Part shown: in pieces, positions 1 to 64,000 of the stretch | How the letters are laid out: every line of letters begins with the position of its first letter | How positions within the stretch are numbered: position 1 is the first letter of the stretch | Origin: Streptococcus oralis | Lineage (GTDB): Bacteria > Bacillota > Bacilli > Lactobacillales > Streptococcaceae | DNA: 64,000 bases | Direction of reading: 5' to 3' | Assembly: GCF_022749195.1 (NCBI RefSeq) | Contig: NZ_CP094226.1 | Coordinates: forward strand, 646,001-710,000 | Notes under the pieces: model-generated | What the model saw: the letters and a program-made list of their open reading frames with translations, nothing else | Database searches by the model: none | Told to the model about the DNA's origin: nothing | Translations under genes and position numbers: made by a program

Positions 1-3000
1 ATTGTAGATACAGCCGGTATTCCAAAAAATGACTTTTATCTCTACCAAAGCCAATGGGTTTCTGCCAAGAAGAAACCAATGGTGCACCTCCTTCCTCACT
101 GGAACTGGGAAAATAGAGAATTGGCATCGAAAGTTGAAGATTCAGACGGAAAAATTCCAGTTCGTGCATACTCAAACGCTGCAAGCGTAGAATTGTTCTT
201 GAACGGTCAATCTCTCGGAGTTAAGAAGTTTAACAAAAAACAAACCAGTGATGGCCGCACTTACCAAGAAGGTGCCAATGCTAAGGAACTCTATCTTGAG
301 TGGAAGGTTGCTTACCAACCAGGTACTTTGGAAGCTGTAGCTCGCGATGAAGCTGGAAAAGAAATTGCACGTGATAAGATCACGACTGCAGGCCAACCTG
401 CAGGAGTTCGCCTCGTCAAGGAAGAACACGCAATCGCAGCAGATGGAAAAGACTTGACCTACATCTACTACGAAATCGTAGACAGTGAAGGAAATGTGGT
501 ACCAACTGCCAATAATTTGGTTCGCTTCCAATTACATGGCCAAGGTCAACTGGTCGGTGTAGATAATGGGGAACAAGCCAGCCGTGAACGTTATAAGGCA
601 CAAGCAGATGGTTCTTGGATTCGCAGAGCCTTTAACGGTAAAGGGGTTGCCATTGTTAAATCAACTGAGCAAGCAGGTAAATTCACTCTAACTGCCCATT
701 CAGATCTCTTGAAATCTGGTCAAGTAACGGTCTTTACTGGTAAAAAAGAAGACCAAGAAAAGACCGTTCTCGGGACAGAAGTACCAAAAGTACGTACTGT
801 TATTGAGAAAGAGCCAAAAATGCCGAAGACAGTCGGTTTTATCTACAGTGATGGCAGTCGTGAAAAACGTCCAGTAACTTGGTCTTCAGTTGATGTGAGC
901 CAAGCAGGAGTTGTGACTGTTAAAGGTATGGCAGATGGACGCGAAGTTGAGGCCCGTGTCGAAATTCTAGCAATCGCAAATGAGCTTCCAACTGTTAAGC
1001 GTGTTGCTCCAGGAACAGACTTGAGCGCTGTTGACAAATACGTTTCTATTGCTGTTACGGATGGAAGCGTACAAGAATACGAAGTTGATAAGTGGGAGAT
1101 TGCGGAAGCAGATAAAGCTAAACTGTCAGTTGCAGGATCACGTATTCAAATGACTGGTCAACTGGGTGGTGAGACTATTCACGCTACCCTTGTGGTAGAA
1201 GAAGGTAATCCTGCGGCTCCTGCAGTACCAACTGTAACGGTTGGTGGCGAATCTGTCACTGGTCTTACTACTCAAAATCCAATGCAATATCGAACTCTTG
1301 CTTACGGTGCATCCTTGCCAGAAGTTGTAGCAAGTGCTGAAAATGCGGATGTTACTGTAGTCCAAGCAAGTGCAGCAAACGGCATGCGTGCAAGCATCTA
1401 TGTTCAACCAAAAGATGGTGGCCCTCTTCAAACCTATGCAATTCAATTCCTTGAAGAAGCGCCAAAAATTGACCATTTGAGCCTACAAGTGGAGAAAGCT
1501 GACGGTCTTAAAGAAGATCAAACAGTGAAATTGTCTGTCCTTGCCCACTATCAAGACGGAACACAAGCAGTTTTACCAGCAGATAAAGTAACCTTCTCTA
1601 CAAGTGGTGAAGGGGAAGTCGCAGTTCGTAAGGGAATGCTTGAATTGCATAAGCCAGGAACAGTCACTCTCAAGGCAGAATATGAGGGGGCTACAGGTCA
1701 AGTTGATCTCACTATCCAGGCCAATACTGAGAAAAAAGTAGCCCAATCTATCCGTCCAGTAAACGTAGTAACAGACTTGCATCAAGAACCAAGCCTTCCA
1801 GCAACAGTAACTGTTGAGTATGACAAAGGTTTCCCTAAAACTCATAAAGTCATTTGGCAAGCTATTCCAAAAGAAAAACTAGACCACTATCAAACCTTTG
1901 AAGTTCTAGGTAAAGTTGAAGGTCTTGACCTTGAAGCGCGTGCTAAAGTCTCTGTAGAAGGTGTCGTTTCAGTCGAAGAAGTCAGAGTGACGACCCCAAT
2001 CGCAGAAGCGCCTCAATTACCAGAAAGCGTTCGTACCTACGATTCAAATGGTCACGTTTCATCAGCTAAGGTTACTTGGGATAAGATTCGTCCAGAGCAA
2101 TACGCCAAGGAAGGTGTCTTTACAGTTAATGGTCGCCTAGAAGGTACGCAATTAACAACTAAACTTCATGTTCGCGTATCTGCTCAAACTGAGAAGGGAG
2201 CAAACATTTCTGACCAATGGACAGGTTCAGAATTGCCACTGGCCTTTGCTTCAGACTCAAATCCAACTGATCCTGTTTCAAACGTCAACGATAAATTGAT
2301 TTCCTTTAATGACCGCCCAGCTAACCGTTGGACAAACTGGAACCGTACTAATCCAGAAGCTTCAGTTGGTGTCCTATTCGGAGATTCAGGTATTTTGAGC
2401 AAACGTTCAGTTGATAATCTAAGTGTCGGATTCCACGAAGACCATGGAGTTGGTGTACCGAAGTCTTATGTGATTGAATATTATGTCGGTAAGACCGTTC
2501 CAACAGCCCCTAAAAACCCTAGCTTTGTAGGTGAGGAAAACCATGCCTTTAATGATCCTGCAAACTGGAAAGAGGTAAGCAATCTCAAAGCACCAGCTCA
2601 ATTAAAAGCTGGAGAAATGAATCATTTCAGCTTTGATAAAGTTGAGACCTATGCGGTTCGCATTCGTATGGTTCGACTTGATAGCAAGAAAGGAACGTCT
2701 ATCACAGAAGTACAAATTTTTGCGAAACAAGTCGCAGCAGCCAAACAAGGACAAACAAGAATCCAAGTTGACGGTAAAGACTTAGCAAACTTCAATCCTG
2801 ATTTGACAGACTACTATCTTGAGTCTGTAGATGGAAAAGTTCCTGCAGTAACAGCAAGTGTTAGCAACAATGGTCTTGCGACAGTTGTTCCAAGCGTTCG
2901 TGAAGGTGAGCCAGTCCGTGTCATCGCTAAAGCTGAAAATGGCGACATCTTAGGAGAATACCGTCTACATTTCACTAAGGACAAAGACTTACTTTCTCGT

Positions 3001-5037
3001 AAACCTCTTGCTGCGGTCAAACAAGCTCGCTTGCTGCAAGTAGGGCAACCACTTGAATTGCCAACGAAGGTTCCTGTTTACTTCACAGGTAAAGACGGTT
3101 ACGAAACAAAAGATTTGGCAGTAGAATGGGATGAAGTTCCAGCAGAAAATCTGACAAAAGCAGGTCAATTTACCGTTCGAGGGCATGTCCTAGGTAGTGA
3201 TCTTGTTGCTGAGTTCACTGTACGAGTGACAGACAAACTTGGTGAGGCACTCTCAGACAACCCTGACTATGATGAAAATAGCAACCAAGCCTTTGCCTCA
3301 GCAACTAATGATATTGACGACAGTTCTCATGACCGTGTTGACTATATCAATGATAGAGATCATTCTGAAAATCGTCGTTGGACAAACTGGTCTCCAACAC
3401 CATCTTCTAATCCAGAAGTATCAGCGGGTGTGATCTTCCGTGAAAATGGTAAGATTGTAGAACGGACTGTTGCTCAAGCCAAACTTCACTTCTTTGCAGA
3501 TAGTGGTACGGATGCACCATCTAAACTCGTTTTAGAACGCTATGTCGGTCCAGAGTTTGAAGTGCCAACCTACTATTCAAACTACCAAGCCTACGACGCA
3601 GACCATCCATTCAACAATCCAGAAAATTGGGAAGCTGTCCCTTATCGTGCGGATAAAGACATTGAAGCCGGTGATGAAATTAACGTTACCTTTAAAGCTG
3701 TCAAAGCCAAAGCCATGAGATGGCGTATGGAGCGCAAAGCGGATAAGAAGGGTGTTGCGATAATTGAAATGACCTTCCTTGCTCCAAGCGAATTGCCTCA
3801 AGAAAGCACTCAATCGAAGATTCTTGTAGATGGAAAAGAACTTCCTGATTTCGCTGAAAACCGTCAAGACTATCAAGTAACTTATAGCGGACAACGTCCA
3901 AAAGTCTCAGTCGAAGAAAGTAATCAAGTAGCTTCAACTGTAGTAGATAGTGGCGATGATAGCCTTCCAGTACTTGTTCGCCTCGTTTCAGAAAGTGGAA
4001 AACAAGTCAAGGAATACCGTATTCAGTTGACTAAGGAAAAACCAGTTTCTGAGAAGACTGTTGCTGCTGTACAAGAGGATCTTCCAAAACTCGAATTTGT
4101 TGAAAAAGATTTGGCCTATAAGACAGTTGAGAAAAAGGATTCAACACTGTATCTAGGTGAAACTCGTGTAGAACAAGAAGGAAAAGTTGGTAAGGAACGG
4201 ATCTTCACAGCGATTAATCCTAGTGGAAGTAATGAAGAAAAACTTCGCGAAGTGGTAGAGGCTCCGACAGACCGCATCGTCTTGGTCGGAACAAAACCAG
4301 GAACCTCTCTTCCAGAAGACGAAGTGAAGAACCTAGTCCTCGACAGACCCGAACTTATAGTCGAAGAAGAAACCATTGACTTCAAGGTTCAGGAGCGTAA
4401 GTCTGATAAGTTGTACCTAGGAGAAACTCGTGTCCTACAAGAAGGTCAAAAAGGTATTCGTCTTCACTTGATTGAAGTAGAAAATGGAAAACGTCAGCTT
4501 AAAGAAACTTACGATAAAGTCGCTGTTCAAGATCGTATAGTAGAAGTTGGTACTAAACCAGGAACTTCTCTTCCAGAAGACGAAGTTAAGAACCTAGTCC
4601 TTAACAGACCAGAACTTGTAATCGAAGAAGAAACAATTGATTTCAAGGTTCAGGAACAAAAGAATGATAAGCTTCCAGCGGGTCAAACTCGTGTTCTCCA
4701 AGAAGGTCAAAAAGGTATCCGTGTTCACTTAATCGAAGTTGAAAATGGTAAGCGAACTGAAAAAGAAAGCTATGATAAAGTTATAGCTCAGGATCGCATC
4801 GTAGAAGTCGGTACAGCTGGTGAAACGACCAAACCAGTACCTCAAGAAGCAACAAAACCACAAGTATCAGAAAAAGCAGATACAAAAGAAATTGCTTCAA
4901 GTAAAGCTAATCAAGCTCAAAAAGAGCAGTTACCAAATACAGGAAGTGCAGAAAGTCAAGCAGCCCTAGCAGCAGGCCTAGCTCTTCTTGGTTTGAGTGC
5001 AGGTCTAGTGGCCACTAAAGGAAAAAAAGAAGACTAG
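1..5037 (+). CDS. bgaA: Cell-wall-anchored beta-galactosidase, BgaA type (5' end outside window)
   Basis: This is the C-terminal ~1678 residues of a large surface exo-beta-galactosidase. The frame is open from base 1, so the GH2 catalytic part lies upstream. The visible part begins in a DUF4982-type beta-sandwich, followed by Ig-like (Big) domains. Two related modules follow, at about nt 2203-2745 and 3250-3795. Both contain an RWTNW motif and look like the CBM71 galactose/LacNAc-binding modules of pneumococcal BgaA. Three G5-like repeats follow, then a sortase signal (LPNTG), a hydrophobic stretch and a KGKKED tail. In the pneumococcus BgaA trims terminal galactose from host glycans and acts as an adhesin. 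The exact domain count is my reading. The family assignment is firm. Confidence 0.9.
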   Translation: MVDTAGIPKNDFYLYQSQWVSAKKKPMVHLLPHWNWENRELASKVEDSDGKIPVRAYSNAASVELFLNGQSLGVKKFNKKQTSDGRTYQEGANAKELYLEWKVAYQPGTLEAVARDEAGKEIARDKITTAGQPAGVRLVKEEHAIAADGKDLTYIYYEIVDSEGNVVPTANNLVRFQLHGQGQLVGVDNGEQASRERYKAQADGSWIRRAFNGKGVAIVKSTEQAGKFTLTAHSDLLKSGQVTVFTGKKEDQEKTVLGTEVPKVRTVIEKEPKMPKTVGFIYSDGSREKRPVTWSSVDVSQAGVVTVKGMADGREVEARVEILAIANELPTVKRVAPGTDLSAVDKYVSIAVTDGSVQEYEVDKWEIAEADKAKLSVAGSRIQMTGQLGGETIHATLVVEEGNPAAPAVPTVTVGGESVTGLTTQNPMQYRTLAYGASLPEVVASAENADVTVVQASAANGMRASIYVQPKDGGPLQTYAIQFLEEAPKIDHLSLQVEKADGLKEDQTVKLSVLAHYQDGTQAVLPADKVTFSTSGEGEVAVRKGMLELHKPGTVTLKAEYEGATGQVDLTIQANTEKKVAQSIRPVNVVTDLHQEPSLPATVTVEYDKGFPKTHKVIWQAIPKEKLDHYQTFEVLGKVEGLDLEARAKVSVEGVVSVEEVRVTTPIAEAPQLPESVRTYDSNGHVSSAKVTWDKIRPEQYAKEGVFTVNGRLEGTQLTTKLHVRVSAQTEKGANISDQWTGSELPLAFASDSNPTDPVSNVNDKLISFNDRPANRWTNWNRTNPEASVGVLFGDSGILSKRSVDNLSVGFHEDHGVGVPKSYVIEYYVGKTVPTAPKNPSFVGEENHAFNDPANWKEVSNLKAPAQLKAGEMNHFSFDKVETYAVRIRMVRLDSKKGTSITEVQIFAKQVAAAKQGQTRIQVDGKDLANFNPDLTDYYLESVDGKVPAVTASVSNNGLATVVPSVREGEPVRVIAKAENGDILGEYRLHFTKDKDLLSRKPLAAVKQARLLQVGQPLELPTKVPVYFTGKDGYETKDLAVEWDEVPAENLTKAGQFTVRGHVLGSDLVAEFTVRVTDKLGEALSDNPDYDENSNQAFASATNDIDDSSHDRVDYINDRDHSENRRWTNWSPTPSSNPEVSAGVIFRENGKIVERTVAQAKLHFFADSGTDAPSKLVLERYVGPEFEVPTYYSNYQAYDADHPFNNPENWEAVPYRADKDIEAGDEINVTFKAVKAKAMRWRMERKADKKGVAIIEMTFLAPSELPQESTQSKILVDGKELPDFAENRQDYQVTYSGQRPKVSVEESNQVASTVVDSGDDSLPVLVRLVSESGKQVKEYRIQLTKEKPVSEKTVAAVQEDLPKLEFVEKDLAYKTVEKKDSTLYLGETRVEQEGKVGKERIFTAINPSGSNEEKLREVVEAPTDRIVLVGTKPGTSLPEDEVKNLVLDRPELIVEEETIDFKVQERKSDKLYLGETRVLQEGQKGIRLHLIEVENGKRQLKETYDKVAVQDRIVEVGTKPGTSLPEDEVKNLVLNRPELVIEEETIDFKVQEQKNDKLPAGQTRVLQEGQKGIRVHLIEVENGKRTEKESYDKVIAQDRIVEVGTAGETTKPVPQEATKPQVSEKADTKEIASSKANQAQKEQLPNTGSAESQAALAAGLALLGLSAGLVATKGKKED
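4108..4824 (+). repeat. Three tandem G5-like domains in the BgaA stalk
   Basis: Three in-frame units share a core of the type GETRVLQEG-KG and end in DRIVEVGT. They start near nt 4108, 4369 and 4633. The second and third are nearly identical in protein sequence, with the linker TKPGTSLPEDEVKNLVL repeated. The first is more diverged. G5 domains are common in the stalks of Gram-positive surface proteins. Confidence 0.8.
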
Positions 5038-5070
5038 AATGAATAAGTATTTCTTCTAAATGTATCTCAG

Positions 5071-5096
5071 AAAGACCAGGGAAACCTGGTCTTTTT
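5071..5096 (+). terminator. Rho-independent terminator of bgaA
   Basis: A 10-bp perfect stem (AAAGACCAGG / CCTGGTCTTT) with a GAAA loop is followed by a short T run, about 35 bp after the bgaA stop. Confidence 0.9.
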
Positions 5097-5630
5097 GTAT
5101 TCAATTCAAGACAAATAAAAATTCCAAATTTATATTAATTTCAGAAAGAATGTTGGGTATTATACAATTTTATTTGATTAACAATTATATAAAGTAGTCG
5201 GAATAAAAATTAAGATAATTCAAACTTATAAATAAATGTAATATTTTAATATGTTGCTTTTTAAGTGCTTCTTATAAATTGAAGCTAGTTTTATAGGCAT
5301 TCTGTCACTTGAGAGAAAGCTTTAAGTTGATAAAATAAAAATATAAGTTAAAATTTTACACAGTGTCAATATTTTGTAAAGAGTAATAACCTTATATTAT
5401 TACAAAAAAAGTTAATTTTGTTTTATAATAAAATTAAAGGAGGTTTCTATATTAAAAACAGAACCAATATGATAAATAATTGCAATTGCATACTGTAAGA
5501 ACGTCTGTAAATGTGATGTAGTTTCATCAATGCGCCTCATCCATTTTAATGAATTTGAAAGGAGATGTTGTTGAGTTTTGACAATCATAGTTGGTCGTTT
5601 TATGTTTTCGGTTATTTAGAAAGGAAGAAA
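5097..5630 (+). other. AT-rich intergenic leader before the CnaB adhesin, with three SD-like motifs
   Basis: This is 534 bp of very AT-rich sequence with no convincing gene. A TATAAT at 5424-5429 could be the -10 of the downstream gene. Three Shine-Dalgarno-like motifs follow: AAAGGAGG near 5437, with no ATG/GTG/TTG at normal spacing; AAAGGAG at 5558-5564, directly touching an ATG; and AAGGAAG at about 5621-5627, well placed before the ATG at 5631. No other feature was recognised. Confidence 0.5.
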
Positions 5631-8600
5631 ATGAAGAACAAGAAATTTTGGTTATCCATCCTAACTTCTCTGGCATGTGTTCTAGGGATAATCCTTGCTC
5701 CCAATTCAGCAGAAGCGAAGGAGTTAAAGAATGTTATCAGTAATATCGGAATTTGGGAAGTTGATAATGGTAAATTTATAAGTCCGGATGAAAATGGAAT
5801 TTATAACCTTTCTCCAGAGCACCATGACTACTCAAACTATAAGTTCTCAGTGGATTATGATTTGAGTGCCTACGATGGCAAATTGGAGGACGGTGATACC
5901 TTTACATTTACAGTCCCAAGTCCGTTAACCGTGAGAAATGAGAGTTTTGACTTGAAAGACAAAGAAACAGATCTCGTTATCGGGGAAACTCAAATTGTAT
6001 CAAATGGGGATAATAATGGTGGTAAGGTAACTATTACATTAAAGAATCTGAAAGCTTACCTTGAGAAAAAAGGTGGCTATCAAGTACAAAATGTCAAAGG
6101 GACATTCTTTGTTGGTTTTAGTTCTAAAAATGAACTAAGCAATGAGACGCTTCGATTTGATAAAACGGAAACCATAAATGAAATTACACACCAGATTAAG
6201 GTAAAAAGAGGCGAAGCATCTGATTATTCTGAAGGTATTGGACGTGCGAATTTCAGTAAGTATCATGGTTTGATTTATAAAGAGGATTGGACATCTAGTG
6301 CTCTAAATAAGAGTGGACAATATTTACACAGTTGGTATGTTCGAGCTAATCCGAAACAAGCTGCCTATAACAAAATTGAAATTCATGACTGGGTTGATCC
6401 TAATGCCTCACCGATGCAGATGATTCCAGAAACATTTAAAGTTACGGCAGGTTGGTACGATAAATCTTATTACTTTAAAGATGAGGTGGTCTTAGAAGCT
6501 GGTAAAGATTACCAAGTTAGTTGGAATGAGTCATATACCGATTTTACTTTAACAATTAACAATGCTTCTTCAATTGTTGCTAAGAACGGGAAACCTGCAG
6601 CATTTCGAATTAATTATAAAACAAGTGCTCCAGCTGATGGAACAAAAGTTCAGAATAATGCTGAAATGAAGGGTGATGACCAGATTCTTACATATGACGA
6701 CTATAGTAATAAGACAGTCGTTAAGCAAATCGGAAACTCAGTAGTTGCTTCAGGCGGTACAATTCAGTTAGAAACTGGTTACCGTATCATTCTTTACAAG
6801 GTCGATGAGCTGACTCATGACCGTCTAAAAGGAGCAAAATTCAAGATTACTCCTCCGGCAGGAGCTACGGCTAAAGAGGAAATTGTAACGACAAATGATG
6901 ACGGAATTGCTGAATCATCTATTTACTCAGAAAGTGATATCAAGAAAGGGAACTTTACAGTAACTGAGGTTCAGGCTCCTGAGGGATATGAGTTAAATCC
7001 TACTCCATTTGAGATGACTGTTGGACAAGACGGAGCTATCAAAACAGTTACAAATAAACGTAGCAAAGCTAAAGTTAAGATTAAAGCTAATAAAAAACTT
7101 ACAGGACGTGAGTTAAAGGCTGAAGAGTTTGAATTCACTTTAACAGACCAAGATGGTAAGGTGAAAGAAACTGTGAAGAATGACAAAGACGGAAACATTG
7201 CTTTCTCAGAATTGGAATTCGACAAAGCAGGAACTTATACCTTTAAAATTGCTGAAAAAGCTGGCAGTGATACAAGCATCAAGTACGATACTAAAACTGT
7301 TACGGCTACAGTTACTGTAGCGGACAAGGGTAAAGGCGCACTTGAAGCAACTGTTTCTTACGATGATGAAAAATCATTCGAGAACACTTACACTCCAGCA
7401 AAAACGGAAGTTTCTGTTAAGAAAGTATGGAAGGACGAGAACAACCAAGATGGCAAACGCCCATCTTCTGTCACAGTTAAATTGCTTGCAGATGGTCAAG
7501 ATACTGGTAAAACACTTGAATTGACTGAAGCAAATGGTTGGGCTGGAAGCTTCAAAGACCTTGATGCTGATAAAGGTGGAACACCTATACAGTACACGGT
7601 AGCAGAAGTAACTGTTCCTGGTTACACTTCTGAAGTTACTGGTGATGCTGCATCAGGATTCACTATCACAAATAGCTATTTACCAGAAACAGTTGTTGTA
7701 AAAGCAACTAAGAACTGGGATGACGCGAACAACCAAGACGGCAAACGTCCAACCAAGATTACAATCAATCTTTTAGCAGACGGTCAGCAAGTTGATTCGA
7801 AAGAAGTTCAAGCAGCCGCAGACGGAACTTGGACTGTCGAATTCACGAAATTAGCAAAATATAAAGCTGGTAAAGAAATCAAATACACTGTAACAGAAGA
7901 AGCCGTAGCAGAATACGAAGCGACTATTACAGACTTTACCATCACAAACAAATATGCTCCTAAAGAAATTGACTACAAGGTAACAAAAGTATGGAACGAT
8001 GCGAACAACCAAGATGGTAAACGTCCTGAGTCCGTAACGATTCAACTTTATAAAAAAGTAGGAAATGCAGATCCAGTAGCCGTTGAAGGTAAGCAATTGA
8101 CCTTAACAGCTAAGGAGAAGACTGATGATAACACTTGGGTAGCATCCTTCACCAATCTTCCACAATACGAAGTTGGAAAAGAAATCACCTATTCTATCAA
8201 GGAAGTGGATGTACCAGCTGGTTACGAAGCCTCTGTGACTGGTCAAGTAGTGACAAACAATTACACACCAGAAACAGTAATTCTTTCAGGAGCTAAGGTT
8301 TGGGATGATAACAACAACCAAGACGGCAAACGTGCAGATAAAGTGAAAGTTCAAATTCTTAACGGCGACAAGGTTGTTCAAGAAATTGAAGTTTCAGAAA
8401 AAACTGGTTGGAAGTTCGAATCTAAAAAACTTCCTAAGTATGAGAATGGTAAGGAAATCAAGTACACTGTCAAAGAAACTGCTATGACAGAATACAAAGC
8501 AACCATCACTACAGACAAGGATGGTAAGTACACCATTACTAACGAACATACTCCAGAGAAAACATCTGTAAAAGGTCATAAAATCTGGAAAGATGAAGAT

Positions 8601-8993
8601 AACAAAGATGGCATCCGTCCAGCATCTATCACCGTAAAACTTCTTGCAGATGGTAAGGAAACTGGTCAGACAGCTACAGTGTCAGAAACAAGTGGCTGGA
8701 CTTATGAGTTTACAGGTCTTGATCGTTATCAAGAAGGTAAGGAGATTGCCTACACTGTTGAAGAAGTGAATGTTCCAGATGGTTATACTGCTTCGGTAGA
8801 AGGTTACAACATTACAAATACGCACACTCCTGAAAAACCAACACCTGGCAAACCAAATGAACCAGGTAAGCCTAAAAAAGGTGGGGAATTGCCTAATACA
8901 GGAAGCGAGTCTAACCAAGTGGCTCTAGTAGCTGGAATCGCCCTACTTGGATTGGGAACAGGATTCTTGGCAAGACGCAAAAAAGAAGATTAA
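5631..8993 (+). CDS. LPXTG-anchored CnaB-domain adhesin
   Basis: A 1120-residue wall-anchored protein. A signal peptide (MKNKKFWLS... ending NSAEA) is followed by a ~390-residue N-terminal region resembling the ligand-binding beta-sandwich domains of collagen/fibrinogen-type adhesins. Next come a SpaA/prealbumin-like domain (KVDELTHDRLKGAKFKI) and a streptococcal pilin isopeptide-linkage type domain starting at SKAKVKIKA. Five CnaB repeats of about 90-100 residues follow, each opening with a W-D-N-QDGKRP type motif, then a proline-rich spacer, LPNTG, a membrane stretch and RRKKED. CnaB domains usually carry internal Lys-Asn isopeptide bonds. No pilus sortase is adjacent, so it is probably a monomeric adhesin anchored by housekeeping sortase A. 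The start at 5631 is chosen for its RBS. An in-frame ATG at 5565 touches its SD and is unlikely. The ligand is unknown. Confidence 0.85.
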   Translation: MKNKKFWLSILTSLACVLGIILAPNSAEAKELKNVISNIGIWEVDNGKFISPDENGIYNLSPEHHDYSNYKFSVDYDLSAYDGKLEDGDTFTFTVPSPLTVRNESFDLKDKETDLVIGETQIVSNGDNNGGKVTITLKNLKAYLEKKGGYQVQNVKGTFFVGFSSKNELSNETLRFDKTETINEITHQIKVKRGEASDYSEGIGRANFSKYHGLIYKEDWTSSALNKSGQYLHSWYVRANPKQAAYNKIEIHDWVDPNASPMQMIPETFKVTAGWYDKSYYFKDEVVLEAGKDYQVSWNESYTDFTLTINNASSIVAKNGKPAAFRINYKTSAPADGTKVQNNAEMKGDDQILTYDDYSNKTVVKQIGNSVVASGGTIQLETGYRIILYKVDELTHDRLKGAKFKITPPAGATAKEEIVTTNDDGIAESSIYSESDIKKGNFTVTEVQAPEGYELNPTPFEMTVGQDGAIKTVTNKRSKAKVKIKANKKLTGRELKAEEFEFTLTDQDGKVKETVKNDKDGNIAFSELEFDKAGTYTFKIAEKAGSDTSIKYDTKTVTATVTVADKGKGALEATVSYDDEKSFENTYTPAKTEVSVKKVWKDENNQDGKRPSSVTVKLLADGQDTGKTLELTEANGWAGSFKDLDADKGGTPIQYTVAEVTVPGYTSEVTGDAASGFTITNSYLPETVVVKATKNWDDANNQDGKRPTKITINLLADGQQVDSKEVQAAADGTWTVEFTKLAKYKAGKEIKYTVTEEAVAEYEATITDFTITNKYAPKEIDYKVTKVWNDANNQDGKRPESVTIQLYKKVGNADPVAVEGKQLTLTAKEKTDDNTWVASFTNLPQYEVGKEITYSIKEVDVPAGYEASVTGQVVTNNYTPETVILSGAKVWDDNNNQDGKRADKVKVQILNGDKVVQEIEVSEKTGWKFESKKLPKYENGKEIKYTVKETAMTEYKATITTDKDGKYTITNEHTPEKTSVKGHKIWKDEDNKDGIRPASITVKLLADGKETGQTATVSETSGWTYEFTGLDRYQEGKEIAYTVEEVNVPDGYTASVEGYNITNTHTPEKPTPGKPNEPGKPKKGGELPNTGSESNQVALVAGIALLGLGTGFLARRKKED
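7387..8838 (+). repeat. Five tandem CnaB-domain repeats
   Basis: Five in-frame units start near nt 7390, 7687, 7966, 8269 and 8563. Each opens with a V-K-WKD-NNQDGKRP-like segment and ends in a TITN-TPE-like segment. They are homologous but diverged at DNA level, except for the conserved opening segment. Confidence 0.8.
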
Positions 8994-9045
8994 GTTTTTT
9001 AAACGGTATCTTTCACGAAATTTTGCAACACAGTTTAAAAGTAGA

Positions 9046-9080
9046 AACAAGTGTCAATGGAAATTGGCACTTGTTTTTTT
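9046..9080 (+). terminator. Terminator of the CnaB adhesin gene
   Basis: A stem of about 12 bp (ACAAGTGTCAAT / ATTGGCACTTGT, one G-T pair) with a short GGAA loop is followed by seven Ts. Confidence 0.9.
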
Positions 9081-9141
9081 GTAACTGACCCTGGTTCTAC
9101 TACCGGATACAAGTGGATAGTTGCCACTTATTGAAAAGCTA

Positions 9142-9169
9142 TTGTTTTCGCTACGAAATCCTCTATAAT
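9142..9169 (+). promoter_or_regulatory. Promoter of the methyltransferase gene
   Basis: A -35 TTGTTT at 9142-9147, a 16-bp spacer and a -10 TATAAT at 9164-9169 lie about 30 bp before the chosen start. A good RBS, AAAAGGAG, sits between them. Confidence 0.65.
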
Positions 9170-9199
9170 AGGTGACAAATAAAAAAGGAGATGTTGCAT

Positions 9200-9940
9200 A
9201 TGATTGAAACAAGATTACAAGATAAATTGAAGTCAGGTTTGGAGGTGGAAAATTTTCAAAAAGATGGGGCTATCTATCTGTCTCTTAATCCAGATTATTT
9301 ATCTGGAGATAATGCTAAATACATGACCATGTACAACCGTATGGCTCGCTGGTATGATATGAGTGAGAAATGGATAGGACCACTTCTCCACGGCAAGGCA
9401 ATTGATAAGTTGAGAAAGGATCTGATGGAGGAAATAGAATGGAAGGATAATTTATCTGTTCTTTATGTCTCTATCGGGACTGGCCAAGACCTCCGTTATA
9501 TTCCTGAGACAATTGACCTGAAAAGTTTAGACTTTGTAGGGGTAGATATTTCTATCAGTATGCTAAAAAAATGCCAGAAATCTTGTGCTAAAAAGACCAA
9601 TCTGCAACTTTTCCATGCTTGCGCGGAGGATCTACCCTTTGCGGATAATAGTTTTGACATTGTCTACCATATTGGCGGAATCAATTTTTTCAATGATAAG
9701 GCCAAGGCTATGCAGGAAATGCTACGAGTAGCGAAGCCAAGAACCAAGCTTTTAATCGCAGATGAGACGGCTGACTATGTGGATCAGCAATATAAGAAAA
9801 ATCATTTTAGTAAGGATTATTTTAAAGACGCTACTGTTGATTTGAGTGAAATTGAGAATGCTGTTCCAAGTGAAGTTAAGGAAAAGGAAATGAAACTTCT
9901 TTGGGATGAAAAATTCTACGCCTTAACATTTAGGAAATAA
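9200..9940 (+). CDS. Class I SAM-dependent methyltransferase (UbiE-like)
   Basis: A 246-residue soluble methyltransferase. Motif I is VLYVSIGTGQDLRYI, the motif II acid is FVGVDIS, the motif III region is ACAEDLPFADNSFDIVYHIGG, and post-III is MLRVAKPRTKLLIADE. This is the Methyltransf_11/UbiE layout. The start at 9200 was chosen over the ATG at 9191 because GGAG ends at 9190, giving a 9-nt spacer; the earlier ATG touches the SD. The gene is monocistronic, with its own promoter and terminator. The substrate cannot be told from sequence; a small molecule or lipid is more likely than RNA. Confidence 0.8.
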   Translation: MIETRLQDKLKSGLEVENFQKDGAIYLSLNPDYLSGDNAKYMTMYNRMARWYDMSEKWIGPLLHGKAIDKLRKDLMEEIEWKDNLSVLYVSIGTGQDLRYIPETIDLKSLDFVGVDISISMLKKCQKSCAKKTNLQLFHACAEDLPFADNSFDIVYHIGGINFFNDKAKAMQEMLRVAKPRTKLLIADETADYVDQQYKKNHFSKDYFKDATVDLSEIENAVPSEVKEKEMKLLWDEKFYALTFRK

Positions 9941-9983
9941 GAAAAAGTATCTTGGTAGAGCTTAGAAAGTAAGTATGAAGATA

Positions 9984-10024
9984 AAAACATTCCCTTAGAC
10001 AGCTGTCTGGGGGAATGTTTTTTA
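9984..10024. terminator. Bidirectional terminator between methyltransferase and DUF3397 genes
   Basis: Long inverted repeat with arms AAAACATTCCC / GGGAATGTTTT and an inner ACAGCTGT palindrome. It has T runs on both sides, so it can serve the convergent genes. It overlaps the last bases of the minus-strand gene. Confidence 0.85.
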
Positions 10025-10375
10025 TGGGAGCATCATCAATTCGACAATCATAGCTATGTAGATGATTAAGGTAAGGAGAAAACCAGCTCTCCAGAAAAAT
10101 TTGATGAATTTAGGGTAATAAAAACTTCGTTTTTTGACAAGGAAAAAGACTACAAGGAGGATTGCTAGGAGAGAAAGTGCGACTCCAAGTCGCGGTAGAA
10201 AGTTGTGGGTAAAGGCTTTAGCAGTAATCAGGTAGTACTCAAATACCAAAAGTGGAAAAGCTAGATCCGCGAAATTAAATCCTATTTTCCTAAGTCCAAA
10301 AAGCTTGGTGACAATAAAGCAAACCACCAAGGTTAATATCAATAATAAAATAGATGCTATTTTCATTAAAATCAT
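10022..10375 (-). CDS. DUF3397 family membrane protein
   Basis: A 117-residue protein with about four predicted transmembrane helices (ASILLLILTLVVCFIV, FPLLVFEYYLI, LLAILLVVFFLV, AGFLLTLIIYIAMIV). Size and layout fit DUF3397, a streptococcal/lactobacillar family of unknown function. The start at 10375 is preferred to the ATG three codons later because an extended -10 (TGA TACAAT) ends 6 nt before it. Transcription should therefore begin at this ATG, giving a leaderless message. It is divergent from the MnmL-like gene. Confidence 0.75.
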   Translation of the reverse strand: MILMKIASILLLILTLVVCFIVTKLFGLRKIGFNFADLAFPLLVFEYYLITAKAFTHNFLPRLGVALSLLAILLVVFFLVKKRSFYYPKFIKFFWRAGFLLTLIIYIAMIVELMMLP

Positions 10376-10381
10376 ACCAAT

Positions 10382-10390
10382 ATTGTATCA
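10382..10390 (-). promoter_or_regulatory. Extended -10 promoter placed for a leaderless transcript (DUF3397)
   Basis: On the minus strand TGA-TACAAT is followed by 6 nt and then the ATG at 10375. The predicted +1 is the A of that ATG. No good -35 is seen, as expected for an extended -10 promoter. There is no SD. Confidence 0.6.
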
Positions 10391-10445
10391 TAAAAAAACG
10401 CTAAAGGAAATGAGAAACAAGGGAATTTGTTGGAAAGTCAGGCTT

Positions 10446-10474
10446 TTGAGATTGTAGGTGTTTTTTGTTATAAT
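10446..10474 (+). promoter_or_regulatory. Strong promoter placed for a leaderless transcript (MnmL-like gene)
   Basis: A -35 TTGAGA at 10446-10451, a 17-bp spacer ending in TGT, and a -10 TATAAT at 10469-10474. The ATG at 10482 begins 8 nt after the -10, so +1 should fall at 10481-10482. No SD precedes this start. Confidence 0.75.
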
Positions 10475-10481
10475 GAAAGTT

Positions 10482-11411
10482 ATGAAATCTTATAATACCT
10501 TGAATGATTATTATCGAAAACTTTTCGGAGAAAAGACTTTCAAAGTTCCTATCGATGCGGGATTTGACTGTCCAAATCGGGATGGAACTGTAGCACATGG
10601 TGGTTGTACTTTTTGTACGGTTTCAGGTTCTGGAGATGCCATCGTGGCACCGGATGCCCCTATCCGTGAGCAATTTTATAAGGAAATTGACTTTATGCAC
10701 CGCAAATGGCCAGATGTTCAGAAGTACTTGGTTTATTTTCAAAATTTTACCAACACCCATGAAAAGGTGGAAGTGATTCGGGAGCGATATGAGCAGGCTA
10801 TCAACGAGCCAGGTGTAGTAGGAATCAATATCGGAACACGGCCAGACTGTTTACCCGATGAAACCATCGAATATTTGGCTGAGTTATCGGAACGCATGCA
10901 TGTGACGGTAGAATTGGGCTTACAGACAACCTTTGAAACAACTTCTGACTTGATTAACCGTGCCCATTCTTATGAATTGTATGTGGAAACAGTAAAACGC
11001 TTGAGGAAATATCCCAAGATTGAGATTGTTTCCCATTTGATTAATGGTCTGCCTGGTGAGACTCATGAGATGATGGTCGAAAATGTTCGTCTCTGTGTTA
11101 GGGATAATGATATACAAGGTATTAAGCTGCACTTGCTTCACCTCATGACCAATACGCGCATGCAGCGGGATTACCACGAAGGACGCTTGCAACTGATGAG
11201 TCAGGATGAGTATGTCAAGGTCATCTGTGATCAGTTGGAAATCATTCCCAAGCATATCGTCATCCATCGAATTACTGGAGATGCACCGAGAGATATGCTG
11301 ATTGGTCCTATGTGGAGCCTCAATAAATGGGAAGTGCTAAATGCTATTGAAACTGAAATGAGACGTCGTGGAAGTGTGCAAGGATGCAAGGCTGTAAAAC
11401 AGGAGTTTTAA
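10482..11411 (+). CDS. mnmL: Radical SAM protein, TIGR01212/YtqA family (MnmL)
   Basis: A 309-residue Elp3-like radical SAM enzyme. The cluster-binding cysteines are in the segment CPNRDG...GGCTFC (C-x11-C-x2-C). Other family motifs include YFQNFTNTH, GINIGTRPDC and VELGLQT. YtqA homologues have been assigned (as MnmL) to a Gram-positive route for the mnm5(s2)U wobble modification of tRNA. This fits the next gene, ytqB/mnmM, one base downstream. The start follows the family N-terminus MKSYNTLNDYYRKLFG. There is no RBS and the promoter sits right against the ATG. The family is certain; the precise reaction is from literature memory. Confidence 0.82.
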   Translation: MKSYNTLNDYYRKLFGEKTFKVPIDAGFDCPNRDGTVAHGGCTFCTVSGSGDAIVAPDAPIREQFYKEIDFMHRKWPDVQKYLVYFQNFTNTHEKVEVIRERYEQAINEPGVVGINIGTRPDCLPDETIEYLAELSERMHVTVELGLQTTFETTSDLINRAHSYELYVETVKRLRKYPKIEIVSHLINGLPGETHEMMVENVRLCVRDNDIQGIKLHLLHLMTNTRMQRDYHEGRLQLMSQDEYVKVICDQLEIIPKHIVIHRITGDAPRDMLIGPMWSLNKWEVLNAIETEMRRRGSVQGCKAVKQEF

Positions 11412-11412
11412 A

Positions 11413-11970
11413 ATGAAAAGACCACTTGAGATGGCACATGATTTTTTGGCTGAGGTTGTGACAAAAGAGGATATTGTAGTGGATGCGACTATGGGCAATG
11501 GACACGATACCCTTTTTTTAGCCAAGCTAGCCAAGCAAGTCTATGCCTTTGATATCCAGGAGCAGGCTTTGGAGAAGACGCAAGAGCGTTTGGATCAGGC
11601 TGGAATGACAAATGCTCAGTTAATCTTGCAAGGTCACGAGACACTGGATCAATTTGTGACAGAAGCTAAGGCAGGGATTTTTAATCTGGGTTATTTACCT
11701 TCTGCTGATAAATCCGTCATCACCCAACCTCAGACTACCATTGAAGCCTTAGAAAAGCTGTGTCATTTGCTTGTCAAAGGAGGACGGATTGCTATCATGA
11801 TCTACTATGGTCATGAAGGAGGAGATACTGAGAGGGATGCTGTATTGGATTTTGTTAGTCAGTTGAACCAACAAGAGTATACAGCTGCCATTTATCGAAC
11901 CCTAAACCAAGTCAATAATCCCCCGTTTTTAGTTATGATTGAGAAATTAGAAAGGTATAGACATGGATAA
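11413..11970 (+). CDS. mnmM: tRNA wobble-uridine methyltransferase, YtqB/MnmM family
   Basis: A 185-residue class I SAM methyltransferase of the rRNA_methylase/YtqB family. Visible motifs are VVDATMGNGHDTLFLA (SAM loop), VYAFDIQ, a NLGYLP tetrad-type motif, and IMIYYGHEGG, all typical of YtqB. The family, renamed MnmM, installs the terminal methyl of mnm5(s2)U in tRNA of Gram-positives that lack a separate MnmC. It is separated from the radical SAM gene by one base, with its SD (AGGAG) inside that gene's end. The next small ORF overlaps its 3' end by 8 bp. Confidence 0.85.
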   Translation: MKRPLEMAHDFLAEVVTKEDIVVDATMGNGHDTLFLAKLAKQVYAFDIQEQALEKTQERLDQAGMTNAQLILQGHETLDQFVTEAKAGIFNLGYLPSADKSVITQPQTTIEALEKLCHLLVKGGRIAIMIYYGHEGGDTERDAVLDFVSQLNQQEYTAAIYRTLNQVNNPPFLVMIEKLERYRHG

Positions 11971-12217
11971 ACAATACCTTCGTGAGAAGCTTGAGACAAT
12001 GCGCCAAAATTTTGTCGAGTCAACGCATCACGAGCGAGCAGTCGGGGTGCTCGACGAAGCACATATGAGCAAGAAAATGCTTAAAATCAAGAAAAAATTA
12101 GTGGCTCTTGAAATGGAACGATGCCAGAAAAAAATTGAGCACAAAGACTGTTCTAAGATTGATCAGAAAATTCAAGAGCAAAAGGAGATTTTTGAATCTT
12201 GTTGTAAAAAAGATTAA
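11963..12217 (+). CDS. Small charged protein of unknown function, coupled to mnmM
   Basis: An 84-residue highly charged, probably helical protein (KKMLKIKKKLVALEMERCQKK) ending in ESCCKKD. It has four cysteines in its C-terminal half. I do not recognise a family. The ATG lies 8 bp inside the end of mnmM, with an SD-like GAAAGG upstream, so translation is probably coupled. It is followed 11 bp later by the antiporter gene. It probably belongs to the mnmL-mnmM transcript. The cysteines could bind metal, but that is only a guess. Confidence 0.65.
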   Translation: MDKQYLREKLETMRQNFVESTHHERAVGVLDEAHMSKKMLKIKKKLVALEMERCQKKIEHKDCSKIDQKIQEQKEIFESCCKKD

Positions 12218-12228
12218 GGAGGAATTGT

Positions 12229-14283
12229 GTGGAATTACTCATTTACTTGATTCTATTTTTATTTGTCTTAATCATTTCAACCACGACCAATAAACTTCTC
12301 CCTTTTTTGCCTCTTCCTCTTGTGCAAATCCTTTTGGGGATTGGGATTGGCTTATTTGTTCCTGATGCGGATTTTCATCTCAATACGGAGCTGTTTCTGG
12401 CCATGGTTATTGGTCCCTTACTTTTCCGGGAGGCAGAAGAAGCGGATATTACGTCCATTTTGAAGCACTGGCGGATTGTCGTCTTTCTGATTTTTCCTGT
12501 GATTTTTATCTCGACCTTAAGCTTAGGAGGTATGGCTCACTTCCTTTGGATGACTCTTCCTTTAGCTGCCTGTTTGGCAGTTGGAGCGGCACTTGGGCCA
12601 ACAGATTTGGTTGCTTTCGCATCTCTTTCTGAACGTTTTTGTTTTCCAAAACGGGTTTCCAATATCCTAAAAGGGGAAGGGCTCTTAAATGACGCTTCTG
12701 GTTTGGTTGCCTTTCAGATGGCTCTGGCTGCTTGGACAACAGGAACGTTTTCTTTCAGCCAAGCTGGGACTTCCCTAGCACTTTCTATCCTCGGTGGTTT
12801 TGTAGTCGGTTTTGTGACGGCTATGGTCAATCGTTTCTTGCATAGCTTTTTGCTGAGTGTACGAGCGATAGATATAGCCAGTGAATTATTGCTAGAACTA
12901 AGTTTGCCACTCATGACCTTTTTCATCGCAGAAGAGTTTCATGTTTCAGGGATTATCGCAGTAGTGGTTGCAGGTATTTTGAAGGCCAGTCGCTTTAAGA
13001 AAATTACGCTCCTTGAGGCTCAGGTAGACACCGTGACGGAGACCGTCTGGCACACCGTGACCTTTATGCTAAATGGATCAGTCTTTGTTCTCTTGGGAAT
13101 GGAATTAGAGTTGATTGCAGAGCCGATTTTGTCTAATTCTCTCTACAATCCCCTTCTTTTACTGATTTCAGTTGTCGTTCTGACCTTCTTGCTTTTTGCG
13201 ATCCGCTTTGTCATGATTGCTGGTTTTTACTTTGTGAGGACGCGTCGACTTAAGAAAAAAATTCATAAGTACATGAAAGATATGCTTCTTTTGACCTTCT
13301 CTGGTGTCAAAGGGACAGTATCTATCGCGACCATTCTCCTCATACCAAGTCATTTGGAGCAGGAATACCCTCTCTTACTCTTCCTTGTAGCAGGCGTTAC
13401 ACTATTGAGCTTTCTAACAGGTTTATTGGTCCTCCCTCACTTATCTGAGGAACAAGAGGAAAGCAAGGATCATTTGATGCATATTGCGATTTTGAATGAT
13501 GTGGCTGCAGAATTAGAAAAAGAGCTAGACCATCACAAGAACAAACTCCCTCTTTATGCAGCTATTGATAATTATCATGGTCGAATTGAAAACCTCATCC
13601 TTAGTCTGGAAAATAAGAGAGTCCAAGAGGACTGGGAGTCCCTCAAGCTTCTTATCTTGAGTATTGAGATTGACGGTTTGGAACAAGCCTACGAGGAAAA
13701 TAGAATCAGTGAGCGTGGCTATCGAGTTTACCAGCGTTACCTAAAAAACATGGAGCAGAGTATCAATCGGAATTTCGCTTCTAGAGTGACTTATTACTTC
13801 CTAGTTTCCTTACGGATACTGCGCTTTCTACTCCATGAAATGTTTACCTTTGGTAAGACCTTTCGCAGTTGGATGAATGAAGAATCTCGTAAACTACTAG
13901 CAGTTGACTATGATCAGATTTCAGAGTTGTATTTGGAAAATACAGAGCTGATTATCGAGAGTTTGGAAAACCTCAAAGGGGTTTACAAGAGTTCTCTGAT
14001 TAGCTTTATGCAAGAGTCTCGTCTACGCGAGACGGCCATTATCGGAAGTGGTGCTTTTGTTGAGCGGGTTATCAATCGCATCAAGCCAAACAATATCGAT
14101 GAAATGCTGCGAGGCTACTATCTCGAACGTAAGGCAATCTTTGAATACGAAGAAGCTAAACTGATAACAGCCAAGTATGCCAAAAAACTACGCCAAAATG
14201 TGAATAATTTAGAGAATTATTCTCTGAAAGAGGCTGCAAATACCTTGCCTTATGATATGCTAGATTTAATCAGAAGAACTTAG
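12229..14283 (+). CDS. CPA1-family Na+(K+)/H+ antiporter
   Basis: A 684-residue monovalent cation/proton antiporter with about 12 membrane segments in the first ~400 residues and a ~280-residue cytoplasmic tail. The motifs GAALGPTDLVAFA and GEGLLNDASGLVAF carry the Asp and Asn-Asp residues typical of CPA1/NhaP-type exchangers. The start is GTG at 12229, six bases after a strong AAGGAGG. It exchanges Na+ or K+ for protons at the membrane for pH and salt homeostasis. It lies 11 bp after the small coupled ORF and 29 bp before the yihY-like gene, so probably in one operon. Ion preference cannot be told from sequence. Confidence 0.85.
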   Translation: MELLIYLILFLFVLIISTTTNKLLPFLPLPLVQILLGIGIGLFVPDADFHLNTELFLAMVIGPLLFREAEEADITSILKHWRIVVFLIFPVIFISTLSLGGMAHFLWMTLPLAACLAVGAALGPTDLVAFASLSERFCFPKRVSNILKGEGLLNDASGLVAFQMALAAWTTGTFSFSQAGTSLALSILGGFVVGFVTAMVNRFLHSFLLSVRAIDIASELLLELSLPLMTFFIAEEFHVSGIIAVVVAGILKASRFKKITLLEAQVDTVTETVWHTVTFMLNGSVFVLLGMELELIAEPILSNSLYNPLLLLISVVVLTFLLFAIRFVMIAGFYFVRTRRLKKKIHKYMKDMLLLTFSGVKGTVSIATILLIPSHLEQEYPLLLFLVAGVTLLSFLTGLLVLPHLSEEQEESKDHLMHIAILNDVAAELEKELDHHKNKLPLYAAIDNYHGRIENLILSLENKRVQEDWESLKLLILSIEIDGLEQAYEENRISERGYRVYQRYLKNMEQSINRNFASRVTYYFLVSLRILRFLLHEMFTFGKTFRSWMNEESRKLLAVDYDQISELYLENTELIIESLENLKGVYKSSLISFMQESRLRETAIIGSGAFVERVINRIKPNNIDEMLRGYYLERKAIFEYEEAKLITAKYAKKLRQNVNNLENYSLKEAANTLPYDMLDLIRRT

Positions 14284-14312
14284 ACGATGAAGAAAATGAC
14301 GGAGGATGAAAC

Positions 14313-15173
14313 ATGAAAAAGTGGTGGAAAGAGCTGATGGACAGGCCCTTATTGAAAGCTTTTTTGCATTATTATCAAGCATCTGATAGCGAGTTGACCA
14401 GTGTTGCGGTTGCCTACTATTGGTTGATTTCAATCTTTCCTTTGCTAATGATAATGGTCAATATTTTGCCTTATTTTCAGATTCCGGTCTCAAATTTCTT
14501 ACTTACGATCAAGGAATTTTTGCCTGATACGGTGTATGATGTGGTCGCCAAGATTGTCCGAGAAGTTCTGACTCAACCATCGACTGGTTTGCTGAGTTTT
14601 GCTGTTTTATCTGCCCTCTGGACTTTTTCGAAATCAATGGATTTCCTCCAAAAAGCCTTTAACAAAGCCTATGGAGTGACCAAGAGTCGAGGCATTATCT
14701 CCCATCAGTTGATGAGTCTACTTGTTAGTTTTGGCTTGCAGATCCTTTTTGCCTTTGCCTTGTTTTTGAGTATGTTTGGTCGTATGTTGCTTAACCTCCT
14801 CAAAACTTACTGGCAATCAGACAGTCCGCTATTTTCCTACCTGCAAGACTTTACAGGCCCTCTGGTCTATGCCTTGATCTTTGCCATTCTAGTCATGATT
14901 TATTACTTCCTTCCAAAAGTAAAAGCACCACGAATCCGCTATGTTTTACCAGGAAGTGTCTTTGTCTTGCTAACTCTTATCTTTTTATTGAATATCTTTT
15001 CTGTCTACGTCAATAGTTATGTTAATCATCTGGTTGATGTCCGATTTTTCAGTTCCATTATTGTGGTAGTCATGATGTTCTGGTTTATTCTCATTGCAAA
15101 GATTTTGATTATCGGAGCAGTTATCAATGCCAGTGTTCAGAGTTTGAAAGATCCAAAGTTTGGTATAGAATAA
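14313..15173 (+). CDS. YihY/virulence factor BrkB family membrane protein
   Basis: A 286-residue integral membrane protein with about six transmembrane segments. Typical family landmarks are SVAVAYYWLISIFPLLMI near residue 30, LSALWTFSKSMDFLQKAFNKAYGV near 100, and a last helix VVMMFWFILIAKILIIGAVINA. The function of the family is unresolved; despite the old RNase BN label these proteins are not RNases. It has an RBS (GGAGG) and lies 29 bp after the antiporter gene. The transcript ends at a bidirectional terminator. Confidence 0.85.
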   Translation: MKKWWKELMDRPLLKAFLHYYQASDSELTSVAVAYYWLISIFPLLMIMVNILPYFQIPVSNFLLTIKEFLPDTVYDVVAKIVREVLTQPSTGLLSFAVLSALWTFSKSMDFLQKAFNKAYGVTKSRGIISHQLMSLLVSFGLQILFAFALFLSMFGRMLLNLLKTYWQSDSPLFSYLQDFTGPLVYALIFAILVMIYYFLPKVKAPRIRYVLPGSVFVLLTLIFLLNIFSVYVNSYVNHLVDVRFFSSIIVVVMMFWFILIAKILIIGAVINASVQSLKDPKFGIE

Positions 15174-15177
15174 TTAG

Positions 15178-15212
15178 AAAAATCCCTATTAGGTTTCCTA
15201 ATAGGGATTTTC
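15178..15212. terminator. Bidirectional terminator between yihY-like gene and queA
   Basis: Perfect inverted repeat AAAATCCCTATTAGG / CCTAATAGGGATTTT with a TTT loop. T runs on both strands allow it to end both convergent genes. Confidence 0.92.
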
Positions 15213-16241
15213 TTAATAGATAAACATGGCATCTCCAAAACTGAAGAAGCGGTAGTGTTCTTGGATGGCATGGTGATAGGCATCTAGGACTAAGTCACGA
15301 CCTGCAAAGGCAGAAACTAGCATGACAAGAGTTGATTTTGGCAGGTGGAAGTTGGTTGAAAAGGCATCTACGACCTTCCAGTCGTAGCCTGGTTTGATAA
15401 AGATATTGGTCCAACCAGAATCTGCTTGGATTTGCCCATCAAACTTGGAACCGATGGTTTCCAGTGTGCGAATCGAAGTGGTTCCAACAGCGATGACGCG
15501 ACCTCCATTTTCCTTGACTGAGCGAAGGGTGGCAGCTGCTTCATCAGAAAGTTGGTAGAACTCCGAGTGCATTTCGTGTTCGTCCAGATTGTCAACAGAG
15601 ACAGGTCTAAAGGTTCCGAGTCCGACATGGAGAGTGAGATAGACCAGATGAACACCCTTGGCTTGGATTTCTGCTAGCAGTTCTTTGGTGAAGTGCAATC
15701 CAGCAGTTGGTGCTGCAGCAGAGCCACTCTCTTTAGCGTAGACCGTTTGATAACGTTCACGGTCATCCAATTTTTCATGGATATAAGGTGGTAGTGGCAT
15801 TTCACCCAGACTTTCCAAAACTTCTAGGAAAATTCCTTGGTATTCAAAGCGGACAATGCGGCCCCCGTGGGTTAATTCTTCGGTAACGACAGCGCTGAGG
15901 CGGCCATCGCCAAAGCTGACACGAGTACCAACCTTGAGACGTTTGGCAGGTTTAGCCAGAACTTCCCACTCATCACCTGCAGTATTTTTGAGCAGGAGAA
16001 GTTCCACATGACCTCCTGTTTCTTCCTTTTGACCATAGAGGCGGGCAGGGAGAACGCGAGTGTCGTTCATAACAAGGGCATCACCAGGTTCCAGCATATC
16101 AATAATGGAGTGGAAGTGTTTATCCTGCATTTCTCCCGTCTCACGATTAACGATAAGAAGTTTAGACGCATCACGTTTTTCAAGTGGTGTTTGGGCAATC
16201 AATTCCTCAGGTAAGTGGAAATCAAAATCAGCTGTATTCAT
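15213..16241 (-). CDS. queA: S-adenosylmethionine:tRNA ribosyltransferase-isomerase
   Basis: A 342-residue QueA. It transfers and isomerises the ribosyl group of SAM onto preQ1 in tRNA to give epoxyqueuosine, the penultimate step of queuosine synthesis. Family features are the N-terminus [49 protein letters not shown] and GTTSIRTLE. The start shown (MNTADF) follows the usual family length. Two ATGs just upstream at 16253 and 16250 are in frame and lie closer to a weak AGAAAGA motif. An extended -10 (TGTTATAAT on the minus strand) lies about 30 bp upstream. Confidence 0.95.
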
Positions 16242-16318
16242 TTTTTTCATCATTCTTTCTAAGTTCTAATCCTATCCATTATAACATGTTTCAAGTTTGG
16301 ACGCTCTTTTTTTGGAAA

Positions 16319-16332
16319 ATAAATCGTTTTCA
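16319..16332 (-). promoter_or_regulatory. Possible cre (CcpA) site upstream of nagB
   Basis: Read on the minus strand this is TGAAAACGATTTAT. It matches the cre core TGNAARCGNWWWCA except at the last two bases. It lies just upstream of the nagB -35 in the queA-nagB gap, where carbon-catabolite control is expected. Sequence match only. Confidence 0.4.
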
Positions 16333-16333
16333 C

Positions 16334-16362
16334 TTGACAAAAATTGGTCTATACCATATAAT
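16334..16362 (+). promoter_or_regulatory. nagB promoter with embedded NagR-type operator
   Basis: A -35 TTGACA at 16334-16339, a 17-bp spacer and a -10 TATAAT at 16357-16362. The spacer is largely filled by TGGTCTATACCA (16345-16356), the inverse complement of the TGGTATAGACCA-type site bound by the GntR regulator NagR. Repressor binding here would block RNA polymerase. It should be released by glucosamine-6-phosphate or GlcNAc-6-phosphate. Confidence 0.75.
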
Positions 16363-16388
16363 AAATATAGAAATATGGAGGATATAAA

Positions 16389-17096
16389 ATGAAAGTTATT
16401 AAAGTTGAAAACCAAATTGAAGGTGGAAAAGTAGCTTTTGAGATTTTGAAGGAAAAATTGGCCAATGGTGCTCAAACATTAGGACTTGCGACAGGAAGTA
16501 GTCCACTTGAATTTTACAAGGAAATCGTTGAGAGTGACCTTGATTTTTCAAATCTGACTAGTGTGAACCTTGATGAGTATGTAGGGCTTGATGGGGACAA
16601 TCCACAATCTTATCGTTACTTCATGCAAGAAAACTTATTCAACCAAAAACCATTTAAAGAAAGCTTCTTGCCACGTGGTGTTAAGGACAATGCTGAAGAA
16701 GAAGTAGAACGCTATAATCAAATTTTGGCTGACCATCCAGTTGATTTGCAAATCTTGGGGATTGGTCGCAATGGACACATCGGCTTTAACGAGCCAGGAA
16801 CTCCATTTGATAGCCAAACGCATTTAGTAGAACTTGATCAATCTACCATCGAAGCCAATGCTCGCTTCTTTGACAAGATTGAAGATGTTCCAACCCAAGC
16901 CATTTCAATGGGAATTAAAAACATCTTGGATGCCAAGTCAATTATTCTCTTTGCTTACGGTGAGTCAAAAGCAGAAGCCATTGCCGGAACAGTATCAGGC
17001 CCAGTGACTGAGAATCTCCCAGCAAGCAGTCTACAAAACCACCCTGATGTGACGATCATCGCAGATGCAGAAGCGCTCAGCTTACTTGAAAAGTAA
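16389..17096 (+). CDS. nagB: Glucosamine-6-phosphate deaminase
   Basis: A 235-residue NagB. It converts glucosamine-6-phosphate to fructose-6-phosphate plus ammonia, feeding amino sugars from host glycans into glycolysis. Motifs: [12 protein letters not shown] (phosphate loop), NLDEYVGL with the catalytic Asp, [14 protein letters not shown] with the His/Glu pair, and [11 protein letters not shown]. Its length matches the short Gram-positive NagB type. It has its own promoter with a NagR-like operator and a GGAGG RBS. The bgaA upstream in this window is a plausible supplier of substrate by glycan trimming. Confidence 0.96.
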
Positions 17097-17105
17097 AAAT
17101 ACAAG

Positions 17106-17137
17106 AACCACTTGCTCTTTGGAGTGAGTGGTTTTTT
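17106..17137 (+). terminator. nagB terminator
   Basis: A 12-bp stem with two G-T pairs (AACCACTTGCTC / GAGTGAGTGGTT) is followed by a T run. Confidence 0.85.
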
Positions 17138-17397
17138 GATTCTTTATAAATAGCAGGAATTTTTTATTATATTCTATGAAAGGTTAATTTAGTTTGTAAA
17201 ATAATTTATTTGAAATATAAAACATTAGTATAAATATTCCTAAAAACAAACATAAAGAGCGCTTAATATAATGATGTTTAAAACTTTGCTCATTTAGCTC
17301 ACTTAATAGAAAAAAAGTTATTATTCTAGGATAATTTAGTAGCTAAATCATTAAAAATAATGTATAATATCTTAAAAAATAATTTTAGGAGATTCTA

Positions 17398-20300
17398 ATG
17401 GGAAAAGAATTATTTAATCCACACCTTCGTAAGTTTTCTATTCGGAAACTAAACGTGGGTGTTTGCTCTGTGCTCTTGTCTACCTTGGTTCTATTGGGAG
17501 TGACGTCTCAGGTTAGCGCTGATGAAACAAGTGCTTCTGGTGTCCAAAATGAGATTTCGCGAACGGATATTGCTGAACCATCAGCAACTTCTACAGCACC
17601 AACAAATTCTGAAGCTTCTGTAGTTGCTTCAGCTACTGAAGCTCCTCAATCCGCTGAAAATAGTCAACCTGCAAACTCAGCTTCAGAATCTATTGACAAA
17701 CCAAAGAATGAACAGCCAGTTGTTTCTGAAACACCTCAACCTTCTGTTGAGAAGCCGGTTGCTTCTACAGAAATGAAGCCTGCAGAGAGTGCCAATTCAG
17801 CTTCAACTGAAGCTAGCTCAGAAGCTGTAAGTGCTTCAAGAGCTACAGAACAACCAGTAGCGACTAGGGAGGCTACGCAACCTACACGTTCTCGCCGAGC
17901 ACGTCGAGATGCTACACCTACTGGTTTACGTGATGGAGATCCTAACAACACAATTGAAAAACCAACTTTAGCAGATTCCGAAAAGAAACGCCCTGCGGAT
18001 CTAGTTAAGCAAATTAACTGGTTAGATTTTGGTGATAGTCAGGCATTTAAAGGACTTGATACTGACGGTTCTCTTAAAGTAGGTAGTGTTTATGAGAAGG
18101 AAATTTCTCCAGGATATGTCGTTAAATTAACAGTTACGGAACTAAAACCTTTCCACTCAACTGAGATTTATCGTGCTCGTGTAGCAGGAACATCTTATGA
18201 AAACAGTTATGATCCTGATGCTAAAAATACCTGGTTTAGATATGTACCTGCAGACTATAATCGCCAAGTTAATGAGGGTGATTCTGCACGACCAAAAATC
18301 ATTGGGGCTCCTATGAACCAATGGACATCTCTTCGTGAGCAGGGAATTGATACTAATGGTCGGAAGACACAGTTACAAGTACCTAAAAATGGTGCAAGCT
18401 ATGGTGTGAAGTTTAAGGTTGAAGCAACATATCTAAACAAGCCTGTTAAGGCCACAGTGGTTATGGCGGATGGAGAAGAAGCAAACCCAGGTGAATATGC
18501 TATCTTTACGACCAATGGTAAAGGATGGGAACATTTAGCTGAATGGAAACGTGTGTCACCACAAGGTAAAGTGATTACAGATACCTACGCACCAATGAAT
18601 CCTAATCGACTTGGTCAGTATATTGGTGACAATGCAACGACTCCAACGATTGACTGGACAAAATTTACAAATCCTGATCAAAGAACAGGTGGCTTAGGCT
18701 CACAAGTATTTGGTCCAAACACTTCTAAAGACCATACTGTGCCAATTGTGATGACTCGTGAAGCATCAGAAGTTGGAATTTATATTGCATCTTCTGGTCA
18801 GCAAGCTGCTATGATTGGTTTCATGGTTGTAGATACTGGAGATGCTCCTGAAAGTTATGGAAATGCAGTTCATACTATTTCTGGTTACAATGCTGCTACG
18901 GGAGCACAAAATCCACAACCTTACCTTGGTCGAAAACCTGCTGATATTGATACTACGTCAGGTAATGATTGGACCCATGATGATAGTACAGATCATGCTG
19001 ATGAAGGGATTGATCAGCTTTTACCATCAGACTTAGTTGGTAAGACTCATGAGTTATTCCAAGCAGATCGTCTTCGTGATGGTGATTATTCGCTTCGTTT
19101 CCATGCTTCAGCTAATGGAAATGAAAAAGCTTATGTTCGAGCTTGGATTGATTTCAATAATAACGGTAAATTTGATGAAAATGAAGCTAGTGATTTTACA
19201 GAAGTAACAAATGAAGGCGACTATACCGTTACTTTTAGAAATCACCCACCTATGAACGATGATAACGTTAAGAAGCTAGGAATGCGTGTTCGTATTGCCT
19301 TAAACCAAGGTGATATCGAAAAACCAACTGGCACAGCTTTTAGTGGTGAAGTTGAAGACTTACAAGTTAACCTTACTTATCCACCAAAAGGTGAGAAGAA
19401 GGAAACAAAGGGCTTACGCGATCAACAACAACAAACAAGCTTACGCTTCACACCTCGTGGTTATTCTAAAGAAGACGAGAATGCTAGAACAACGATTGAT
19501 ACTAATAAGGCGCCTGTCGTTTTAGATAATAATGGACGTGAATTAACAGCAGATGCAGAAGGTTGGTATACAACCGCAGAAGGACGTTACAAGGTGACGC
19601 CAAATGGTGACAATGTTGATGTTGTCTTCGTTCCAAATGCTGGATACGTAGGTACTACATCAGGTATTAACATCCGTCGCTTTGACAACAATGGAGCAAG
19701 CACAGAATGGACTGCAAAAAATAATTCAGAGCCTATTGTCAACCAACCTCTAAATTCTATGGATGCTCGTTATGTTCCTACTGTAGTTGATTTTACTGAA
19801 CATCGTTCAACTGATGCTCAAGGTTTACCGCAAGTAAAAGATATTTTATTTACTGATGGGAATCCAGCTAACACACCGGTTCAACCATCTGCAAGTAATC
19901 CTGCTACTTTCTTGGATGGAAACGGAGAACCTATCTCAGGAACTAGTATTCCTGCAACATCAGGTGGTAAAGAAGTTGGTACCTTTAACCTAGATCCAAC
20001 TACGGGTCGAGTAACCTTTACCCCAAATAAATCATTTGTTGGAACTGTTGATCCGATTAAATTAAAAGTAAATGATGCAAGTGGTAATGATCACTTTGCC
20101 ACTTATCAACCAACTGTTACCCGAGTTGTTCCAACATCCCAAAACGCAAGTTCTGAAGGTATTCAAGGTGCAGAGCAATCTGGGAACTTGGTCTTCACTC
20201 CAGGTGATAACCGTATTCCAATTGATGAATCAATTGCACCAACTTTTGACAACGGTCAGCCAACGAAAGAGGTTCCTGGCGTTGGAACTTATAAGGTGGA

Positions 20301-23300
20301 CAGTACAGGTCGCGTTACTTTCCAACCAGTTCCTGGCTACTCTGGACGTCCAACTGCAGAAACTGTTAAGCGTGTAGATAAGAACGGAACAGAAGTAACA
20401 GCTACCTATCAAGCGGATGTTAAGGCTGCAACTCCAACAGGGCAAGGAGCAGAGACTACTGGACTCCAGGGTCAAAAACAAGATAGCCACCTTACCTTTA
20501 CTCCTGGTCAAGCAACTATCAATGGACAAAATGAGACTGTACCATTTGCACCAGAAGGTCCACAGTTTGTGGTTGATGGACAAGTTCAACAAGGTAACAG
20601 CTTACCAGTACATGATGCTAGCGGTAAACTTCAAGGAACTTATACTGTTCAACCAAATGGGGATATTAGCTTCCAACCAGCACCTGATTTCTATGGAACG
20701 CCAACTCCTGCAACTCTTCGTGTGACAGATAAGAATGGTTCTACTGCTGAAGCAGTTTATCAACCTACGGTGACTAAAGTCACTCCAACAAGTACAAATG
20801 ATACATCAACTGGTCTGCAAGGACAGCCACAAAGCGGTAAGCCAACCTTTACAGCAGGCGATCCAGCAGTTCCACTAGATGATACGAAACCAATGACTTT
20901 CGAAGATGGTCAGTCAACGAAGACCGTTCCGGGTGTAGGTGAATACAGCATCAATTCTGATGGTTCTATCACCTTTACTCCAGAAAAACAATACGTTGGA
21001 ACTCCAGCTCCAGTAACAGTGAAACGTGTAGATAAGAACGGTACAGAAGTTACTGCGACTTATACTCCAACAGTGACTAAGGTAACCCCAACTTCAACAG
21101 ACGCCACTTCAAATGGTATCCAAGGTCAACCGCAAAAAGGTACCCCAACCTTCACAGAAGGTAATCCATTGGTTCCACTTGATGATACAAAACCAGTGAC
21201 ATTCGAAGATGGTCAATCAACGAAAACAGTTCCGGGTGTAGGTGAATACAGCATCAATCCAGATGGATCTATTACCTTTACACCAGACAAACAATATGTT
21301 GGTACACCAACTCCAGTCACAGTGAAACGTGTAGATAAGAACGGTACAGAGGTTACTGCGACTTATACACCAACAGTGACTAAGGTCACTCCTACAGGAA
21401 CTGGCGCAACCAGCACAGGTCCTCAGGGTGTTCCACAAACCGGGACTCCAACGTTTGCTGGTGGTGATCCACTGGTTCCAATTGATGAAACAGTCGAGCC
21501 AACCTTCGAAGATGGAAGCAAAGAGAAATCTATTCCAGGCCAAGGAACTTACACGATTACACCAGATGGTACAGTGACCTTCACACCAGACAAACAGTTT
21601 GTTGGAAACCCAGATCCAGTCACAGTCAAACGAGTAGATAAGAATGGCACCCCAGTTACTGCGACTTACAGCCCAGAGTTTACGAAAGTGACACCAACTG
21701 GAACAGGTGATAAGACAGAGGGTCTGCAAGGTCAGGTCCAAGAAGGTAAAGTGACCTTCACTCCAGGCCATGACTCAGTTCCATTTCCAGCTGATTCAAC
21801 TCCACTATTTGACAATGGTACAACTGTGAAAGAAGTGCCAAATGTCGGTAAGTTCGAAGTGGACGCAGATGGCAAGGTGACCTTCACTCCAGACAAACAG
21901 TTCAAGGGTGAAACACCAGAGCTTGAATTGACTCGTGTGGATGCCAATGGAACTCCTGTTACTGTCAAGTACCAAGCGGTGGTGAAAGAAGTAGTTCCAA
22001 CTTCAACGAATGCCACTTCAAATGGTATCCAAGGTCAACCGCAAAAAGGTACCCCAACCTTCACAGAAGGTAATCCATTGGTTCCACTTGATGATACAAA
22101 ACCAGTGACATTCGAAGATGGTCAATCAACGAAAACAGTTCCGGGTGTAGGTGAATACAGCATCAATCCAGATGGCTCTATTACCTTTACACCAGAAAAA
22201 CAATACGTTGGCACACCAGATCCAGTCACAGTCAAACGAGTAGATAAGAATGGAACAGAAGTCACTGCGACTTATACCCCAACAGTGACTAAGGTAACCC
22301 CAACTAGCACTAACGCAACGAGCACAGGTCCTCAGGGTGTTCCACAAACTGGCACTCCAACCTTCCAAGGTGGCGATCCATTGGTTCCAATCGATGAAAC
22401 AGTAGAGCCAACCTTCGAAGATGGAAGCAAAGAGAAGTCTATTCCAGGTCAAGGAACTTACACGATTACACCAGACGGTACAGTGACCTTCACACCAGAC
22501 AAACAGTTTGTCGGAAACCCAGATCCAGTCACAGTCAAACGAGTAGATAAGAATGGCACCCCAGTTACTGCGACTTACAGCCCAGAGTTTACGAAAGTGA
22601 CACCAACTGGAACAGGTGATAAGACAGAGGGTCTGCAAGGTCAGGTCCAAGAAGGTAAAGTGACCTTCACTCCAGGCCATGACTCAGTTCCATTCCCAGC
22701 TAATTCAACTCCACTATTTGACAATGGTACAACTGTGAAAGAAGTACCCAATGTTGGTAAGTTCGAAGTGGACGCAGACGGTAAGGTGACCTTCACTCCT
22801 GATAAACAGTTCAAGGGTGAAACACCAGAACTTGAATTGACTCGTGTGGATGCCAACGGAACTCCTGTTACTGTCAAGTACCAAGCGGTGGTGAAAGAAG
22901 TAGTTCCAACCAGCACTAACGCAACGAGCACAGGTCCTCAAGGTGTCCCTCAAACAGGCACCCCAACTTTCCAAGGTGGTGATCCACTGGTTCCAATCGA
23001 TGAAACAGTAGAGCCAACCTTCGAAGATGGAAGCAAAGAGAAATCTATTCCAGGTCAAGGAACTTACACGATTGCGCCAGATGGTACAGTGACCTTCACA
23101 CCAGATAAGCAGTTTGTTGGAAACCCAGATCCAGTTACAGTCAAACGTGTAGATAAGAACGGCACCCCAGTCACTGCGACTTACAGTCCAGAGTTTACTA
23201 AGGTGATTCCAACTGGTAAAGATACTTCTTCAGTGAACATTAAGGGGCTTGTTCAAACGGGTACGCCAACATTTGAAGGTGGTAATCCGCTTGTTCCAAT

Positions 23301-24249
23301 CGATGAAACCGTGGCAGCAACATTTGAAGATGGATCAACTGAAAAAGTGATTCCAGGTGAAGGAACTTACGCAATCTCACCAGATGGCACCGTTACCTTC
23401 ACTCCAGAAGCTAATTTTGTAGGAAAAGGAACTGGCGTAACAATCGTTCGTAAGGATAAGAACGGTACCCCAGTTACTGCAAGCTATCGTCCAACAGTTG
23501 TAGATCCATCTACTGGTCATGATACGGCTTCTACAGGAGCAAAAGGCCAACCACAAGTAGCAACCCCAACGTTTGAAGGACATATCGATTCGACTGTACC
23601 ACCAACCTTTGAGGATGGTAGCACGACTATGGTTGTTCCGGGTGAAGGAAGCTATACAATTGATAAAGATGGTAAGATTACCTTTACACCAGAACCAGAC
23701 TTTGTTGGTACAGCTAAAGGATTGGTTGTGAAACGTCTGGATATGTATGGAAATGTAGTTATTGCTCATTACACACCAACTGTCCTTGGACAAACACAAG
23801 TGAGTGATGCGACATCCGAAGGTCTTAAAGGTCAAACTCAGACTGGTAAACCAAACTTTACAGGTGATGTCGATCTGACAGTTCCGCCAACCTTTGAAGA
23901 TGGAACAACTGAAAAAGTCGTTCCAGGTGAAGGAACTTATGTAATCTCACCAGATGGCACCGTCACCTTTACCCCTGAGGCAGACTTTGTAGGACAAGCC
24001 AAAGGTGTGAAAGTGATCCGTAAAGACCGTAATGGAAATATCATTTCAGGATTCTATACTCCAACAGTAGTAGAACTTCCTGTAGTTGAAAATCCAGAAC
24101 AACAAGGTATTACAGAAGAAAGAACTACTAAAACTCTTCCAAATACGGGTTCTGAGGAGACATCTCACTTGACAGCTGGTCTATTGGCTGCTTTATCAGG
24201 TATGGGATTAATTTCTCTAGCTCAAAGAAAAAAATCTGAGGAAGAATAA
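17398..24249 (+). CDS. CshA-type giant fibrillar LPXTG adhesin
   Basis: A 2283-residue wall-anchored protein with a YSIRK-type signal (FSIRKLNVGVCSVLLSTLVLLG) cut near SADE. An Ala/Ser/Thr/Pro-rich region with an RRARRD stretch follows to about residue 180. Next is a ~470-residue non-repetitive domain with a Ca-binding-like DFNNNGKFDENE and a GEVED signature. About 15 CshA-type fibril repeats of ~101 residues follow (TPTST...G-QG-PQ-GTPTF, TFEDG, GEY-I-PDG-ITFTP, VKRVDKNGTEVTATY). It ends in LPNTG, a hydrophobic stretch and RKKSEEE. In S. gordonii CshA forms peritrichous fibrils that bind fibronectin and partner bacteria. Repeats 6-8 and 9-11 are near-identical at DNA level. A TATAAT lies about 35 bp upstream, and AGGAG is the RBS. 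Confidence 0.9.
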   Translation: MGKELFNPHLRKFSIRKLNVGVCSVLLSTLVLLGVTSQVSADETSASGVQNEISRTDIAEPSATSTAPTNSEASVVASATEAPQSAENSQPANSASESIDKPKNEQPVVSETPQPSVEKPVASTEMKPAESANSASTEASSEAVSASRATEQPVATREATQPTRSRRARRDATPTGLRDGDPNNTIEKPTLADSEKKRPADLVKQINWLDFGDSQAFKGLDTDGSLKVGSVYEKEISPGYVVKLTVTELKPFHSTEIYRARVAGTSYENSYDPDAKNTWFRYVPADYNRQVNEGDSARPKIIGAPMNQWTSLREQGIDTNGRKTQLQVPKNGASYGVKFKVEATYLNKPVKATVVMADGEEANPGEYAIFTTNGKGWEHLAEWKRVSPQGKVITDTYAPMNPNRLGQYIGDNATTPTIDWTKFTNPDQRTGGLGSQVFGPNTSKDHTVPIVMTREASEVGIYIASSGQQAAMIGFMVVDTGDAPESYGNAVHTISGYNAATGAQNPQPYLGRKPADIDTTSGNDWTHDDSTDHADEGIDQLLPSDLVGKTHELFQADRLRDGDYSLRFHASANGNEKAYVRAWIDFNNNGKFDENEASDFTEVTNEGDYTVTFRNHPPMNDDNVKKLGMRVRIALNQGDIEKPTGTAFSGEVEDLQVNLTYPPKGEKKETKGLRDQQQQTSLRFTPRGYSKEDENARTTIDTNKAPVVLDNNGRELTADAEGWYTTAEGRYKVTPNGDNVDVVFVPNAGYVGTTSGINIRRFDNNGASTEWTAKNNSEPIVNQPLNSMDARYVPTVVDFTEHRSTDAQGLPQVKDILFTDGNPANTPVQPSASNPATFLDGNGEPISGTSIPATSGGKEVGTFNLDPTTGRVTFTPNKSFVGTVDPIKLKVNDASGNDHFATYQPTVTRVVPTSQNASSEGIQGAEQSGNLVFTPGDNRIPIDESIAPTFDNGQPTKEVPGVGTYKVDSTGRVTFQPVPGYSGRPTAETVKRVDKNGTEVTATYQADVKAATPTGQGAETTGLQGQKQDSHLTFTPGQATINGQNETVPFAPEGPQFVVDGQVQQGNSLPVHDASGKLQGTYTVQPNGDISFQPAPDFYGTPTPATLRVTDKNGSTAEAVYQPTVTKVTPTSTNDTSTGLQGQPQSGKPTFTAGDPAVPLDDTKPMTFEDGQSTKTVPGVGEYSINSDGSITFTPEKQYVGTPAPVTVKRVDKNGTEVTATYTPTVTKVTPTSTDATSNGIQGQPQKGTPTFTEGNPLVPLDDTKPVTFEDGQSTKTVPGVGEYSINPDGSITFTPDKQYVGTPTPVTVKRVDKNGTEVTATYTPTVTKVTPTGTGATSTGPQGVPQTGTPTFAGGDPLVPIDETVEPTFEDGSKEKSIPGQGTYTITPDGTVTFTPDKQFVGNPDPVTVKRVDKNGTPVTATYSPEFTKVTPTGTGDKTEGLQGQVQEGKVTFTPGHDSVPFPADSTPLFDNGTTVKEVPNVGKFEVDADGKVTFTPDKQFKGETPELELTRVDANGTPVTVKYQAVVKEVVPTSTNATSNGIQGQPQKGTPTFTEGNPLVPLDDTKPVTFEDGQSTKTVPGVGEYSINPDGSITFTPEKQYVGTPDPVTVKRVDKNGTEVTATYTPTVTKVTPTSTNATSTGPQGVPQTGTPTFQGGDPLVPIDETVEPTFEDGSKEKSIPGQGTYTITPDGTVTFTPDKQFVGNPDPVTVKRVDKNGTPVTATYSPEFTKVTPTGTGDKTEGLQGQVQEGKVTFTPGHDSVPFPANSTPLFDNGTTVKEVPNVGKFEVDADGKVTFTPDKQFKGETPELELTRVDANGTPVTVKYQAVVKEVVPTSTNATSTGPQGVPQTGTPTFQGGDPLVPIDETVEPTFEDGSKEKSIPGQGTYTIAPDGTVTFTPDKQFVGNPDPVTVKRVDKNGTPVTATYSPEFTKVIPTGKDTSSVNIKGLVQTGTPTFEGGNPLVPIDETVAATFEDGSTEKVIPGEGTYAISPDGTVTFTPEANFVGKGTGVTIVRKDKNGTPVTASYRPTVVDPSTGHDTASTGAKGQPQVATPTFEGHIDSTVPPTFEDGSTTMVVPGEGSYTIDKDGKITFTPEPDFVGTAKGLVVKRLDMYGNVVIAHYTPTVLGQTQVSDATSEGLKGQTQTGKPNFTGDVDLTVPPTFEDGTTEKVVPGEGTYVISPDGTVTFTPEADFVGQAKGVKVIRKDRNGNIISGFYTPTVVELPVVENPEQQGITEERTTKTLPNTGSEETSHLTAGLLAALSGMGLISLAQRKKSEEE
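19409..24087 (+). repeat. Array of about 15 CshA-type repeats (~303 bp period)
   Basis: In-frame units of mostly 101 codons. The first two and the last two or three are diverged, the central ones very similar. Typical unit landmarks are the TPT/VPTST opening, the PTFEDG centre and the VKRVDKNG-VTATY close. Confidence 0.85.
21085..22902 (+). repeat. 909-bp higher-order tandem duplication (3 CshA units x 2)
   Basis: Units 6-7-8 (21085-21993) and 9-10-11 (21994-22902) are the same three-unit block repeated head to tail with only scattered differences. Unit 12, from 22903, starts a third partial copy and resembles units 7 and 10. Minus-strand open frames in this region recur with exactly the same 909-bp spacing, confirming the period. 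Confidence 0.85.
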
Positions 24250-24340
24250 TTAGTGGTGAAAGTCATCTGGTAAGTTGTTTTAGATACTTGATTGAAATGA
24301 TTACATTCATTGCTATCTAAGAAGATATCAGTCTAACAGA

Positions 24341-24369
24341 AAGAGAGAACCAATTGGTTCTCTCTTTTT
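24341..24369 (+). terminator. Terminator of the CshA-like gene
   Basis: Inverted repeat AAGAGAGAACC / GGTTCTCTCTT around AATT, then a T run, about 90 bp after the stop. Confidence 0.9.
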
Positions 24370-24439
24370 GGTAATTGATTTGAAAATCGTCTAATTATTT
24401 TGCCTCAATTGTTCACTATCCTGCTAAAGTGGTATAATA

Positions 24440-24710
24440 AAGTTATTCAGAGGGGGCTCGAAGTTTTGATTTAATCACAGCCTTTCAAACTCATTTTCAT
24501 TGGCAGAATCTAGAGGCTTCTTTTATGGAACTTCGAAGAATACTCAAATCAGACGGGATGCTCTTACTGGCTTGTGAATACAATAAGTTATCTTACTTTT
24601 TACCAGAGGTCCAAAGCGAAGAAGCATTTAGACGATTCTTGTTATCAGTAGGGTTTGAGCTCGTAACTAGTCAAAGAAAGGGATCATGGATCCTTTATAA
24701 AATTCGTTAA
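24440..24710 (+). pseudogene. C-terminal remnant of a class I SAM methyltransferase
   Basis: The frame is open from about 24440 and reads SFDLITAFQTHFHW, FMELRRILKSDGMLLLACEYNK, then ...GSWILYKIR before the stop. These are the post-II/III motifs of a Methyltransf_11-type enzyme (the acid-rich FDLI strand, HFHW, then RILK-DG). The SAM-binding N-terminal half is missing. A TATAAT near 24433 with TTGTTC 18 bp upstream lies directly before the fragment, suggesting an internal deletion fused the old promoter region to the 3' end. An ATG at 24525 could give a 61-residue product, but nothing supports function. Confidence 0.7.
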
Positions 24711-24760
24711 GAATCTGTTAAAAAGTAGCTTTTTTAAAATCTTTTACAGGAGGAATCAGA

Positions 24761-25084
24761 ATGAATACGAAGAATAGGAATTTGATAGAAGATAATAAAA
24801 AAGCTGAAAACAAAAGCTTTCTCTATTATTTACACGAGGAAAAAGTATTTGATTCGGACTCGCTGGCTGATTTATGTCGCTACGTAGAAAAGCTCGATTC
24901 TATTAGTATAGATCAGATGAGGGATTTGCATTTTATTGAAAATCAAATTCTTCGTCATCTGGTATATCATTTTGATAGCAATGACTTGAGTAAGATTTCA
25001 AGTCTTCCTGATGAATATTGGGAATATATTGAGCCTTTTGAACAAGCAGTAACAAAGTTGTATGATTTGATAAAGTATAGGTAA
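24761..25084 (+). CDS. Hypothetical protein, unrecognised
   Basis: A 107-residue acidic soluble protein with no signal peptide or membrane segment, rich in aromatic residues (SFLYYLHEEKVF, DEYWEYIEPFEQAV). I do not recognise the family. It has a good RBS (AGGAGG, 8 nt before the ATG) and follows a short AT-rich hairpin (TTAAAAAG / CTTTTTTAA). It sits between a decayed methyltransferase and rpsU, in a small variable pocket. Size, charge and helical look would fit an immunity-type or regulatory protein, but that is a guess. Confidence 0.6.
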   Translation: MNTKNRNLIEDNKKAENKSFLYYLHEEKVFDSDSLADLCRYVEKLDSISIDQMRDLHFIENQILRHLVYHFDSNDLSKISSLPDEYWEYIEPFEQAVTKLYDLIKYR

Positions 25085-25131
25085 GAAAGTAATTAATAAA
25101 CTGGAAAATAGGAATAAATGTAGGTTTCCTC

Positions 25132-25160
25132 TTGACAATTATTCATTTTGCATGTAAAAT
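25132..25160 (+). promoter_or_regulatory. rpsU promoter
   Basis: A -35 TTGACA at 25132-25137, a 17-bp spacer and a -10 TAAAAT at 25155-25160, about 35 bp before the rpsU start. The RBS is AAGGGAGTG. Confidence 0.8.
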
Positions 25161-25194
25161 AGAATAGATCTTGAACTTGAAGGGAGTGAAAAAA

Positions 25195-25371
25195 ATGTCT
25201 AAAACAGTAGTACGTAAGAATGAATCTCTTGACGATGCACTTCGTCGTTTCAAACGTGCGGTTACTAAAGCTGGTACTCTTCAAGAAACACGCAAACGTG
25301 AATTCTATGAAAAACCTTCTGTAAAACGTAAACGTAAATCAGAAGCAGCTCGTAAACGTAAAAAATTCTAA
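25195..25371 (+). CDS. rpsU: 30S ribosomal protein S21
   Basis: A 58-residue basic protein ([23 protein letters not shown]..., ending RKRKKF) with the complete S21 family pattern. S21 binds the 30S platform near the anti-Shine-Dalgarno region of 16S rRNA and helps initiation. The start at 25195 follows the SD GGGAG. An in-frame ATG at 25171 lies between the promoter and the SD and is not used. It is monocistronic with its own strong promoter and terminator. Confidence 0.97.
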
Positions 25372-25382
25372 TTTGAAATGAA

Positions 25383-25408
25383 AGGCTAGACTTGTCTAGT
25401 CTTTTTTT
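25383..25408 (+). terminator. rpsU terminator
   Basis: Hairpin CTAGA-CTTG-TCTAG with a G-T extension at its base, followed by seven Ts. Confidence 0.85.
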
Positions 25409-25435
25409 GCACAATGTTTAGAGGAAGAAATTGTT

Positions 25436-26398
25436 ATGAGAGAGTATATAAAAGAATATCAAAAGATGCGTGAAAATCACTTGGAAGATTGGGGTTATTG
25501 TGCTGATCCGATAGATTGGAAGGAATTTGAAGAGTCAAACCAAAGAATTTTTGAAAAGTATTTGACCGATTCAAAAGTATTGTCTGACAAGGTTTTAAGG
25601 GTAAAATTGTACAGTAGCTTATTGCTAGATGATACTAAATATTTTGCCTATTATGCTGCGTTTTTAGATGGGGATTATAAGCAGTTAAACAACGCTCTAT
25701 GGCAAACAGGAAGAACCGGGTTGTTGAGAGGTGGTTTGTTGGCAAGTGGAACCATCTACACAGATGGGATTTTGAAAGGCTTGTTTACCTCTTTTGCTTG
25801 TAACGATTTTTCAGTCATTCCATCATTCATCCCCAAAGATTTACCCTTGTTGAAAGGAACTTATTATCCAGAAAATGTGATGAATCTTTTATACGCTCTT
25901 TATTATCAAGATGAAGAAAGATTATTCGAGTCGCTCTCGCTGGCACAACATTTTTTGGAGAAGAAAAAACGAACTGGTATGGAAGAATTTTCTGTTCGGT
26001 ATTTTATAAACTTGGCAAGAAAAGATGCTGTTGCATTAAGTGAGTCCTTACAAAGTTTATGCCAAGCTTATCAGAGACGAGGTTATCCTTATGAAAAGAT
26101 TGATAAGTGCTTTGCGGATGAGATTCATGGTCTATATCGATTGGTACGATTTTTTGACCATTCCTTGTTCGAAGAAGTCAGCATGCCGTCTCATAAGACT
26201 TTTTTGAAGGACTTTGAAGAATGGCAAGTCCAAAATCAGTTTCCACAAGGTCAACAGTTCTATACCTATCCTCAAGATATGGCTGATGCAAACAGAATAT
26301 TAACAAAAGGTCTTCCAAGGATTTACTTAGAAAAATCTGGAAGGGACTTGGTGATAGACGTTGACCGATTTGCAGTAGATTTGTCTCGGTTAATTTGA
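25436..26398 (+). CDS. Hypothetical protein, unrecognised (320 aa, helical)
   Basis: A 320-residue soluble, mostly helical protein rich in Leu, Tyr and Phe, with no signal peptide. Segments such as [23 protein letters not shown] and [26 protein letters not shown] suggest an all-alpha repeat-like fold. I cannot name the family with confidence. The look (helical, 300 residues, solitary) resembles Imm49-type immunity proteins, a weak impression only. The start has AGAGGAAG about 10 nt upstream. It lies between rpsU and hprK with no toxin partner visible in the window. Confidence 0.6.
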
Positions 26399-26494
26399 AG
26401 GAGTACGAAAAGACTTCCTAGTCAAATCTTTTCCCAAGCAACATCAAATAAATACTGTAAATTCTGCAAAAAAAGGAAACTTCCTCCTACAATC

Positions 26495-26503
26495 TGATAT
26501 AAT
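26495..26503 (+). promoter_or_regulatory. Extended -10 promoter of hprK
   Basis: TGA-TATAAT at 26495-26503, without a clear -35, about 32 bp before the hprK start. A short AGGAA / TTCCT inverted repeat lies just upstream. Confidence 0.6.
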
Positions 26504-26534
26504 AGTAGGGAGAACTCGATTGAAGGAGGAAATT

Positions 26535-27470
26535 ATGTCGGTTTTAGTAAGAGATGTCATTGAAAAACTCAGACTAGATATTGTCTATGGTGAAGGCGAA
26601 TTACTTGAAAAAGAAATCAATACTGCAGACATTATGAGACCTGGTCTTGAAATGACGGGCTATTTTGATTACTATACACCAGAACGGATTCAGCTGTTAG
26701 GGATGAAGGAGTGGTCCTATTTAGTTGCCATGCCTGCCCAGAACCGTTATCAAGTTTTGAAGAAAATGTTTCTACCTGAAACACCTGCGGTTATCGTGGC
26801 TCGTGGTCTGGTAGTACCCGAGGAAATGTTGAGGGCTGCTAGAGAATGCAAGATTGCGATTTTAACCAGTCGAACAGCAACCAGTCGTTTATCTGGAGAA
26901 CTTTCTAGCTACCTTGATTCCCGTTTGGCTAAACGTACCAGTGTGCACGGTGTCTTGATGGATATCTATGGCATGGGTGTCTTGATCCAAGGGGATAGCG
27001 GTATCGGTAAGAGCGAGACAGGTCTTGAACTTGTGAAGCGTGGACACCGTTTAGTAGCAGACGATCGTGTAGATATTTATTCTAAGGATGAGATGACTCT
27101 TTGGGGCGAACCTGCTGAAATCTTGAAACATTTACTTGAGATTCGTGGAGTTGGGATTATCGATATCATGAGTCTCTATGGTGCAAGTGCTGTAAAAGAT
27201 TCTTCACAAGTTCAGCTAGCAGTTTATTTAGAAAATTATGATACGCATAAGACCTTTGACCGTCTAGGAAACAATGCCGAAGAACTCGAAGTTTCTGGTG
27301 TAACAATTCCGCGTATCCGCATTCCAGTAAAAACAGGACGAAATATCTCCGTTGTTATTGAGGCAGCTGCCATGAACTATCGTGCTAAAGAAATGGGCTT
27401 TGATGCGACACGTTTATTTGAAGAACGCTTGACAAATCTAATCGCTCAAAATGAGGTGAAACATGATTAA
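26535..27470 (+). CDS. hprK: HPr kinase/phosphorylase
   Basis: A 311-residue bifunctional HprK. It phosphorylates HPr on Ser46 using ATP or PPi and reverses this with phosphate. P-Ser-HPr is the CcpA corepressor, so this enzyme sets carbon catabolite repression. The C-terminal kinase domain shows the Walker [22 protein letters not shown], and the family signature [21 protein letters not shown]. The start at 26535 (MSVLV) has GGAGG 8 nt upstream; an in-frame ATG at 26520 precedes the SD. It overlaps lgt by 8 bp. Confidence 0.97.
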
Positions 27471-28251
27471 TCCAGTCGCATTTGAAATTGGTCCCTTTGC
27501 TATTCGTTGGTATGCTTTGTGTATTGTAGCTGGTTTGGTTTTAGCAGTTTATCTTGCCATGAAAGAAGCTCCTAAAAAGAAAATCCTATCAGATGATATT
27601 TTGGATTTTATCCTGATTGCTTTTCCGGTAGCTATTTTAGGTGCTAGGCTATACTACGTACTCTTTCGCTTAGATTATTATCTGCAAAATCCAGGTGAAA
27701 TCATCGCCATTTGGAATGGTGGTTTGGCCATTTATGGAGGTTTGATAGCGGGCGCTATTGTCCTTTATATCTTTGCAGATAGAAAGCTGATTAATACTTG
27801 GGATTTCTTAGATATTGCAGCACCGAGTGTCATGATTGCCCAGAGTTTAGGGCGCTGGGGGAACTTCTTTAACCAAGAAGCTTATGGTGCAGCAGTAGAT
27901 AGTCTGGATTATTTGCCGGGCTTCATTCGTGACCAGATGTACATTGATGGTAGCTACCGTCAGCCGACCTTCTTATATGAGTCGGTTTGGAATCTGATTG
28001 GATTTGCTTTGATTCTAATTTTTAGACGAAAATTGAAGGGAATCAGACGTGGTCATATCACTGCTTTCTACTTGATTTGGTATGGTTTTGGTCGTATGAT
28101 CATCGAAGGAATGCGGACGGATAGTCTCATGTTCTTTGGTCTGCGAGTTTCCCAATGGTTATCAGTTATCCTTATCGGACTCGGTATTTTTATCATACTT
28201 TATCAAAATCGAAAGAAAGCCCCTTTCTATCATACAGAGGAGGAAAAATAA
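27463..28251 (+). CDS. lgt: Prolipoprotein diacylglyceryl transferase
   Basis: A 262-residue seven-helix membrane enzyme. It moves diacylglycerol from phosphatidylglycerol to the lipobox cysteine of prelipoproteins. Signature features are [11 protein letters not shown] near the N-terminus, [22 protein letters not shown], and the Lgt signature around [17 protein letters not shown] with its key Arg, Asn and His/Gly positions. It overlaps hprK by 8 bp and abuts the next gene (TAA then ATG). Likely clients in this window are the lipoproteins PstS and the amino-acid binding protein at 40644. Confidence 0.97.
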
Positions 28252-28635
28252 ATGTTAGAAGTTGCATATATACTTGTTGCGATTGCTTTGATTGTCTGTT
28301 TAGTCTATTTGACAATCACGATTCAAAAAGCAGGTCGTATGATTGATGAAACAGAGAAAACCATCAAAACGTTGAGCTCAGATGTGAACGTTACCTTGCA
28401 TCAGACTAATGAATTGTTGGTTAAGGTCAATGTGTTAGCAGACGATATCAATATCAAAGTTGCGACGATTGATCCACTTTTTACAGCTGTGGCAGACTTG
28501 TCTGAGTCAGTTTCTGACCTCAACCAACATGCACGTGTTTTAGGCAAAAAAGCTTCATCTGCTGGTTCAAAGACCATTAAAACAGGTGCAGGCTTGTCAG
28601 CTCTTCGTGTCGCAAGTAAATTTTTCAAAAAATAA
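28252..28635 (+). CDS. DUF948 domain-containing membrane protein
   Basis: A 127-residue protein: one N-terminal membrane helix (AYILVAIALIVCLVYLTITI) and a long coiled-coil-like tail (DETEKTIKTLSSDVNVTLHQTNELLVKV, VADLSESVSDLNQHARV). This is the DUF948 layout, usually found beside a YtxH gene as here. The role is unknown; the pair is often annotated as general-stress related. It begins immediately after the lgt stop, with GGAGG in the lgt end as RBS. Confidence 0.85.
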   Translation: MLEVAYILVAIALIVCLVYLTITIQKAGRMIDETEKTIKTLSSDVNVTLHQTNELLVKVNVLADDINIKVATIDPLFTAVADLSESVSDLNQHARVLGKKASSAGSKTIKTGAGLSALRVASKFFKK

Positions 28636-28650
28636 AAAAGGAGAAATCTT

Positions 28651-29049
28651 ATGGGAAAACTATCCTCTATCCTTTTAGGAACAGTTTCAGGTGCAGCTCT
28701 TGCTTTGTTTTTGACGAGTGACAAGGGTAAGCAAGCTTGTAGTCAAGCTCAGGATTTTCTAGATGATTTGAGAGAAGATCCAGAATATGCTAGAGAGCAA
28801 GTCTGTGAGAAATTGACAGAAGTGAAGGAACAGGCAACTGACTTTGTGCTGAAGACAAAGGAACAAGTAGAATCTGGTGAAATCACTTTTGATAGTGTCC
28901 TTGACCAAGCTAAAAACTGTGCTCGACAAGCGACAGAAGCGTCAAAGGAAACCTTTAACAATCTCAAGGAGCAGTGGCAAGAACAGTCAGCAACTCCAGA
29001 CGTCGCTGAAGACCAAGAAGAAATCATCATCGATATTACTGAAGTATAA
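28651..29049 (+). CDS. YtxH domain-containing protein
   Basis: A 132-residue protein with an N-terminal glycine/alanine-rich hydrophobic segment (SSILLGTVSGAALALFLTSDKGK), typical of YtxH, and a long charged helical tail. YtxH proteins are general-stress-associated in Bacillus, function unknown. It lies 15 bp after the DUF948 gene (RBS AAAGGAG) and is the last gene of the hprK-lgt operon, followed by a strong terminator. Confidence 0.85.
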   Translation: MGKLSSILLGTVSGAALALFLTSDKGKQACSQAQDFLDDLREDPEYAREQVCEKLTEVKEQATDFVLKTKEQVESGEITFDSVLDQAKNCARQATEASKETFNNLKEQWQEQSATPDVAEDQEEIIIDITEV

Positions 29050-29052
29050 GGT

Positions 29053-29087
29053 ATCACCATCTCTGGTTTTTGGAGATGGTGATTTTT
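29053..29087 (+). terminator. Terminator of the hprK-lgt operon
   Basis: Stem CACCATCTC / GAGATGGTG with a T-rich loop, followed by a T run. It ends only about 20 bp before the -10 of hemW. Confidence 0.85.
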
Positions 29088-29106
29088 ATCTGGGAAGCCG
29101 TCTTTG

Positions 29107-29115
29107 TGGTATAAT
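29107..29115 (+). promoter_or_regulatory. Extended -10 promoter placed for a leaderless transcript (hemW)
   Basis: TGG-TATAAT at 29107-29115, then 7 nt, then the hemW ATG at 29123. No SD precedes the ATG. The -35 region (TATCTG) is poor, as expected for an extended -10 promoter. Confidence 0.65.
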
Positions 29116-29122
29116 AAGTACT

Positions 29123-30253
29123 ATGCAGAAAAAACCAACGTCCGCCTATGTGCATATTCCCTTTTGCACACAGATTTGTTATTATTGTGACTTTTCAAAA
29201 GTATTTATCAAGAATCAACCAGTAGATAGTTACCTGGAGCATCTGCTAGAGGAGTTTCGTTCTTATGATATCCAAAAGTTGTCAACTCTCTACATCGGAG
29301 GTGGGACGCCAACGGCTCTGTCCGCTCCGCAATTAGAGCTGCTCTTAGATGGCTTGTCTAAAAACTTGGACTTGTCTGTCTTGGAAGAGTTGACCATTGA
29401 GGCCAACCCAGGCGATTTGGACGCGGATAAGATTGCGGTTTTGAAACAGTCGCCAGTCAATCGTGTTTCCTTAGGTGTGCAGACTTTTGATGACAAAATG
29501 CTGAAAAAGATTGGGCGCAGTCACTTGGAGAAGGATATTTATGAAAATATCGACCGCCTCAAACTGGCTGATTTTGACAATATCTCCATCGACTTGATTT
29601 ATGCATTGCCTGGTCAGACCATGGAGCAAGTCAAGGAAAATGTAGCTAAGGCTATCTCGCTTGATATTCCTCATATGAGCCTTTATAGCTTGATTTTGGA
29701 AAATCATACGGTCTTTATGAACCGCATGAGACGAGGGAAATTGCCCCTGCCCAAGGAGGAACTGGAAGCGGAGATGTTTGAGTACATCATCGCAGAACTG
29801 GAGCGAGCTGGTTTTGAGCATTATGAGATTTCCAATTTTTCTAAATCCGGATTTGAAAGTCGCCACAATCTCATGTACTGGGACAATGCTGAGTATTATG
29901 GTATCGGTGCGGGTGCTTCAGGTTATGTCAATGGGGTACGTTATAAAAACCACGGTCCTATCCGCCACTATCTCAATGCGGTAGAGGCAGGAAATGCTCG
30001 GATTACAGAAGAACACCTGAGTCAAAGGGAGCAGATGGAAGAAGAAATGTTCCTAGGCCTCCGCAAGAAATCTGGGGTTTCCATGGCGCGATTTGAGGAA
30101 AAATTCGGACGGTCCTTTGATGGACTTTATGGAAAAATTGTCAGGGACTTGACACAACAAGGTCTTATGCAGATCGATGGTGATCGTGTCCGAATGACAA
30201 AGAGAGGTCTCTTTTTAGGAGACACCGTAGCAGAACGATTTATTTTGGAGTAG
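29123..30253 (+). CDS. hemW: Radical SAM family heme chaperone HemW
   Basis: A 376-residue HemN-like radical SAM protein. The N-terminal AYVHIPFCTQICYYCDF carries the CxxxCxxC cluster ligands. TLYIGGGTPTAL, EANPGDLD, RVSLGVQTF and GAGASGYVNGVRYKN follow. Lactic acid bacteria do not make heme, so the usual CPO label is wrong for such proteins. HemW binds heme and passes it to haem-requiring enzymes. The start at 29123 follows the family N-terminus. The promoter sits 8 nt before the ATG and there is no RBS, so the mRNA should be leaderless. The thioesterase gene follows by 4 bp. Confidence 0.9.
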   Translation: MQKKPTSAYVHIPFCTQICYYCDFSKVFIKNQPVDSYLEHLLEEFRSYDIQKLSTLYIGGGTPTALSAPQLELLLDGLSKNLDLSVLEELTIEANPGDLDADKIAVLKQSPVNRVSLGVQTFDDKMLKKIGRSHLEKDIYENIDRLKLADFDNISIDLIYALPGQTMEQVKENVAKAISLDIPHMSLYSLILENHTVFMNRMRRGKLPLPKEELEAEMFEYIIAELERAGFEHYEISNFSKSGFESRHNLMYWDNAEYYGIGAGASGYVNGVRYKNHGPIRHYLNAVEAGNARITEEHLSQREQMEEEMFLGLRKKSGVSMARFEEKFGRSFDGLYGKIVRDLTQQGLMQIDGDRVRMTKRGLFLGDTVAERFILE

Positions 30254-30257
30254 AACA

Positions 30258-30995
30258 ATGGGCTTAACTTATCAAATGAAAATGAAAATTCCTTTTGATA
30301 TGGCGGACATGAACGGTCATATCAAACTTCCAGATGTGATTTTGCTGTCCCTGCAAGTATCAGGTATGCAGTCGATTGAACTGGGAGTTAGCGACAAGGA
30401 CGTATTGGAGCGTTACAATCTGGTCTGGATTATCACGGATTATGAAATTGAAGTGGTTCGCTTGCCTCGCTTTGCTGAAGAGATTACGATTGAAACAGAA
30501 GCTTTGAGCTATAATCGTCTCTTTTGCTATCGTCGCTTCACTCTCTACGATGAAGCAGGTCAAGAAATCATTCGCATGGTAGCAACCTTTGTTCTCATGG
30601 ACAGAGACAGTCGTAAAGTTCATGCTGTCGAACCGGAGATTGTTGCTCCTTATCAGTCTGAGTTTGATAAAAAACTCATCCGTGGGCCAAAGTATGCAAA
30701 TCTAGAAGATCCGATCAGTAAAGACTACCATGTTCGTTTTTACGACTTGGATATGAATGGTCATGTCAATAATAGCAAATACCTAGATTGGATTTTTGAG
30801 GTCATGGGAGCAGACTTTTTGACCAAGTATATTCCAAAGAAAATCAATCTCAAGTATGTCAAAGAAGTGCGACCAGGTGGTATGATTGCTTCAGCGTATG
30901 AACTCAAGGGATTAGAAAGCAAGCATGAGATTATCAGTGATGGGGAGATCAATGCTCAAGCTATGATTACGTGGCAAGAAATTGAAGGCAATTAG
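30258..30995 (+). CDS. Acyl-ACP thioesterase
   Basis: A 245-residue thioesterase of the FatA/FatB-like family: two hotdog domains, with [17 protein letters not shown] in the first half and [17 protein letters not shown] in the second. The second carries the Asn/His residues typical of the acyl-ACP thioesterase active site. It releases free fatty acids from acyl-ACP. It starts 4 bp after hemW with GGAG in the hemW end, and is followed by the HAD gene 10 bp later, so it is translationally linked to that transcript. Confidence 0.88.
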
Positions 30996-31005
30996 AAAGG
31001 ACGAT

Positions 31006-31779
31006 ATGGCTTATAAAGGTTATTTAATTGATTTAGACGGAACCATTTACAAGGGGAAAGACCGGATTCCGGCAGGTGAGGCTTTTGTGCATGAGTTGCA
31101 AAAGCGAGAAATTCCCTATCTCTTTGTGACCAACAATACAACTCGTACTCCTGAGAGCGTTCAAGAAATGTTGGCTCAGAATTTTAACATTAATACCCCC
31201 CTATCAACTGTCTATACAGCAACTCTGGCAACCATCGACTATATGAACGACTTGGGACTGGAAAAGACAGTCTATGTCATTGGTGAAGCAGGGCTCAAGG
31301 ATGCTATCCAGGCGGCAGGTTATGTCGAAGACAAGGAAAATCCAGCCTATGTGGTCGTTGGACTGGACTGGCAAGTTGACTATGAAAAATTTGCCACAGC
31401 AACTCTAGCTATCCAAAAGGGTGCTCACTTTATCGGAACCAACCCTGACCTCAATATCCCAACAGAGCGTGGTCTCTTGCCAGGTGCTGGTTCACTAATT
31501 ACACTTATTGAAGTAGCAACACGTGTAAAACCAGTTTATATCGGAAAACCGAATGCCATCATCATGGACAAGGCAGTTGAGCACTTGGGCTTGGATCGAG
31601 AAGACTTGCTCATGGTTGGGGACAACTATCTGACGGATATTCGAGCAGGCATTGACAATGGCATTTCAACGCTCTTGGTGACGACAGGTTTTACCAAGGC
31701 AGAAGAAGTGGCTGACCTGCCAATTGCACCAACACATGTGCTTTCTAGCCTAGAGGAGTGGGATTTTGATGAAAACTAA
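31006..31779 (+). CDS. HAD-type sugar phosphatase, TIGR01457 (NagD-like)
   Basis: A 257-residue HAD-IIA hydrolase. Motif I is [12 protein letters not shown], motif [12 protein letters not shown], motif III the Lys in [10 protein letters not shown], and motif [19 protein letters not shown]. The TIGR01457 Firmicutes family acts on small phosphorylated metabolites; the natural substrate is uncertain. The start at 31006 uses the AAAGGA before it, inside the short gap after the thioesterase. Its 3' end overlaps the next gene by about 11 bp. Confidence 0.88.
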
Positions 31780-32389
31780 ACTAACCTTTTGGGGAAGTAT
31801 GCTCTTTCTCCTCTCTCTTTCTATTCTTCTGACCATTTATCTGGCATGGATTTTCTATCCTTTGGAGATTGAGTGGCCAAACTTAGTGGATCGAGTCTAT
31901 CTAAAGCGAGAAACCATTCTGTATAACTTTCATATCTTGATGAATTACCTGACCAATCCCTTTAGTCAGGTTTTGGAGATGCCAGATTTTCGTTCATCAG
32001 CGGCTGGTTTACATCACTTTGCGGTGGTGAAGAATCTCTTTCACCTAGTTCAGCTAGTTGCCCTAGTGACACTACCAAGTTTTTATTTTTTTGATAGAAA
32101 GATTGTAAAAAAAGGTTTTCTCCCTCTATATCGTAAAAGTATCCTAACTCTAGTACTATTGCCCCTGATCATTGGGCTTGTAGGAGTGTTGATTGGTTTT
32201 GAGCAATTCTTTACTCTTTTCCATCAGATTCTCTTTTGGGGAGATGATACCTGGCTTTTTGATCCAGCAAAGGATCGAGTTATTCTGATTTTACCAGAGA
32301 TTTTCTTCCTCCATGCCTTTGTACTTTTCTTTGCTTTGTATGAAGGAATATTAGGTTTCCTTCTTGTCGAGGCTTCAAGGAAAAAGTAG
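31769..32389 (+). CDS. TIGR01906 family integral membrane protein
   Basis: A 207-residue membrane protein with about four transmembrane segments ([74 protein letters not shown]) and the conserved extracytoplasmic motif [22 protein letters not shown] typical of TIGR01906. Function unknown. The ATG at 31769 is used; a TTG one codon earlier is an alternative. It overlaps the HAD gene and has GAGGAG as SD. Confidence 0.85.
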
Positions 32390-32498
32390 ATAAAATTCTG
32401 TATTTTTTAATAAAAACCGAGAGAAGTCGCTCTGCTCCCTATTTATTGTTAGGTTATCCTAAAGATAAACTTGCAAAGCAGGAGATTTTTGCAGAAAA

Positions 32499-32532
32499 CA
32501 GTCTATTTTCTATGAAAAAATAGGCTTTTTTT
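32499..32532 (+). terminator. Terminator upstream of spxA2
   Basis: Imperfect stem AGTCTATTTTC / GAAAAAATAGGCT around TAT, then seven Ts. It lies in the 218-bp gap before spxA2. No gene is visible in the rest of the gap. Confidence 0.65.
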
Positions 32533-32543
32533 CTAAAAATACC

Positions 32544-32572
32544 TAGTCAAGCGCTTTATTTTTTTGTATAAT
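32544..32572 (+). promoter_or_regulatory. spxA2 promoter
   Basis: TAGTCA at 32544-32549, a 17-bp spacer and TATAAT at 32567-32572, about 35 bp before the ATG. The RBS GAAGAGAAAAG is modest. Confidence 0.6.
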
Positions 32573-32607
32573 AGAAATAGCAAGTATAAATAAAAGAAGA
32601 GAAAAGC

Positions 32608-33009
32608 ATGATTACACTATTTTTATCACCGAGTTGTACATCATGTCGTAAGGCAAAGGCTTGGTTAGAGACGCATAAAGTGCCCTTTCAAGAGCATAAT
32701 ATTATGACTAGTCCTTTAACAAGAAAAGAATTACAACATATTCTTTCCTTGACCGAAAATGGTACTGATGACATCATTTCAACTCGTTCAAAAATTTTTC
32801 AAAAATTGGATATTGATGTAGAGAGTATCTCGGTATCAGAGTTGCTTCAGTTGATTGAGCAATATCCTAGTCTTTTGCGTCGCCCAATTATTATAGATAC
32901 CAAACGTATGCAAATCGGTTTTAATGAAGATGAGATTCGTGCTTTTCTCCCTCGTAGTTACCGTAAACAAGAATTGAAAGAAGCAACATTGAGAGCTGGT
33001 ATTGGATAG
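32608..33009 (+). CDS. spxA2: Spx-family stress regulator (SpxA2 type)
   Basis: A 133-residue ArsC-fold protein that binds the RNA polymerase alpha C-terminal domain and redirects transcription under oxidative or envelope stress. The redox CxxC switch is in SPSCTSCRKAKAW (Cys10/Cys13). The RRPIIIDTKRMQIGFNEDEIRAFLPR block is typical. The N-terminus MITLFLSPSCTSC matches streptococcal SpxA2 rather than SpxA1. The SpxA2/A1 call rests on remembered family sequences. The UPF0223 gene starts directly after its stop. Confidence 0.88.
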   Translation: MITLFLSPSCTSCRKAKAWLETHKVPFQEHNIMTSPLTRKELQHILSLTENGTDDIISTRSKIFQKLDIDVESISVSELLQLIEQYPSLLRRPIIIDTKRMQIGFNEDEIRAFLPRSYRKQELKEATLRAGIG

Positions 33010-33288
33010 ATGAACAAACAGTATAGTTACCCACTAGATTTGTCGTGGAGCACTGAAGAACTTGCTTCAGTGCTTTCTTTTTTTAATGATGTTGAAGCTG
33101 CTTATGAAGATAAGGTAGAAGCAAAAAAACTGCTAGATTCTTATAAGGAATTTAAGTCTGTCGTCCCGAGCAAAAGTGAAGAAAAGCGCCTAGGTCGCGA
33201 ATTTGAGACGGCTAGCGGTTATTCCTGCTATCATGCAGTTCAATTAGCAAAAGAAAAAAGAGAAGGGAAGATTTCTCTTGGAAACTAA
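33010..33288 (+). CDS. UPF0223 family protein
   Basis: A 92-residue protein of the UPF0223/YktA family, recognised by the N-terminus [21 protein letters not shown] and the C-terminal [18 protein letters not shown]. Function unknown. The ATG directly follows the spxA2 stop. Its end overlaps the inositol-monophosphatase-like gene by 11 bp. This conserved coupling with an IMPase-type gene is common in Firmicutes. Confidence 0.88.
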
Positions 33289-34051
33289 ATTTGAATTTGC
33301 CAAACAGATTGTGCAGGAAGCTGCTAACTATATTTTGGCTCACATGAAAGAAGATTTGCAGGTTGAGCGCAAGTCCTCCCCTACAGACTTGGTGACGCGT
33401 TTGGACAAGGAGGTCCAGGAACTCTTGGTTGATCGGATCAAGTACTCCTATCCTGAGGACTTGATTTGCGCGGAAGAGGGTTGTTTACGTGCTGCAGTCG
33501 GTCAAGGTTCCGTTTGGGTGATTGATCCCATTGACGGTACCAATAACTTTGTCGCCCAGCAGGAAGATTTTGCTGTGATGTTGGCTTATTTTGAGGATGG
33601 TGTGGGCAAATTTGGTATCATCTATGATGTCATGAAAGGTGATTGTTACCATGGTGGTGGTGCCTTTCCTCCTTGCCGCAATAATGAGCCCTTACCGCCT
33701 TTTAAAAAGAAACCTCTTCAAGAATTTTTAGTTGCTGGTAACTCAGGTATGTTTGAAAGCAATGAGTGGGGCTTGGGTGATTTGGGTCGAGCAGCGTTGG
33801 GTGTCCGTGTTTACGGCAGTGCGGCCATTAGTTTTGCCAAGGTTTTATCGGGTCGTCTTTTGACTTATATTACCTACTTGCAGCCATGGGATTACGCTGC
33901 GGCCAGTATCTTAGGGGAAAGTCTGGGTTATCGCCTTCTTACGGTATCGGGTGAGCCTGCTGATTTTAAAACGCGTCAGCCTGTCATGATGGTGCCAATC
34001 GAGATGCAAGAAGAGATTCAGTCTTATATCTACGAAAGGAAAGAGAACTAA
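33278..34051 (+). CDS. Inositol monophosphatase family protein
   Basis: A 257-residue phosphatase of the IMPase/FBPase superfamily. Metal-binding motifs are seen at [19 protein letters not shown] and [11 protein letters not shown]. Likely substrates include inositol-phosphate-like compounds, PAP or other small phosphates; the specific one is unknown. Translation appears to start at TTG (33278), 11 bp inside the upstream gene, preceded by GAAGGGAAG. No ATG gives a full-length family N-terminus. The rRNA methyltransferase starts right after its stop. Confidence 0.88.
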
Positions 34052-35356
34052 ATGCAATTTCCAGAAGGATTTGTTGAAAAATATGAAGCGATACTAGAAG
34101 ACGAGGCAAGAGACTTTCTTGCCTCTTTTAAACAAGAAGCAGTTTCGGCTTTTCGGGTCAATCCCTTAAAAGAAAGTCAGTTATCGTTTGCAGATGCTAT
34201 TCCCCATACACCTTGGGGGTATTATGGTAAGGTTTCTGGGAAATCTCCAGAGCATGTGACCGGTTTCGTTTATTCGCAAGAGCCTGCAGCCCAAATGGTG
34301 GCCCAGGTAGCTCAACCAATTCCTGGCATGAAGGTCTTGGACTTGGCGGCGGCTCCAGGTGGAAAATCCACTCAACTAGCAGCTTATCTGGCTAATCAAG
34401 GAGTCCTTGTTTCCAACGAAATCTCAAGCAAGCGTGCTAAAATTTTAGTGGAAAATATGGAGCGATTTGGAGCTACAAACGTTGTTGTGACTAATGAATC
34501 TGCTGACCGATTGGCCAAGGTTTTTAAAGGTTACTTTGATGTGATTGTCCTTGATGCACCTTGCTCGGGTGAAGGGATGTTTCGTAAGCAGCCCGATGCC
34601 ATGGATTATTGGAGTACCGATTATCCTAGTCAATGTGCTAGTCTTCAAAGAGAAATTTTAGAAGATGCAGTGACCATGCTTGCAGAAGGTGGCAGTTTGG
34701 TCTATTCGACCTGTACTTGGGCACCTGAGGAAAATGAAGAAATCGTCCACTGGTTACTGGACACTTATGATTTTGAACTGCTTCCGGTTGAGCATGTGAA
34801 CGGTATGGTAGCAGGAATTGATCTTCCTGAAACGGCTCGGATGTACCCTCATCATTTCAAGGGAGAAGGTCAGTTTGTTGCCCACCTGCAGTTTAAGGGA
34901 CAAAATCCAGCACCTAAATTCAAGGCTAGCAAAAGCAATCTCAGTCAGGAACAGCTGGCCTTGTGGCAAGAATTTGCCCAAAAACACTTGCGAGTCAATC
35001 TAACTGGTATCTTGCAGACTTTTGGAGACCAACTCTATCTCTTGCAAGAGATGCTACCGGATCTAGGGAAACTCAAAATTGCTAGGAATGGCCTCCATCT
35101 GGGTACTTTTAAGAAGAAACGCTTCGAACCAAGCTTTGCTCTGGGATTAGCCTTGAAACCAAGTCAAGTAAAACAAAGTGTCGAAATCAATGATAACGAC
35201 TTTGTAAAATATGTGGCTGGTGAGACTGTTCAATTGTCTGAAGCTCGACCAAATGGCTGGTACCAAGTTGTGGTTCAAGGAAATGGATTAGGCTTTGCCA
35301 AGGTAACGGGAAATGTTTTGAAAAATTATTATCCTAAAGGACTCAGATTCAGGTGA
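34052..35356 (+). CDS. RsmB/NOP family (RsmF-like) rRNA m5C methyltransferase
   Basis: A 434-residue RNA cytosine-5 methyltransferase. The SAM motif is VLDLAAAPGGKSTQLA, the catalytic motif IV is LDAPCSGEGMFRK, and motif VI is YSTCTWAPEENEEIV; both cysteines are present. The C-terminal ~130 residues form the RsmF/YebU-type RNA-binding extension, found in the 16S rRNA methyltransferase RsmF. It starts with no gap after the IMPase gene. No obvious terminator follows, but a 210-bp gap separates it from pstS. Confidence 0.88.
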   Translation: MQFPEGFVEKYEAILEDEARDFLASFKQEAVSAFRVNPLKESQLSFADAIPHTPWGYYGKVSGKSPEHVTGFVYSQEPAAQMVAQVAQPIPGMKVLDLAAAPGGKSTQLAAYLANQGVLVSNEISSKRAKILVENMERFGATNVVVTNESADRLAKVFKGYFDVIVLDAPCSGEGMFRKQPDAMDYWSTDYPSQCASLQREILEDAVTMLAEGGSLVYSTCTWAPEENEEIVHWLLDTYDFELLPVEHVNGMVAGIDLPETARMYPHHFKGEGQFVAHLQFKGQNPAPKFKASKSNLSQEQLALWQEFAQKHLRVNLTGILQTFGDQLYLLQEMLPDLGKLKIARNGLHLGTFKKKRFEPSFALGLALKPSQVKQSVEINDNDFVKYVAGETVQLSEARPNGWYQVVVQGNGLGFAKVTGNVLKNYYPKGLRFR

Positions 35357-35566
35357 AAAAGCTAGTCAAAGAACCTATTCTATGTTATAGTGGAAGTATG
35401 AGTTTTTTCTGATAGTCTTTCATTATTACTTATATTATACGATGGAATTGTCCGCTCCGAAGAATGACTAGATAAAATAAAGTGGGACAATCATTGATGA
35501 TTATTGGATGATCAGGACAAACGGAAGAAATCAGAACATTTATCATTATGTTCAAGGAGAATAACA
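35357..35566 (+). promoter_or_regulatory. pst operon leader region
   Basis: A 210-bp gap. An AT-rich stretch CTTATATTATAC near 35429-35440 may hold the pstS -10, preceded by TTTCATTATTAC-like repeats that could be a Pho-type site. TTGTCC near 35448 can pair with GGGACAA near 35483 or with a second GGACAA near 35515, so alternative leader hairpins are possible. No consensus site could be confirmed by eye. Confidence 0.35.
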
Positions 35567-36445
35567 GTGAAAAAAAGAAAAAAGCTCGTCATGTCTCTTG
35601 CAGCTCTTTTGATAGCAGGTTCTCTTGCAGGATGTGCTAGCTGGATTGATCGTGGAGAATCCATGACAGCCGTTGGTTCAACTGCTCTTCAGCCTCTTGT
35701 CGAAGCGGCAGCAGATGAATTCGGTTCTAGAAACATCGGAAAAACAGTCAATGTTCAAGGTGGTGGATCGGGTACAGGCCTATCTCAAGTCCAGTCTGGA
35801 GCAGTTGACATCGGGAACTCTGACGTCTTTGCAGAGGAAAAAGAAGGAATCGATGCTTCAGCTCTGGTAGACCACAAGGTTGCAGTGGCTGGTCTTGCAG
35901 TGATTGTAAACAAGGAAGTGGATGTTGAAAATCTCACAACCGAGCAACTTCGCAAAATCTTTACAGGTGAAGTGACCAACTGGAAAGAAGTTGGGGGCAA
36001 AGACCTGGCCATTTCAATCATCAACCGAGCAGCAAGTTCTGGTTCACGAGCGACGTTTGATACGGTGATTATGAATGGCCAAGCGGCAATGCAGAGCCAA
36101 GAACAGGATTCTAACGGGATGGTCAAGTCGATTGTATCCCAAACGCCTGGAGCCATTTCTTACCTGGCTTTTGCCTATGTAGATGACTCCGTGAAAAGCA
36201 TGAAACTGAATGGGTATGAACCTACATCTGAGAATGTAACGACCAACAATTGGCCTTTGTGGTCTTATGAACATATGTACACACTTGGTCAGCCAAATGA
36301 GTTAGCTGCTGAATTCCTGAATTTCGTCCTCTCAGATGAAGCCCAAAATGGGATTGTTAAGGGAATGGGCTATATTTCCATCAATGAAATGAAAGTCCAA
36401 AAGGATGCTTCAGGTACCGTTACAGCAGTAGAAGGAGGTCAATAA
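35567..36445 (+). CDS. pstS: Phosphate ABC transporter substrate-binding lipoprotein
   Basis: A 292-residue high-affinity phosphate-binding lipoprotein. The signal peptide ends in a lipobox (SLAGC), so it is lipidated by Lgt (gene at 27463). The phosphate-binding P-loop-like motif VGSTALQPL and [12 protein letters not shown] are clear, as is SGSRATFD. The start is GTG at 35567, 8 nt after AAGGAG; the longer open frame upstream has no RBS. It is first in pstS-C-A-B-B-phoU and overlaps pstC at ATAATGA. Confidence 0.95.
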
Positions 36446-37362
36446 TGAATCAAGAAGAATTATCTAAAAAATTACTCTCTCCTTCAAAGAACTCTCGCCT
36501 TGAGAAGTTTGGTAAAGGTTTGACCTTCACCTGCCTTTCTTTGATTGTTATCATTGTGGCCATGATTTTGATTTTTGTAGCCCAAAAAGGCTTATCGACC
36601 TTCTTTGTTAATGGGGTCAACATCTTTGATTTCCTCTTTGGACAAACTTGGAATCCTTCAGGAAAACAATTTGGTGCCCTTCCGATGATTTTGGGTTCCT
36701 TTATTGTGACGATTTTATCAGCTCTCATCGCAACACCCTTCGCTATTGGTGCTGCAGTCTTTATGACAGAAGTATCACCAAAGGGTGCAAAGATTTTGCA
36801 ACCAGCCATTGAACTCCTCGTTGGGATTCCTTCAGTCGTCTATGGATTTATCGGTTTGCAAGTTGTGGTGCCTTTTGTTCGTAGCGTCTTTGGTGGAACT
36901 GGTTTCGGGATTTTGTCAGGGATTTTCGTTCTCTTTGTCATGATCCTACCAACTGTAACCTTTATGACAACAGACAGCTTGCGTGCTGTTCCTCGTCATT
37001 ACCGTGAAGCCAGTTTGGCTATGGGAGCCACTCGTTGGCAAACCATCTGGCGTGTGACCTTGAAAGCAGCACGTTCAGGTATTTTCACTGCAGTGGTCTT
37101 TGGGATGGCGCGTGCCTTCGGTGAAGCCCTTGCTATTCAGATGGTGGTCGGAAACTCAGCAGTTATCCCAACCTCGCTAACAACACCAGCTGCGACCTTG
37201 ACATCTGTATTGACTATGGGTATCGGAAATACCGTCATGGGAACGGTTGATAATAACGTTCTCTGGTCACTGGCCTTGGTATTGCTCTTGATGAGTTTGG
37301 CCTTTAACAGTGTGATTAAATTGATTACGAAAGAACGAGGAAAGAAAAACTATGCACGCTAA
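36445..37362 (+). CDS. pstC: Phosphate ABC transporter permease PstC
   Basis: A 305-residue inner-membrane permease with six helices and the EAA-type coupling loop (REASLAMGATRWQTIWRVTL). It forms the PstC-PstA channel. Family markers are FGALPMILGSFIVTILSALIATPFAIGAAVF and GIPSVVYGFIGL. It overlaps pstS by one base and pstA by 11 bp. Confidence 0.96.
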   Translation: MNQEELSKKLLSPSKNSRLEKFGKGLTFTCLSLIVIIVAMILIFVAQKGLSTFFVNGVNIFDFLFGQTWNPSGKQFGALPMILGSFIVTILSALIATPFAIGAAVFMTEVSPKGAKILQPAIELLVGIPSVVYGFIGLQVVVPFVRSVFGGTGFGILSGIFVLFVMILPTVTFMTTDSLRAVPRHYREASLAMGATRWQTIWRVTLKAARSGIFTAVVFGMARAFGEALAIQMVVGNSAVIPTSLTTPAATLTSVLTMGIGNTVMGTVDNNVLWSLALVLLLMSLAFNSVIKLITKERGKKNYAR

Positions 37363-38236
37363 GAAATTAGATAAACTTGCAACAGCTGTCCTCTATACCA
37401 TCGCGGGTATCATCGTTGCCATCTTGGCATCTTTGATTCTCTATATCTTGGTGAGAGGGTTACCTCACATCTCTTGGTCCTTCTTGACTGGGAAATCTTC
37501 CTCTTATCAAGCAGGTGGGGGTATCGGGATTCAGCTCTACAATTCCTTCTTCCTTTTGGTCATTACCTTGATTATTTCTGTTCCCCTATCTATGGGAGCT
37601 GGCGTTTTCCTCGCTGAGTATGCCAAAAAAGGACCTGTGACCAATTTTATTCGTACCTGTATTGAGATTTTGTCTTCTCTACCATCAGTTGTTGTTGGTC
37701 TCTTTGGTTACTTGATCTTTGTAGTCCAGTTTGAGTATGGATTTTCAATCATTTCGGGTGCCTTGGCCTTGACGGTCTTTAACCTCCCTCAGATGACTCG
37801 TAATGTTGAGGACAGTTTAAAACACGTTCACCATACGCAACGTGAGGCTGGTCTTGCTCTTGGAATTTCTCGTTGGGAGACGGTGGTCCATGTCGTCATT
37901 CCAGAAGCTCTTCCAGGTATCGTAACGGGTGTTGTTTTGGCATCTGGCCGTATCTTTGGTGAGGCCGCCGCTCTTATCTATACGGCAGGACAATCTGCTC
38001 CAGCCCTTGACTGGTCTAACTGGAATATCCTCAGTGTTACCAGCCCTATCTCAATCTTCCGTCAAGCAGAAACCTTGGCGGTCCACATCTGGAAGGTCAA
38101 CAGTGAAGGAACCATTCCTGATGCTACCATTGTATCTGCTGGTTCTGCCGCTGTGCTCCTCATCTTTATCTTGATCTTTAACTTTGGAGCACGCAAACTC
38201 GGAAGCTATTTACACAAGAAATTAACCGCTGCCTAA
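37352..38236 (+). CDS. pstA: Phosphate ABC transporter permease PstA
   Basis: A 294-residue permease partner of PstC. It has six transmembrane segments, SLPSVVVGLFGYLIFV, and the coupling loop REAGLALGISRWETVVHVVIPEALPGIVTG. GRIFGEAAALIYTAG follows, as usual for PstA. It overlaps pstC by 11 bp and lies 10 bp before the first ATPase gene (RBS AAAGGAGAAG). Confidence 0.96.
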   Translation: MHAKKLDKLATAVLYTIAGIIVAILASLILYILVRGLPHISWSFLTGKSSSYQAGGGIGIQLYNSFFLLVITLIISVPLSMGAGVFLAEYAKKGPVTNFIRTCIEILSSLPSVVVGLFGYLIFVVQFEYGFSIISGALALTVFNLPQMTRNVEDSLKHVHHTQREAGLALGISRWETVVHVVIPEALPGIVTGVVLASGRIFGEAAALIYTAGQSAPALDWSNWNILSVTSPISIFRQAETLAVHIWKVNSEGTIPDATIVSAGSAAVLLIFILIFNFGARKLGSYLHKKLTAA

Positions 38237-38246
38237 AGGAGAAGCC

Positions 38247-39050
38247 ATGTCAAAATATAACTGGGATGAAAAGCATATCATCACCTTCCCTGAAGAAAAA
38301 GTGGCCCTCTCTACCAAGGATTTACATGTTTACTATGGTAAAAATGAATCCATCAAGGGCATCGATATGCAATTTGAAAAAAATAAAATAACAGCCTTGA
38401 TTGGTCCTTCTGGATCAGGGAAATCTACTTATCTTCGCAGTCTCAATCGGATGAATGATACCATTGATATTGCCAAGGTAACAGGTCAAATCCTCTACCG
38501 AGGGATTGACGTCAACAGACCTGAAATCAATGTCTATGAGATGCGAAAGCATATCGGAATGGTCTTCCAACGTCCAAATCCATTTGCTAAGTCTATCTAT
38601 CGCAACATCACTTTTGCTCATGAACGTGCAGGTGTTAAGGATAAGAAAGTACTTGATGAAATTGTAGAAACCTCTCTGAGACAGGCTGCCCTATGGGATC
38701 AGGTCAAAGACGACCTTCACAAATCAGCCTTGATGCTTTCTGGAGGTCAGCAGCAACGTCTCTGTATCGCTCGTGCCATCTCTGTCAAGCCAGATATCCT
38801 CTTGATGGATGAACCGGCGTCAGCCTTGGATCCGATTGCGACAGCCCAGCTGGAAGAAACCATGTTGGAATTGAAGAAGGACTTTACCATCATCATCGTT
38901 ACCCACAGTATGCAGCAGGCTGCGCGTGCAAGTGACTACACTGGATTTTTCTACTTGGGTGATTTGATTGAGTATGATAAGACATCCAATATTTTCCAAA
39001 ATGCTAAGTTACAATCAACCAATGACTATGTAACGGGACACTTTGGTTAG
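38247..39050 (+). CDS. pstB: Phosphate ABC transporter ATPase PstB (first copy)
   Basis: A 267-residue ABC ATPase energising phosphate import. Walker A is GPSGSGKST, the Q-loop is VFQRPNPF, the signature [14 protein letters not shown], Walker B ILLMDEPASALDP, and the H-loop IVTHSMQQAA is intact. The N-terminus is ~20 residues longer than in the second copy. The tandem arrangement with the second pstB suggests the two proteins act as a heterodimer. Confidence 0.95.
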   Translation: MSKYNWDEKHIITFPEEKVALSTKDLHVYYGKNESIKGIDMQFEKNKITALIGPSGSGKSTYLRSLNRMNDTIDIAKVTGQILYRGIDVNRPEINVYEMRKHIGMVFQRPNPFAKSIYRNITFAHERAGVKDKKVLDEIVETSLRQAALWDQVKDDLHKSALMLSGGQQQRLCIARAISVKPDILLMDEPASALDPIATAQLEETMLELKKDFTIIIVTHSMQQAARASDYTGFFYLGDLIEYDKTSNIFQNAKLQSTNDYVTGHFG

Positions 39051-39062
39051 AAAGGAAACGGT

Positions 39063-39821
39063 ATGTCAGAAGCGATTTTACAGGTGTCAGACCTGTCCGT
39101 TTATTACAATAAAAAGAAGGCCTTGAATAGTGTTTCCCTTTCTTTCCAACCTAAGGAAATAACGGCCTTGATTGGACCTTCTGGATCAGGAAAGTCTACC
39201 CTGCTCAAAGCCATCAACCGCATGGGCGATTTAAATCCTGAAGTGACAACAACGGGATCAGTAGTCTATAATAGCCACAATATCTATAGTCCTCGTACAG
39301 ATACGGTTGAATTGCGTAAGGAAATCGGCATGGTTTTCCAACAACCCAATCCATTCCCTATGTCTATCTACGAAAATGTTGTCTATGGGCTACGTATCAA
39401 TGGGGTTAAGGATAAACATGTTTTGGATGAAGCAGTAGAAAAGGCCTTGCAACGTGCTTCTATCTGGGATGAAGTAAAGGATCGTTTGCATGATTCGGCC
39501 ATTGGTCTCTCTGGTGGACAACAACAACGTGTTTGTGTTGCTCGTGTCTTAGCAACCAGTCCGAAAATTATCCTCTTAGATGAACCAACATCAGCTTTGG
39601 ATCCTATTTCTGCAGGTAAGATTGAGGAAACCTTGTATGGTCTGAAAGATAAGTACACCATGCTCTTGGTTACACGTTCGATGCAACAAGCCTCTCGTAT
39701 CTCTGATAAAACAGGATTTTTCCTAGATGGGGATTTGATCGAGTTTAACGATACTAAGAAGATGTTCCTAGACCCACAAAACAAGGAAACAGAAGATTAT
39801 ATTACAGGAAAATTTGGATAA
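39063..39821 (+). CDS. pstB: Phosphate ABC transporter ATPase PstB (second copy, H-loop His replaced by Arg)
   Basis: A 252-residue ABC ATPase. Walker [11 protein letters not shown]-loop VFQQPNPF, signature [14 protein letters not shown] and Walker [14 protein letters not shown] are all present. The switch (H-loop) position reads [11 protein letters not shown], so the expected His is Arg. In the neighbouring copy it is a normal THSMQQ. Such changes are typical of ABC heterodimers with one weakened ATP site. It is 12 bp after the first copy and 11 bp before phoU. Confidence 0.94.
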
Positions 39822-39832
39822 GGAGTTGAATG

Positions 39833-40486
39833 ATGTTACGATCCCAATTTGAAGAAGATTTGGAGAAATTGCACAACCAGTTCTATGCTATGGGACAAGA
39901 AGTGCTCTCGCAGATCAATCGTACAGTGCGTGCCTTTGTCACGCATGACCGTGATTTGGCAAAAGAAGTCATCGAAGACGATGCAGAAGTAAATGAATAT
40001 GAAGTGAAGTTGGAAAAGAAATCATTTGAAATGATTGCTCTCCAACAACCTGTTTCGCAAGACCTTCGTACCGTCTTGACCGTTCTAAAGGCAGTTTCAG
40101 ACGTGGAACGCATGGGAGATCATGCAGTGTCTATCGCTGAGGCGACCATTCGTATGAAGGGGGAGCAACGTATCCCTTCTGTTGAAGGAGAAATCAAAAA
40201 GATGGGACGCGACGTGAAAAACTTCGTTGAAGCGGCTCTAGATCTCTATCTCAACGGTTCTGTGGATCAAGCCTACGAAGTAGCGGCTATGGATGAAAAA
40301 ATCAACCATTACTTTGATAGCATCCGTGATTTGGCTACAGAAGAAATTAGGAAAAATCCTGAAGCTATCGTTACAGGCCGTGATTACTTCCAGGTTATTT
40401 CTTTCTTGGAACGTATTGGAGACTACGCAAAAAATATCTGTGAATGGGTTGTTTACTTTGAAACAGGTAAGATTGTCGAACTATAA
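39833..40486 (+). CDS. phoU: Phosphate transport regulator PhoU
   Basis: A 217-residue all-helical protein of two PhoU repeats, each with a metal-binding E/D-rich motif (e.g. VSDVERMGDHAVSIAEAT in the first, FLERIGDYAKNICEWV in the second). It couples Pst transporter state to the phosphate two-component system and restrains uptake. Of the two adjacent ATGs (39830, 39833), the second has the better 7-nt SD spacing. It is the last gene of the pst operon, followed by a terminator. Confidence 0.96.
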   Translation: MLRSQFEEDLEKLHNQFYAMGQEVLSQINRTVRAFVTHDRDLAKEVIEDDAEVNEYEVKLEKKSFEMIALQQPVSQDLRTVLTVLKAVSDVERMGDHAVSIAEATIRMKGEQRIPSVEGEIKKMGRDVKNFVEAALDLYLNGSVDQAYEVAAMDEKINHYFDSIRDLATEEIRKNPEAIVTGRDYFQVISFLERIGDYAKNICEWVVYFETGKIVEL

Positions 40487-40505
40487 GAAACGGTTTAAAT
40501 ATACA

Positions 40506-40544
40506 GAAGAAAAGGCTGATTAAAATAAATCAGTCTTCTTTTTT
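40506..40544 (+). terminator. pst-phoU operon terminator
   Basis: Stem with arms AGAAGA...CTGATT and AATCAG...TCTTCT around AAAATA, then a T run. Confidence 0.8.
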
Positions 40545-40583
40545 ATGAAAAGAATTGTTTTACAATCAAAATCTCTAAAAGGG

Positions 40584-40612
40584 TTGACAACTATTTTTAA
40601 AAGAGTTATAAT
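40584..40612 (+). promoter_or_regulatory. Promoter of the amino-acid binding lipoprotein gene
   Basis: TTGACA at 40584-40589, a 17-bp spacer and TATAAT at 40607-40612: a near-perfect sigma-A promoter about 30 bp before the ATG. Confidence 0.85.
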
Positions 40613-40643
40613 TATTCAGAATTAACAGAAAGGTCGTTTATTT

Positions 40644-41459
40644 ATGAAATTTAAGAAATGGATATTAGTTGTGTGTAGCATGCTTGCCAGCATGATTTTA
40701 GTGGCTTGTCAGTCAGGTACTGATAGTTCTCAGTCTGCTGTGGAAGCTATCAAACAAAAAGGGAAGCTAGTTGTGGCGACTAGCCCAGACTATGCACCAT
40801 TTGAATTCCAAGCCTTGGTAGATGGTAAAAACCAAGTGGTTGGTGCAGATATTGATATGGCTCAAGCGATTGCGGATGAGCTTGGGGTTAAACTTGAAAT
40901 CTCTAGCATGAGTTTTGACAATGTCTTGACCAGTCTTCAAACTGGAAAGGCTGACTTAGCAATTGCAGGAATTAGTGCAACAGATGAGAGAAAGGAAGTC
41001 TTTGACTTTTCAATCCCTTACTATGAAAACAAAATGAGCTTCTTGGTCAGAAAAGCCGATTTAGACAAATACAAGGATCTTTCAAGTCTCGCAAGTGCCA
41101 ATATCGCAGCTCAAAAGGGAACTGTGCCAGAAACCATGGTCAAGGAACAATTGCCAAATGCCCAGTTGACATCCTTGACCAATATGGGGGAAGCAGTCAA
41201 TGAATTGCAGGCTGGAAAAGTGGATGCTGTTCATATGGATGAACCAGTTGCTCTTAGCTATGCAGGTAAAAACTCAGATCTCGTTGTTGCATCTGTTAAC
41301 TTGACGATGAAAGATGGCGAAGCCAATGCCGTTGCTATTAAGAAAAATCAATCAGACTTGAAAGCAGTAGTAGATAAGGTTATCCAAAAACTAAAAGATG
41401 ACGGAACCTATCAAACTTATCTTGAGAAAGCAGCGAAACTAACAGAAGTTGAACAGTAA
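40644..41459 (+). CDS. Amino-acid ABC transporter substrate-binding lipoprotein (orphan)
   Basis: A 271-residue SBP_bac_3 family lipoprotein with signal peptide and lipobox LVAC. Family landmarks are KLVVATSPDYAPFEF, VVGADIDMAQAIADELGVKLEI, GKADLAIAGISATDERK, and the C-terminal LKDDGTYQTYLEKA. No permease or ATPase is adjacent, so it must use a transporter encoded elsewhere. It probably binds a polar or basic amino acid; the ligand cannot be told from sequence. It has its own strong promoter and shares a bidirectional terminator with the MocR-type gene. Confidence 0.9.
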   Translation: MKFKKWILVVCSMLASMILVACQSGTDSSQSAVEAIKQKGKLVVATSPDYAPFEFQALVDGKNQVVGADIDMAQAIADELGVKLEISSMSFDNVLTSLQTGKADLAIAGISATDERKEVFDFSIPYYENKMSFLVRKADLDKYKDLSSLASANIAAQKGTVPETMVKEQLPNAQLTSLTNMGEAVNELQAGKVDAVHMDEPVALSYAGKNSDLVVASVNLTMKDGEANAVAIKKNQSDLKAVVDKVIQKLKDDGTYQTYLEKAAKLTEVEQ

Positions 41460-41461
41460 GA

Positions 41462-41497
41462 AAAAGCAGAGTTGGACTTTAATCCAATTCTGCTTTT
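41462..41497. terminator. Bidirectional terminator overlapping the end of the MocR-type gene
   Basis: Inverted repeat AAAAGCAGAGTTGGA / TCCAATTCTGCTTTT around CTTTAA. It ends the binding-protein gene on the plus strand. On the minus strand it contains the last codons and stop of the MocR-type gene. Confidence 0.85.
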
Positions 41498-42750
41498 ATG
41501 TATTCTAATAGCTCTTCTAGATTTTCAAGAGTAACTTTGGCGAACTGATAAGGACAGGCATCCAAATAAGCCTTCTCAAAAAAGTCTAGTTTGAGTGAGC
41601 TGTGTTTCAAACTAGCAATCTTAGGATAGTGTCTCAAATCAAGCAAAAGACCATCGTGTAGAGGATAGTGGGGCAAGGGACAGGTGTTTTTTTCAAGTAC
41701 TTCCTTAATCTGAGTTTGATAGTTCTCTTGAAGGCTCAGTCTGGCCAATCGATTTTTTTCAAATAACTGGCTATCGATGTAAAGAGAAAGAGCCTTTTGC
41801 ATGATGAGATTGCTGTCATAGTCCAGGATATTTTTGTAGGAAACAAAGGCCTCTTTTAGAGCATTTGGGAGAATGAGGGCGGTAATACGAAGGGCTGGAA
41901 AGAGACTAGTTGAGAAGGACTTGATATAAATGACCCGATCCTCAGTATCCAGATAGTGGAAGGTTTGTCCCTTTTTAGAGTCTAAGTCACCTAGATAATC
42001 ATCCTCGACGATATATACACCATACTGATTTGCTAGATCCAAAATAGCCCTTTTTTCCTGATCAGAATAGGAATGACCTAGGGGATAGTGGAAGCGAGGA
42101 ATGGTGTAGAAAAACTTGATTTTCCTAGATTTGAACTGTTCTTCCAGTTCTTCAAGGTTGATGCCATCAATACGGCGTTCAATGGTCTGGTAGGCTAATC
42201 CTTGAGCGACCAAGAGACGGTTCATCCGGTGGTAGGTCGGCTGTTCGACCAAAATCTCAGTTCCCTGGCTCGGAAAGTTAATCTGAGAAAGGATAAAGAG
42301 AGCTTGTTGGGTACCAGATGTTAGAACCAGTTGGTCGGGTTTACAGTAGAGGGCTTGGTCAAAGAGGAGTTGCTGGACAGATTGTCTCAGTTCCTCAAGG
42401 CCTTCTTGGTTGTCATAGTAGTTGAAGAGGTAGTTTTCTCTTCCAATTAGGGTTTCGTTGACGCAGAGTCGGAAGTCGTCATAGGCACTGGCATGTTCGT
42501 CAGTGACTTCGATTTCCAAGTCCTGATGCTGTCCTTGTTCTAGAACATAGTAGCCACTTTGGGGTTTGGCATAGAGGTATTGTTCATGGCGTAATTCCAG
42601 CAGGGCTCGTTGGATAGTGTCCTTGCTACAGTGGAAGTCTTGGCTCAGTTGACGGATAGAGGGAAGCCGGCTACCTGTTGGAAATTTTCCTGATTCAATC
42701 CCCTTTTTTAGAAAGGAAACGACTGCTTGGTATTTACTTTCTTTCTTCAT
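41479..42750 (-). CDS. MocR/GntR-type PLP-dependent transcription regulator
   Basis: A 423-residue protein: an N-terminal GntR winged helix (YQAVVSFLKKGIESGKFPTGSRLPSIRQLSQDFHCSKDTIQRALLELRHE) fused to a fold-type I aminotransferase-like domain. The latter has TSGTQQALFIL, VEQPTYHRMNRL, a YIVEDDYLGDL motif and YIKSFSTSLFPALRI, where the Lys should hold PLP. Such proteins regulate amino-acid, vitamin or related genes rather than act as transaminases. It is divergent from the acetolactate decarboxylase gene across 144 bp, so it could control that gene and itself. The target and effector are unknown. Confidence 0.88.
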   Translation of the reverse strand: MKKESKYQAVVSFLKKGIESGKFPTGSRLPSIRQLSQDFHCSKDTIQRALLELRHEQYLYAKPQSGYYVLEQGQHQDLEIEVTDEHASAYDDFRLCVNETLIGRENYLFNYYDNQEGLEELRQSVQQLLFDQALYCKPDQLVLTSGTQQALFILSQINFPSQGTEILVEQPTYHRMNRLLVAQGLAYQTIERRIDGINLEELEEQFKSRKIKFFYTIPRFHYPLGHSYSDQEKRAILDLANQYGVYIVEDDYLGDLDSKKGQTFHYLDTEDRVIYIKSFSTSLFPALRITALILPNALKEAFVSYKNILDYDSNLIMQKALSLYIDSQLFEKNRLARLSLQENYQTQIKEVLEKNTCPLPHYPLHDGLLLDLRHYPKIASLKHSSLKLDFFEKAYLDACPYQFAKVTLENLEELLEYIKAELD

Positions 42751-42894
42751 TCCAGACCTCCGTTGATTTTGTTACATTGTACCTTTTTTTTGCCTGCTTG
42801 GCAATGGGAAAAGCATTCCCCCTTTCACAACTAGGAGCAAATGTGGTATACTTAGAAAGTATGATGATTTATTGAACAGAAGATAAGAAAGAGA
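42751..42894. promoter_or_regulatory. Divergent promoter region between MocR-type gene and acetolactate decarboxylase
   Basis: Plus strand: TTCACA at 42824-42829, a 17-bp spacer, TGG-TATACT (-10 at 42847-42852). Minus strand: a TACAAT -10 and a GGAGG RBS before the MocR-type start. An inverted repeat GGGAA-AAGCA-TTCCC at 42806-42820 lies just upstream of the plus-strand -35 and is a candidate operator. A second imperfect repeat, GTTAC-ATT-GTAC, overlaps the minus-strand -10. Confidence 0.55.
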
Positions 42895-43626
42895 ATGGAT
42901 AGAAAAGTGCAGGAACCGGTAAAATTATTTCAATACAATACTCTGGGTGCCCTAATGGCAGGTCTCTATGGTGGAACCATGACAGTGGGAGAATTGCTGG
43001 AACATGGTGACCTTGGTTTGGGAACCCTTGATTCGATTGATGGAGAGTTGATTGTCCTTGATGGCAAGGCTTATCAAGCCAAGGGATCTGGTCAAACGCC
43101 TGAAATCGTTGAGGTGGCAGCGGATGCTCTTATTCCCTATGCAGCAGTGGTTCCTCATCAGGCAGAAGTGATTTTTCGTCAGCGCTTTGAGATGACTGAT
43201 AAAGAATTGGAAAAGCGAATTGAGTCCTACTATGATGGGGAGAATCTCTTTCGTTCCATCAAGATTCATGGCGAATTTTCACAAATGCACGTACGGATGA
43301 TTCCTAAATCCACACCTGATACCAAGTTTGCTGATGTCGCGACTCACCAACCTGAATATAGCCGTGAAAATGTATCGGGAACCATTGTTGGATTTTGGAC
43401 ACCGGAGATTTTCCATGGAGTGAGTGTTGCAGGTTACCATTTGCATTTTATCTCAGATGATTTGACCTTTGGTGGGCATGTGATGGACTTTGTTATCAAA
43501 GAAGGAATGATCGAGGTTGGGGCAGTCGACCAGTTGGACCAACGTTTTCCAGTCCAAGATCGCCAGTATTTATTTGCCAAATTTAACGTTGACGAGATGA
43601 AGAAAGATATTGATAAGTCAGAATAG
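42895..43626 (+). CDS. budA: Alpha-acetolactate decarboxylase
   Basis: A 243-residue Zn-dependent enzyme converting alpha-acetolactate to acetoin. This diverts pyruvate to neutral products and balances branched-chain amino-acid synthesis. Family features are the N-terminal FQYNTLGALMAGLYGGTMTVGELLEHGD, SQMHVRMIP, and AGYHLHFISDDLTFGGHVMDF with the metal-binding histidines. The ATG at 42895 has a weak RBS (AAGAAAGAG). It is followed 9 bp later by the YhfC-family gene. Also called aldB/alsD in other species. Confidence 0.93.
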   Translation: MDRKVQEPVKLFQYNTLGALMAGLYGGTMTVGELLEHGDLGLGTLDSIDGELIVLDGKAYQAKGSGQTPEIVEVAADALIPYAAVVPHQAEVIFRQRFEMTDKELEKRIESYYDGENLFRSIKIHGEFSQMHVRMIPKSTPDTKFADVATHQPEYSRENVSGTIVGFWTPEIFHGVSVAGYHLHFISDDLTFGGHVMDFVIKEGMIEVGAVDQLDQRFPVQDRQYLFAKFNVDEMKKDIDKSE

Positions 43627-43635
43627 GAGAAAAAG

Positions 43636-44388
43636 ATGACAGTACATATTATCCTTACCATGATCGCTTTGGTTCTCATTCTAGTAAGTGGGACTTGGTA
43701 TGCCAAAAAACGGTTTAAAATCTCTCTTGCAGTGATGGGCTTGGGGGCAATCGCATTTTTTGTTTCTTCTCAAGTGTTAGAGAAGATGGTTCACCTTCTG
43801 ATACTCCATCCGCAAAAAGATGGAACCATTCCGCTTATGCAGGAGCAGCCTTTCTTATACGTCCTTTATGGGATCGCTATGGCAGCCCTCTTTGAAGAGA
43901 CGGCTCGTCTTATCTTTTTTAAATGGTTGGAGAAAAAGAGAAAGCTAGAAGATCGAGATGCTTTGGCCTATGGTTTGGGACATGGGGGCTTGGAGATGCT
44001 CTATCTCGGAATGGGAAGCTTGATCAGTTTGTTGATTCTCTTTTCACTCATCCAGTCTTCAAATACTGATGTAGCTAATCTCCTTCCAAAGACTACACTC
44101 GAAACGGTCCAGTCTCTTTCTGTATGGCAGGTTTATTTACTAGGAGTTGAGCGTGTGCTTGCTCTGGTTCTGCAAATTGGTCTCTCTATCTGGGTCTATC
44201 AAAGTGTTCGTCAAAAGAAATGGATCTACCTCCTTGCTGCCTATGGTTTGCATGCTTTGTTTGACTTGGCTCCGGCCTTATCTCAGGTAGGATGGATTGC
44301 AAATCCGCTTCTAGTTGAGTTCATTCTTTTCGTAGAACTTCTAGTCTTTATCTGGCTAACAAAATCTACATTTTGGAAAAAATCATAA
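43636..44388 (+). CDS. YhfC family membrane protein (putative intramembrane metalloprotease)
   Basis: A 250-residue protein with about eight transmembrane helices. The motifs FEETARLIFFKWL and YGLGHGGLEMLYLG, and a later GLHALFDL, give a Glu-Glu plus two His pattern characteristic of YhfC and reminiscent of CPBP-type intramembrane proteases. Function and substrate are unknown. It is in an apparent operon with the acetolactate decarboxylase gene and is followed by a terminator. Confidence 0.82.
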   Translation: MTVHIILTMIALVLILVSGTWYAKKRFKISLAVMGLGAIAFFVSSQVLEKMVHLLILHPQKDGTIPLMQEQPFLYVLYGIAMAALFEETARLIFFKWLEKKRKLEDRDALAYGLGHGGLEMLYLGMGSLISLLILFSLIQSSNTDVANLLPKTTLETVQSLSVWQVYLLGVERVLALVLQIGLSIWVYQSVRQKKWIYLLAAYGLHALFDLAPALSQVGWIANPLLVEFILFVELLVFIWLTKSTFWKKS

Positions 44389-44411
44389 AAAGAGGGGTGA
44401 CCTCTTTTTTT
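44387..44411 (+). terminator. Terminator after the YhfC gene
   Basis: Stem AAAAAGAGG / CCTCTTTTTT with a GGTGA loop, overlapping the end of the coding region. Confidence 0.8.
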
Positions 44412-44461
44412 ATGTAAAGATAAAACAAGCTCTTTTTATGGTCGTCAAATGTCTCTAAAAA

Positions 44462-44470
44462 TGGTATAAT
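44462..44470 (+). promoter_or_regulatory. murB promoter (extended -10)
   Basis: TGG-TATAAT at 44462-44470, with a weak TCGTCA 17 bp upstream, about 30 bp before the murB ATG. The RBS is AAAAGGAAG. Confidence 0.65.
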
Positions 44471-44499
44471 GGAATGAATTTTGAAAAAGGAAGAGTGAC

Positions 44500-45405
44500 A
44501 TGTCAGTAAAAGAAAAAATGCTTGAAATCCTAGAAGGAATCGATATTCGTTTTAAGGAACCTTTGAAGACCTATACCTATACAAAGGTTGGAGGTCGAGC
44601 GGATTACCTAGTTTTGCCACGCAATCGCTATGAGATGATGCGTGTCGTCCAATTTGCCAATCAAGAGAATATTCCCTGGATGGTGCTTGGGAATGCCAGC
44701 AATATCATTGTTCGTGAAGGTGGAATCCGTGGTTTTGTAATCTTGTGTGATAAGCTTAATAACGTTTCAGTTGATGGCTATACCATCGAAGCAGAAGCAG
44801 GAGCCAACTTGATTGAAACAACACGTATTGCCCTCCGTCATAGTTTGACTGGTTTTGAGTTTGCTTGTGGGATTCCTGGAAGCATCGGTGGAGCTGTCTT
44901 TATGAATGCGGGTGCCTATGGAGGAGAGATTGCTCATATCTTGCAGTCTTGTCAAATTTTGACCAAGGAAGGGGAAATCGAGACCTTATCTGCCAAGGAT
45001 TTGGCTTTTGGTTACCGCCATTCAGCTATTCAGGATTCTGGGGCTGTTGTTTTGTCAGCTAAATTTGCTCTATCTCCAGGGAATCATCAGGTTATCAAGC
45101 AAGAAATGGACCGCTTGACGCACCTACGTGAACTCAAACAACCTCTAGAATACCCATCTTGTGGTTCAGTCTTTAAGCGTCCAGTTGGGCATTTTGCAGG
45201 ACAGTTGATTTCAGAGGCAGGCTTGAAGGGCTATCGAATCGGTGGTGTGGAAGTATCTGAAAAGCATGCCGGTTTCATGATCAATGTTGCTGACGGAACG
45301 GCCAAAGACTATGAAGACTTGATCCAATCTGTTATCGAAAAAGTCAAGGAACACTCAGGTGTTACTCTTGAAAGAGAAGTCCGAATCTTGGGTGAGAAGG
45401 AATAA
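44500..45405 (+). CDS. murB: UDP-N-acetylenolpyruvoylglucosamine reductase
   Basis: A 301-residue FAD enzyme reducing enolpyruvyl-UDP-GlcNAc to UDP-MurNAc in peptidoglycan synthesis. Motifs: [74 protein letters not shown] and [23 protein letters not shown] with the catalytic residues. The length is that of the shorter type II MurB. It lies 160 bp upstream of potA in the same direction and may share transcript with it. Confidence 0.96.
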
Positions 45406-45408
45406 GGT

Positions 45409-45557
45409 TGGGGTTGAAAAATTGCTGCTATAACCATTGTAAAGGGGGTGAAAGCCTATCGTTAGTGAAGATGTATGTAGGCAGTTTAATCTCCTACACG
45501 AGGTAGTAGCGGCCTAACAGAGCCCTAATCTGTTAATTTATGAAAAAGAAGGAATTT
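45409..45557 (+). ncRNA. Structured leader RNA upstream of potA (unassigned)
   Basis: A 160-bp gap with clear RNA structure. GCCTA (45454-45458) can pair with TAGGC (45478-45482). TGTAGG (45476-45481) can instead pair with CCTACA (45493-45498); the two stems share bases and exclude each other. Downstream, TAACAGA / TCTGTTA form a 7-bp stem with a GCCCTAA loop. There is no T run, so this is not a simple terminator; control at translation is more likely. I do not recognise a known riboswitch class. A role in polyamine response is inference from position. Confidence 0.45.
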
Positions 45558-45584
45558 ATGACAATTGAAAAAACCAATTATTGA
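45558..45584 (+). promoter_or_regulatory. Eight-codon upstream ORF overlapping the potA start
   Basis: ATG at 45558 opens a frame of eight codons (MTIEKTNY) ending in TGA at 45582-45584. It overlaps the potA TTG start (45565) out of frame. It is better placed behind the AAGGA motif (about 4-5 nt) than the potA TTG, which is about 11-12 nt away. Confidence 0.45.
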
Positions 45585-46722
45585 ATTCAAAAACGTCTCT
45601 AAAGTTTTTGAAGACAGCAACACCAAGGTTCTCAAAGACATTAACTTTGAGTTGGAAGAAGGGAAATTTTACACTCTTTTGGGCGCATCTGGTTCAGGAA
45701 AATCAACCATTCTAAATATCATTGCAGGTTTACTGGATGCGACGACAGGGGATATTTTACTGGATGGGGTGCGAATCAACGATATCCCAACTAATAAACG
45801 AGATGTCCATACCGTCTTCCAATCCTATGCCTTGTTTCCACATATGAATGTGTTTGAAAATGTTGCCTTTCCACTCCGCTTGCGTAAAATCGACAAGAAA
45901 GAAATCGAACAACGCGTAGCGGAAGTTCTCAAGATGGTTCAGTTGGAAGGTTACGAGAAGCGTTCCATTCGTAAACTCTCTGGAGGACAACGTCAGCGTG
46001 TGGCCATTGCCCGTGCTATCATCAACCAACCCCGTGTGGTCTTGCTGGATGAGCCCTTGTCAGCGCTGGACTTGAAATTGCGAACAGACATGCAGTACGA
46101 ACTGCGTGAATTGCAACAACGATTGGGGATTACCTTTGTCTTTGTCACTCACGATCAGGAGGAAGCTCTTGCTATGAGTGACTGGATTTTCGTTATGAAC
46201 GATGGCGAGATTGTTCAGTCTGGAACGCCGGTGGACATCTATGATGAGCCAATCAACCACTTTGTTGCCACTTTTATCGGTGAGTCAAATATCTTGTCAG
46301 GAACCATGATTGAGGACTACTTGGTCGAGTTCAATGGCAAACGCTTTGAAGCGGTCGACGGGGGGATGAAGCCAAATGAGCCTGTCGAGATTGTCATTCG
46401 TCCAGAGGACTTGCGCATTACCCTTCCTGAAGAAGGCAAGCTCCAAGTCAAGGTGGATACCCAACTCTTCCGTGGGGTGCACTACGAGATTATCGCCTAT
46501 GACGAACTCGGAAATGAATGGATGATCCACTCGACTCGTAAGGCCATCGTTGGCGAGGAAATCGGTCTGGACTTTGAACCAGAAGATATCCACATCATGC
46601 GTCTTAACGAAACCGAAGAAGAATTCGATGCTCGTATTGAAGAATACGTAGAAATCGAAGAGCAAGAAGCAGGTCTGATTAACGCGATCGAGGAGGAAAG
46701 AGATGAAGAAAACAACCTCTAA
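45565..46722 (+). CDS. potA: Spermidine/putrescine ABC transporter ATPase
   Basis: A 385-residue ABC ATPase: Walker [10 protein letters not shown], signature [14 protein letters not shown], Walker [14 protein letters not shown]-loop [11 protein letters not shown], then a TOBE-type C-terminal domain and an acidic tail. It energises polyamine uptake with PotB, PotC and PotD. The start is TTG at 45565 ([10 protein letters not shown]); no ATG in this frame gives the family N-terminus. An overlapping upstream mini-ORF begins at 45558. It overlaps potB by 20 bp. Confidence 0.95.
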
Positions 46723-47509
46723 ACTCTTTGTAGTGCCCTACATGCTTTGGATTGCCCTCTTTGTCCTCGCACCCTTGGTCTTGATTTTTGGACAATCCTT
46801 TTTCAACATTGAAGGGCAGTTTAGTTTAGAAAACTACAAATCCTACTTTGTGTCACAAAACTTGACCTACCTCAAAATGAGCTTCAACTCTGTGCTTTAT
46901 GCAGGGATTGTAACCTTGGTAACACTGCTCATCAGCTATCCAACAGCCCTCTTTTTGACCCGTCTAAAGCACCGTCAACTCTGGCTCATGCTGATTATCT
47001 TGCCAACCTGGATTAATCTGCTCCTTAAGGCCTATGCCTTTATCGGGATTTTTGGTCAAAATGGCTCCATAAACCAATTTTTGGAATTTATCGGAATCGG
47101 TTCGCAGCAGTTGCTCTTTACGGATTTCTCCTTTATCTTTGTCGCAAGCTACATTGAGCTTCCCTTTATGATTTTGCCGATTTTCAATGTTTTGGACGAT
47201 ATGGATAACAATCTTATCAATGCCAGCTATGACCTCGGTGCGACCAAGTGGGAGACTTTCCGCCATGTTATCTTCCCTCTGTCTATGAACGGTGTGAGAA
47301 GTGGGGTTCAGTCTGTCTTTATCCCAAGTTTGAGTCTCTTCATGCTGACACGTTTGATCGGTGGGAACCGCGTTATTACCTTGGGCACAGCCATTGAACA
47401 GAATTTCCTAACCAATGACAACTACGGTATGGGTTCTACCATCGGTGTGATCCTCATCCTGACCATGTTCATCACCATGTGGGTGACCAAGGAAAGGAGA
47501 GAACGATGA
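46703..47509 (+). CDS. potB: Spermidine/putrescine ABC transporter permease PotB
   Basis: A 268-residue permease with six transmembrane segments and the EAA loop in [26 protein letters not shown]. The N-terminus [26 protein letters not shown] is typical of PotB. It overlaps potA by 20 bp and potC by 4 bp (ATGA), so the operon is tightly coupled. Confidence 0.95.
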
Positions 47510-48279
47510 AAAAATTTGCCAATCTCTACCTAGCCTTTGTCTTTATCATCCTTTATTTGCCGATTTTTTACTTGATTGGCTATGCCTTTAACGCAGGGGA
47601 TGATATGAACAGCTTTACAGGATTTAGTCTGAGCCATTTTAAAACCATGTTTGGTGATGGTCGCCTCATGTTGATCCTCACCCAAACCTTTTTCTTGGCC
47701 TTTCTATCTGCCTTGATTGCGACCATTATCGGGACTTTTGGTGCTATCTATATCTATCAGTCTCGTAAGAAATACCAAGAAGCCTTTTTATCACTCAATA
47801 ATATCCTCATGGTTGCGCCTGACGTTATGATTGGTGCCAGCTTCTTGATTCTCTTTACCCAGCTTAAGTTTTCGCTTGGCTTTTTGACGGTTTTATCTAG
47901 TCACGTGGCCTTTTCCATCCCTATCGTGGTCTTGATGGTCTTGCCTCGCCTCAAGGAGATGAATGATGACATGATTCATGCGGCCTATGACTTGGGAGCC
48001 AGCCAGTTTCAGATGTTCAAGGAAATCATGCTTCCTTACCTGACTCCGTCTATCATTGCAGGTTATTTCATGGCCTTCACCTATTCGCTGGATGATTTTG
48101 CCGTAACCTTCTTTGTGACAGGAAATGGCTTTTCTACTCTATCAGTCGAGATTTATTCTCGTGCTCGTAAGGGAATTTCCTTAGAAATCAATGCTCTGTC
48201 TGCCCTTGTCTTTCTCTTTAGTATTATCCTAGTTGTTGGCTATTACTTTATCTCACGTGAGAAGGAGGAGCAAGCATGA
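47506..48279 (+). CDS. potC: Spermidine/putrescine ABC transporter permease PotC
   Basis: A 257-residue permease partner of PotB, with six helices and the EAA loop HAAYDLGASQFQMFKEIMLPYLTP. The ATG at 47506 lies in the ATGA overlap with potB and follows AAGGAGAG. The longer in-frame start at 47479 lies before this SD and is not used. It overlaps potD by 4 bp. Confidence 0.95.
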   Translation: MKKFANLYLAFVFIILYLPIFYLIGYAFNAGDDMNSFTGFSLSHFKTMFGDGRLMLILTQTFFLAFLSALIATIIGTFGAIYIYQSRKKYQEAFLSLNNILMVAPDVMIGASFLILFTQLKFSLGFLTVLSSHVAFSIPIVVLMVLPRLKEMNDDMIHAAYDLGASQFQMFKEIMLPYLTPSIIAGYFMAFTYSLDDFAVTFFVTGNGFSTLSVEIYSRARKGISLEINALSALVFLFSIILVVGYYFISREKEEQA

Positions 48280-49346
48280 AAAAACTCTATTCATTTTTAG
48301 CAGGAATTGTAGCGATTATCCTTGTCTTATGGGGGATTGCGACTCATCTAGACAGTAAAATCAATAGCCGAGATAGTCAGAAATTGGTTATTTACAACTG
48401 GGGGGACTATATCGATCCCGAACTCTTGGAGAAATTCACAGAAGAAACAGGGATCCAAGTTCAGTACGAGACCTTTGATTCCAACGAAGCCATGTATACC
48501 AAGATCAAGCAAGGGGGAACAACCTACGATATTGCCATCCCAAGTGAGTACATGATCAACAAGATGAAGGATGAAGACCTTTTGGTTCCTCTTGATTATT
48601 CAAAAATTGAAGGAATTGAAAATATCGGACCAGAGTTCCTCAACCAGACTTTTGACCCAGGCAATAAATTCTCCATTCCTTATTTCTGGGGTACCTTGGG
48701 AATTGTCTACAACGAAAACATGGTAGATGAGGCTCCTGAACATTGGGATGACCTCTGGAAACCAGAATACAAGGATTCCATCATGCTTTTTGATGGGGCG
48801 CGTGAGGTGCTGGGGCTCGGACTTAACTCGCTCGGTTACAGCCTCAACTCAAAGGATCCTCAGCAGTTGGAAGAAACGGTAGACAAGCTCTACAAACTGA
48901 CTCCAAATATCAAGGCCATCGTTGCAGACGAGATGAAGGGTTACATGATTCAGAACAACGCTGCTATCGGGGTGACCTTCTCTGGGGAAGCCAGCCAGAT
49001 GTTGGAGAAAAATCCTAATCTCAAGTATGTTGTTCCAACTGAGGCCAGCAATCTCTGGTTTGATAACATGGTCATTCCAAAAACCGTGAAAAACCAAGAG
49101 GCAGCCTATGCCTTTATCAACTTTATGTTGAAACCCGAAAATGCTCTGAAAAATGCGGAGTATGTAGGCTACTCAACACCAAACCTACCAGCCAAGGAAA
49201 TGCTCCCAGAGGAGACTCGTGAGGACAAATCCTTCTATCCAGACGCTGATACCATGAAACACATGGAAGTTTATGAGAAATTTGACCATAAATGGACAGG
49301 AAAATATAGCGACCTCTTCCTACAGTTTAAAATGTATCGGAAGTAG
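48276..49346 (+). CDS. potD: Spermidine/putrescine-binding protein PotD
   Basis: A 356-residue extracellular polyamine-binding protein with an uncleaved-looking N-terminal membrane segment (SFLAGIVAIILVLWGIA) and no lipobox cysteine. Family features are VIYNWGDYIDPELLEKFTEETGIQVQYETFDSNE, YDIAIPSEYMI, YFWGTLGIVYNE and SGEASQML. It delivers spermidine and putrescine to PotBC. It is the last gene of the pot operon. No clear terminator was seen before the next promoter at 49376. Confidence 0.95.
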   Translation: MKKLYSFLAGIVAIILVLWGIATHLDSKINSRDSQKLVIYNWGDYIDPELLEKFTEETGIQVQYETFDSNEAMYTKIKQGGTTYDIAIPSEYMINKMKDEDLLVPLDYSKIEGIENIGPEFLNQTFDPGNKFSIPYFWGTLGIVYNENMVDEAPEHWDDLWKPEYKDSIMLFDGAREVLGLGLNSLGYSLNSKDPQQLEETVDKLYKLTPNIKAIVADEMKGYMIQNNAAIGVTFSGEASQMLEKNPNLKYVVPTEASNLWFDNMVIPKTVKNQEAAYAFINFMLKPENALKNAEYVGYSTPNLPAKEMLPEETREDKSFYPDADTMKHMEVYEKFDHKWTGKYSDLFLQFKMYRK

Positions 49347-49375
49347 GAGATATGCTTTCTTGTCAGCTTTTCCAG

Positions 49376-49404
49376 TTGACGCAGAACTCAAAAAACGATA
49401 TAAT
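49376..49404 (+). promoter_or_regulatory. Promoter of the T-box/alaS operon
   Basis: TTGACG at 49376-49381, a 17-bp spacer and TATAAT at 49399-49404, immediately before the T-box stem I. Confidence 0.8.
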
Positions 49405-49411
49405 AATAAAG

Positions 49412-49587
49412 TTGAGAATTGATTTTCAATCAACTTAGTCCAGAGAAATGGCGGTGCTGCGAGCCATCTAAGGTAGGAAGTCATGCTACTCAATCAGACA
49501 ATTGCATAAGAATAAGAGAATGACAAGTTCATTGAATGAAGGTGGTACCGCGGTTTTTCGCCCTTCGTGATGTGAGCTTGTCTTTTG
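49412..49587 (+). promoter_or_regulatory. T-box riboswitch leader (alanine) ahead of the alaS operon
   Basis: Stem I is closed by TTGAG (49412-49416) and CTCAA. Its apical part is ATGGC-GGTGCTGCGA-GCCAT, as in T-boxes. A GCT triplet at 49485-49487, just before the base of stem I, is the likely alanine specifier. The conserved T-box sequence AAGGTGGTACCGCGG lies at about 49538-49552. It can form the antiterminator or pair within the terminator hairpin (GACAAG at 49522-49527 with CTTGTC at 49577-49582), followed by TTTTGATTTTT. Uncharged tRNA-Ala should promote readthrough. Confidence 0.9.
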
Positions 49588-49603
49588 ATTTTTGGAGGTG
49601 TTT

Positions 49604-50089
49604 ATGAAGACATTTCTCGTGAAACAAAAGTTTCGTCTTGGGGGCGAACGCTTTGATATCAAGGATGACAGAGGAGTAGTGAACTATCAAGTGGAGGGAT
49701 CTTTCTTCCAAATTCCTAAGACCTTTACCATCTATGACGCCTATGGTGAGCAGGTCAGTGAAATCAGTAAAGAATTTTTCACCTTGCTTCCTCGCTTTAC
49801 TATTCAGCTACGAAACGGTTCCAATTTCGTCATTCGTAAGAAGTTGACCTTCTTTCGAGATAAGTATGAGTTTGATGATCTCGGGCTTCGTATTGAGGGC
49901 AATATCTGGGATTTGAATTTCAAATTGCTGGATGATCGTGACCAAGTGATTGCCGAGATTCGGAAAGAGATTTTCCATTTGACCTCAACTTACACCGTAA
50001 CCGTCTATGAAGACTCTTATGCAGACCTGGTCATTTCCCTCTGTGTCGCGATTGACTATGTGGAGATGCTAGAAAGCCAATCAAATTAA
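49604..50089 (+). CDS. LURP-one-related / scramblase-like family protein
   Basis: A 161-residue beta-rich protein (FLVKQKFRLGGERFDIKDDRG, SFFQIPKTFTIYD, WDLNFKLLDDRDQVIAEIRKEIF), the LURP-one-related/Tubby-like C-terminal beta-barrel fold. Function in bacteria is unknown. The ATG at 49604 has GGAGG 5 nt upstream; a TTG at 49592 precedes the SD. It lies between the T-box and alaS and must share the alanine-responsive transcript. Confidence 0.8.
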   Translation: MKTFLVKQKFRLGGERFDIKDDRGVVNYQVEGSFFQIPKTFTIYDAYGEQVSEISKEFFTLLPRFTIQLRNGSNFVIRKKLTFFRDKYEFDDLGLRIEGNIWDLNFKLLDDRDQVIAEIRKEIFHLTSTYTVTVYEDSYADLVISLCVAIDYVEMLESQSN

Positions 50090-50109
50090 ACAAGTAATAA
50101 GGAGATATT

Positions 50110-52728
50110 ATGAAACAACTATCTAGTGCTCAAGTTCGCCAAATGTGGCTTGATTTCTGGGCAAATAAAGGCCACTCTGTCGAACCATCAGTCAGCTTGG
50201 TTCCTGTAAATGACCCAACTCTTTTGTGGATTAACTCTGGGGTAGCAACCCTTAAGAAATACTTTGACGGAACCATTATCCCTGAAAATCCACGTATTAC
50301 CAATGCGCAAAAAGCTATCCGTACTAACGATATTGAAAACGTAGGGAAGACTGCGCGCCACCATACTATGTTTGAAATGTTGGGGAACTTCTCTATTGGT
50401 GATTATTTCCGTGATGAAGCCATCACTTGGGCTTATGAGCTCTTGACAAGCCCAGAATGGTTTGATTTCCCAGCTGAAAAACTTTATATGACCTACTATC
50501 CAGACGATAAGGATTCTTATAACCGCTGGATTGAAGTAGGAGTGGACCCAAGCCACTTGATCCCAATCGAAGACAACTTCTGGGAAATCGGTGCTGGACC
50601 TTCTGGACCAGATACAGAAATCTTCTTTGACCGTGGAGAAGCCTTTGACCCAGAAAATATTGGAATTCGTCTCCTTGCAGAAGATATCGAAAACGATCGT
50701 TACATCGAAATCTGGAACATCGTTTTGTCACAATTCAACGCTGATCCAGCTGTTCCTCGTAGCGAGTACAAGGAATTACCGCATAAGAACATTGATACGG
50801 GCGCTGGTTTGGAGCGTTTGGTGGCAGTCATCCAAGGGGCTAAGACAAACTTTGAAACGGACCTCTTCATGCCAATCATTCGTGAAGTTGAGAAATTGTC
50901 TGGTAAGGTTTATGACCAAGATGGCGACAACATGAGCTTTAAGGTCATTGCTGACCATATCCGTTCTCTTTCATTTGCCATCGGTGATGGTGCCCTTCCT
51001 GGAAATGAAGGTCGTGGTTATGTTCTTCGTCGTTTGCTCCGTCGTGCTTCTATGCACGGTCAAAAATTGGGTATCAACGAGCCTTTCCTTTACAAACTGG
51101 TTCCAACGGTTGGAAAAATCATGGAAAGCTACTACCCAGAAGTGCTTGAAAAACGTGACTTTATCGAGAAAATCGTGAAGAGCGAGGAAGAGTCATTTGC
51201 CCGTACTCTTCACTCAGGTCAACACTTTGCAGAAACCATTGTAGCTGATTTGAAAGCGAAAGGCCAAAACGTTATTGCGGGGCAAGATGTCTTCAAACTC
51301 TACGATACATACGGATTCCCAGTTGAATTGACAGAAGAAATCGCTGAAGAAGCTGGGATGACTGTCGACCGTGAAGGTTTTGAAGCAGCCATGAAAGAGC
51401 AGCAAGAACGTGCGCGTGCGTCAGCTGTCAAAGGTGGCTCAATGGGAATGCAAAATGAAACCCTTCAAAACATTACAGTGGAAAGTGTCTTCAACTACAA
51501 CGCCAGCCAATTGCCTTCTAAGTTGGTGGCTATCGTAGCGGACAATGCTGAAGTAGAAGCTGTATCTGAAGGAACTGCCTCTCTTATCTTTGCAGAGACT
51601 CCATTCTACGCTGAAATGGGTGGACAAGTAGCTGACCACGGTCAAATCTTGGATGAGTCAGGTAAGGTCGTGGCTACTGTGACAAATGTTCAAAAAGCTC
51701 CAAACGGACAAGCTCTTCATACAGTTGAAGTCCTTGCACCGCTTGCCTTGGACCAAGAATATACCTTGGCAATTGATACCAATCGTCGTCACCGTGTTAT
51801 GAAAAACCACACTGCGACTCACTTGCTTCACGCTGCCCTTCACAATATCCTTGGTAGCCACGCAACTCAAGCAGGTTCACTTAATGAAGTCGAATTCCTT
51901 CGCTTTGACTTTACCCACTTCCAAGCAGTTACTGCTGAAGAATTGCGTGCCATTGAACAGCAAGTCAATGAGAAAATCTGGGAAGCTTTGGCTGTTGAAA
52001 CAGTTGAAACAGATATCGACACTGCTAAGGAAATGGGAGCGATGGCTCTCTTTGGTGAGAAATATGGCAAGGAAGTTCGCGTTGTAACCATCGGTGACTA
52101 CTCTGTGGAACTCTGTGGTGGTACCCACGTTGGCAATACTTCTGAAATCGGTCTCTTCAAGATTGTCAAAGAAGAAGGAATCGGATCAGGAACTCGCCGT
52201 ATCTTGGCAGTTACTGGTAAGGAAGCCTTTGAAGCTTACCGTGAACAAGAAGACGCTTTGAAAGCTGTCGCAGCAACCTTGAAAGCACCTCAACTCAAGG
52301 AAGTTCCTCATAAGGTAGAAGGACTCCAAGAGCAACTCCGTCAATTGCAAAAAGAAAATGCAGAGTTGAAAGAAAAAGCAGCAGCCGCAGCGGCAGGTGA
52401 TGTTTTCAAGGACGTGAAGGAAGTTAACGGCCACCGTTACATTGCAAGCCAAGTTTCTGTTTCAGATGCGGGTGCCCTTCGTACTTTTGCGGACAACTGG
52501 AAACAAAAAGACTACTCTGATGTCCTTGTTCTTGTCGCAGCTATTGGTGACAAGGTCAACCTTCTCGTAGCCAGCAAGACTAAAGAAATCCACGCAGGTA
52601 ACTTGGTTAAAGAATTGGCTCCAATCGTCGATGGACGTGGTGGTGGTAAACCAGACATGGCTATGGCAGGAGGAAGCAACCAAGCGAAGATTCAAGACTT
52701 GTTGGATGCAGTAGCAGGTAAATTGTAA
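50110..52728 (+). CDS. alaS: Alanyl-tRNA synthetase
   Basis: An 872-residue class II synthetase charging tRNA-Ala. In order: a catalytic core with [38 protein letters not shown] and the DTGAGLERL region; a tRNA-recognition domain; an editing domain with [11 protein letters not shown] and CGGTHVGNT (zinc ligands His, His, Cys, His); and a C-terminal DHHA1 domain with [15 protein letters not shown]. The length is normal. Transcription is governed by the upstream T-box. The last ~310 coding bases are duplicated about 3.18 kb downstream beyond a defence-type insert. Confidence 0.97.
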
Positions 52729-52768
52729 GAAAACATTTAGGATCTATCCACTTGGGTGGATCTTTGTT
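52421..52768 (+). repeat. Upstream copy of a direct repeat: intact alaS 3' end plus terminator
   Basis: Direct repeat shared with 55605-55952 at a constant offset of 3184 bp with no indels in the coding part. I count about 29 differences in 308 bp (about 90% identity), mostly silent. The repeat includes the stop codon and the terminator hairpin. Confidence 0.9.
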
Positions 52769-52770
52769 TT
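52740..52770 (+). terminator. alaS terminator
   Basis: Stem GATCTATCC / GGGTGGATC (with G-T pairs) and a short loop, followed by TTTGTTTT. Confidence 0.75.
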
Positions 52771-53378
52771 CCAAAGGAAATTTTGTAAAATTCTTTGTCA
52801 ATCATTTTAAATTGATGAAAAGATATGATATATAGTTAGATTGTAATTCATGTATTTGATTTTCAGTATAAGGAAAGCACATCATAAAAATTATAAAGAG
52901 TTCCTAAAACTAAATTAAATCATAAAATCAACAGATTGATAGATCATACAAATTACCAATTCTAGAAAATTAATAGAATTAGTAATGATGTTAATTTGTT
53001 TTTATCATTTGATTTAAAGTTGAAGATTTTGCAATTTTATCTATTACTGGGATTAGTAAATATAATTTCTCTTCTAATTTGAAAAAACAGAAAAAGGATG
53101 TTATAATGAAATCGGTTTCTTAAGTAATAATATATTTCTAAAATATATTAGAGAAAAGGTTATAGTGTTACTTTTAGAATGAAGGACGCAGTATTGTGTA
53201 TAGAACATATTATGGTAACAATATAAAATAGCAAAGGTACTTGGACTTTTAGTTAGATTCAGGACTTTATAAATAAAGAATTTAATTATATGATTGCTTA
53301 CGAAATATTAAAAATTACTTAAGGTTGATAGGCAACTTTATCCATCTATTGTTAAAAATTAAAAGGAGTTTGAATATT
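52771..53378 (+). other. AT-rich leader of the defence insert, no recognised gene
   Basis: About 600 bp of extremely AT-rich sequence starting right after the alaS terminator. It has only tiny frames: a four-codon one after AAAAGGATG at about 53106, and a 15-codon ATG frame at about 53180. No integrase, tRNA or clear promoter was seen. The base composition differs sharply from alaS and matches the two following genes, so it belongs to the insert. Confidence 0.6.
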
Positions 53379-54638
53379 ATGAAGATCCAATTCAAAGGAT
53401 TATTTGGTCGATTTGACTACAGTATAGAATTAAAAGAAGATGGACTAACCATTATTACGGGCCCAAATGGATTTGGAAAATCAACTATATTAGATTGTAT
53501 ATATCAATTGTATGAAAAAGAAGAAGGTATTCCTTATTTTTTCAATTTAGATTTCGAAGAAGCAATTTTTTTAATATCTAATGAAAAACAATTAAAAATT
53601 ACAAAAAAAGCTGAATCTTTAGTAATAAATGATAAAACAAATTACTCTATTAATTTAAAAGATATTAAAAAATATATAGAAAATGCCTCTCTTTTTAATA
53701 GATATTATAATAAAAAGTTTGATAAAAAATTCTCAGATATAAAAAATATGGATGAAGTTTTTAATTATGAGTCATTTATAGAACTATATTCTAGGAAGGG
53801 TTTAATTAAAAAGAATAATATTAAGTTTGTGAAAAATACTCTGAAAGAGTTTTCTAAAGAACTAGGGAAGGTATTTTACATAAGAGAGCAAAGATTGGTG
53901 AGTGAAGAATTTGATAGTTTTGATGAATCTAGATTAAAAGATGAGATAAAAGAATTACCTAGAAAATTCAAACTTCTTTTGGATGAGAATAGTTCAGAAT
54001 ATTCCTCAAAGTCAAATGAACTAGATAGTTCATACCCTATACGATTATTTAATAATAAAGAAGCAATCACTTCACAAGATGAATTCAATCAGAAAATACA
54101 ATTGATGACTGAAAAATTTCAAAAATTAAATAAGTATGATCTTTCTCGCATTCAGGACTTGAGTAATTTAGAGTTTAAAGAAGAATTTGCAAAAGCATTA
54201 AAAATATATTTTGACGATTTTGATGAAAAATATCAAATTTATGAGAATTTTATTAATCAATTAGAATTATTTACCGAGATAATAAACGATAAATTGAATT
54301 TCAAAGATATTGCAATTTCAAGAGAAAAGGGCATTTTTATTAAGGATACTGATTTTACAGGGAAACAGATTTCCCTATCTCAGCTGTCATCCGGTGAAAA
54401 ACAGGAAATTATTCTATTTTATAAATTAATTTTCGAGACTCCAGAAAATACTTTATTATTAATTGATGAACCTGAGATATCCTTACATATTGCTTGGCAG
54501 AAGAAATTTATGGATGATTTATATAAGATAATTAAATTCAAAAAGCTGAATGTAATAGTTGCTACACACTCTCCACAAATTATTAATAATCATTGGGAGA
54601 ATCAAATTGATTTAGGAGAGTTATATGGACTCGATTAG
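53379..54638 (+). CDS. ABC-type AAA ATPase, AriA-like (PARIS defence system)
   Basis: A 419-residue ATPase of the AAA_15/AAA_21, OLD/SMC-like group. Walker A is ITGPNGFGKSTIL near residue 30. A long charged helical middle follows (residues ~90-320, likely coiled coil). The ABC signature is LSQLSSGEKQEIILFYKL, Walker B TLLLIDEPEISLHIAWQ, and the switch His is in VIVATHSPQI. The start at 53379 has AAAAGGAG about 10 nt upstream. The 14-bp overlap with a DUF4435 gene is the layout of PARIS, where AriA senses phage anti-restriction proteins and holds AriB. Codon usage is far more AT-rich than neighbours. Assignment to PARIS rather than a related ATPase-TOPRIM pair is inference. Confidence 0.78.
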   Translation: MKIQFKGLFGRFDYSIELKEDGLTIITGPNGFGKSTILDCIYQLYEKEEGIPYFFNLDFEEAIFLISNEKQLKITKKAESLVINDKTNYSINLKDIKKYIENASLFNRYYNKKFDKKFSDIKNMDEVFNYESFIELYSRKGLIKKNNIKFVKNTLKEFSKELGKVFYIREQRLVSEEFDSFDESRLKDEIKELPRKFKLLLDENSSEYSSKSNELDSSYPIRLFNNKEAITSQDEFNQKIQLMTEKFQKLNKYDLSRIQDLSNLEFKEEFAKALKIYFDDFDEKYQIYENFINQLELFTEIINDKLNFKDIAISREKGIFIKDTDFTGKQISLSQLSSGEKQEIILFYKLIFETPENTLLLIDEPEISLHIAWQKKFMDDLYKIIKFKKLNVIVATHSPQIINNHWENQIDLGELYGLD

Positions 54639-55449
54639 AAGAAATCTCAAACGAGAGGATATAATTTCTGAAATTAGACTTTTATGTGGTGAAGACTATA
54701 ATAAAGTAAAGACTTTTGTCATAGTAGAGGGAGACGACGATTTAAGATTTATTAAAAATAAATTTAATGATAATACATATGGATTCGAATCGTTTTCAGG
54801 ATGTGATGGTGTTGAAGAAATTGTTAATTTTTTTCAGAGTGATAAAAGAATTATTGGGATACGGGATAAAGACTATAGCAGTTTGACTTCAGGTGACAAT
54901 AAAATTTTTTTGTATGATTATCATAGTTTAGAAATTATGTTAGCTATGAATGATGAATCATTTGAAAGTATATGTAGTGAATTTTATTGTGGAGATGAGA
55001 AAGTCTTTGATTTACGTAAGAAAGTATTTCAAAAGCTAAAATATATAAGTTGTTTTAGAGAAAAAAATTCATCTGAGGGTTGGGAATTCATTACCGAAAA
55101 TATTTCTATTGACGAACTGTATAGAAAATCAGAATTAAACTGTAATGAAGAAATTATAAAAGAAATAAATAGACCGTCAAAAAATAATTACGATTCAGAG
55201 AAACAGTCTATTGTTGAGGAACACTATCATTTTGTTACAGATTTAAAATTAATTACAAGAGGACACGATTTTTCTGAATTATTTAAAGTGATTTGTAACA
55301 CTTCTGGAATTGAAAAAAATATTAAAAGTAAAGATGTTGAGTTAGTACTGAGAGCTAGTTTCACTTTAGAGTCATTTAAAAGAACTAATCTTTTTAAGAG
55401 TCTTTCAGAATATGAAAAATCATATGGGCTTAACTTTTTAGTTAGTTAA
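54625..55449 (+). CDS. DUF4435 TOPRIM-like nuclease, AriB-like (PARIS defence system)
   Basis: A 274-residue protein with a TOPRIM-like core: FVIVEGDDDLRF (acidic residue Glu35) and IIGIRDKDY (Asp81-x-Asp83), then a Leu/Glu motif in YDYHSLEIML. This is the DUF4435 pattern. In PARIS, AriB is the effector released from AriA on infection; it is reported to cleave host tRNA and stop growth. It overlaps the ATPase gene by 14 bp, so translation is coupled. It is as AT-rich as its partner. No nuclease activity can be shown from sequence. Confidence 0.75.
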   Translation: MDSIRRNLKREDIISEIRLLCGEDYNKVKTFVIVEGDDDLRFIKNKFNDNTYGFESFSGCDGVEEIVNFFQSDKRIIGIRDKDYSSLTSGDNKIFLYDYHSLEIMLAMNDESFESICSEFYCGDEKVFDLRKKVFQKLKYISCFREKNSSEGWEFITENISIDELYRKSELNCNEEIIKEINRPSKNNYDSEKQSIVEEHYHFVTDLKLITRGHDFSELFKVICNTSGIEKNIKSKDVELVLRASFTLESFKRTNLFKSLSEYEKSYGLNFLVS

Positions 55450-55604
55450 AACTTATATTTATTAAGATAAGTTGTAGATTTAAATTGATAATTAATTTAA
55501 TAAAAAATTGTTTAATTAGTAGCTAGAAAAAAAGATTATTCTATTTTTTCACTTTAATAATGGTATTTTACGAATTTTTAATGTTTAATTTTAATTAGTT
55601 CAAG
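55450..55604 (+). other. AT-rich right end of the defence insert
   Basis: 155 bp of AT-rich sequence between the DUF4435 stop and the resumed alaS-like sequence. No terminator hairpin, gene or inverted repeat of an insertion sequence was recognised. The junction with alaS-like sequence is sharp at about 55600-55605. Confidence 0.5.
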
Positions 55605-55912
55605 AAGTCAGCGGTCACCGTTACATTGCAAGCCAAGTTTCTGTATCAGATGCAGGTGCCCTTCGTACCTTTGCGGATAACTGGAAACAAAAAGACTACT
55701 CTGATGTGCTTGTTCTTGTCGCAGCTATCGGTGACAAGGTGAACGTTCTTGTAGCTAGCAAGACAAAAGATGTGCATGCAGGAAACCTTGTCAAAGAATT
55801 GGCTCCAATCGTCGATGGACGTGGTGGTGGTAAACCAGACATGGCCATGGCAGGAGGAAGCAACCAAGCGAAAATCCAAGAACTCTTGGAGGCAGTAGCA
55901 GGTAAATTGTAA
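55605..55912 (+). pseudogene. Duplicated alaS 3' fragment
   Basis: About 101 codons identical in frame to the alaS C-terminal end (from [16 protein letters not shown] to AVAGKL and the stop), with only about six amino-acid differences from the intact gene. It lacks everything upstream, and no start codon or RBS gives a sensible product. It is followed by its own copy of the alaS terminator. It marks the right boundary of the AAA/DUF4435 insert and is probably the original or donor alaS end left by the recombination that brought the insert in. Confidence 0.88.
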
Positions 55913-55923
55913 GAAAACATTCA

Positions 55924-55951
55924 GGATCTATCCACTTGGGTAGGTCTTTTT
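55924..55951 (+). terminator. Second copy of the alaS terminator
   Basis: Same hairpin as at 52740, here with GGTAGGTC in the right arm and a better T run. Confidence 0.7.
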
Positions 55952-55959
55952 GTGATTGC

Positions 55960-55990
55960 AAAAAAGCCAAATCCGGTTGGATCTGGCTTG
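55960..55990 (-). terminator. Terminator of the amylase gene (minus strand)
   Basis: On the minus strand, AAGCCAGATCC / GGATTTGGCTT around AACC is followed by a T run. It lies just after the amylase stop. Confidence 0.85.
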
Positions 55991-56002
55991 TAACTGATAG
56001 GT

Positions 56003-57451
56003 TTATTTTGTTGCCCAGACACTGACTGAACCTGCTGCTACTGGAAATTCTCCATAACCTTCCTCATCAATTGTAACTTGACCTTGGTGGTTTCCAAGTA
56101 AATCTACAAAGGTTTGGTTAGCCCATTCTTGCCCGACAAACATAGACTTGCTGTTTTCTTGGTCATTTGAGATAAGAACAGCGATTGGGGATTGATTTTC
56201 AGCGCCTGAACGTACCCATCCGATACAGTTGGCATCGTCAAAGTAGTCTGTTTGCTCTCCATAGGCCCTGTCTTTTCGGATGGCTAGGAGACGATCAAGA
56301 ACTTCTCTGAAATCTTGTTGAGCAAATTGCCCTGAAATGCCGTAATAGTCTCCGTAAAAGACACATGGAAGGCCATTTTGGCGTAATAGAATAAGGGCAT
56401 AGGCTACTGGCTTGAACCATTCTTGGACGGTTGATTCGAGTGCCTGTCCTCTTTGAGTATCGTGGTTATCAACGAAAGTGACAGCCTTGTCGGGCTTGAG
56501 TTCAACCAAGCTATCTGTGAAAATGCCACGAAGATCATAGCTTGCTCCAGCCCGACTGGCTTCAAAGAGATTTTGGTGGAGGCGAACATCGACAAGGTCA
56601 AAACGTTCTTCTATTTTCTCGAGATAGTCTAGATTGGCATCCTTGTCTGGGTTCCAAAATTCCCCAAAAACATAGAAATCTTGACCGTATTTTTCCTTCA
56701 TATCACGGATGAAATTGCCCATAAAGAAGGAGTCGATGTGCTTAACGGCATCCAAACGGAAACCAGCTACACCAGTCGTTTCCATGAACCAGTCAGCCCA
56801 GTCATAGATGTTTTGGATGACTTCAGGATGCTTAAAGTCTAGGTCGGCATACATGAGGTAGTCGTAGTTACCGTTTTCGTTATCGACCAATTCCTCGTTG
56901 GCCCAACCTTTATTGTCTCCTTGGATCAGGTAAATACCAGACTTACGGCGTTTGGCATCGTAGTCTGTACCTGTGAAGTGGTACCAGTGCCAGTGGAAGT
57001 CATTGTAGGTATCTTGGCGACCATCGAAGGTGAAGTGAGTCCAGCCATTGATAGTAAAGGGCTCGCTTAGTTGAAGGGTACGATCCTCAGGGTCCACTTC
57101 AATAACCTGAAAGGCTTCCATGTGATCGGCAGCAGCCTTGTGATTGAGCACCACATCGGCCATAGGTTGAATTCCCTGTGCCTTTAGAGTTTGAATGGCT
57201 TGAAGATAGTCTTCTTTAAACCCATACTTGGTACGGACAGTCCCTTTTTGGTGAAATTCGCCTAGGTCAAAAAGATCGTAAACACCATAGCCGACATCTT
57301 TTTCATTGGTTGCCTTGAAGGCAGGTGGCATCCAGACATGGCTGATGCCCAGGTTTGCTAAGTGCTCTGCATCATTTGTCAGTCGCGTCCAGTGTTGGCC
57401 GTCGTGAGGCAAATACCATTCAAAGTATTGCATAAGTGTCTGATTTTGCAT
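56003..57451 (-). CDS. Cytoplasmic alpha-amylase (GH13)
   Basis: A 482-residue GH13 alpha-amylase without signal peptide, so intracellular, probably acting on imported maltodextrins or stored glycogen-like polymer. The catalytic motifs are visible: MADVVLNHKA, GFRLDAVKHID with the nucleophile Asp, FGEFW with the acid/base Glu, and TFVDNHDTQ with the third Asp. The N-terminus MQNQTLMQYFEWYLP is typical of the amyS/AmyA cytoplasmic subfamily. The RBS is AGAGGA. A LacI-type palindrome overlaps its promoter. Confidence 0.94.
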   Translation of the reverse strand: MQNQTLMQYFEWYLPHDGQHWTRLTNDAEHLANLGISHVWMPPAFKATNEKDVGYGVYDLFDLGEFHQKGTVRTKYGFKEDYLQAIQTLKAQGIQPMADVVLNHKAAADHMEAFQVIEVDPEDRTLQLSEPFTINGWTHFTFDGRQDTYNDFHWHWYHFTGTDYDAKRRKSGIYLIQGDNKGWANEELVDNENGNYDYLMYADLDFKHPEVIQNIYDWADWFMETTGVAGFRLDAVKHIDSFFMGNFIRDMKEKYGQDFYVFGEFWNPDKDANLDYLEKIEERFDLVDVRLHQNLFEASRAGASYDLRGIFTDSLVELKPDKAVTFVDNHDTQRGQALESTVQEWFKPVAYALILLRQNGLPCVFYGDYYGISGQFAQQDFREVLDRLLAIRKDRAYGEQTDYFDDANCIGWVRSGAENQSPIAVLISNDQENSKSMFVGQEWANQTFVDLLGNHQGQVTIDEEGYGEFPVAAGSVSVWATK

Positions 57452-57485
57452 TGTTTTTCCTCTTGCTTATCAATGTTGTGTTTTA

Positions 57486-57521
57486 TTCTACCATAAAGTT
57501 TAGAACTAGGCAAACGTTTGC
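57486..57521 (-). promoter_or_regulatory. Amylase promoter with LacI-family operator (MalR or CcpA type)
   Basis: On the minus strand: -35 TTGCCT, a 17-bp spacer ending TGG, and -10 TAGAAT (57486-57491). The perfect palindrome GCAAACGTTTGC at 57510-57521 covers the -35. It fits the CGCAAACGTTTGCG-type sites bound by the maltose regulator MalR and overlaps the cre consensus, so either MalR or CcpA could bind. Confidence 0.7.
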
Positions 57522-57687
57522 GCAAGATTCTATACTCATTTCTGTTTTTGTCTATTTTTAGCGAATAGAATCTCTCTTTCCATTATAAGGGAAAGGATGT
57601 TTTGGTGGAAAAGTAAATGGCATATACTTATTTTAACAAAAATGACACTCAGTAAACTAAAGTACATATGGTTAAACGGTTTCTTTT

Positions 57688-57716
57688 TTGAGAATTGTCA
57701 CAAAATTTGCTATAAT
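57688..57716 (+). promoter_or_regulatory. Strong promoter placed for a leaderless transcript (RlmI-like gene)
   Basis: TTGAGA at 57688-57693, a 17-bp spacer ending TGC, and TATAAT at 57711-57716. The ATG follows after 7 nt, at 57724. This is the same -35, spacer length and -10 to ATG distance as at 10446-10482. No SD. Confidence 0.75.
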
Positions 57717-57723
57717 AGTAGCT

Positions 57724-58887
57724 ATGAATAGAATTAGGGTCAGCAGACGCGTTGAAAAAAAGCTAGCTAAGGGTCTAGTTCTTTTGGAAGCAAGTGATTT
57801 AACAGATATTGAACTGACGGATCAGGCAGTAGAAGTTCTTAGTCAAGACGGGAAGTTTTTAGGGAGCGCCTATCTTTCTCAGCAGAACAAGGGAATCGGC
57901 TGGTTCATCAGCAAGGAAAAGGTTCGTTTCAATCAAGCCTTTTTTGAAATTCTGTTTTGTAAGGCCAAGGAAGCTAGAAAGCCTTATTATCAAGATGACT
58001 TGACTACTGCCTTTCGCCTTTTTAACCAAGAGGGGGATGGTTTTGGGGGTCTGACTATTGATCTCTATGGAGATTATGCTGTCTTTTCTTGGTACAACTC
58101 CTTTGTTTACCAAATTCGTGAGCTAATCGTAAAGGCTTTTAAGGAAGTTTTTCCTGAGGTCTTGGGGGCTTATGAGAAGATTCGTTTTAAAGGTCTAGAC
58201 TACGAGTCTGCCTATGTTTATGGTGAGGAAGCGCCAGATGATTTTACTGTTCTTGAGAATGGCGTGCTCTATCAAGTCTTTATGAATGATGGCTTGATGA
58301 CAGGGATTTTCCTAGACCAGCATGAGGTTCGTGGGAGTCTGGTTGACGGCCTAGCCATGGGCAAATCCTTGCTCAATATGTTTTCCTATACGGCGGCCTT
58401 TTCAGTTGCTGCAGCTATGGGAGGCGCCAGTGAGACGACTTCTGTCGACTTAGCCAAACGGTCCAGAGAGCTATCAGAAGCTCATTTTCAGGCAAATGGA
58501 CTCAGCACGGACAATCACCGTTTTATCGTCATGGATGTTTTTGAGTACTTCAAGTATGCCAAGCGAAAAGGCTTGACCTATGATGTGATTGTGCTTGATC
58601 CGCCGAGCTTTGCCCGCAATAAAAAACAAACATTCTCTGTAGCTAAGGACTATCGCAAGTTGATTTCCCAGAGTCTAGAGATTTTAAATCCGGGAGGGAT
58701 TATCATTGCCAGTACCAATGCTGCCAATGTTTCCCGCCAGAAATTTACAGAACAAATTGATAAAGGTTTTGCAAGAAGAAGGTATCAGGTCTTGAACCAA
58801 TACGGTCTTCCAGCAGACTTTGCCTATAATAAAAAAGATGAAAGCAGTAATTACCTCAAGGTGATTAGTATGAAGGTTAGTAGATGA
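57724..58887 (+). CDS. Class I SAM-dependent rRNA methyltransferase, RlmI-like
   Basis: A 387-residue protein: an N-terminal PUA-like domain ([15 protein letters not shown]) and an RlmI/RlmK-type methyltransferase domain with [48 protein letters not shown] (SAM loop) and [14 protein letters not shown] (catalytic PP motif IV). RlmI makes m5C1962 in 23S rRNA; the exact target here is inferred by homology. The start at 57724 follows the family N-terminus and sits 8 nt after a perfect -10. The 3' end overlaps aroD by 4 bp, so it may help transcribe the aro operon. Confidence 0.85.
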
Positions 58888-59561
58888 AATTAATCGTTTC
58901 AGTAATGCCAAGAAGTTTAGAAGAAGCGCAAGAACTGGATGCCACTAGGTATGAAGATGCCGATATCATTGAGTGGCGTGCGGACTTTCTTACAAAGGAC
59001 GCTATTTTACAGGTAGCACCTGCTATATTTGAGAAGTTTGCAGGACGGGAACTTGTCTTTACCCTTCGGACTCGCGCTGAGGGAGGAGAAATCGAACTTT
59101 CCTCAGAAGAGTATGTTCAAATCATCAAGGAAGTTACTCAGCTTTATCAGCCGGATTATGTAGATTTCGAGTATTTCAGCTACAAGGACGTTTTTGAGGA
59201 AATGTTGGATTTTCCAAATCTCGTATTGAGCTATCATAATTTCCAGGAGACACCTGAAAACATGATGGAAATCCTGTCTGAGTTGACCAGTCTCTCTCCG
59301 AAAGTGGTCAAGGTATCAGTTATGGCCCATACGGAGCAGGATGTTTTAGACCTGATGAATTACACTCGAGGATTTAAAACACTCAACCCTGAGCAAGAGT
59401 ACGTGACCATTTCCATGGGGAAAATGGGCAAGGTATCCCGTATCACTTCAGATGTGACGGGTTCAAGTTGGTCATTTGCTAGTCTGGATGAAGCGAGTGC
59501 CCCAGGTCAGATTTCGCTATCAAACATGAAGAAAATCAGGGAGATTTTGGATGAAGCTTGA
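58884..59561 (+). CDS. aroD: 3-dehydroquinate dehydratase, type I
   Basis: A 225-residue class I enzyme making 3-dehydroshikimate via a Schiff-base lysine. Visible motifs are [28 protein letters not shown] with the catalytic His, and [10 protein letters not shown] with the Lys; [14 protein letters not shown] is the conserved C-terminal loop. It overlaps the RlmI-like gene by 4 bp (ATGA) and aroE by 11 bp. It is the first gene of the shikimate run aroD-E-B-C-tyrA. Confidence 0.95.
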
Positions 59562-60405
59562 TGGCTATACACGTTTAGCTGCAGTTGTTGCCAATCCCAT
59601 CAAACACTCTATTTCACCCTTTATCCACAATAGGGCCTTTGAGGCGACAGCTATTAATGGTGCCTATATAGCTTGGGAGATTGAAGCGGGTGACTTGGCA
59701 GAAACAGTCGCCAATATTCGCCGTTACCAGATGTTTGGCATCAACCTGTCTATGCCTTACAAGGAGCAAGTGATTCCTCATCTGGATGAGTTGAGTGATG
59801 AAGCTCGTTTGATTGGGGCAGTCAATACTGTAGTCAATCATAATGGCACTTTAATTGGATATAATACAGATGGCAAGGGATTCTTTAAGAGCTTGCCTTC
59901 TTTTACAATTTCAGGTAAAACAATGACCATTTTGGGTGCAGGTGGTGCGGCCAAATCAATCTTGGCACAAGCCATTTTGGACGGGGCCAGTCAGATTTCA
60001 GTTTTTGTTCGTTCAGTTTCTACGGAAAAAACAAGACCTTACCTAGACAAGTTGCAGGAGCAAACAGGTTTTAAAGTGGACTTGTATGCTTTAGAAGATA
60101 TTTCTGAGCTGCAATCAAGGATTGCCGAGTCGGACCTGCTCGTCAATGCGACCAGTGTAGGGATGGATGGCCAGTCGTCCCCCGTTCCAGAAAGCATCAA
60201 TTTGCCAGAGGCTCTCTTGGTGGCAGATATTATTTACCAACCCTTTGAGACCCCATTTTTGAAATGGGCTAGAAGTCAGGGCAATTCAGCTGTCAATGGT
60301 CTAGGAATGTTGCTCTATCAAGCTGCTGAAGCTTTTCAACTGTGGACAGGTAAAGAAATGCCGACAGACGAGATTTGGCAGTCCTTAACAGAAAAATATA
60401 AATAG
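59551..60405 (+). CDS. aroE: Shikimate dehydrogenase
   Basis: A 284-residue NADPH-dependent AroE reducing 3-dehydroshikimate to shikimate. Features are [19 protein letters not shown] (substrate loop), [17 protein letters not shown] with the catalytic Lys, GAVNTVV, the nucleotide-binding GAGGAAKSI, and NATSVGM. It overlaps aroD by 11 bp and lies 18 bp before aroB. Confidence 0.95.
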
Positions 60406-60423
60406 TGAAAAGGAGACCCTACT

Positions 60424-61491
60424 ATGAAAATCAGAATCGATATTCCGCATCATCCTTATGATATTGAGATTGAAAAAGGTTGTCTATCGCAAGCTGGTCA
60501 ATGGTTGCGAGAACTCTGGCAACCTCAAAAGGTAGTCATTGTAACAGACAACCATGTAGCTTCTCTCTATGCAGAGAAGGTTAAACTCAGCCTAGAAGAT
60601 GCTGGTTTTCAGGTAGCTGTTTTTGACTTTTTAGAAGGCGAAGAACGAAAAAATTTAACAACTGTTCAGAAGGTTTATGAATTTTTAGTCAAGCAAGGTC
60701 TGACTCGTAGCGATGGGATTGTGGCTCTTGGCGGTGGTGTCGTTGGGGACCTGGCTGGTTTCGTAGCCTCTACCTATATGCGAGGCATTCATTTTGTTCA
60801 GATTCCGACTAGTTTGACTGCCCAAGTTGATTCTTCTATCGGTGGAAAGACAGGTGTCAATACTCCTTTTGCTAAAAATATGGTGGGAACTTTTGCCCAA
60901 CCAGATGGGGTTCTGATTGACCCGCTTGTCCTTGAAACACTCGGAAAAAGAGAGCTGATTGAAGGGATGGGTGAGGTTATTAAGTACGGCTTGATTGAGG
61001 ATCCAGAACTTTGGGCTCTCTTGACGGAACTAGATGGCTCTGTTGAGAGCATACTGGTGCATGCAGAGACTTTGGTTGAACATTCTTGTCAGGTTAAGCG
61101 CAAGATGGTGGTTGAGGATGAGTTGGATAATGGTGTTCGCCTTTACCTCAATTTTGGTCACACTATTGGTCATGCTATCGAAGCAACGGCCGGTTATGGC
61201 AAGGTCATGCATGGTGAGGCTGTGGCTATGGGAATGGTGCAGATTTCTAAGGTTGCTGAGGGAAAAGGCCTTATGCCAGCTGGCATAACCCAGTCCATTA
61301 CAGAGATGTGTCAGAAATTTGGACTACCTGTTGACTATGAAAACTGGGATGTTGACAAGCTTTATCAAGCTTTGACTCATGACAAGAAGGCACGTGGTAA
61401 CACCTTGAAATTGGTCTTGGTACCAGAGCTTGGTTCAGCGACCATTCACCCAGTTTCTCTGGAAGAGATGAAAGACTACTTGGTAAAATAA
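60424..61491 (+). CDS. aroB: 3-dehydroquinate synthase
   Basis: A 355-residue NAD- and metal-dependent enzyme making 3-dehydroquinate from DAHP. Motifs: [67 protein letters not shown] and [10 protein letters not shown] with the metal-binding His/Glu residues. The RBS is AAAGGAG. It lies 18 bp after aroE and 9 bp before aroC. Confidence 0.96.
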
Positions 61492-61500
61492 GGAGAACGT

Positions 61501-62667
61501 ATGAGATATTTAACTGCAGGAGAATCACACGGCCCCCGTCTGACAGCTATCATTGAAGGAATTCCCGCTGGACTTCCTTTGACAGTAGAGGACATCAATG
61601 ACGACCTTAAACGCCGTCAGGGTGGCTACGGTCGTGGTGGTCGTATGAAGATTGAGAGTGACCAGGTTGTCTTTACATCAGGCGTTCGCCACGGGAAGAC
61701 GACAGGGGCTCCCATTACCATGGATGTCATCAATAAGGACCATCAAAAATGGTTGGATATCATGTCTGCGGAGGACATTGAAGACCGCCTTAAAAGCAAA
61801 CGAAAAATCACCCATCCACGTCCCGGTCATGCCGATTTGGTTGGGGGCATCAAGTACCGTTTTGACGATTTGCGAAATTCTTTGGAGCGTTCATCAGCTC
61901 GTGAAACAACCATGCGAGTAGCAGTTGGAGCAGTAGCCAAACGTCTCTTAGCTGAACTGGATATGGAGATTGCCAACCATGTCGTGGTCTTTGGTGGCAA
62001 GGAAATCGATGTACCTGAAAATCTGACAGTTGCGGAGATTAAAGAACGAGCTGCCCGGTCTGAAGTCTCTATTGTCAACCAAGAGCGGGAACAGGAAATC
62101 AAGGACTATATTGACCAAATTAAGCGTGACGGTGATACCATCGGTGGGGTTGTGGAGACAGTCGTCGGAGGCGTTCCAGTTGGTCTTGGTTCCTATGTCC
62201 AATGGGACAGAAAATTGGATGCGCGATTGGCTCAAGCAGTTGTTTCTATCAATGCCTTTAAAGGAGTGGAATTTGGTCTTGGCTTTGAAGCTGGTTACCG
62301 AAAAGGCAGCCAGGTTATGGATGAAATTCTCTGGTCTAAAGAAGATGGCTATACTCGCCGTACCAATAATCTAGGTGGTTTTGAAGGTGGTATGACCAAT
62401 GGGCAACCAATTGTTGTTCGTGGAGTTATGAAACCCATTCCCACTCTTTACAAACCACTTATGAGTGTGGATATCGAAACCCACGAACCTTACAAGGCAA
62501 CTGTTGAAAGAAGTGATCCGACCGCTCTTCCAGCAGCAGGTGTGGTTATGGAAGCCGTTGTGGCTACGGTTCTGGCTCAAGAAATCCTTGAAAAATTCTC
62601 ATCAGATAATCTTGAGGAACTAAAAGAAGCGGTAGCCAAACACCGAGACTATACAAAGAACTATTAA
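61501..62667 (+). CDS. aroC: Chorismate synthase
   Basis: A 388-residue FMN-dependent lyase making chorismate from EPSP. Diagnostic segments are the N-terminal [73 protein letters not shown] and [13 protein letters not shown]. It lies 9 bp after aroB and 9 bp before tyrA, each with a GGAG RBS. Confidence 0.97.
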
Positions 62668-62676
62668 GGAGTTCCT

Positions 62677-63780
62677 ATGGCAAAAACAATCTATATCGCA
62701 GGTCTTGGTTTGATTGGTGCCTCGATGGCACTCGGTATCAAGCGTGATCATCCTGATTATGAAATTCTAGGTTACAATCGTAGCCAGGATTCGAGAGACA
62801 TTGCTTTGAAAAAAGGCATGATAGACCGTGCGACGGATGATTTTGCCAGTTTCGCTCCCCTAGCAGATGTCATCATTCTGACCTTGCCAATCAAACAGAC
62901 CATTGCTTTTATTAAGGAACTGGCAAACTTAGATTTGAAGGAAAACGTCATTATCTCGGATGCGGGCTCAACCAAGTCAGCCATCGTGGATGTGGCGGAG
63001 CTGTATTTGGCTGGCAAGCCTGTCCGCTTTATCGGGGCTCATCCCATGGCTGGTAGCCACAAGACAGGGGCTGCCTCTGCGGATGTTAATCTCTTTGAAA
63101 ATGCCTACTATATCTTCACACCTTCGAGCCAGACAAGTCCTGACACACTTGAGGAAATGAAAGATCTGCTTTCAGGTCTTCATGCTCGTTTTATCGAGAT
63201 TGATGCCAAGGAGCATGATCGGGTGACTTCTCAGATTAGTCATTTTCCTCATATTCTGGCTTCCAGCCTCATGGAGCAGACAGCAGTTTATGCTCAAGAT
63301 CATGAAATGGCAAGGCGCTTTGCGGCGGGTGGATTTCGAGATATGACCCGAATTGCGGAAAGCGAGCCAGGTATGTGGACTTCCATTCTCTTGTCCAATC
63401 GTGAGACTATCCTAGATCGAATTGAGGATTTCAAGGAGCGCCTAGATGAGGTTGGACAAGCCATCAGCAAGGGAGATGAAGAGCAAATCTGGAACTTTTT
63501 CAACCAAGCACGTGAGCAACGTCAGGCCATGGAAATCCATAAGCGTGGTGGTGTGGATAGTTCTTACGACCTCTATGTCGATGTTCCCGATGAAGAAGAT
63601 GTCATCTTGCGAATTTTGGAATTACTTCGTGGGACTTCTTTGGTTAATATCCACATCAACGAAGAAAACCGTGAGGATGTTCACGGGATTCTACAAATTT
63701 CCTTTAAAAATGCTCAAGATTTAGAACGAGCCGAGCGCTTAATTACAGAAAATACGGACTACACAGTCGTCATCAAATAA
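62677..63780 (+). CDS. tyrA: Prephenate dehydrogenase
   Basis: A 367-residue NAD-dependent TyrA converting prephenate to 4-hydroxyphenylpyruvate for tyrosine. The nucleotide fold is [29 protein letters not shown] and [14 protein letters not shown] hold the catalytic and substrate residues. The C-terminal ~70 residues ([23 protein letters not shown]...) form an ACT domain, likely for tyrosine feedback. It is 9 bp after aroC and 10 bp before the UPF0342 gene. Confidence 0.95.
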
Positions 63781-63790
63781 GGAGAAAATC

Positions 63791-64000
63791 ATGTCAAATA
63801 TTTACGATAGTGCAAATGAACTCAGTCGCGGGTTACGCGAATTACCAGAATACAAGGCGGTTAAGGCAGCAAAAGATGCTATCCAAGCTGATGAACAAGC
63901 TAGCAAGATTTTTGCAGACTATATCGCCTTCCAGCAAGAAATCCAAGTCATGGCGCAAACGGGACAAATGCCAGACGCCTCTTTCCAAGAAAAGATGCAG
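63791..64000 (+). CDS. YlbF/YmcA family protein, UPF0342 (3' end outside window)
   Basis: The first 70 residues of a small helical protein ([31 protein letters not shown]...). The pattern matches streptococcal UPF0342 proteins of the YlbF/YmcA family, usually ~112 residues and found in this operon between tyrA and aroA. The RBS AAGGAG is at 63779-63784. It runs off the end of the window in frame. In Bacillus the related YlbF-YmcA-YaaT complex affects RNA processing; the role of this branch is unknown. Confidence 0.85.

What the first reader, a model, noticed from the sequence alone, without database searches (positions are those of the whole stretch)
52771..55604. PARIS-like two-gene defence cassette inserted directly behind alaS
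An ABC-type AAA ATPase (Walker A GPNGFGKST, signature LSSGEKQ, Walker B LLLIDEPEIS, long charged middle) overlaps by 14 bp a DUF4435 protein with a TOPRIM-like E...DxD pattern. That is the layout of PARIS (AriA-AriB), in which AriA senses phage anti-restriction proteins such as Ocr and AriB is a toxic nuclease acting on tRNA. The cassette is far more AT-rich than its surroundings and lies between core genes that are normally adjacent (alaS and amy). Presence in a Mitis-group streptococcus at a tRNA-synthetase locus suggests an undescribed defence integration site. Streptococcal variants of this system may recognise a different trigger.
Basis: partly seen in the sequence, partly recalled or inferred. 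Interest (0 to 1): 0.87.

Follow-up and report, generated by a model that had tools for sequence, protein, structure and literature searches.

The report
PARIS-type immune cassette behind alaS
A mouth streptococcus carries a two-gene anti-phage system of the PARIS type that probably arrived by ordinary DNA recombination together with a foreign copy of the end of a neighbouring essential gene, and a few related streptococci have other immune-like genes inserted at the same place between two copies of that gene end.

Summary

The last 309 nt of alaS, with the terminator, are repeated beyond the cassette (55604-55912, 90% identical). Beside amy lies the native copy; the copy that now ends alaS is from another lineage. 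Of 284 genomes of the genus, 4 have a second alaS end, with three cargos: PARIS, an ATPase plus possible nuclease, and CRISPR Cas2 debris (two genomes). In G119, against its sister G113, the insert lies in a tract with sharp edges in alaS and amy; there copy 2 came in with the tract. No integrase was found. I conclude that these cassettes spread by homologous recombination, probably natural transformation. The first insertion step, phage trigger and tRNA target are inferred or untested.

The parts
50110..52728 (+). alaS, full length but mosaic: 5' part native-like, last ~1.15 kb unlike the oralis-type genomes
   Evidence: Sliding identity (last 1.68 kb) against 29 loci: best of 7 oralis-type loci 0.95-0.99 until about -1200 nt, then 0.88-0.95; same trend, less sharp, with other genomes
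52420..52764 (+). Copy 1 of the alaS 3' end (309 nt) with its terminator; the copy from another lineage, used by the intact gene
   Evidence: 90.6% identical to copy 2 over 309 nt; mean 0.894 to 26 oralis-type loci against 0.935 for copy 2
52765..53378 (.). AT-rich non-coding leader; first 45 nt match the alaS-amy spacer of G237 (96%)
   Evidence: No ORF of 60 aa or more apart from the TTG-started extension of ariA, no Rfam match at E up to 1
53079..53107 (+). Possible promoter TTGAAA-17-TATAAT with TG before the -10
   Evidence: Consensus scan, 11 of 12 matches; 26 such sites found in the region against 20.9 (sd 4.0) expected, so weak
53379..54638 (+). AriA-like ABC ATPase, 419 aa
54625..55449 (+). 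AriB-like TOPRIM protein, 274 aa; E35, D81, D83 invariant in the 20 aligned sequences
55604..55948 (+). Copy 2 of the alaS 3' end (105-codon open frame without the gene's 5' part) with terminator; the displaced native copy next to amy
   Evidence: 97.7% identical to the closest oralis-type alaS ends; FastTree places it with them, support low to moderate
56003..57451 (-). amy (alpha-amylase), right neighbour
   Evidence: amy lies about 94 nt behind alaS in empty oralis-type loci

Best explanation
The two genes are a divergent PARIS-type anti-phage system. By analogy with E. coli PARIS, the AriA-like ATPase would assemble as a sensor that holds the AriB-like TOPRIM nuclease inactive; a phage protein would release AriB, which would cut host tRNA and stop phage growth. 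The system reached this place without an integrase: a donor fragment carrying a foreign alaS 3' end followed by the cassette recombined homologously into the resident alaS, and the far end joined inside the resident alaS end, leaving that native end displaced behind the cassette. Once made, such an arrangement spreads by ordinary two-sided homologous recombination in the flanking core genes, most likely during natural transformation. Shown here: folds, gene pairing, repeat structure, which copy is native in the window, G144 and G234, and the recombination tract in G119. Inferred: the one-sided first insertion, transformation as the route, the phage trigger, tRNA cleavage, and immunity itself.
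For: Fold of both proteins; AriA profile and sequence matches; AriB profile in 8 of 20 aligned members; AriA-like gene immediately upstream of AriB in 9 of 9 fetched relatives (L157-L165; matches in L162-L164 are weak, in L163 partial) and in a Salmonella plasmid locus. Duplicated alaS end, also in 3 other genomes with two other cargos. Copy beside the downstream neighbour is native-like and copy ending alaS is not, in the window, G144 and G234. In G119 against sister G113: identical at alaS nt 2005-2576, divergent from 2577 through cassette, copy 2 and on to about 980 nt after the start of copy 2, then 626 nt without mismatch. Repeat lengths differ between cases: 346 nt with terminator (window), 179 (G119), 434 (G144, G234). 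comEC lies in an intact 748-aa frame in this genome. Oliveira et al. 2017 (PMC5635113, passages read) report gene-transfer hotspots without integrases and more hotspots in transformable species.
Against: The window's AriB matches no Pfam, PADLOC or NCBIfam family by itself, and a profile of its relatives found no AriB chain in the PDB by sequence; its matches were SYG-1 chains (E 0.02, probably chance) and RNase M5 (E 0.25). Only 1 of 284 genomes of the genus, the window's own, has this AriB, so no second insertion of the same cassette could be compared and the donor is unknown. Copy 1 of the window is also 93.9% identical to one empty oralis-type locus (L005, G093) and pairs with it in the tree (support 0.53), so 'foreign' means from another lineage, not from a named donor. 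G119 does not show the same pattern: its copy 1 is sister-like except for the last 43 nt and its copy 2 is not; I read this as later transfer of a ready-made arrangement. Repeats of this kind would also result from single-crossover integration of a circle. Tree support for the 309-nt copies is mostly low to moderate. Control genes: queA ends 1 of 284 and aroC ends 1 of 284 genomes with two matches, against 4 of 284 for alaS, so the excess is small in number.
Confidence: 0.72

Rival explanations
1. Remnant of an integrase-borne island: a tyrosine recombinase once inserted an element at an att site in the alaS 3' end, the element carried a replacement gene end, and the integrase was later lost.
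For: A replaced gene end with the displaced native end downstream is the classic footprint of such elements (established knowledge), and it is seen here.
Against: No integrase-like gene seen between the repeats: in the window two genes and one 70-aa antisense frame, in L034 two genes and two short frames, in L032/L033 only short frames and a 108-aa ORF (not every short frame was scanned). Repeats are hundreds of nt and differ in length (179, 346, 434 nt). In G119 the imported tract ends inside amy.
Confidence: 0.12
2. Single-crossover (Campbell) integration of a circular molecule carrying an alaS 3' end plus cassette.
For: It gives flanking direct repeats of exactly this layout.
Against: The downstream copy should begin with donor sequence; the window's copy 2 is native-like from its first 100-nt block (0.98 to L042 and L056). 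The cassette's AriB has only 24-27% matches in the plasmid and phage collections, and every alaS-end match there is under 60% identical, so no Streptococcus-like alaS end was found on such molecules.
Confidence: 0.15
3. The pair belongs to another ATPase-nuclease family (Septu, OLD/Gabija or a retron-type ATPase) and not to the PARIS kind.
For: PtuA profiles follow closely behind AriA in PADLOC (1.7e-22 against 1.2e-26); the AriB-like protein has no direct family match.
Against: Fold margins are large (24.6 against 16.9; 14.8 against 7.2); Septu effectors are HNH and OLD/Gabija have the TOPRIM fused (established knowledge).
Confidence: 0.07

Closest known systems
PARIS (AriA-AriB), E. coli B185; structures 8ux9, 8v45-8v49
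   Same: Two-gene order ATPase then TOPRIM/DUF4435 protein, overlapping or adjacent; both folds; Walker motifs and TOPRIM acidic pattern.
   Different: 19-24% identity for AriA and 11-12% for AriB in the structural alignments; AriB 274 aa instead of about 305; not caught by the published DUF4435 rule; trigger unknown.
Integrase-free hotspots fed by homologous recombination in flanking core genes (Oliveira et al. 2017, PMC5635113, passages read)
   Same: Variable cargo between core genes, no integrase found, recombination in the flanks, genus with transformable members.
   Different: Here a duplicated end of the flanking gene marks the insertions and lets native and imported sequence be told apart.
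Homology-facilitated illegitimate recombination in pneumococcus (Prudhomme et al. 2002: recalled, and seen only in the reference list of PMC3784515; the paper itself is not held)
   Different: Laboratory observation there; here a natural footprint, and the far junction can only be inferred.

Membership tests
PARIS | AriA-type ABC ATPase (Walker A, signature, Walker B) | tested here: met
PARIS | AriB-type TOPRIM/DUF4435 partner | tested here: met
PARIS | Published detection rule: DUF4435 profile at 27 bits or more in this very protein (an operational cut-off, not a biological trait) | tested here: not met
   No Pfam family at E up to 1 for the window's protein. Rule read in PMC9122126 (passages)
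PARIS | Genes paired as an operon across relatives | tested here: met
   9 of 9 fetched relatives (three of them with weak or partial matches) plus one Salmonella plasmid locus
PARIS | Catalytic TOPRIM acidic residues (E26 in E. coli AriB) | tested here: inconclusive
   E35, D81, D83 invariant in 20 aligned sequences; E26A mutant inactive, read in PMC12409363 (passages); residue-by-residue mapping to E. coli AriB not made
PARIS | Activation by a phage anti-restriction protein (Ocr or the like) | not testable with these tools
   Needs infection or co-expression
PARIS | tRNA cleavage by released AriB; AriA hexamer holding AriB | not testable with these tools
   Needs biochemistry; no complex was predicted
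Septu / OLD / Gabija | PtuA with HNH PtuB, or TOPRIM fused to the ATPase | tested here: not met
   Partner is a separate protein with TOPRIM fold; it matches no HNH family
Integrase-borne genomic island | Integrase gene in the element | tested here: not met
   Between the repeats only the two genes and one 70-aa antisense frame of 60 aa or more; neither gene matches an integrase family. A lost integrase is not excluded

The most novel reading that the evidence does not exclude
The alaS 3' end is a docking site at which transformable streptococci exchange defence cassettes with homologous recombination alone: cassettes travel with a donor alaS end that keeps the essential gene intact, and the leftover direct repeat lets RecA remove the cassette again, so that immunity is gained and lost reversibly without any integrase.
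Probability: 0.3. Interest if true: 0.7.

Novelty: new variant of a known kind. Interest (0 to 1): 0.5.

Why it matters
It adds a PARIS-type system in streptococci that the published detection rule would miss. It also gives a readable footprint (foreign gene end, cargo, displaced native end) for how immune genes enter genomes without an integrase. That footprint can be counted in large sets of streptococcal genomes, which makes the proposed link between transformation and integrase-free hotspots directly testable.

Tried and rejected
Site-specific integration and vectors: AriB in plasmids and phages gave only 24-27% matches (1 plasmid record, 2 records of one phage) and one viral contig relative at 36%; alaS ends in those collections were all under 60% identical and the one viral contig at 39%. 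RNA families in the region: none at E up to 1. The cassette as DNA elsewhere in the genus: 51 of 284 genomes have a match, but apart from the window all listed ones are short (up to 135 nt); the best is 45 nt in the alaS-amy spacer of G237. Second alaS ends outside the genus: 1 of 324 genomes of other genera in the order sample (G491, 89% complete, 4% contamination), not examined further. queA control: G099 alone has two matches; the second is not within about 13 kb downstream or 1 kb upstream of queA and was not located. aroC control: G275 alone has two matches, a draft with 4% contamination and a weak best match; its two places were not read. A search for E. coli DNA like the Salmonella gene pair, meant for residue mapping, found nothing. 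An expressed role for the alaS fragment in copy 2 was considered and not tested; the longest frame there with a start codon has 68 aa. Microhomology at the right junction could not be judged without the donor. An earlier count gave about 360 nt for the G144 repeat; one search shows 434 nt, and an earlier self-comparison was cut at 320 nt by its query.

The survey of what follows alaS covers 135 loci from 134 genomes, not all 284: match lists were cut off, four genomes whose contig ends just behind alaS and the most distant listed ones were not fetched, and four loci hold no downstream ORF. The self-comparison for duplicated ends covered 132 loci and found three besides the window.

Full report
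What is there. The window is part of a one-contig 1.88-Mb genome. The record is unnamed; that it is a Streptococcus of the oralis kind is inferred from named relatives of its proteins, and 'the genus' below means the tool's own grouping. alaS ends at 52728 with a terminator. An AT-rich block follows with two genes: a 419-aa ABC-type ATPase (53379-54638, ATG behind AAAAGGAG) and a 274-aa protein (54625-55449) that overlaps it by 14 bp. GC is 22-28% in the block and 42-47% over alaS and amy. The cassette is therefore flanked by direct repeats of the alaS end.

How rare it is. The AriB-like protein was found in 1 of 284 genomes of the genus, the window's own. In the large protein collection 43 proteins passed the cut-off; the window's own protein is recorded in 54 contigs, and one 92% relative is named S. 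oralis. Close relatives therefore exist in public data, but their contexts could not be read here.

The site. The last 102 codons of alaS were searched in 284 genomes of the genus: all 284 match, and 4 (G000 = the window, G119, G144, G234) match twice. In an order-wide sample of 395 genomes, 1 of the 324 from other genera (G491, 4% contaminated) also matches twice. For two control genes of the window the same search gave two matches in 1 of 284 genomes each (queA: G099; aroC: G275); in G099 the second place is not beside queA. The alaS excess is thus clear in kind but small in number. The other three cases carry different cargo. G119 has an ATPase of 461 aa (PADLOC best PDC-M56A 4e-14 and HEC-02A 4.2e-14, GajA models next) and a 226-aa partner with a weak PD-T4-4_B match (0.005) and an ELK motif that recalls PD-(D/E)XK nucleases (motif recalled, from no call). 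G144 and G234 share a decayed stretch with a Cas2 piece (PF09827, 1.3e-6, above its cut-off) and a 108-aa ORF. Two further genomes (G094, G139) have a 423-aa protein with an HNH match (PF01844, 1.3e-4, first 400 aa scanned) between alaS and amy without a duplicated end. Among 135 loci (134 genomes) amy is the first ORF behind alaS in 60. Repeat lengths are 346 nt (window, terminator included), 179 nt (G119) and 434 nt (G144, G234).

Which copy is foreign. Over 309 nt, the window's copy 2 is up to 97.7% identical to alaS ends of empty oralis-type loci (mean 0.935 over 26 chosen loci), whereas copy 1, the end of the working gene, reaches 0.942 with a locus of another lineage (mean 0.894 over the same 26; one of them, L005, is at 0.939). 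In G144 and G234, copy 2 is 0.98-0.99 identical to some nrdF-type relatives, while copy 1, apart from the two copies to each other (0.968), is closest to other loci such as L010 and L009 (0.95-0.96). A FastTree of the ends agrees, with mostly low to moderate support on these short sequences. Along the last 1.68 kb of the window's alaS, the best oralis-type identity is 0.95-0.99 until about 1.2 kb before the stop and 0.88-0.95 after it; a second set of genomes shows the same trend less sharply. So in the window the intact gene is native in front and from another lineage behind, and the native end lies displaced beyond the cassette. G119 is different: its copy 1 groups with sister G113 (only the last 43 nt differ) and its copy 2 does not.

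A clean case of transfer. G119 and G113 share alaS without mismatch from nt 259 to 1548 and from 2005 to 2576. From 2577 on G119 differs, then carries the cassette and copy 2, and differs until about 980 nt from the start of copy 2; 626 nt without mismatch follow. A separate divergent patch lies at 1549-2004, and beyond the 626 nt the two genomes differ again in patches. I read this as a homologous recombination tract that brought in the cassette with copy 2 already in place.

How it most likely came about. A donor fragment with its own alaS end and the cassette paired with the resident alaS; the other end joined inside the resident alaS end. Such one-sided-homology insertion is known from pneumococcus (PMC3784515, passages read, which cites the original work; the original is not held). 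Later transfers can use homology on both sides, as in G119. An intact comEC frame (748 aa) fits a transformable host. PF02384 methylase matches lie in three frames, so a restriction system that PARIS might back up is possible but was not examined. Oliveira et al. 2017 (PMC5635113, passages read) describe hotspots without integrases, with more recombination in flanking core genes and more hotspots in transformable species. The present case is a variant with a footprint that can tell native from imported sequence. A Campbell insertion of a circle is not excluded, but the window's copy 2 is native-like from its first 100-nt block.

What is not in print. Searches of the held open-access library for alaS islands in Streptococcus, defence hotspots in S. 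mitis, transformation and defence in pneumococcus, DUF4435 with Streptococcus (0 papers), alanyl-tRNA synthetase with insertion or partial duplication, and S. oralis anti-phage defence (3 papers) showed no account of this site in the listings. Of the papers in those listings I looked into passages of PMC3784515 and PMC5635113 only. Subscription papers are mostly not held.

Verdict. Function, trigger and target remain untested. Interest 0.5: a new PARIS-type branch is an ordinary extension, while the alaS-end footprint with three cargos is the part worth following.

Noticed in passing
L034 (G119) 1563-3625: Another two-gene cassette behind alaS: 461-aa ATPase (PDC-M56A/HEC-02A-like) and 226-aa partner with an ELK motif and weak PD-T4-4_B match, followed by about 179 nt of a second alaS end; the partner's stop lies at the junction, so it may be truncated.
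   Followed up: partly
L032 and L033 (G144, G234), 1290-2930 of L032: Decayed cargo between two alaS ends: a Cas2 piece (PF09827), other short frames and a 108-aa ORF.
   Followed up: partly
L061 and L064 (G094, G139), 74-1345 nt behind alaS: A 423-aa protein with hydrophobic N-terminal stretches and an HNH match sits between alaS and amy without a duplicated alaS end.
   Followed up: partly
L095 (G237), 0-330 nt behind alaS: The first 45 nt of the window's cassette leader recur here (96%), followed by a RUP-like repeat (name recalled) and a second copy of the alaS terminator: possibly the scar of a lost insertion.
   Followed up: partly
L018, L037, L038 and L053, just behind the alaS stop: These loci carry a RUP-like repeat (name recalled) between the alaS stop codon and its terminator.
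   Followed up: no
L077, L082, L085, L133: A 218-aa membrane protein resembling CPBP-type proteases (recalled) lies between alaS and nrdF in 4 loci.
   Followed up: no
window 52765-53378: About 610 nt without a gene precede ariA, with one promoter-like site at 53079-53107 (11 of 12); a long 5' leader or a decayed gene.
   Followed up: partly
G099, queA C-terminus: A second match to the queA end exists somewhere in this one-contig genome, not beside queA.
   Followed up: partly
window 17398-24249: A 2283-aa surface-protein-like ORF ending in an LPNTGSEE anchor motif, built of many near-identical repeats.
   Followed up: no
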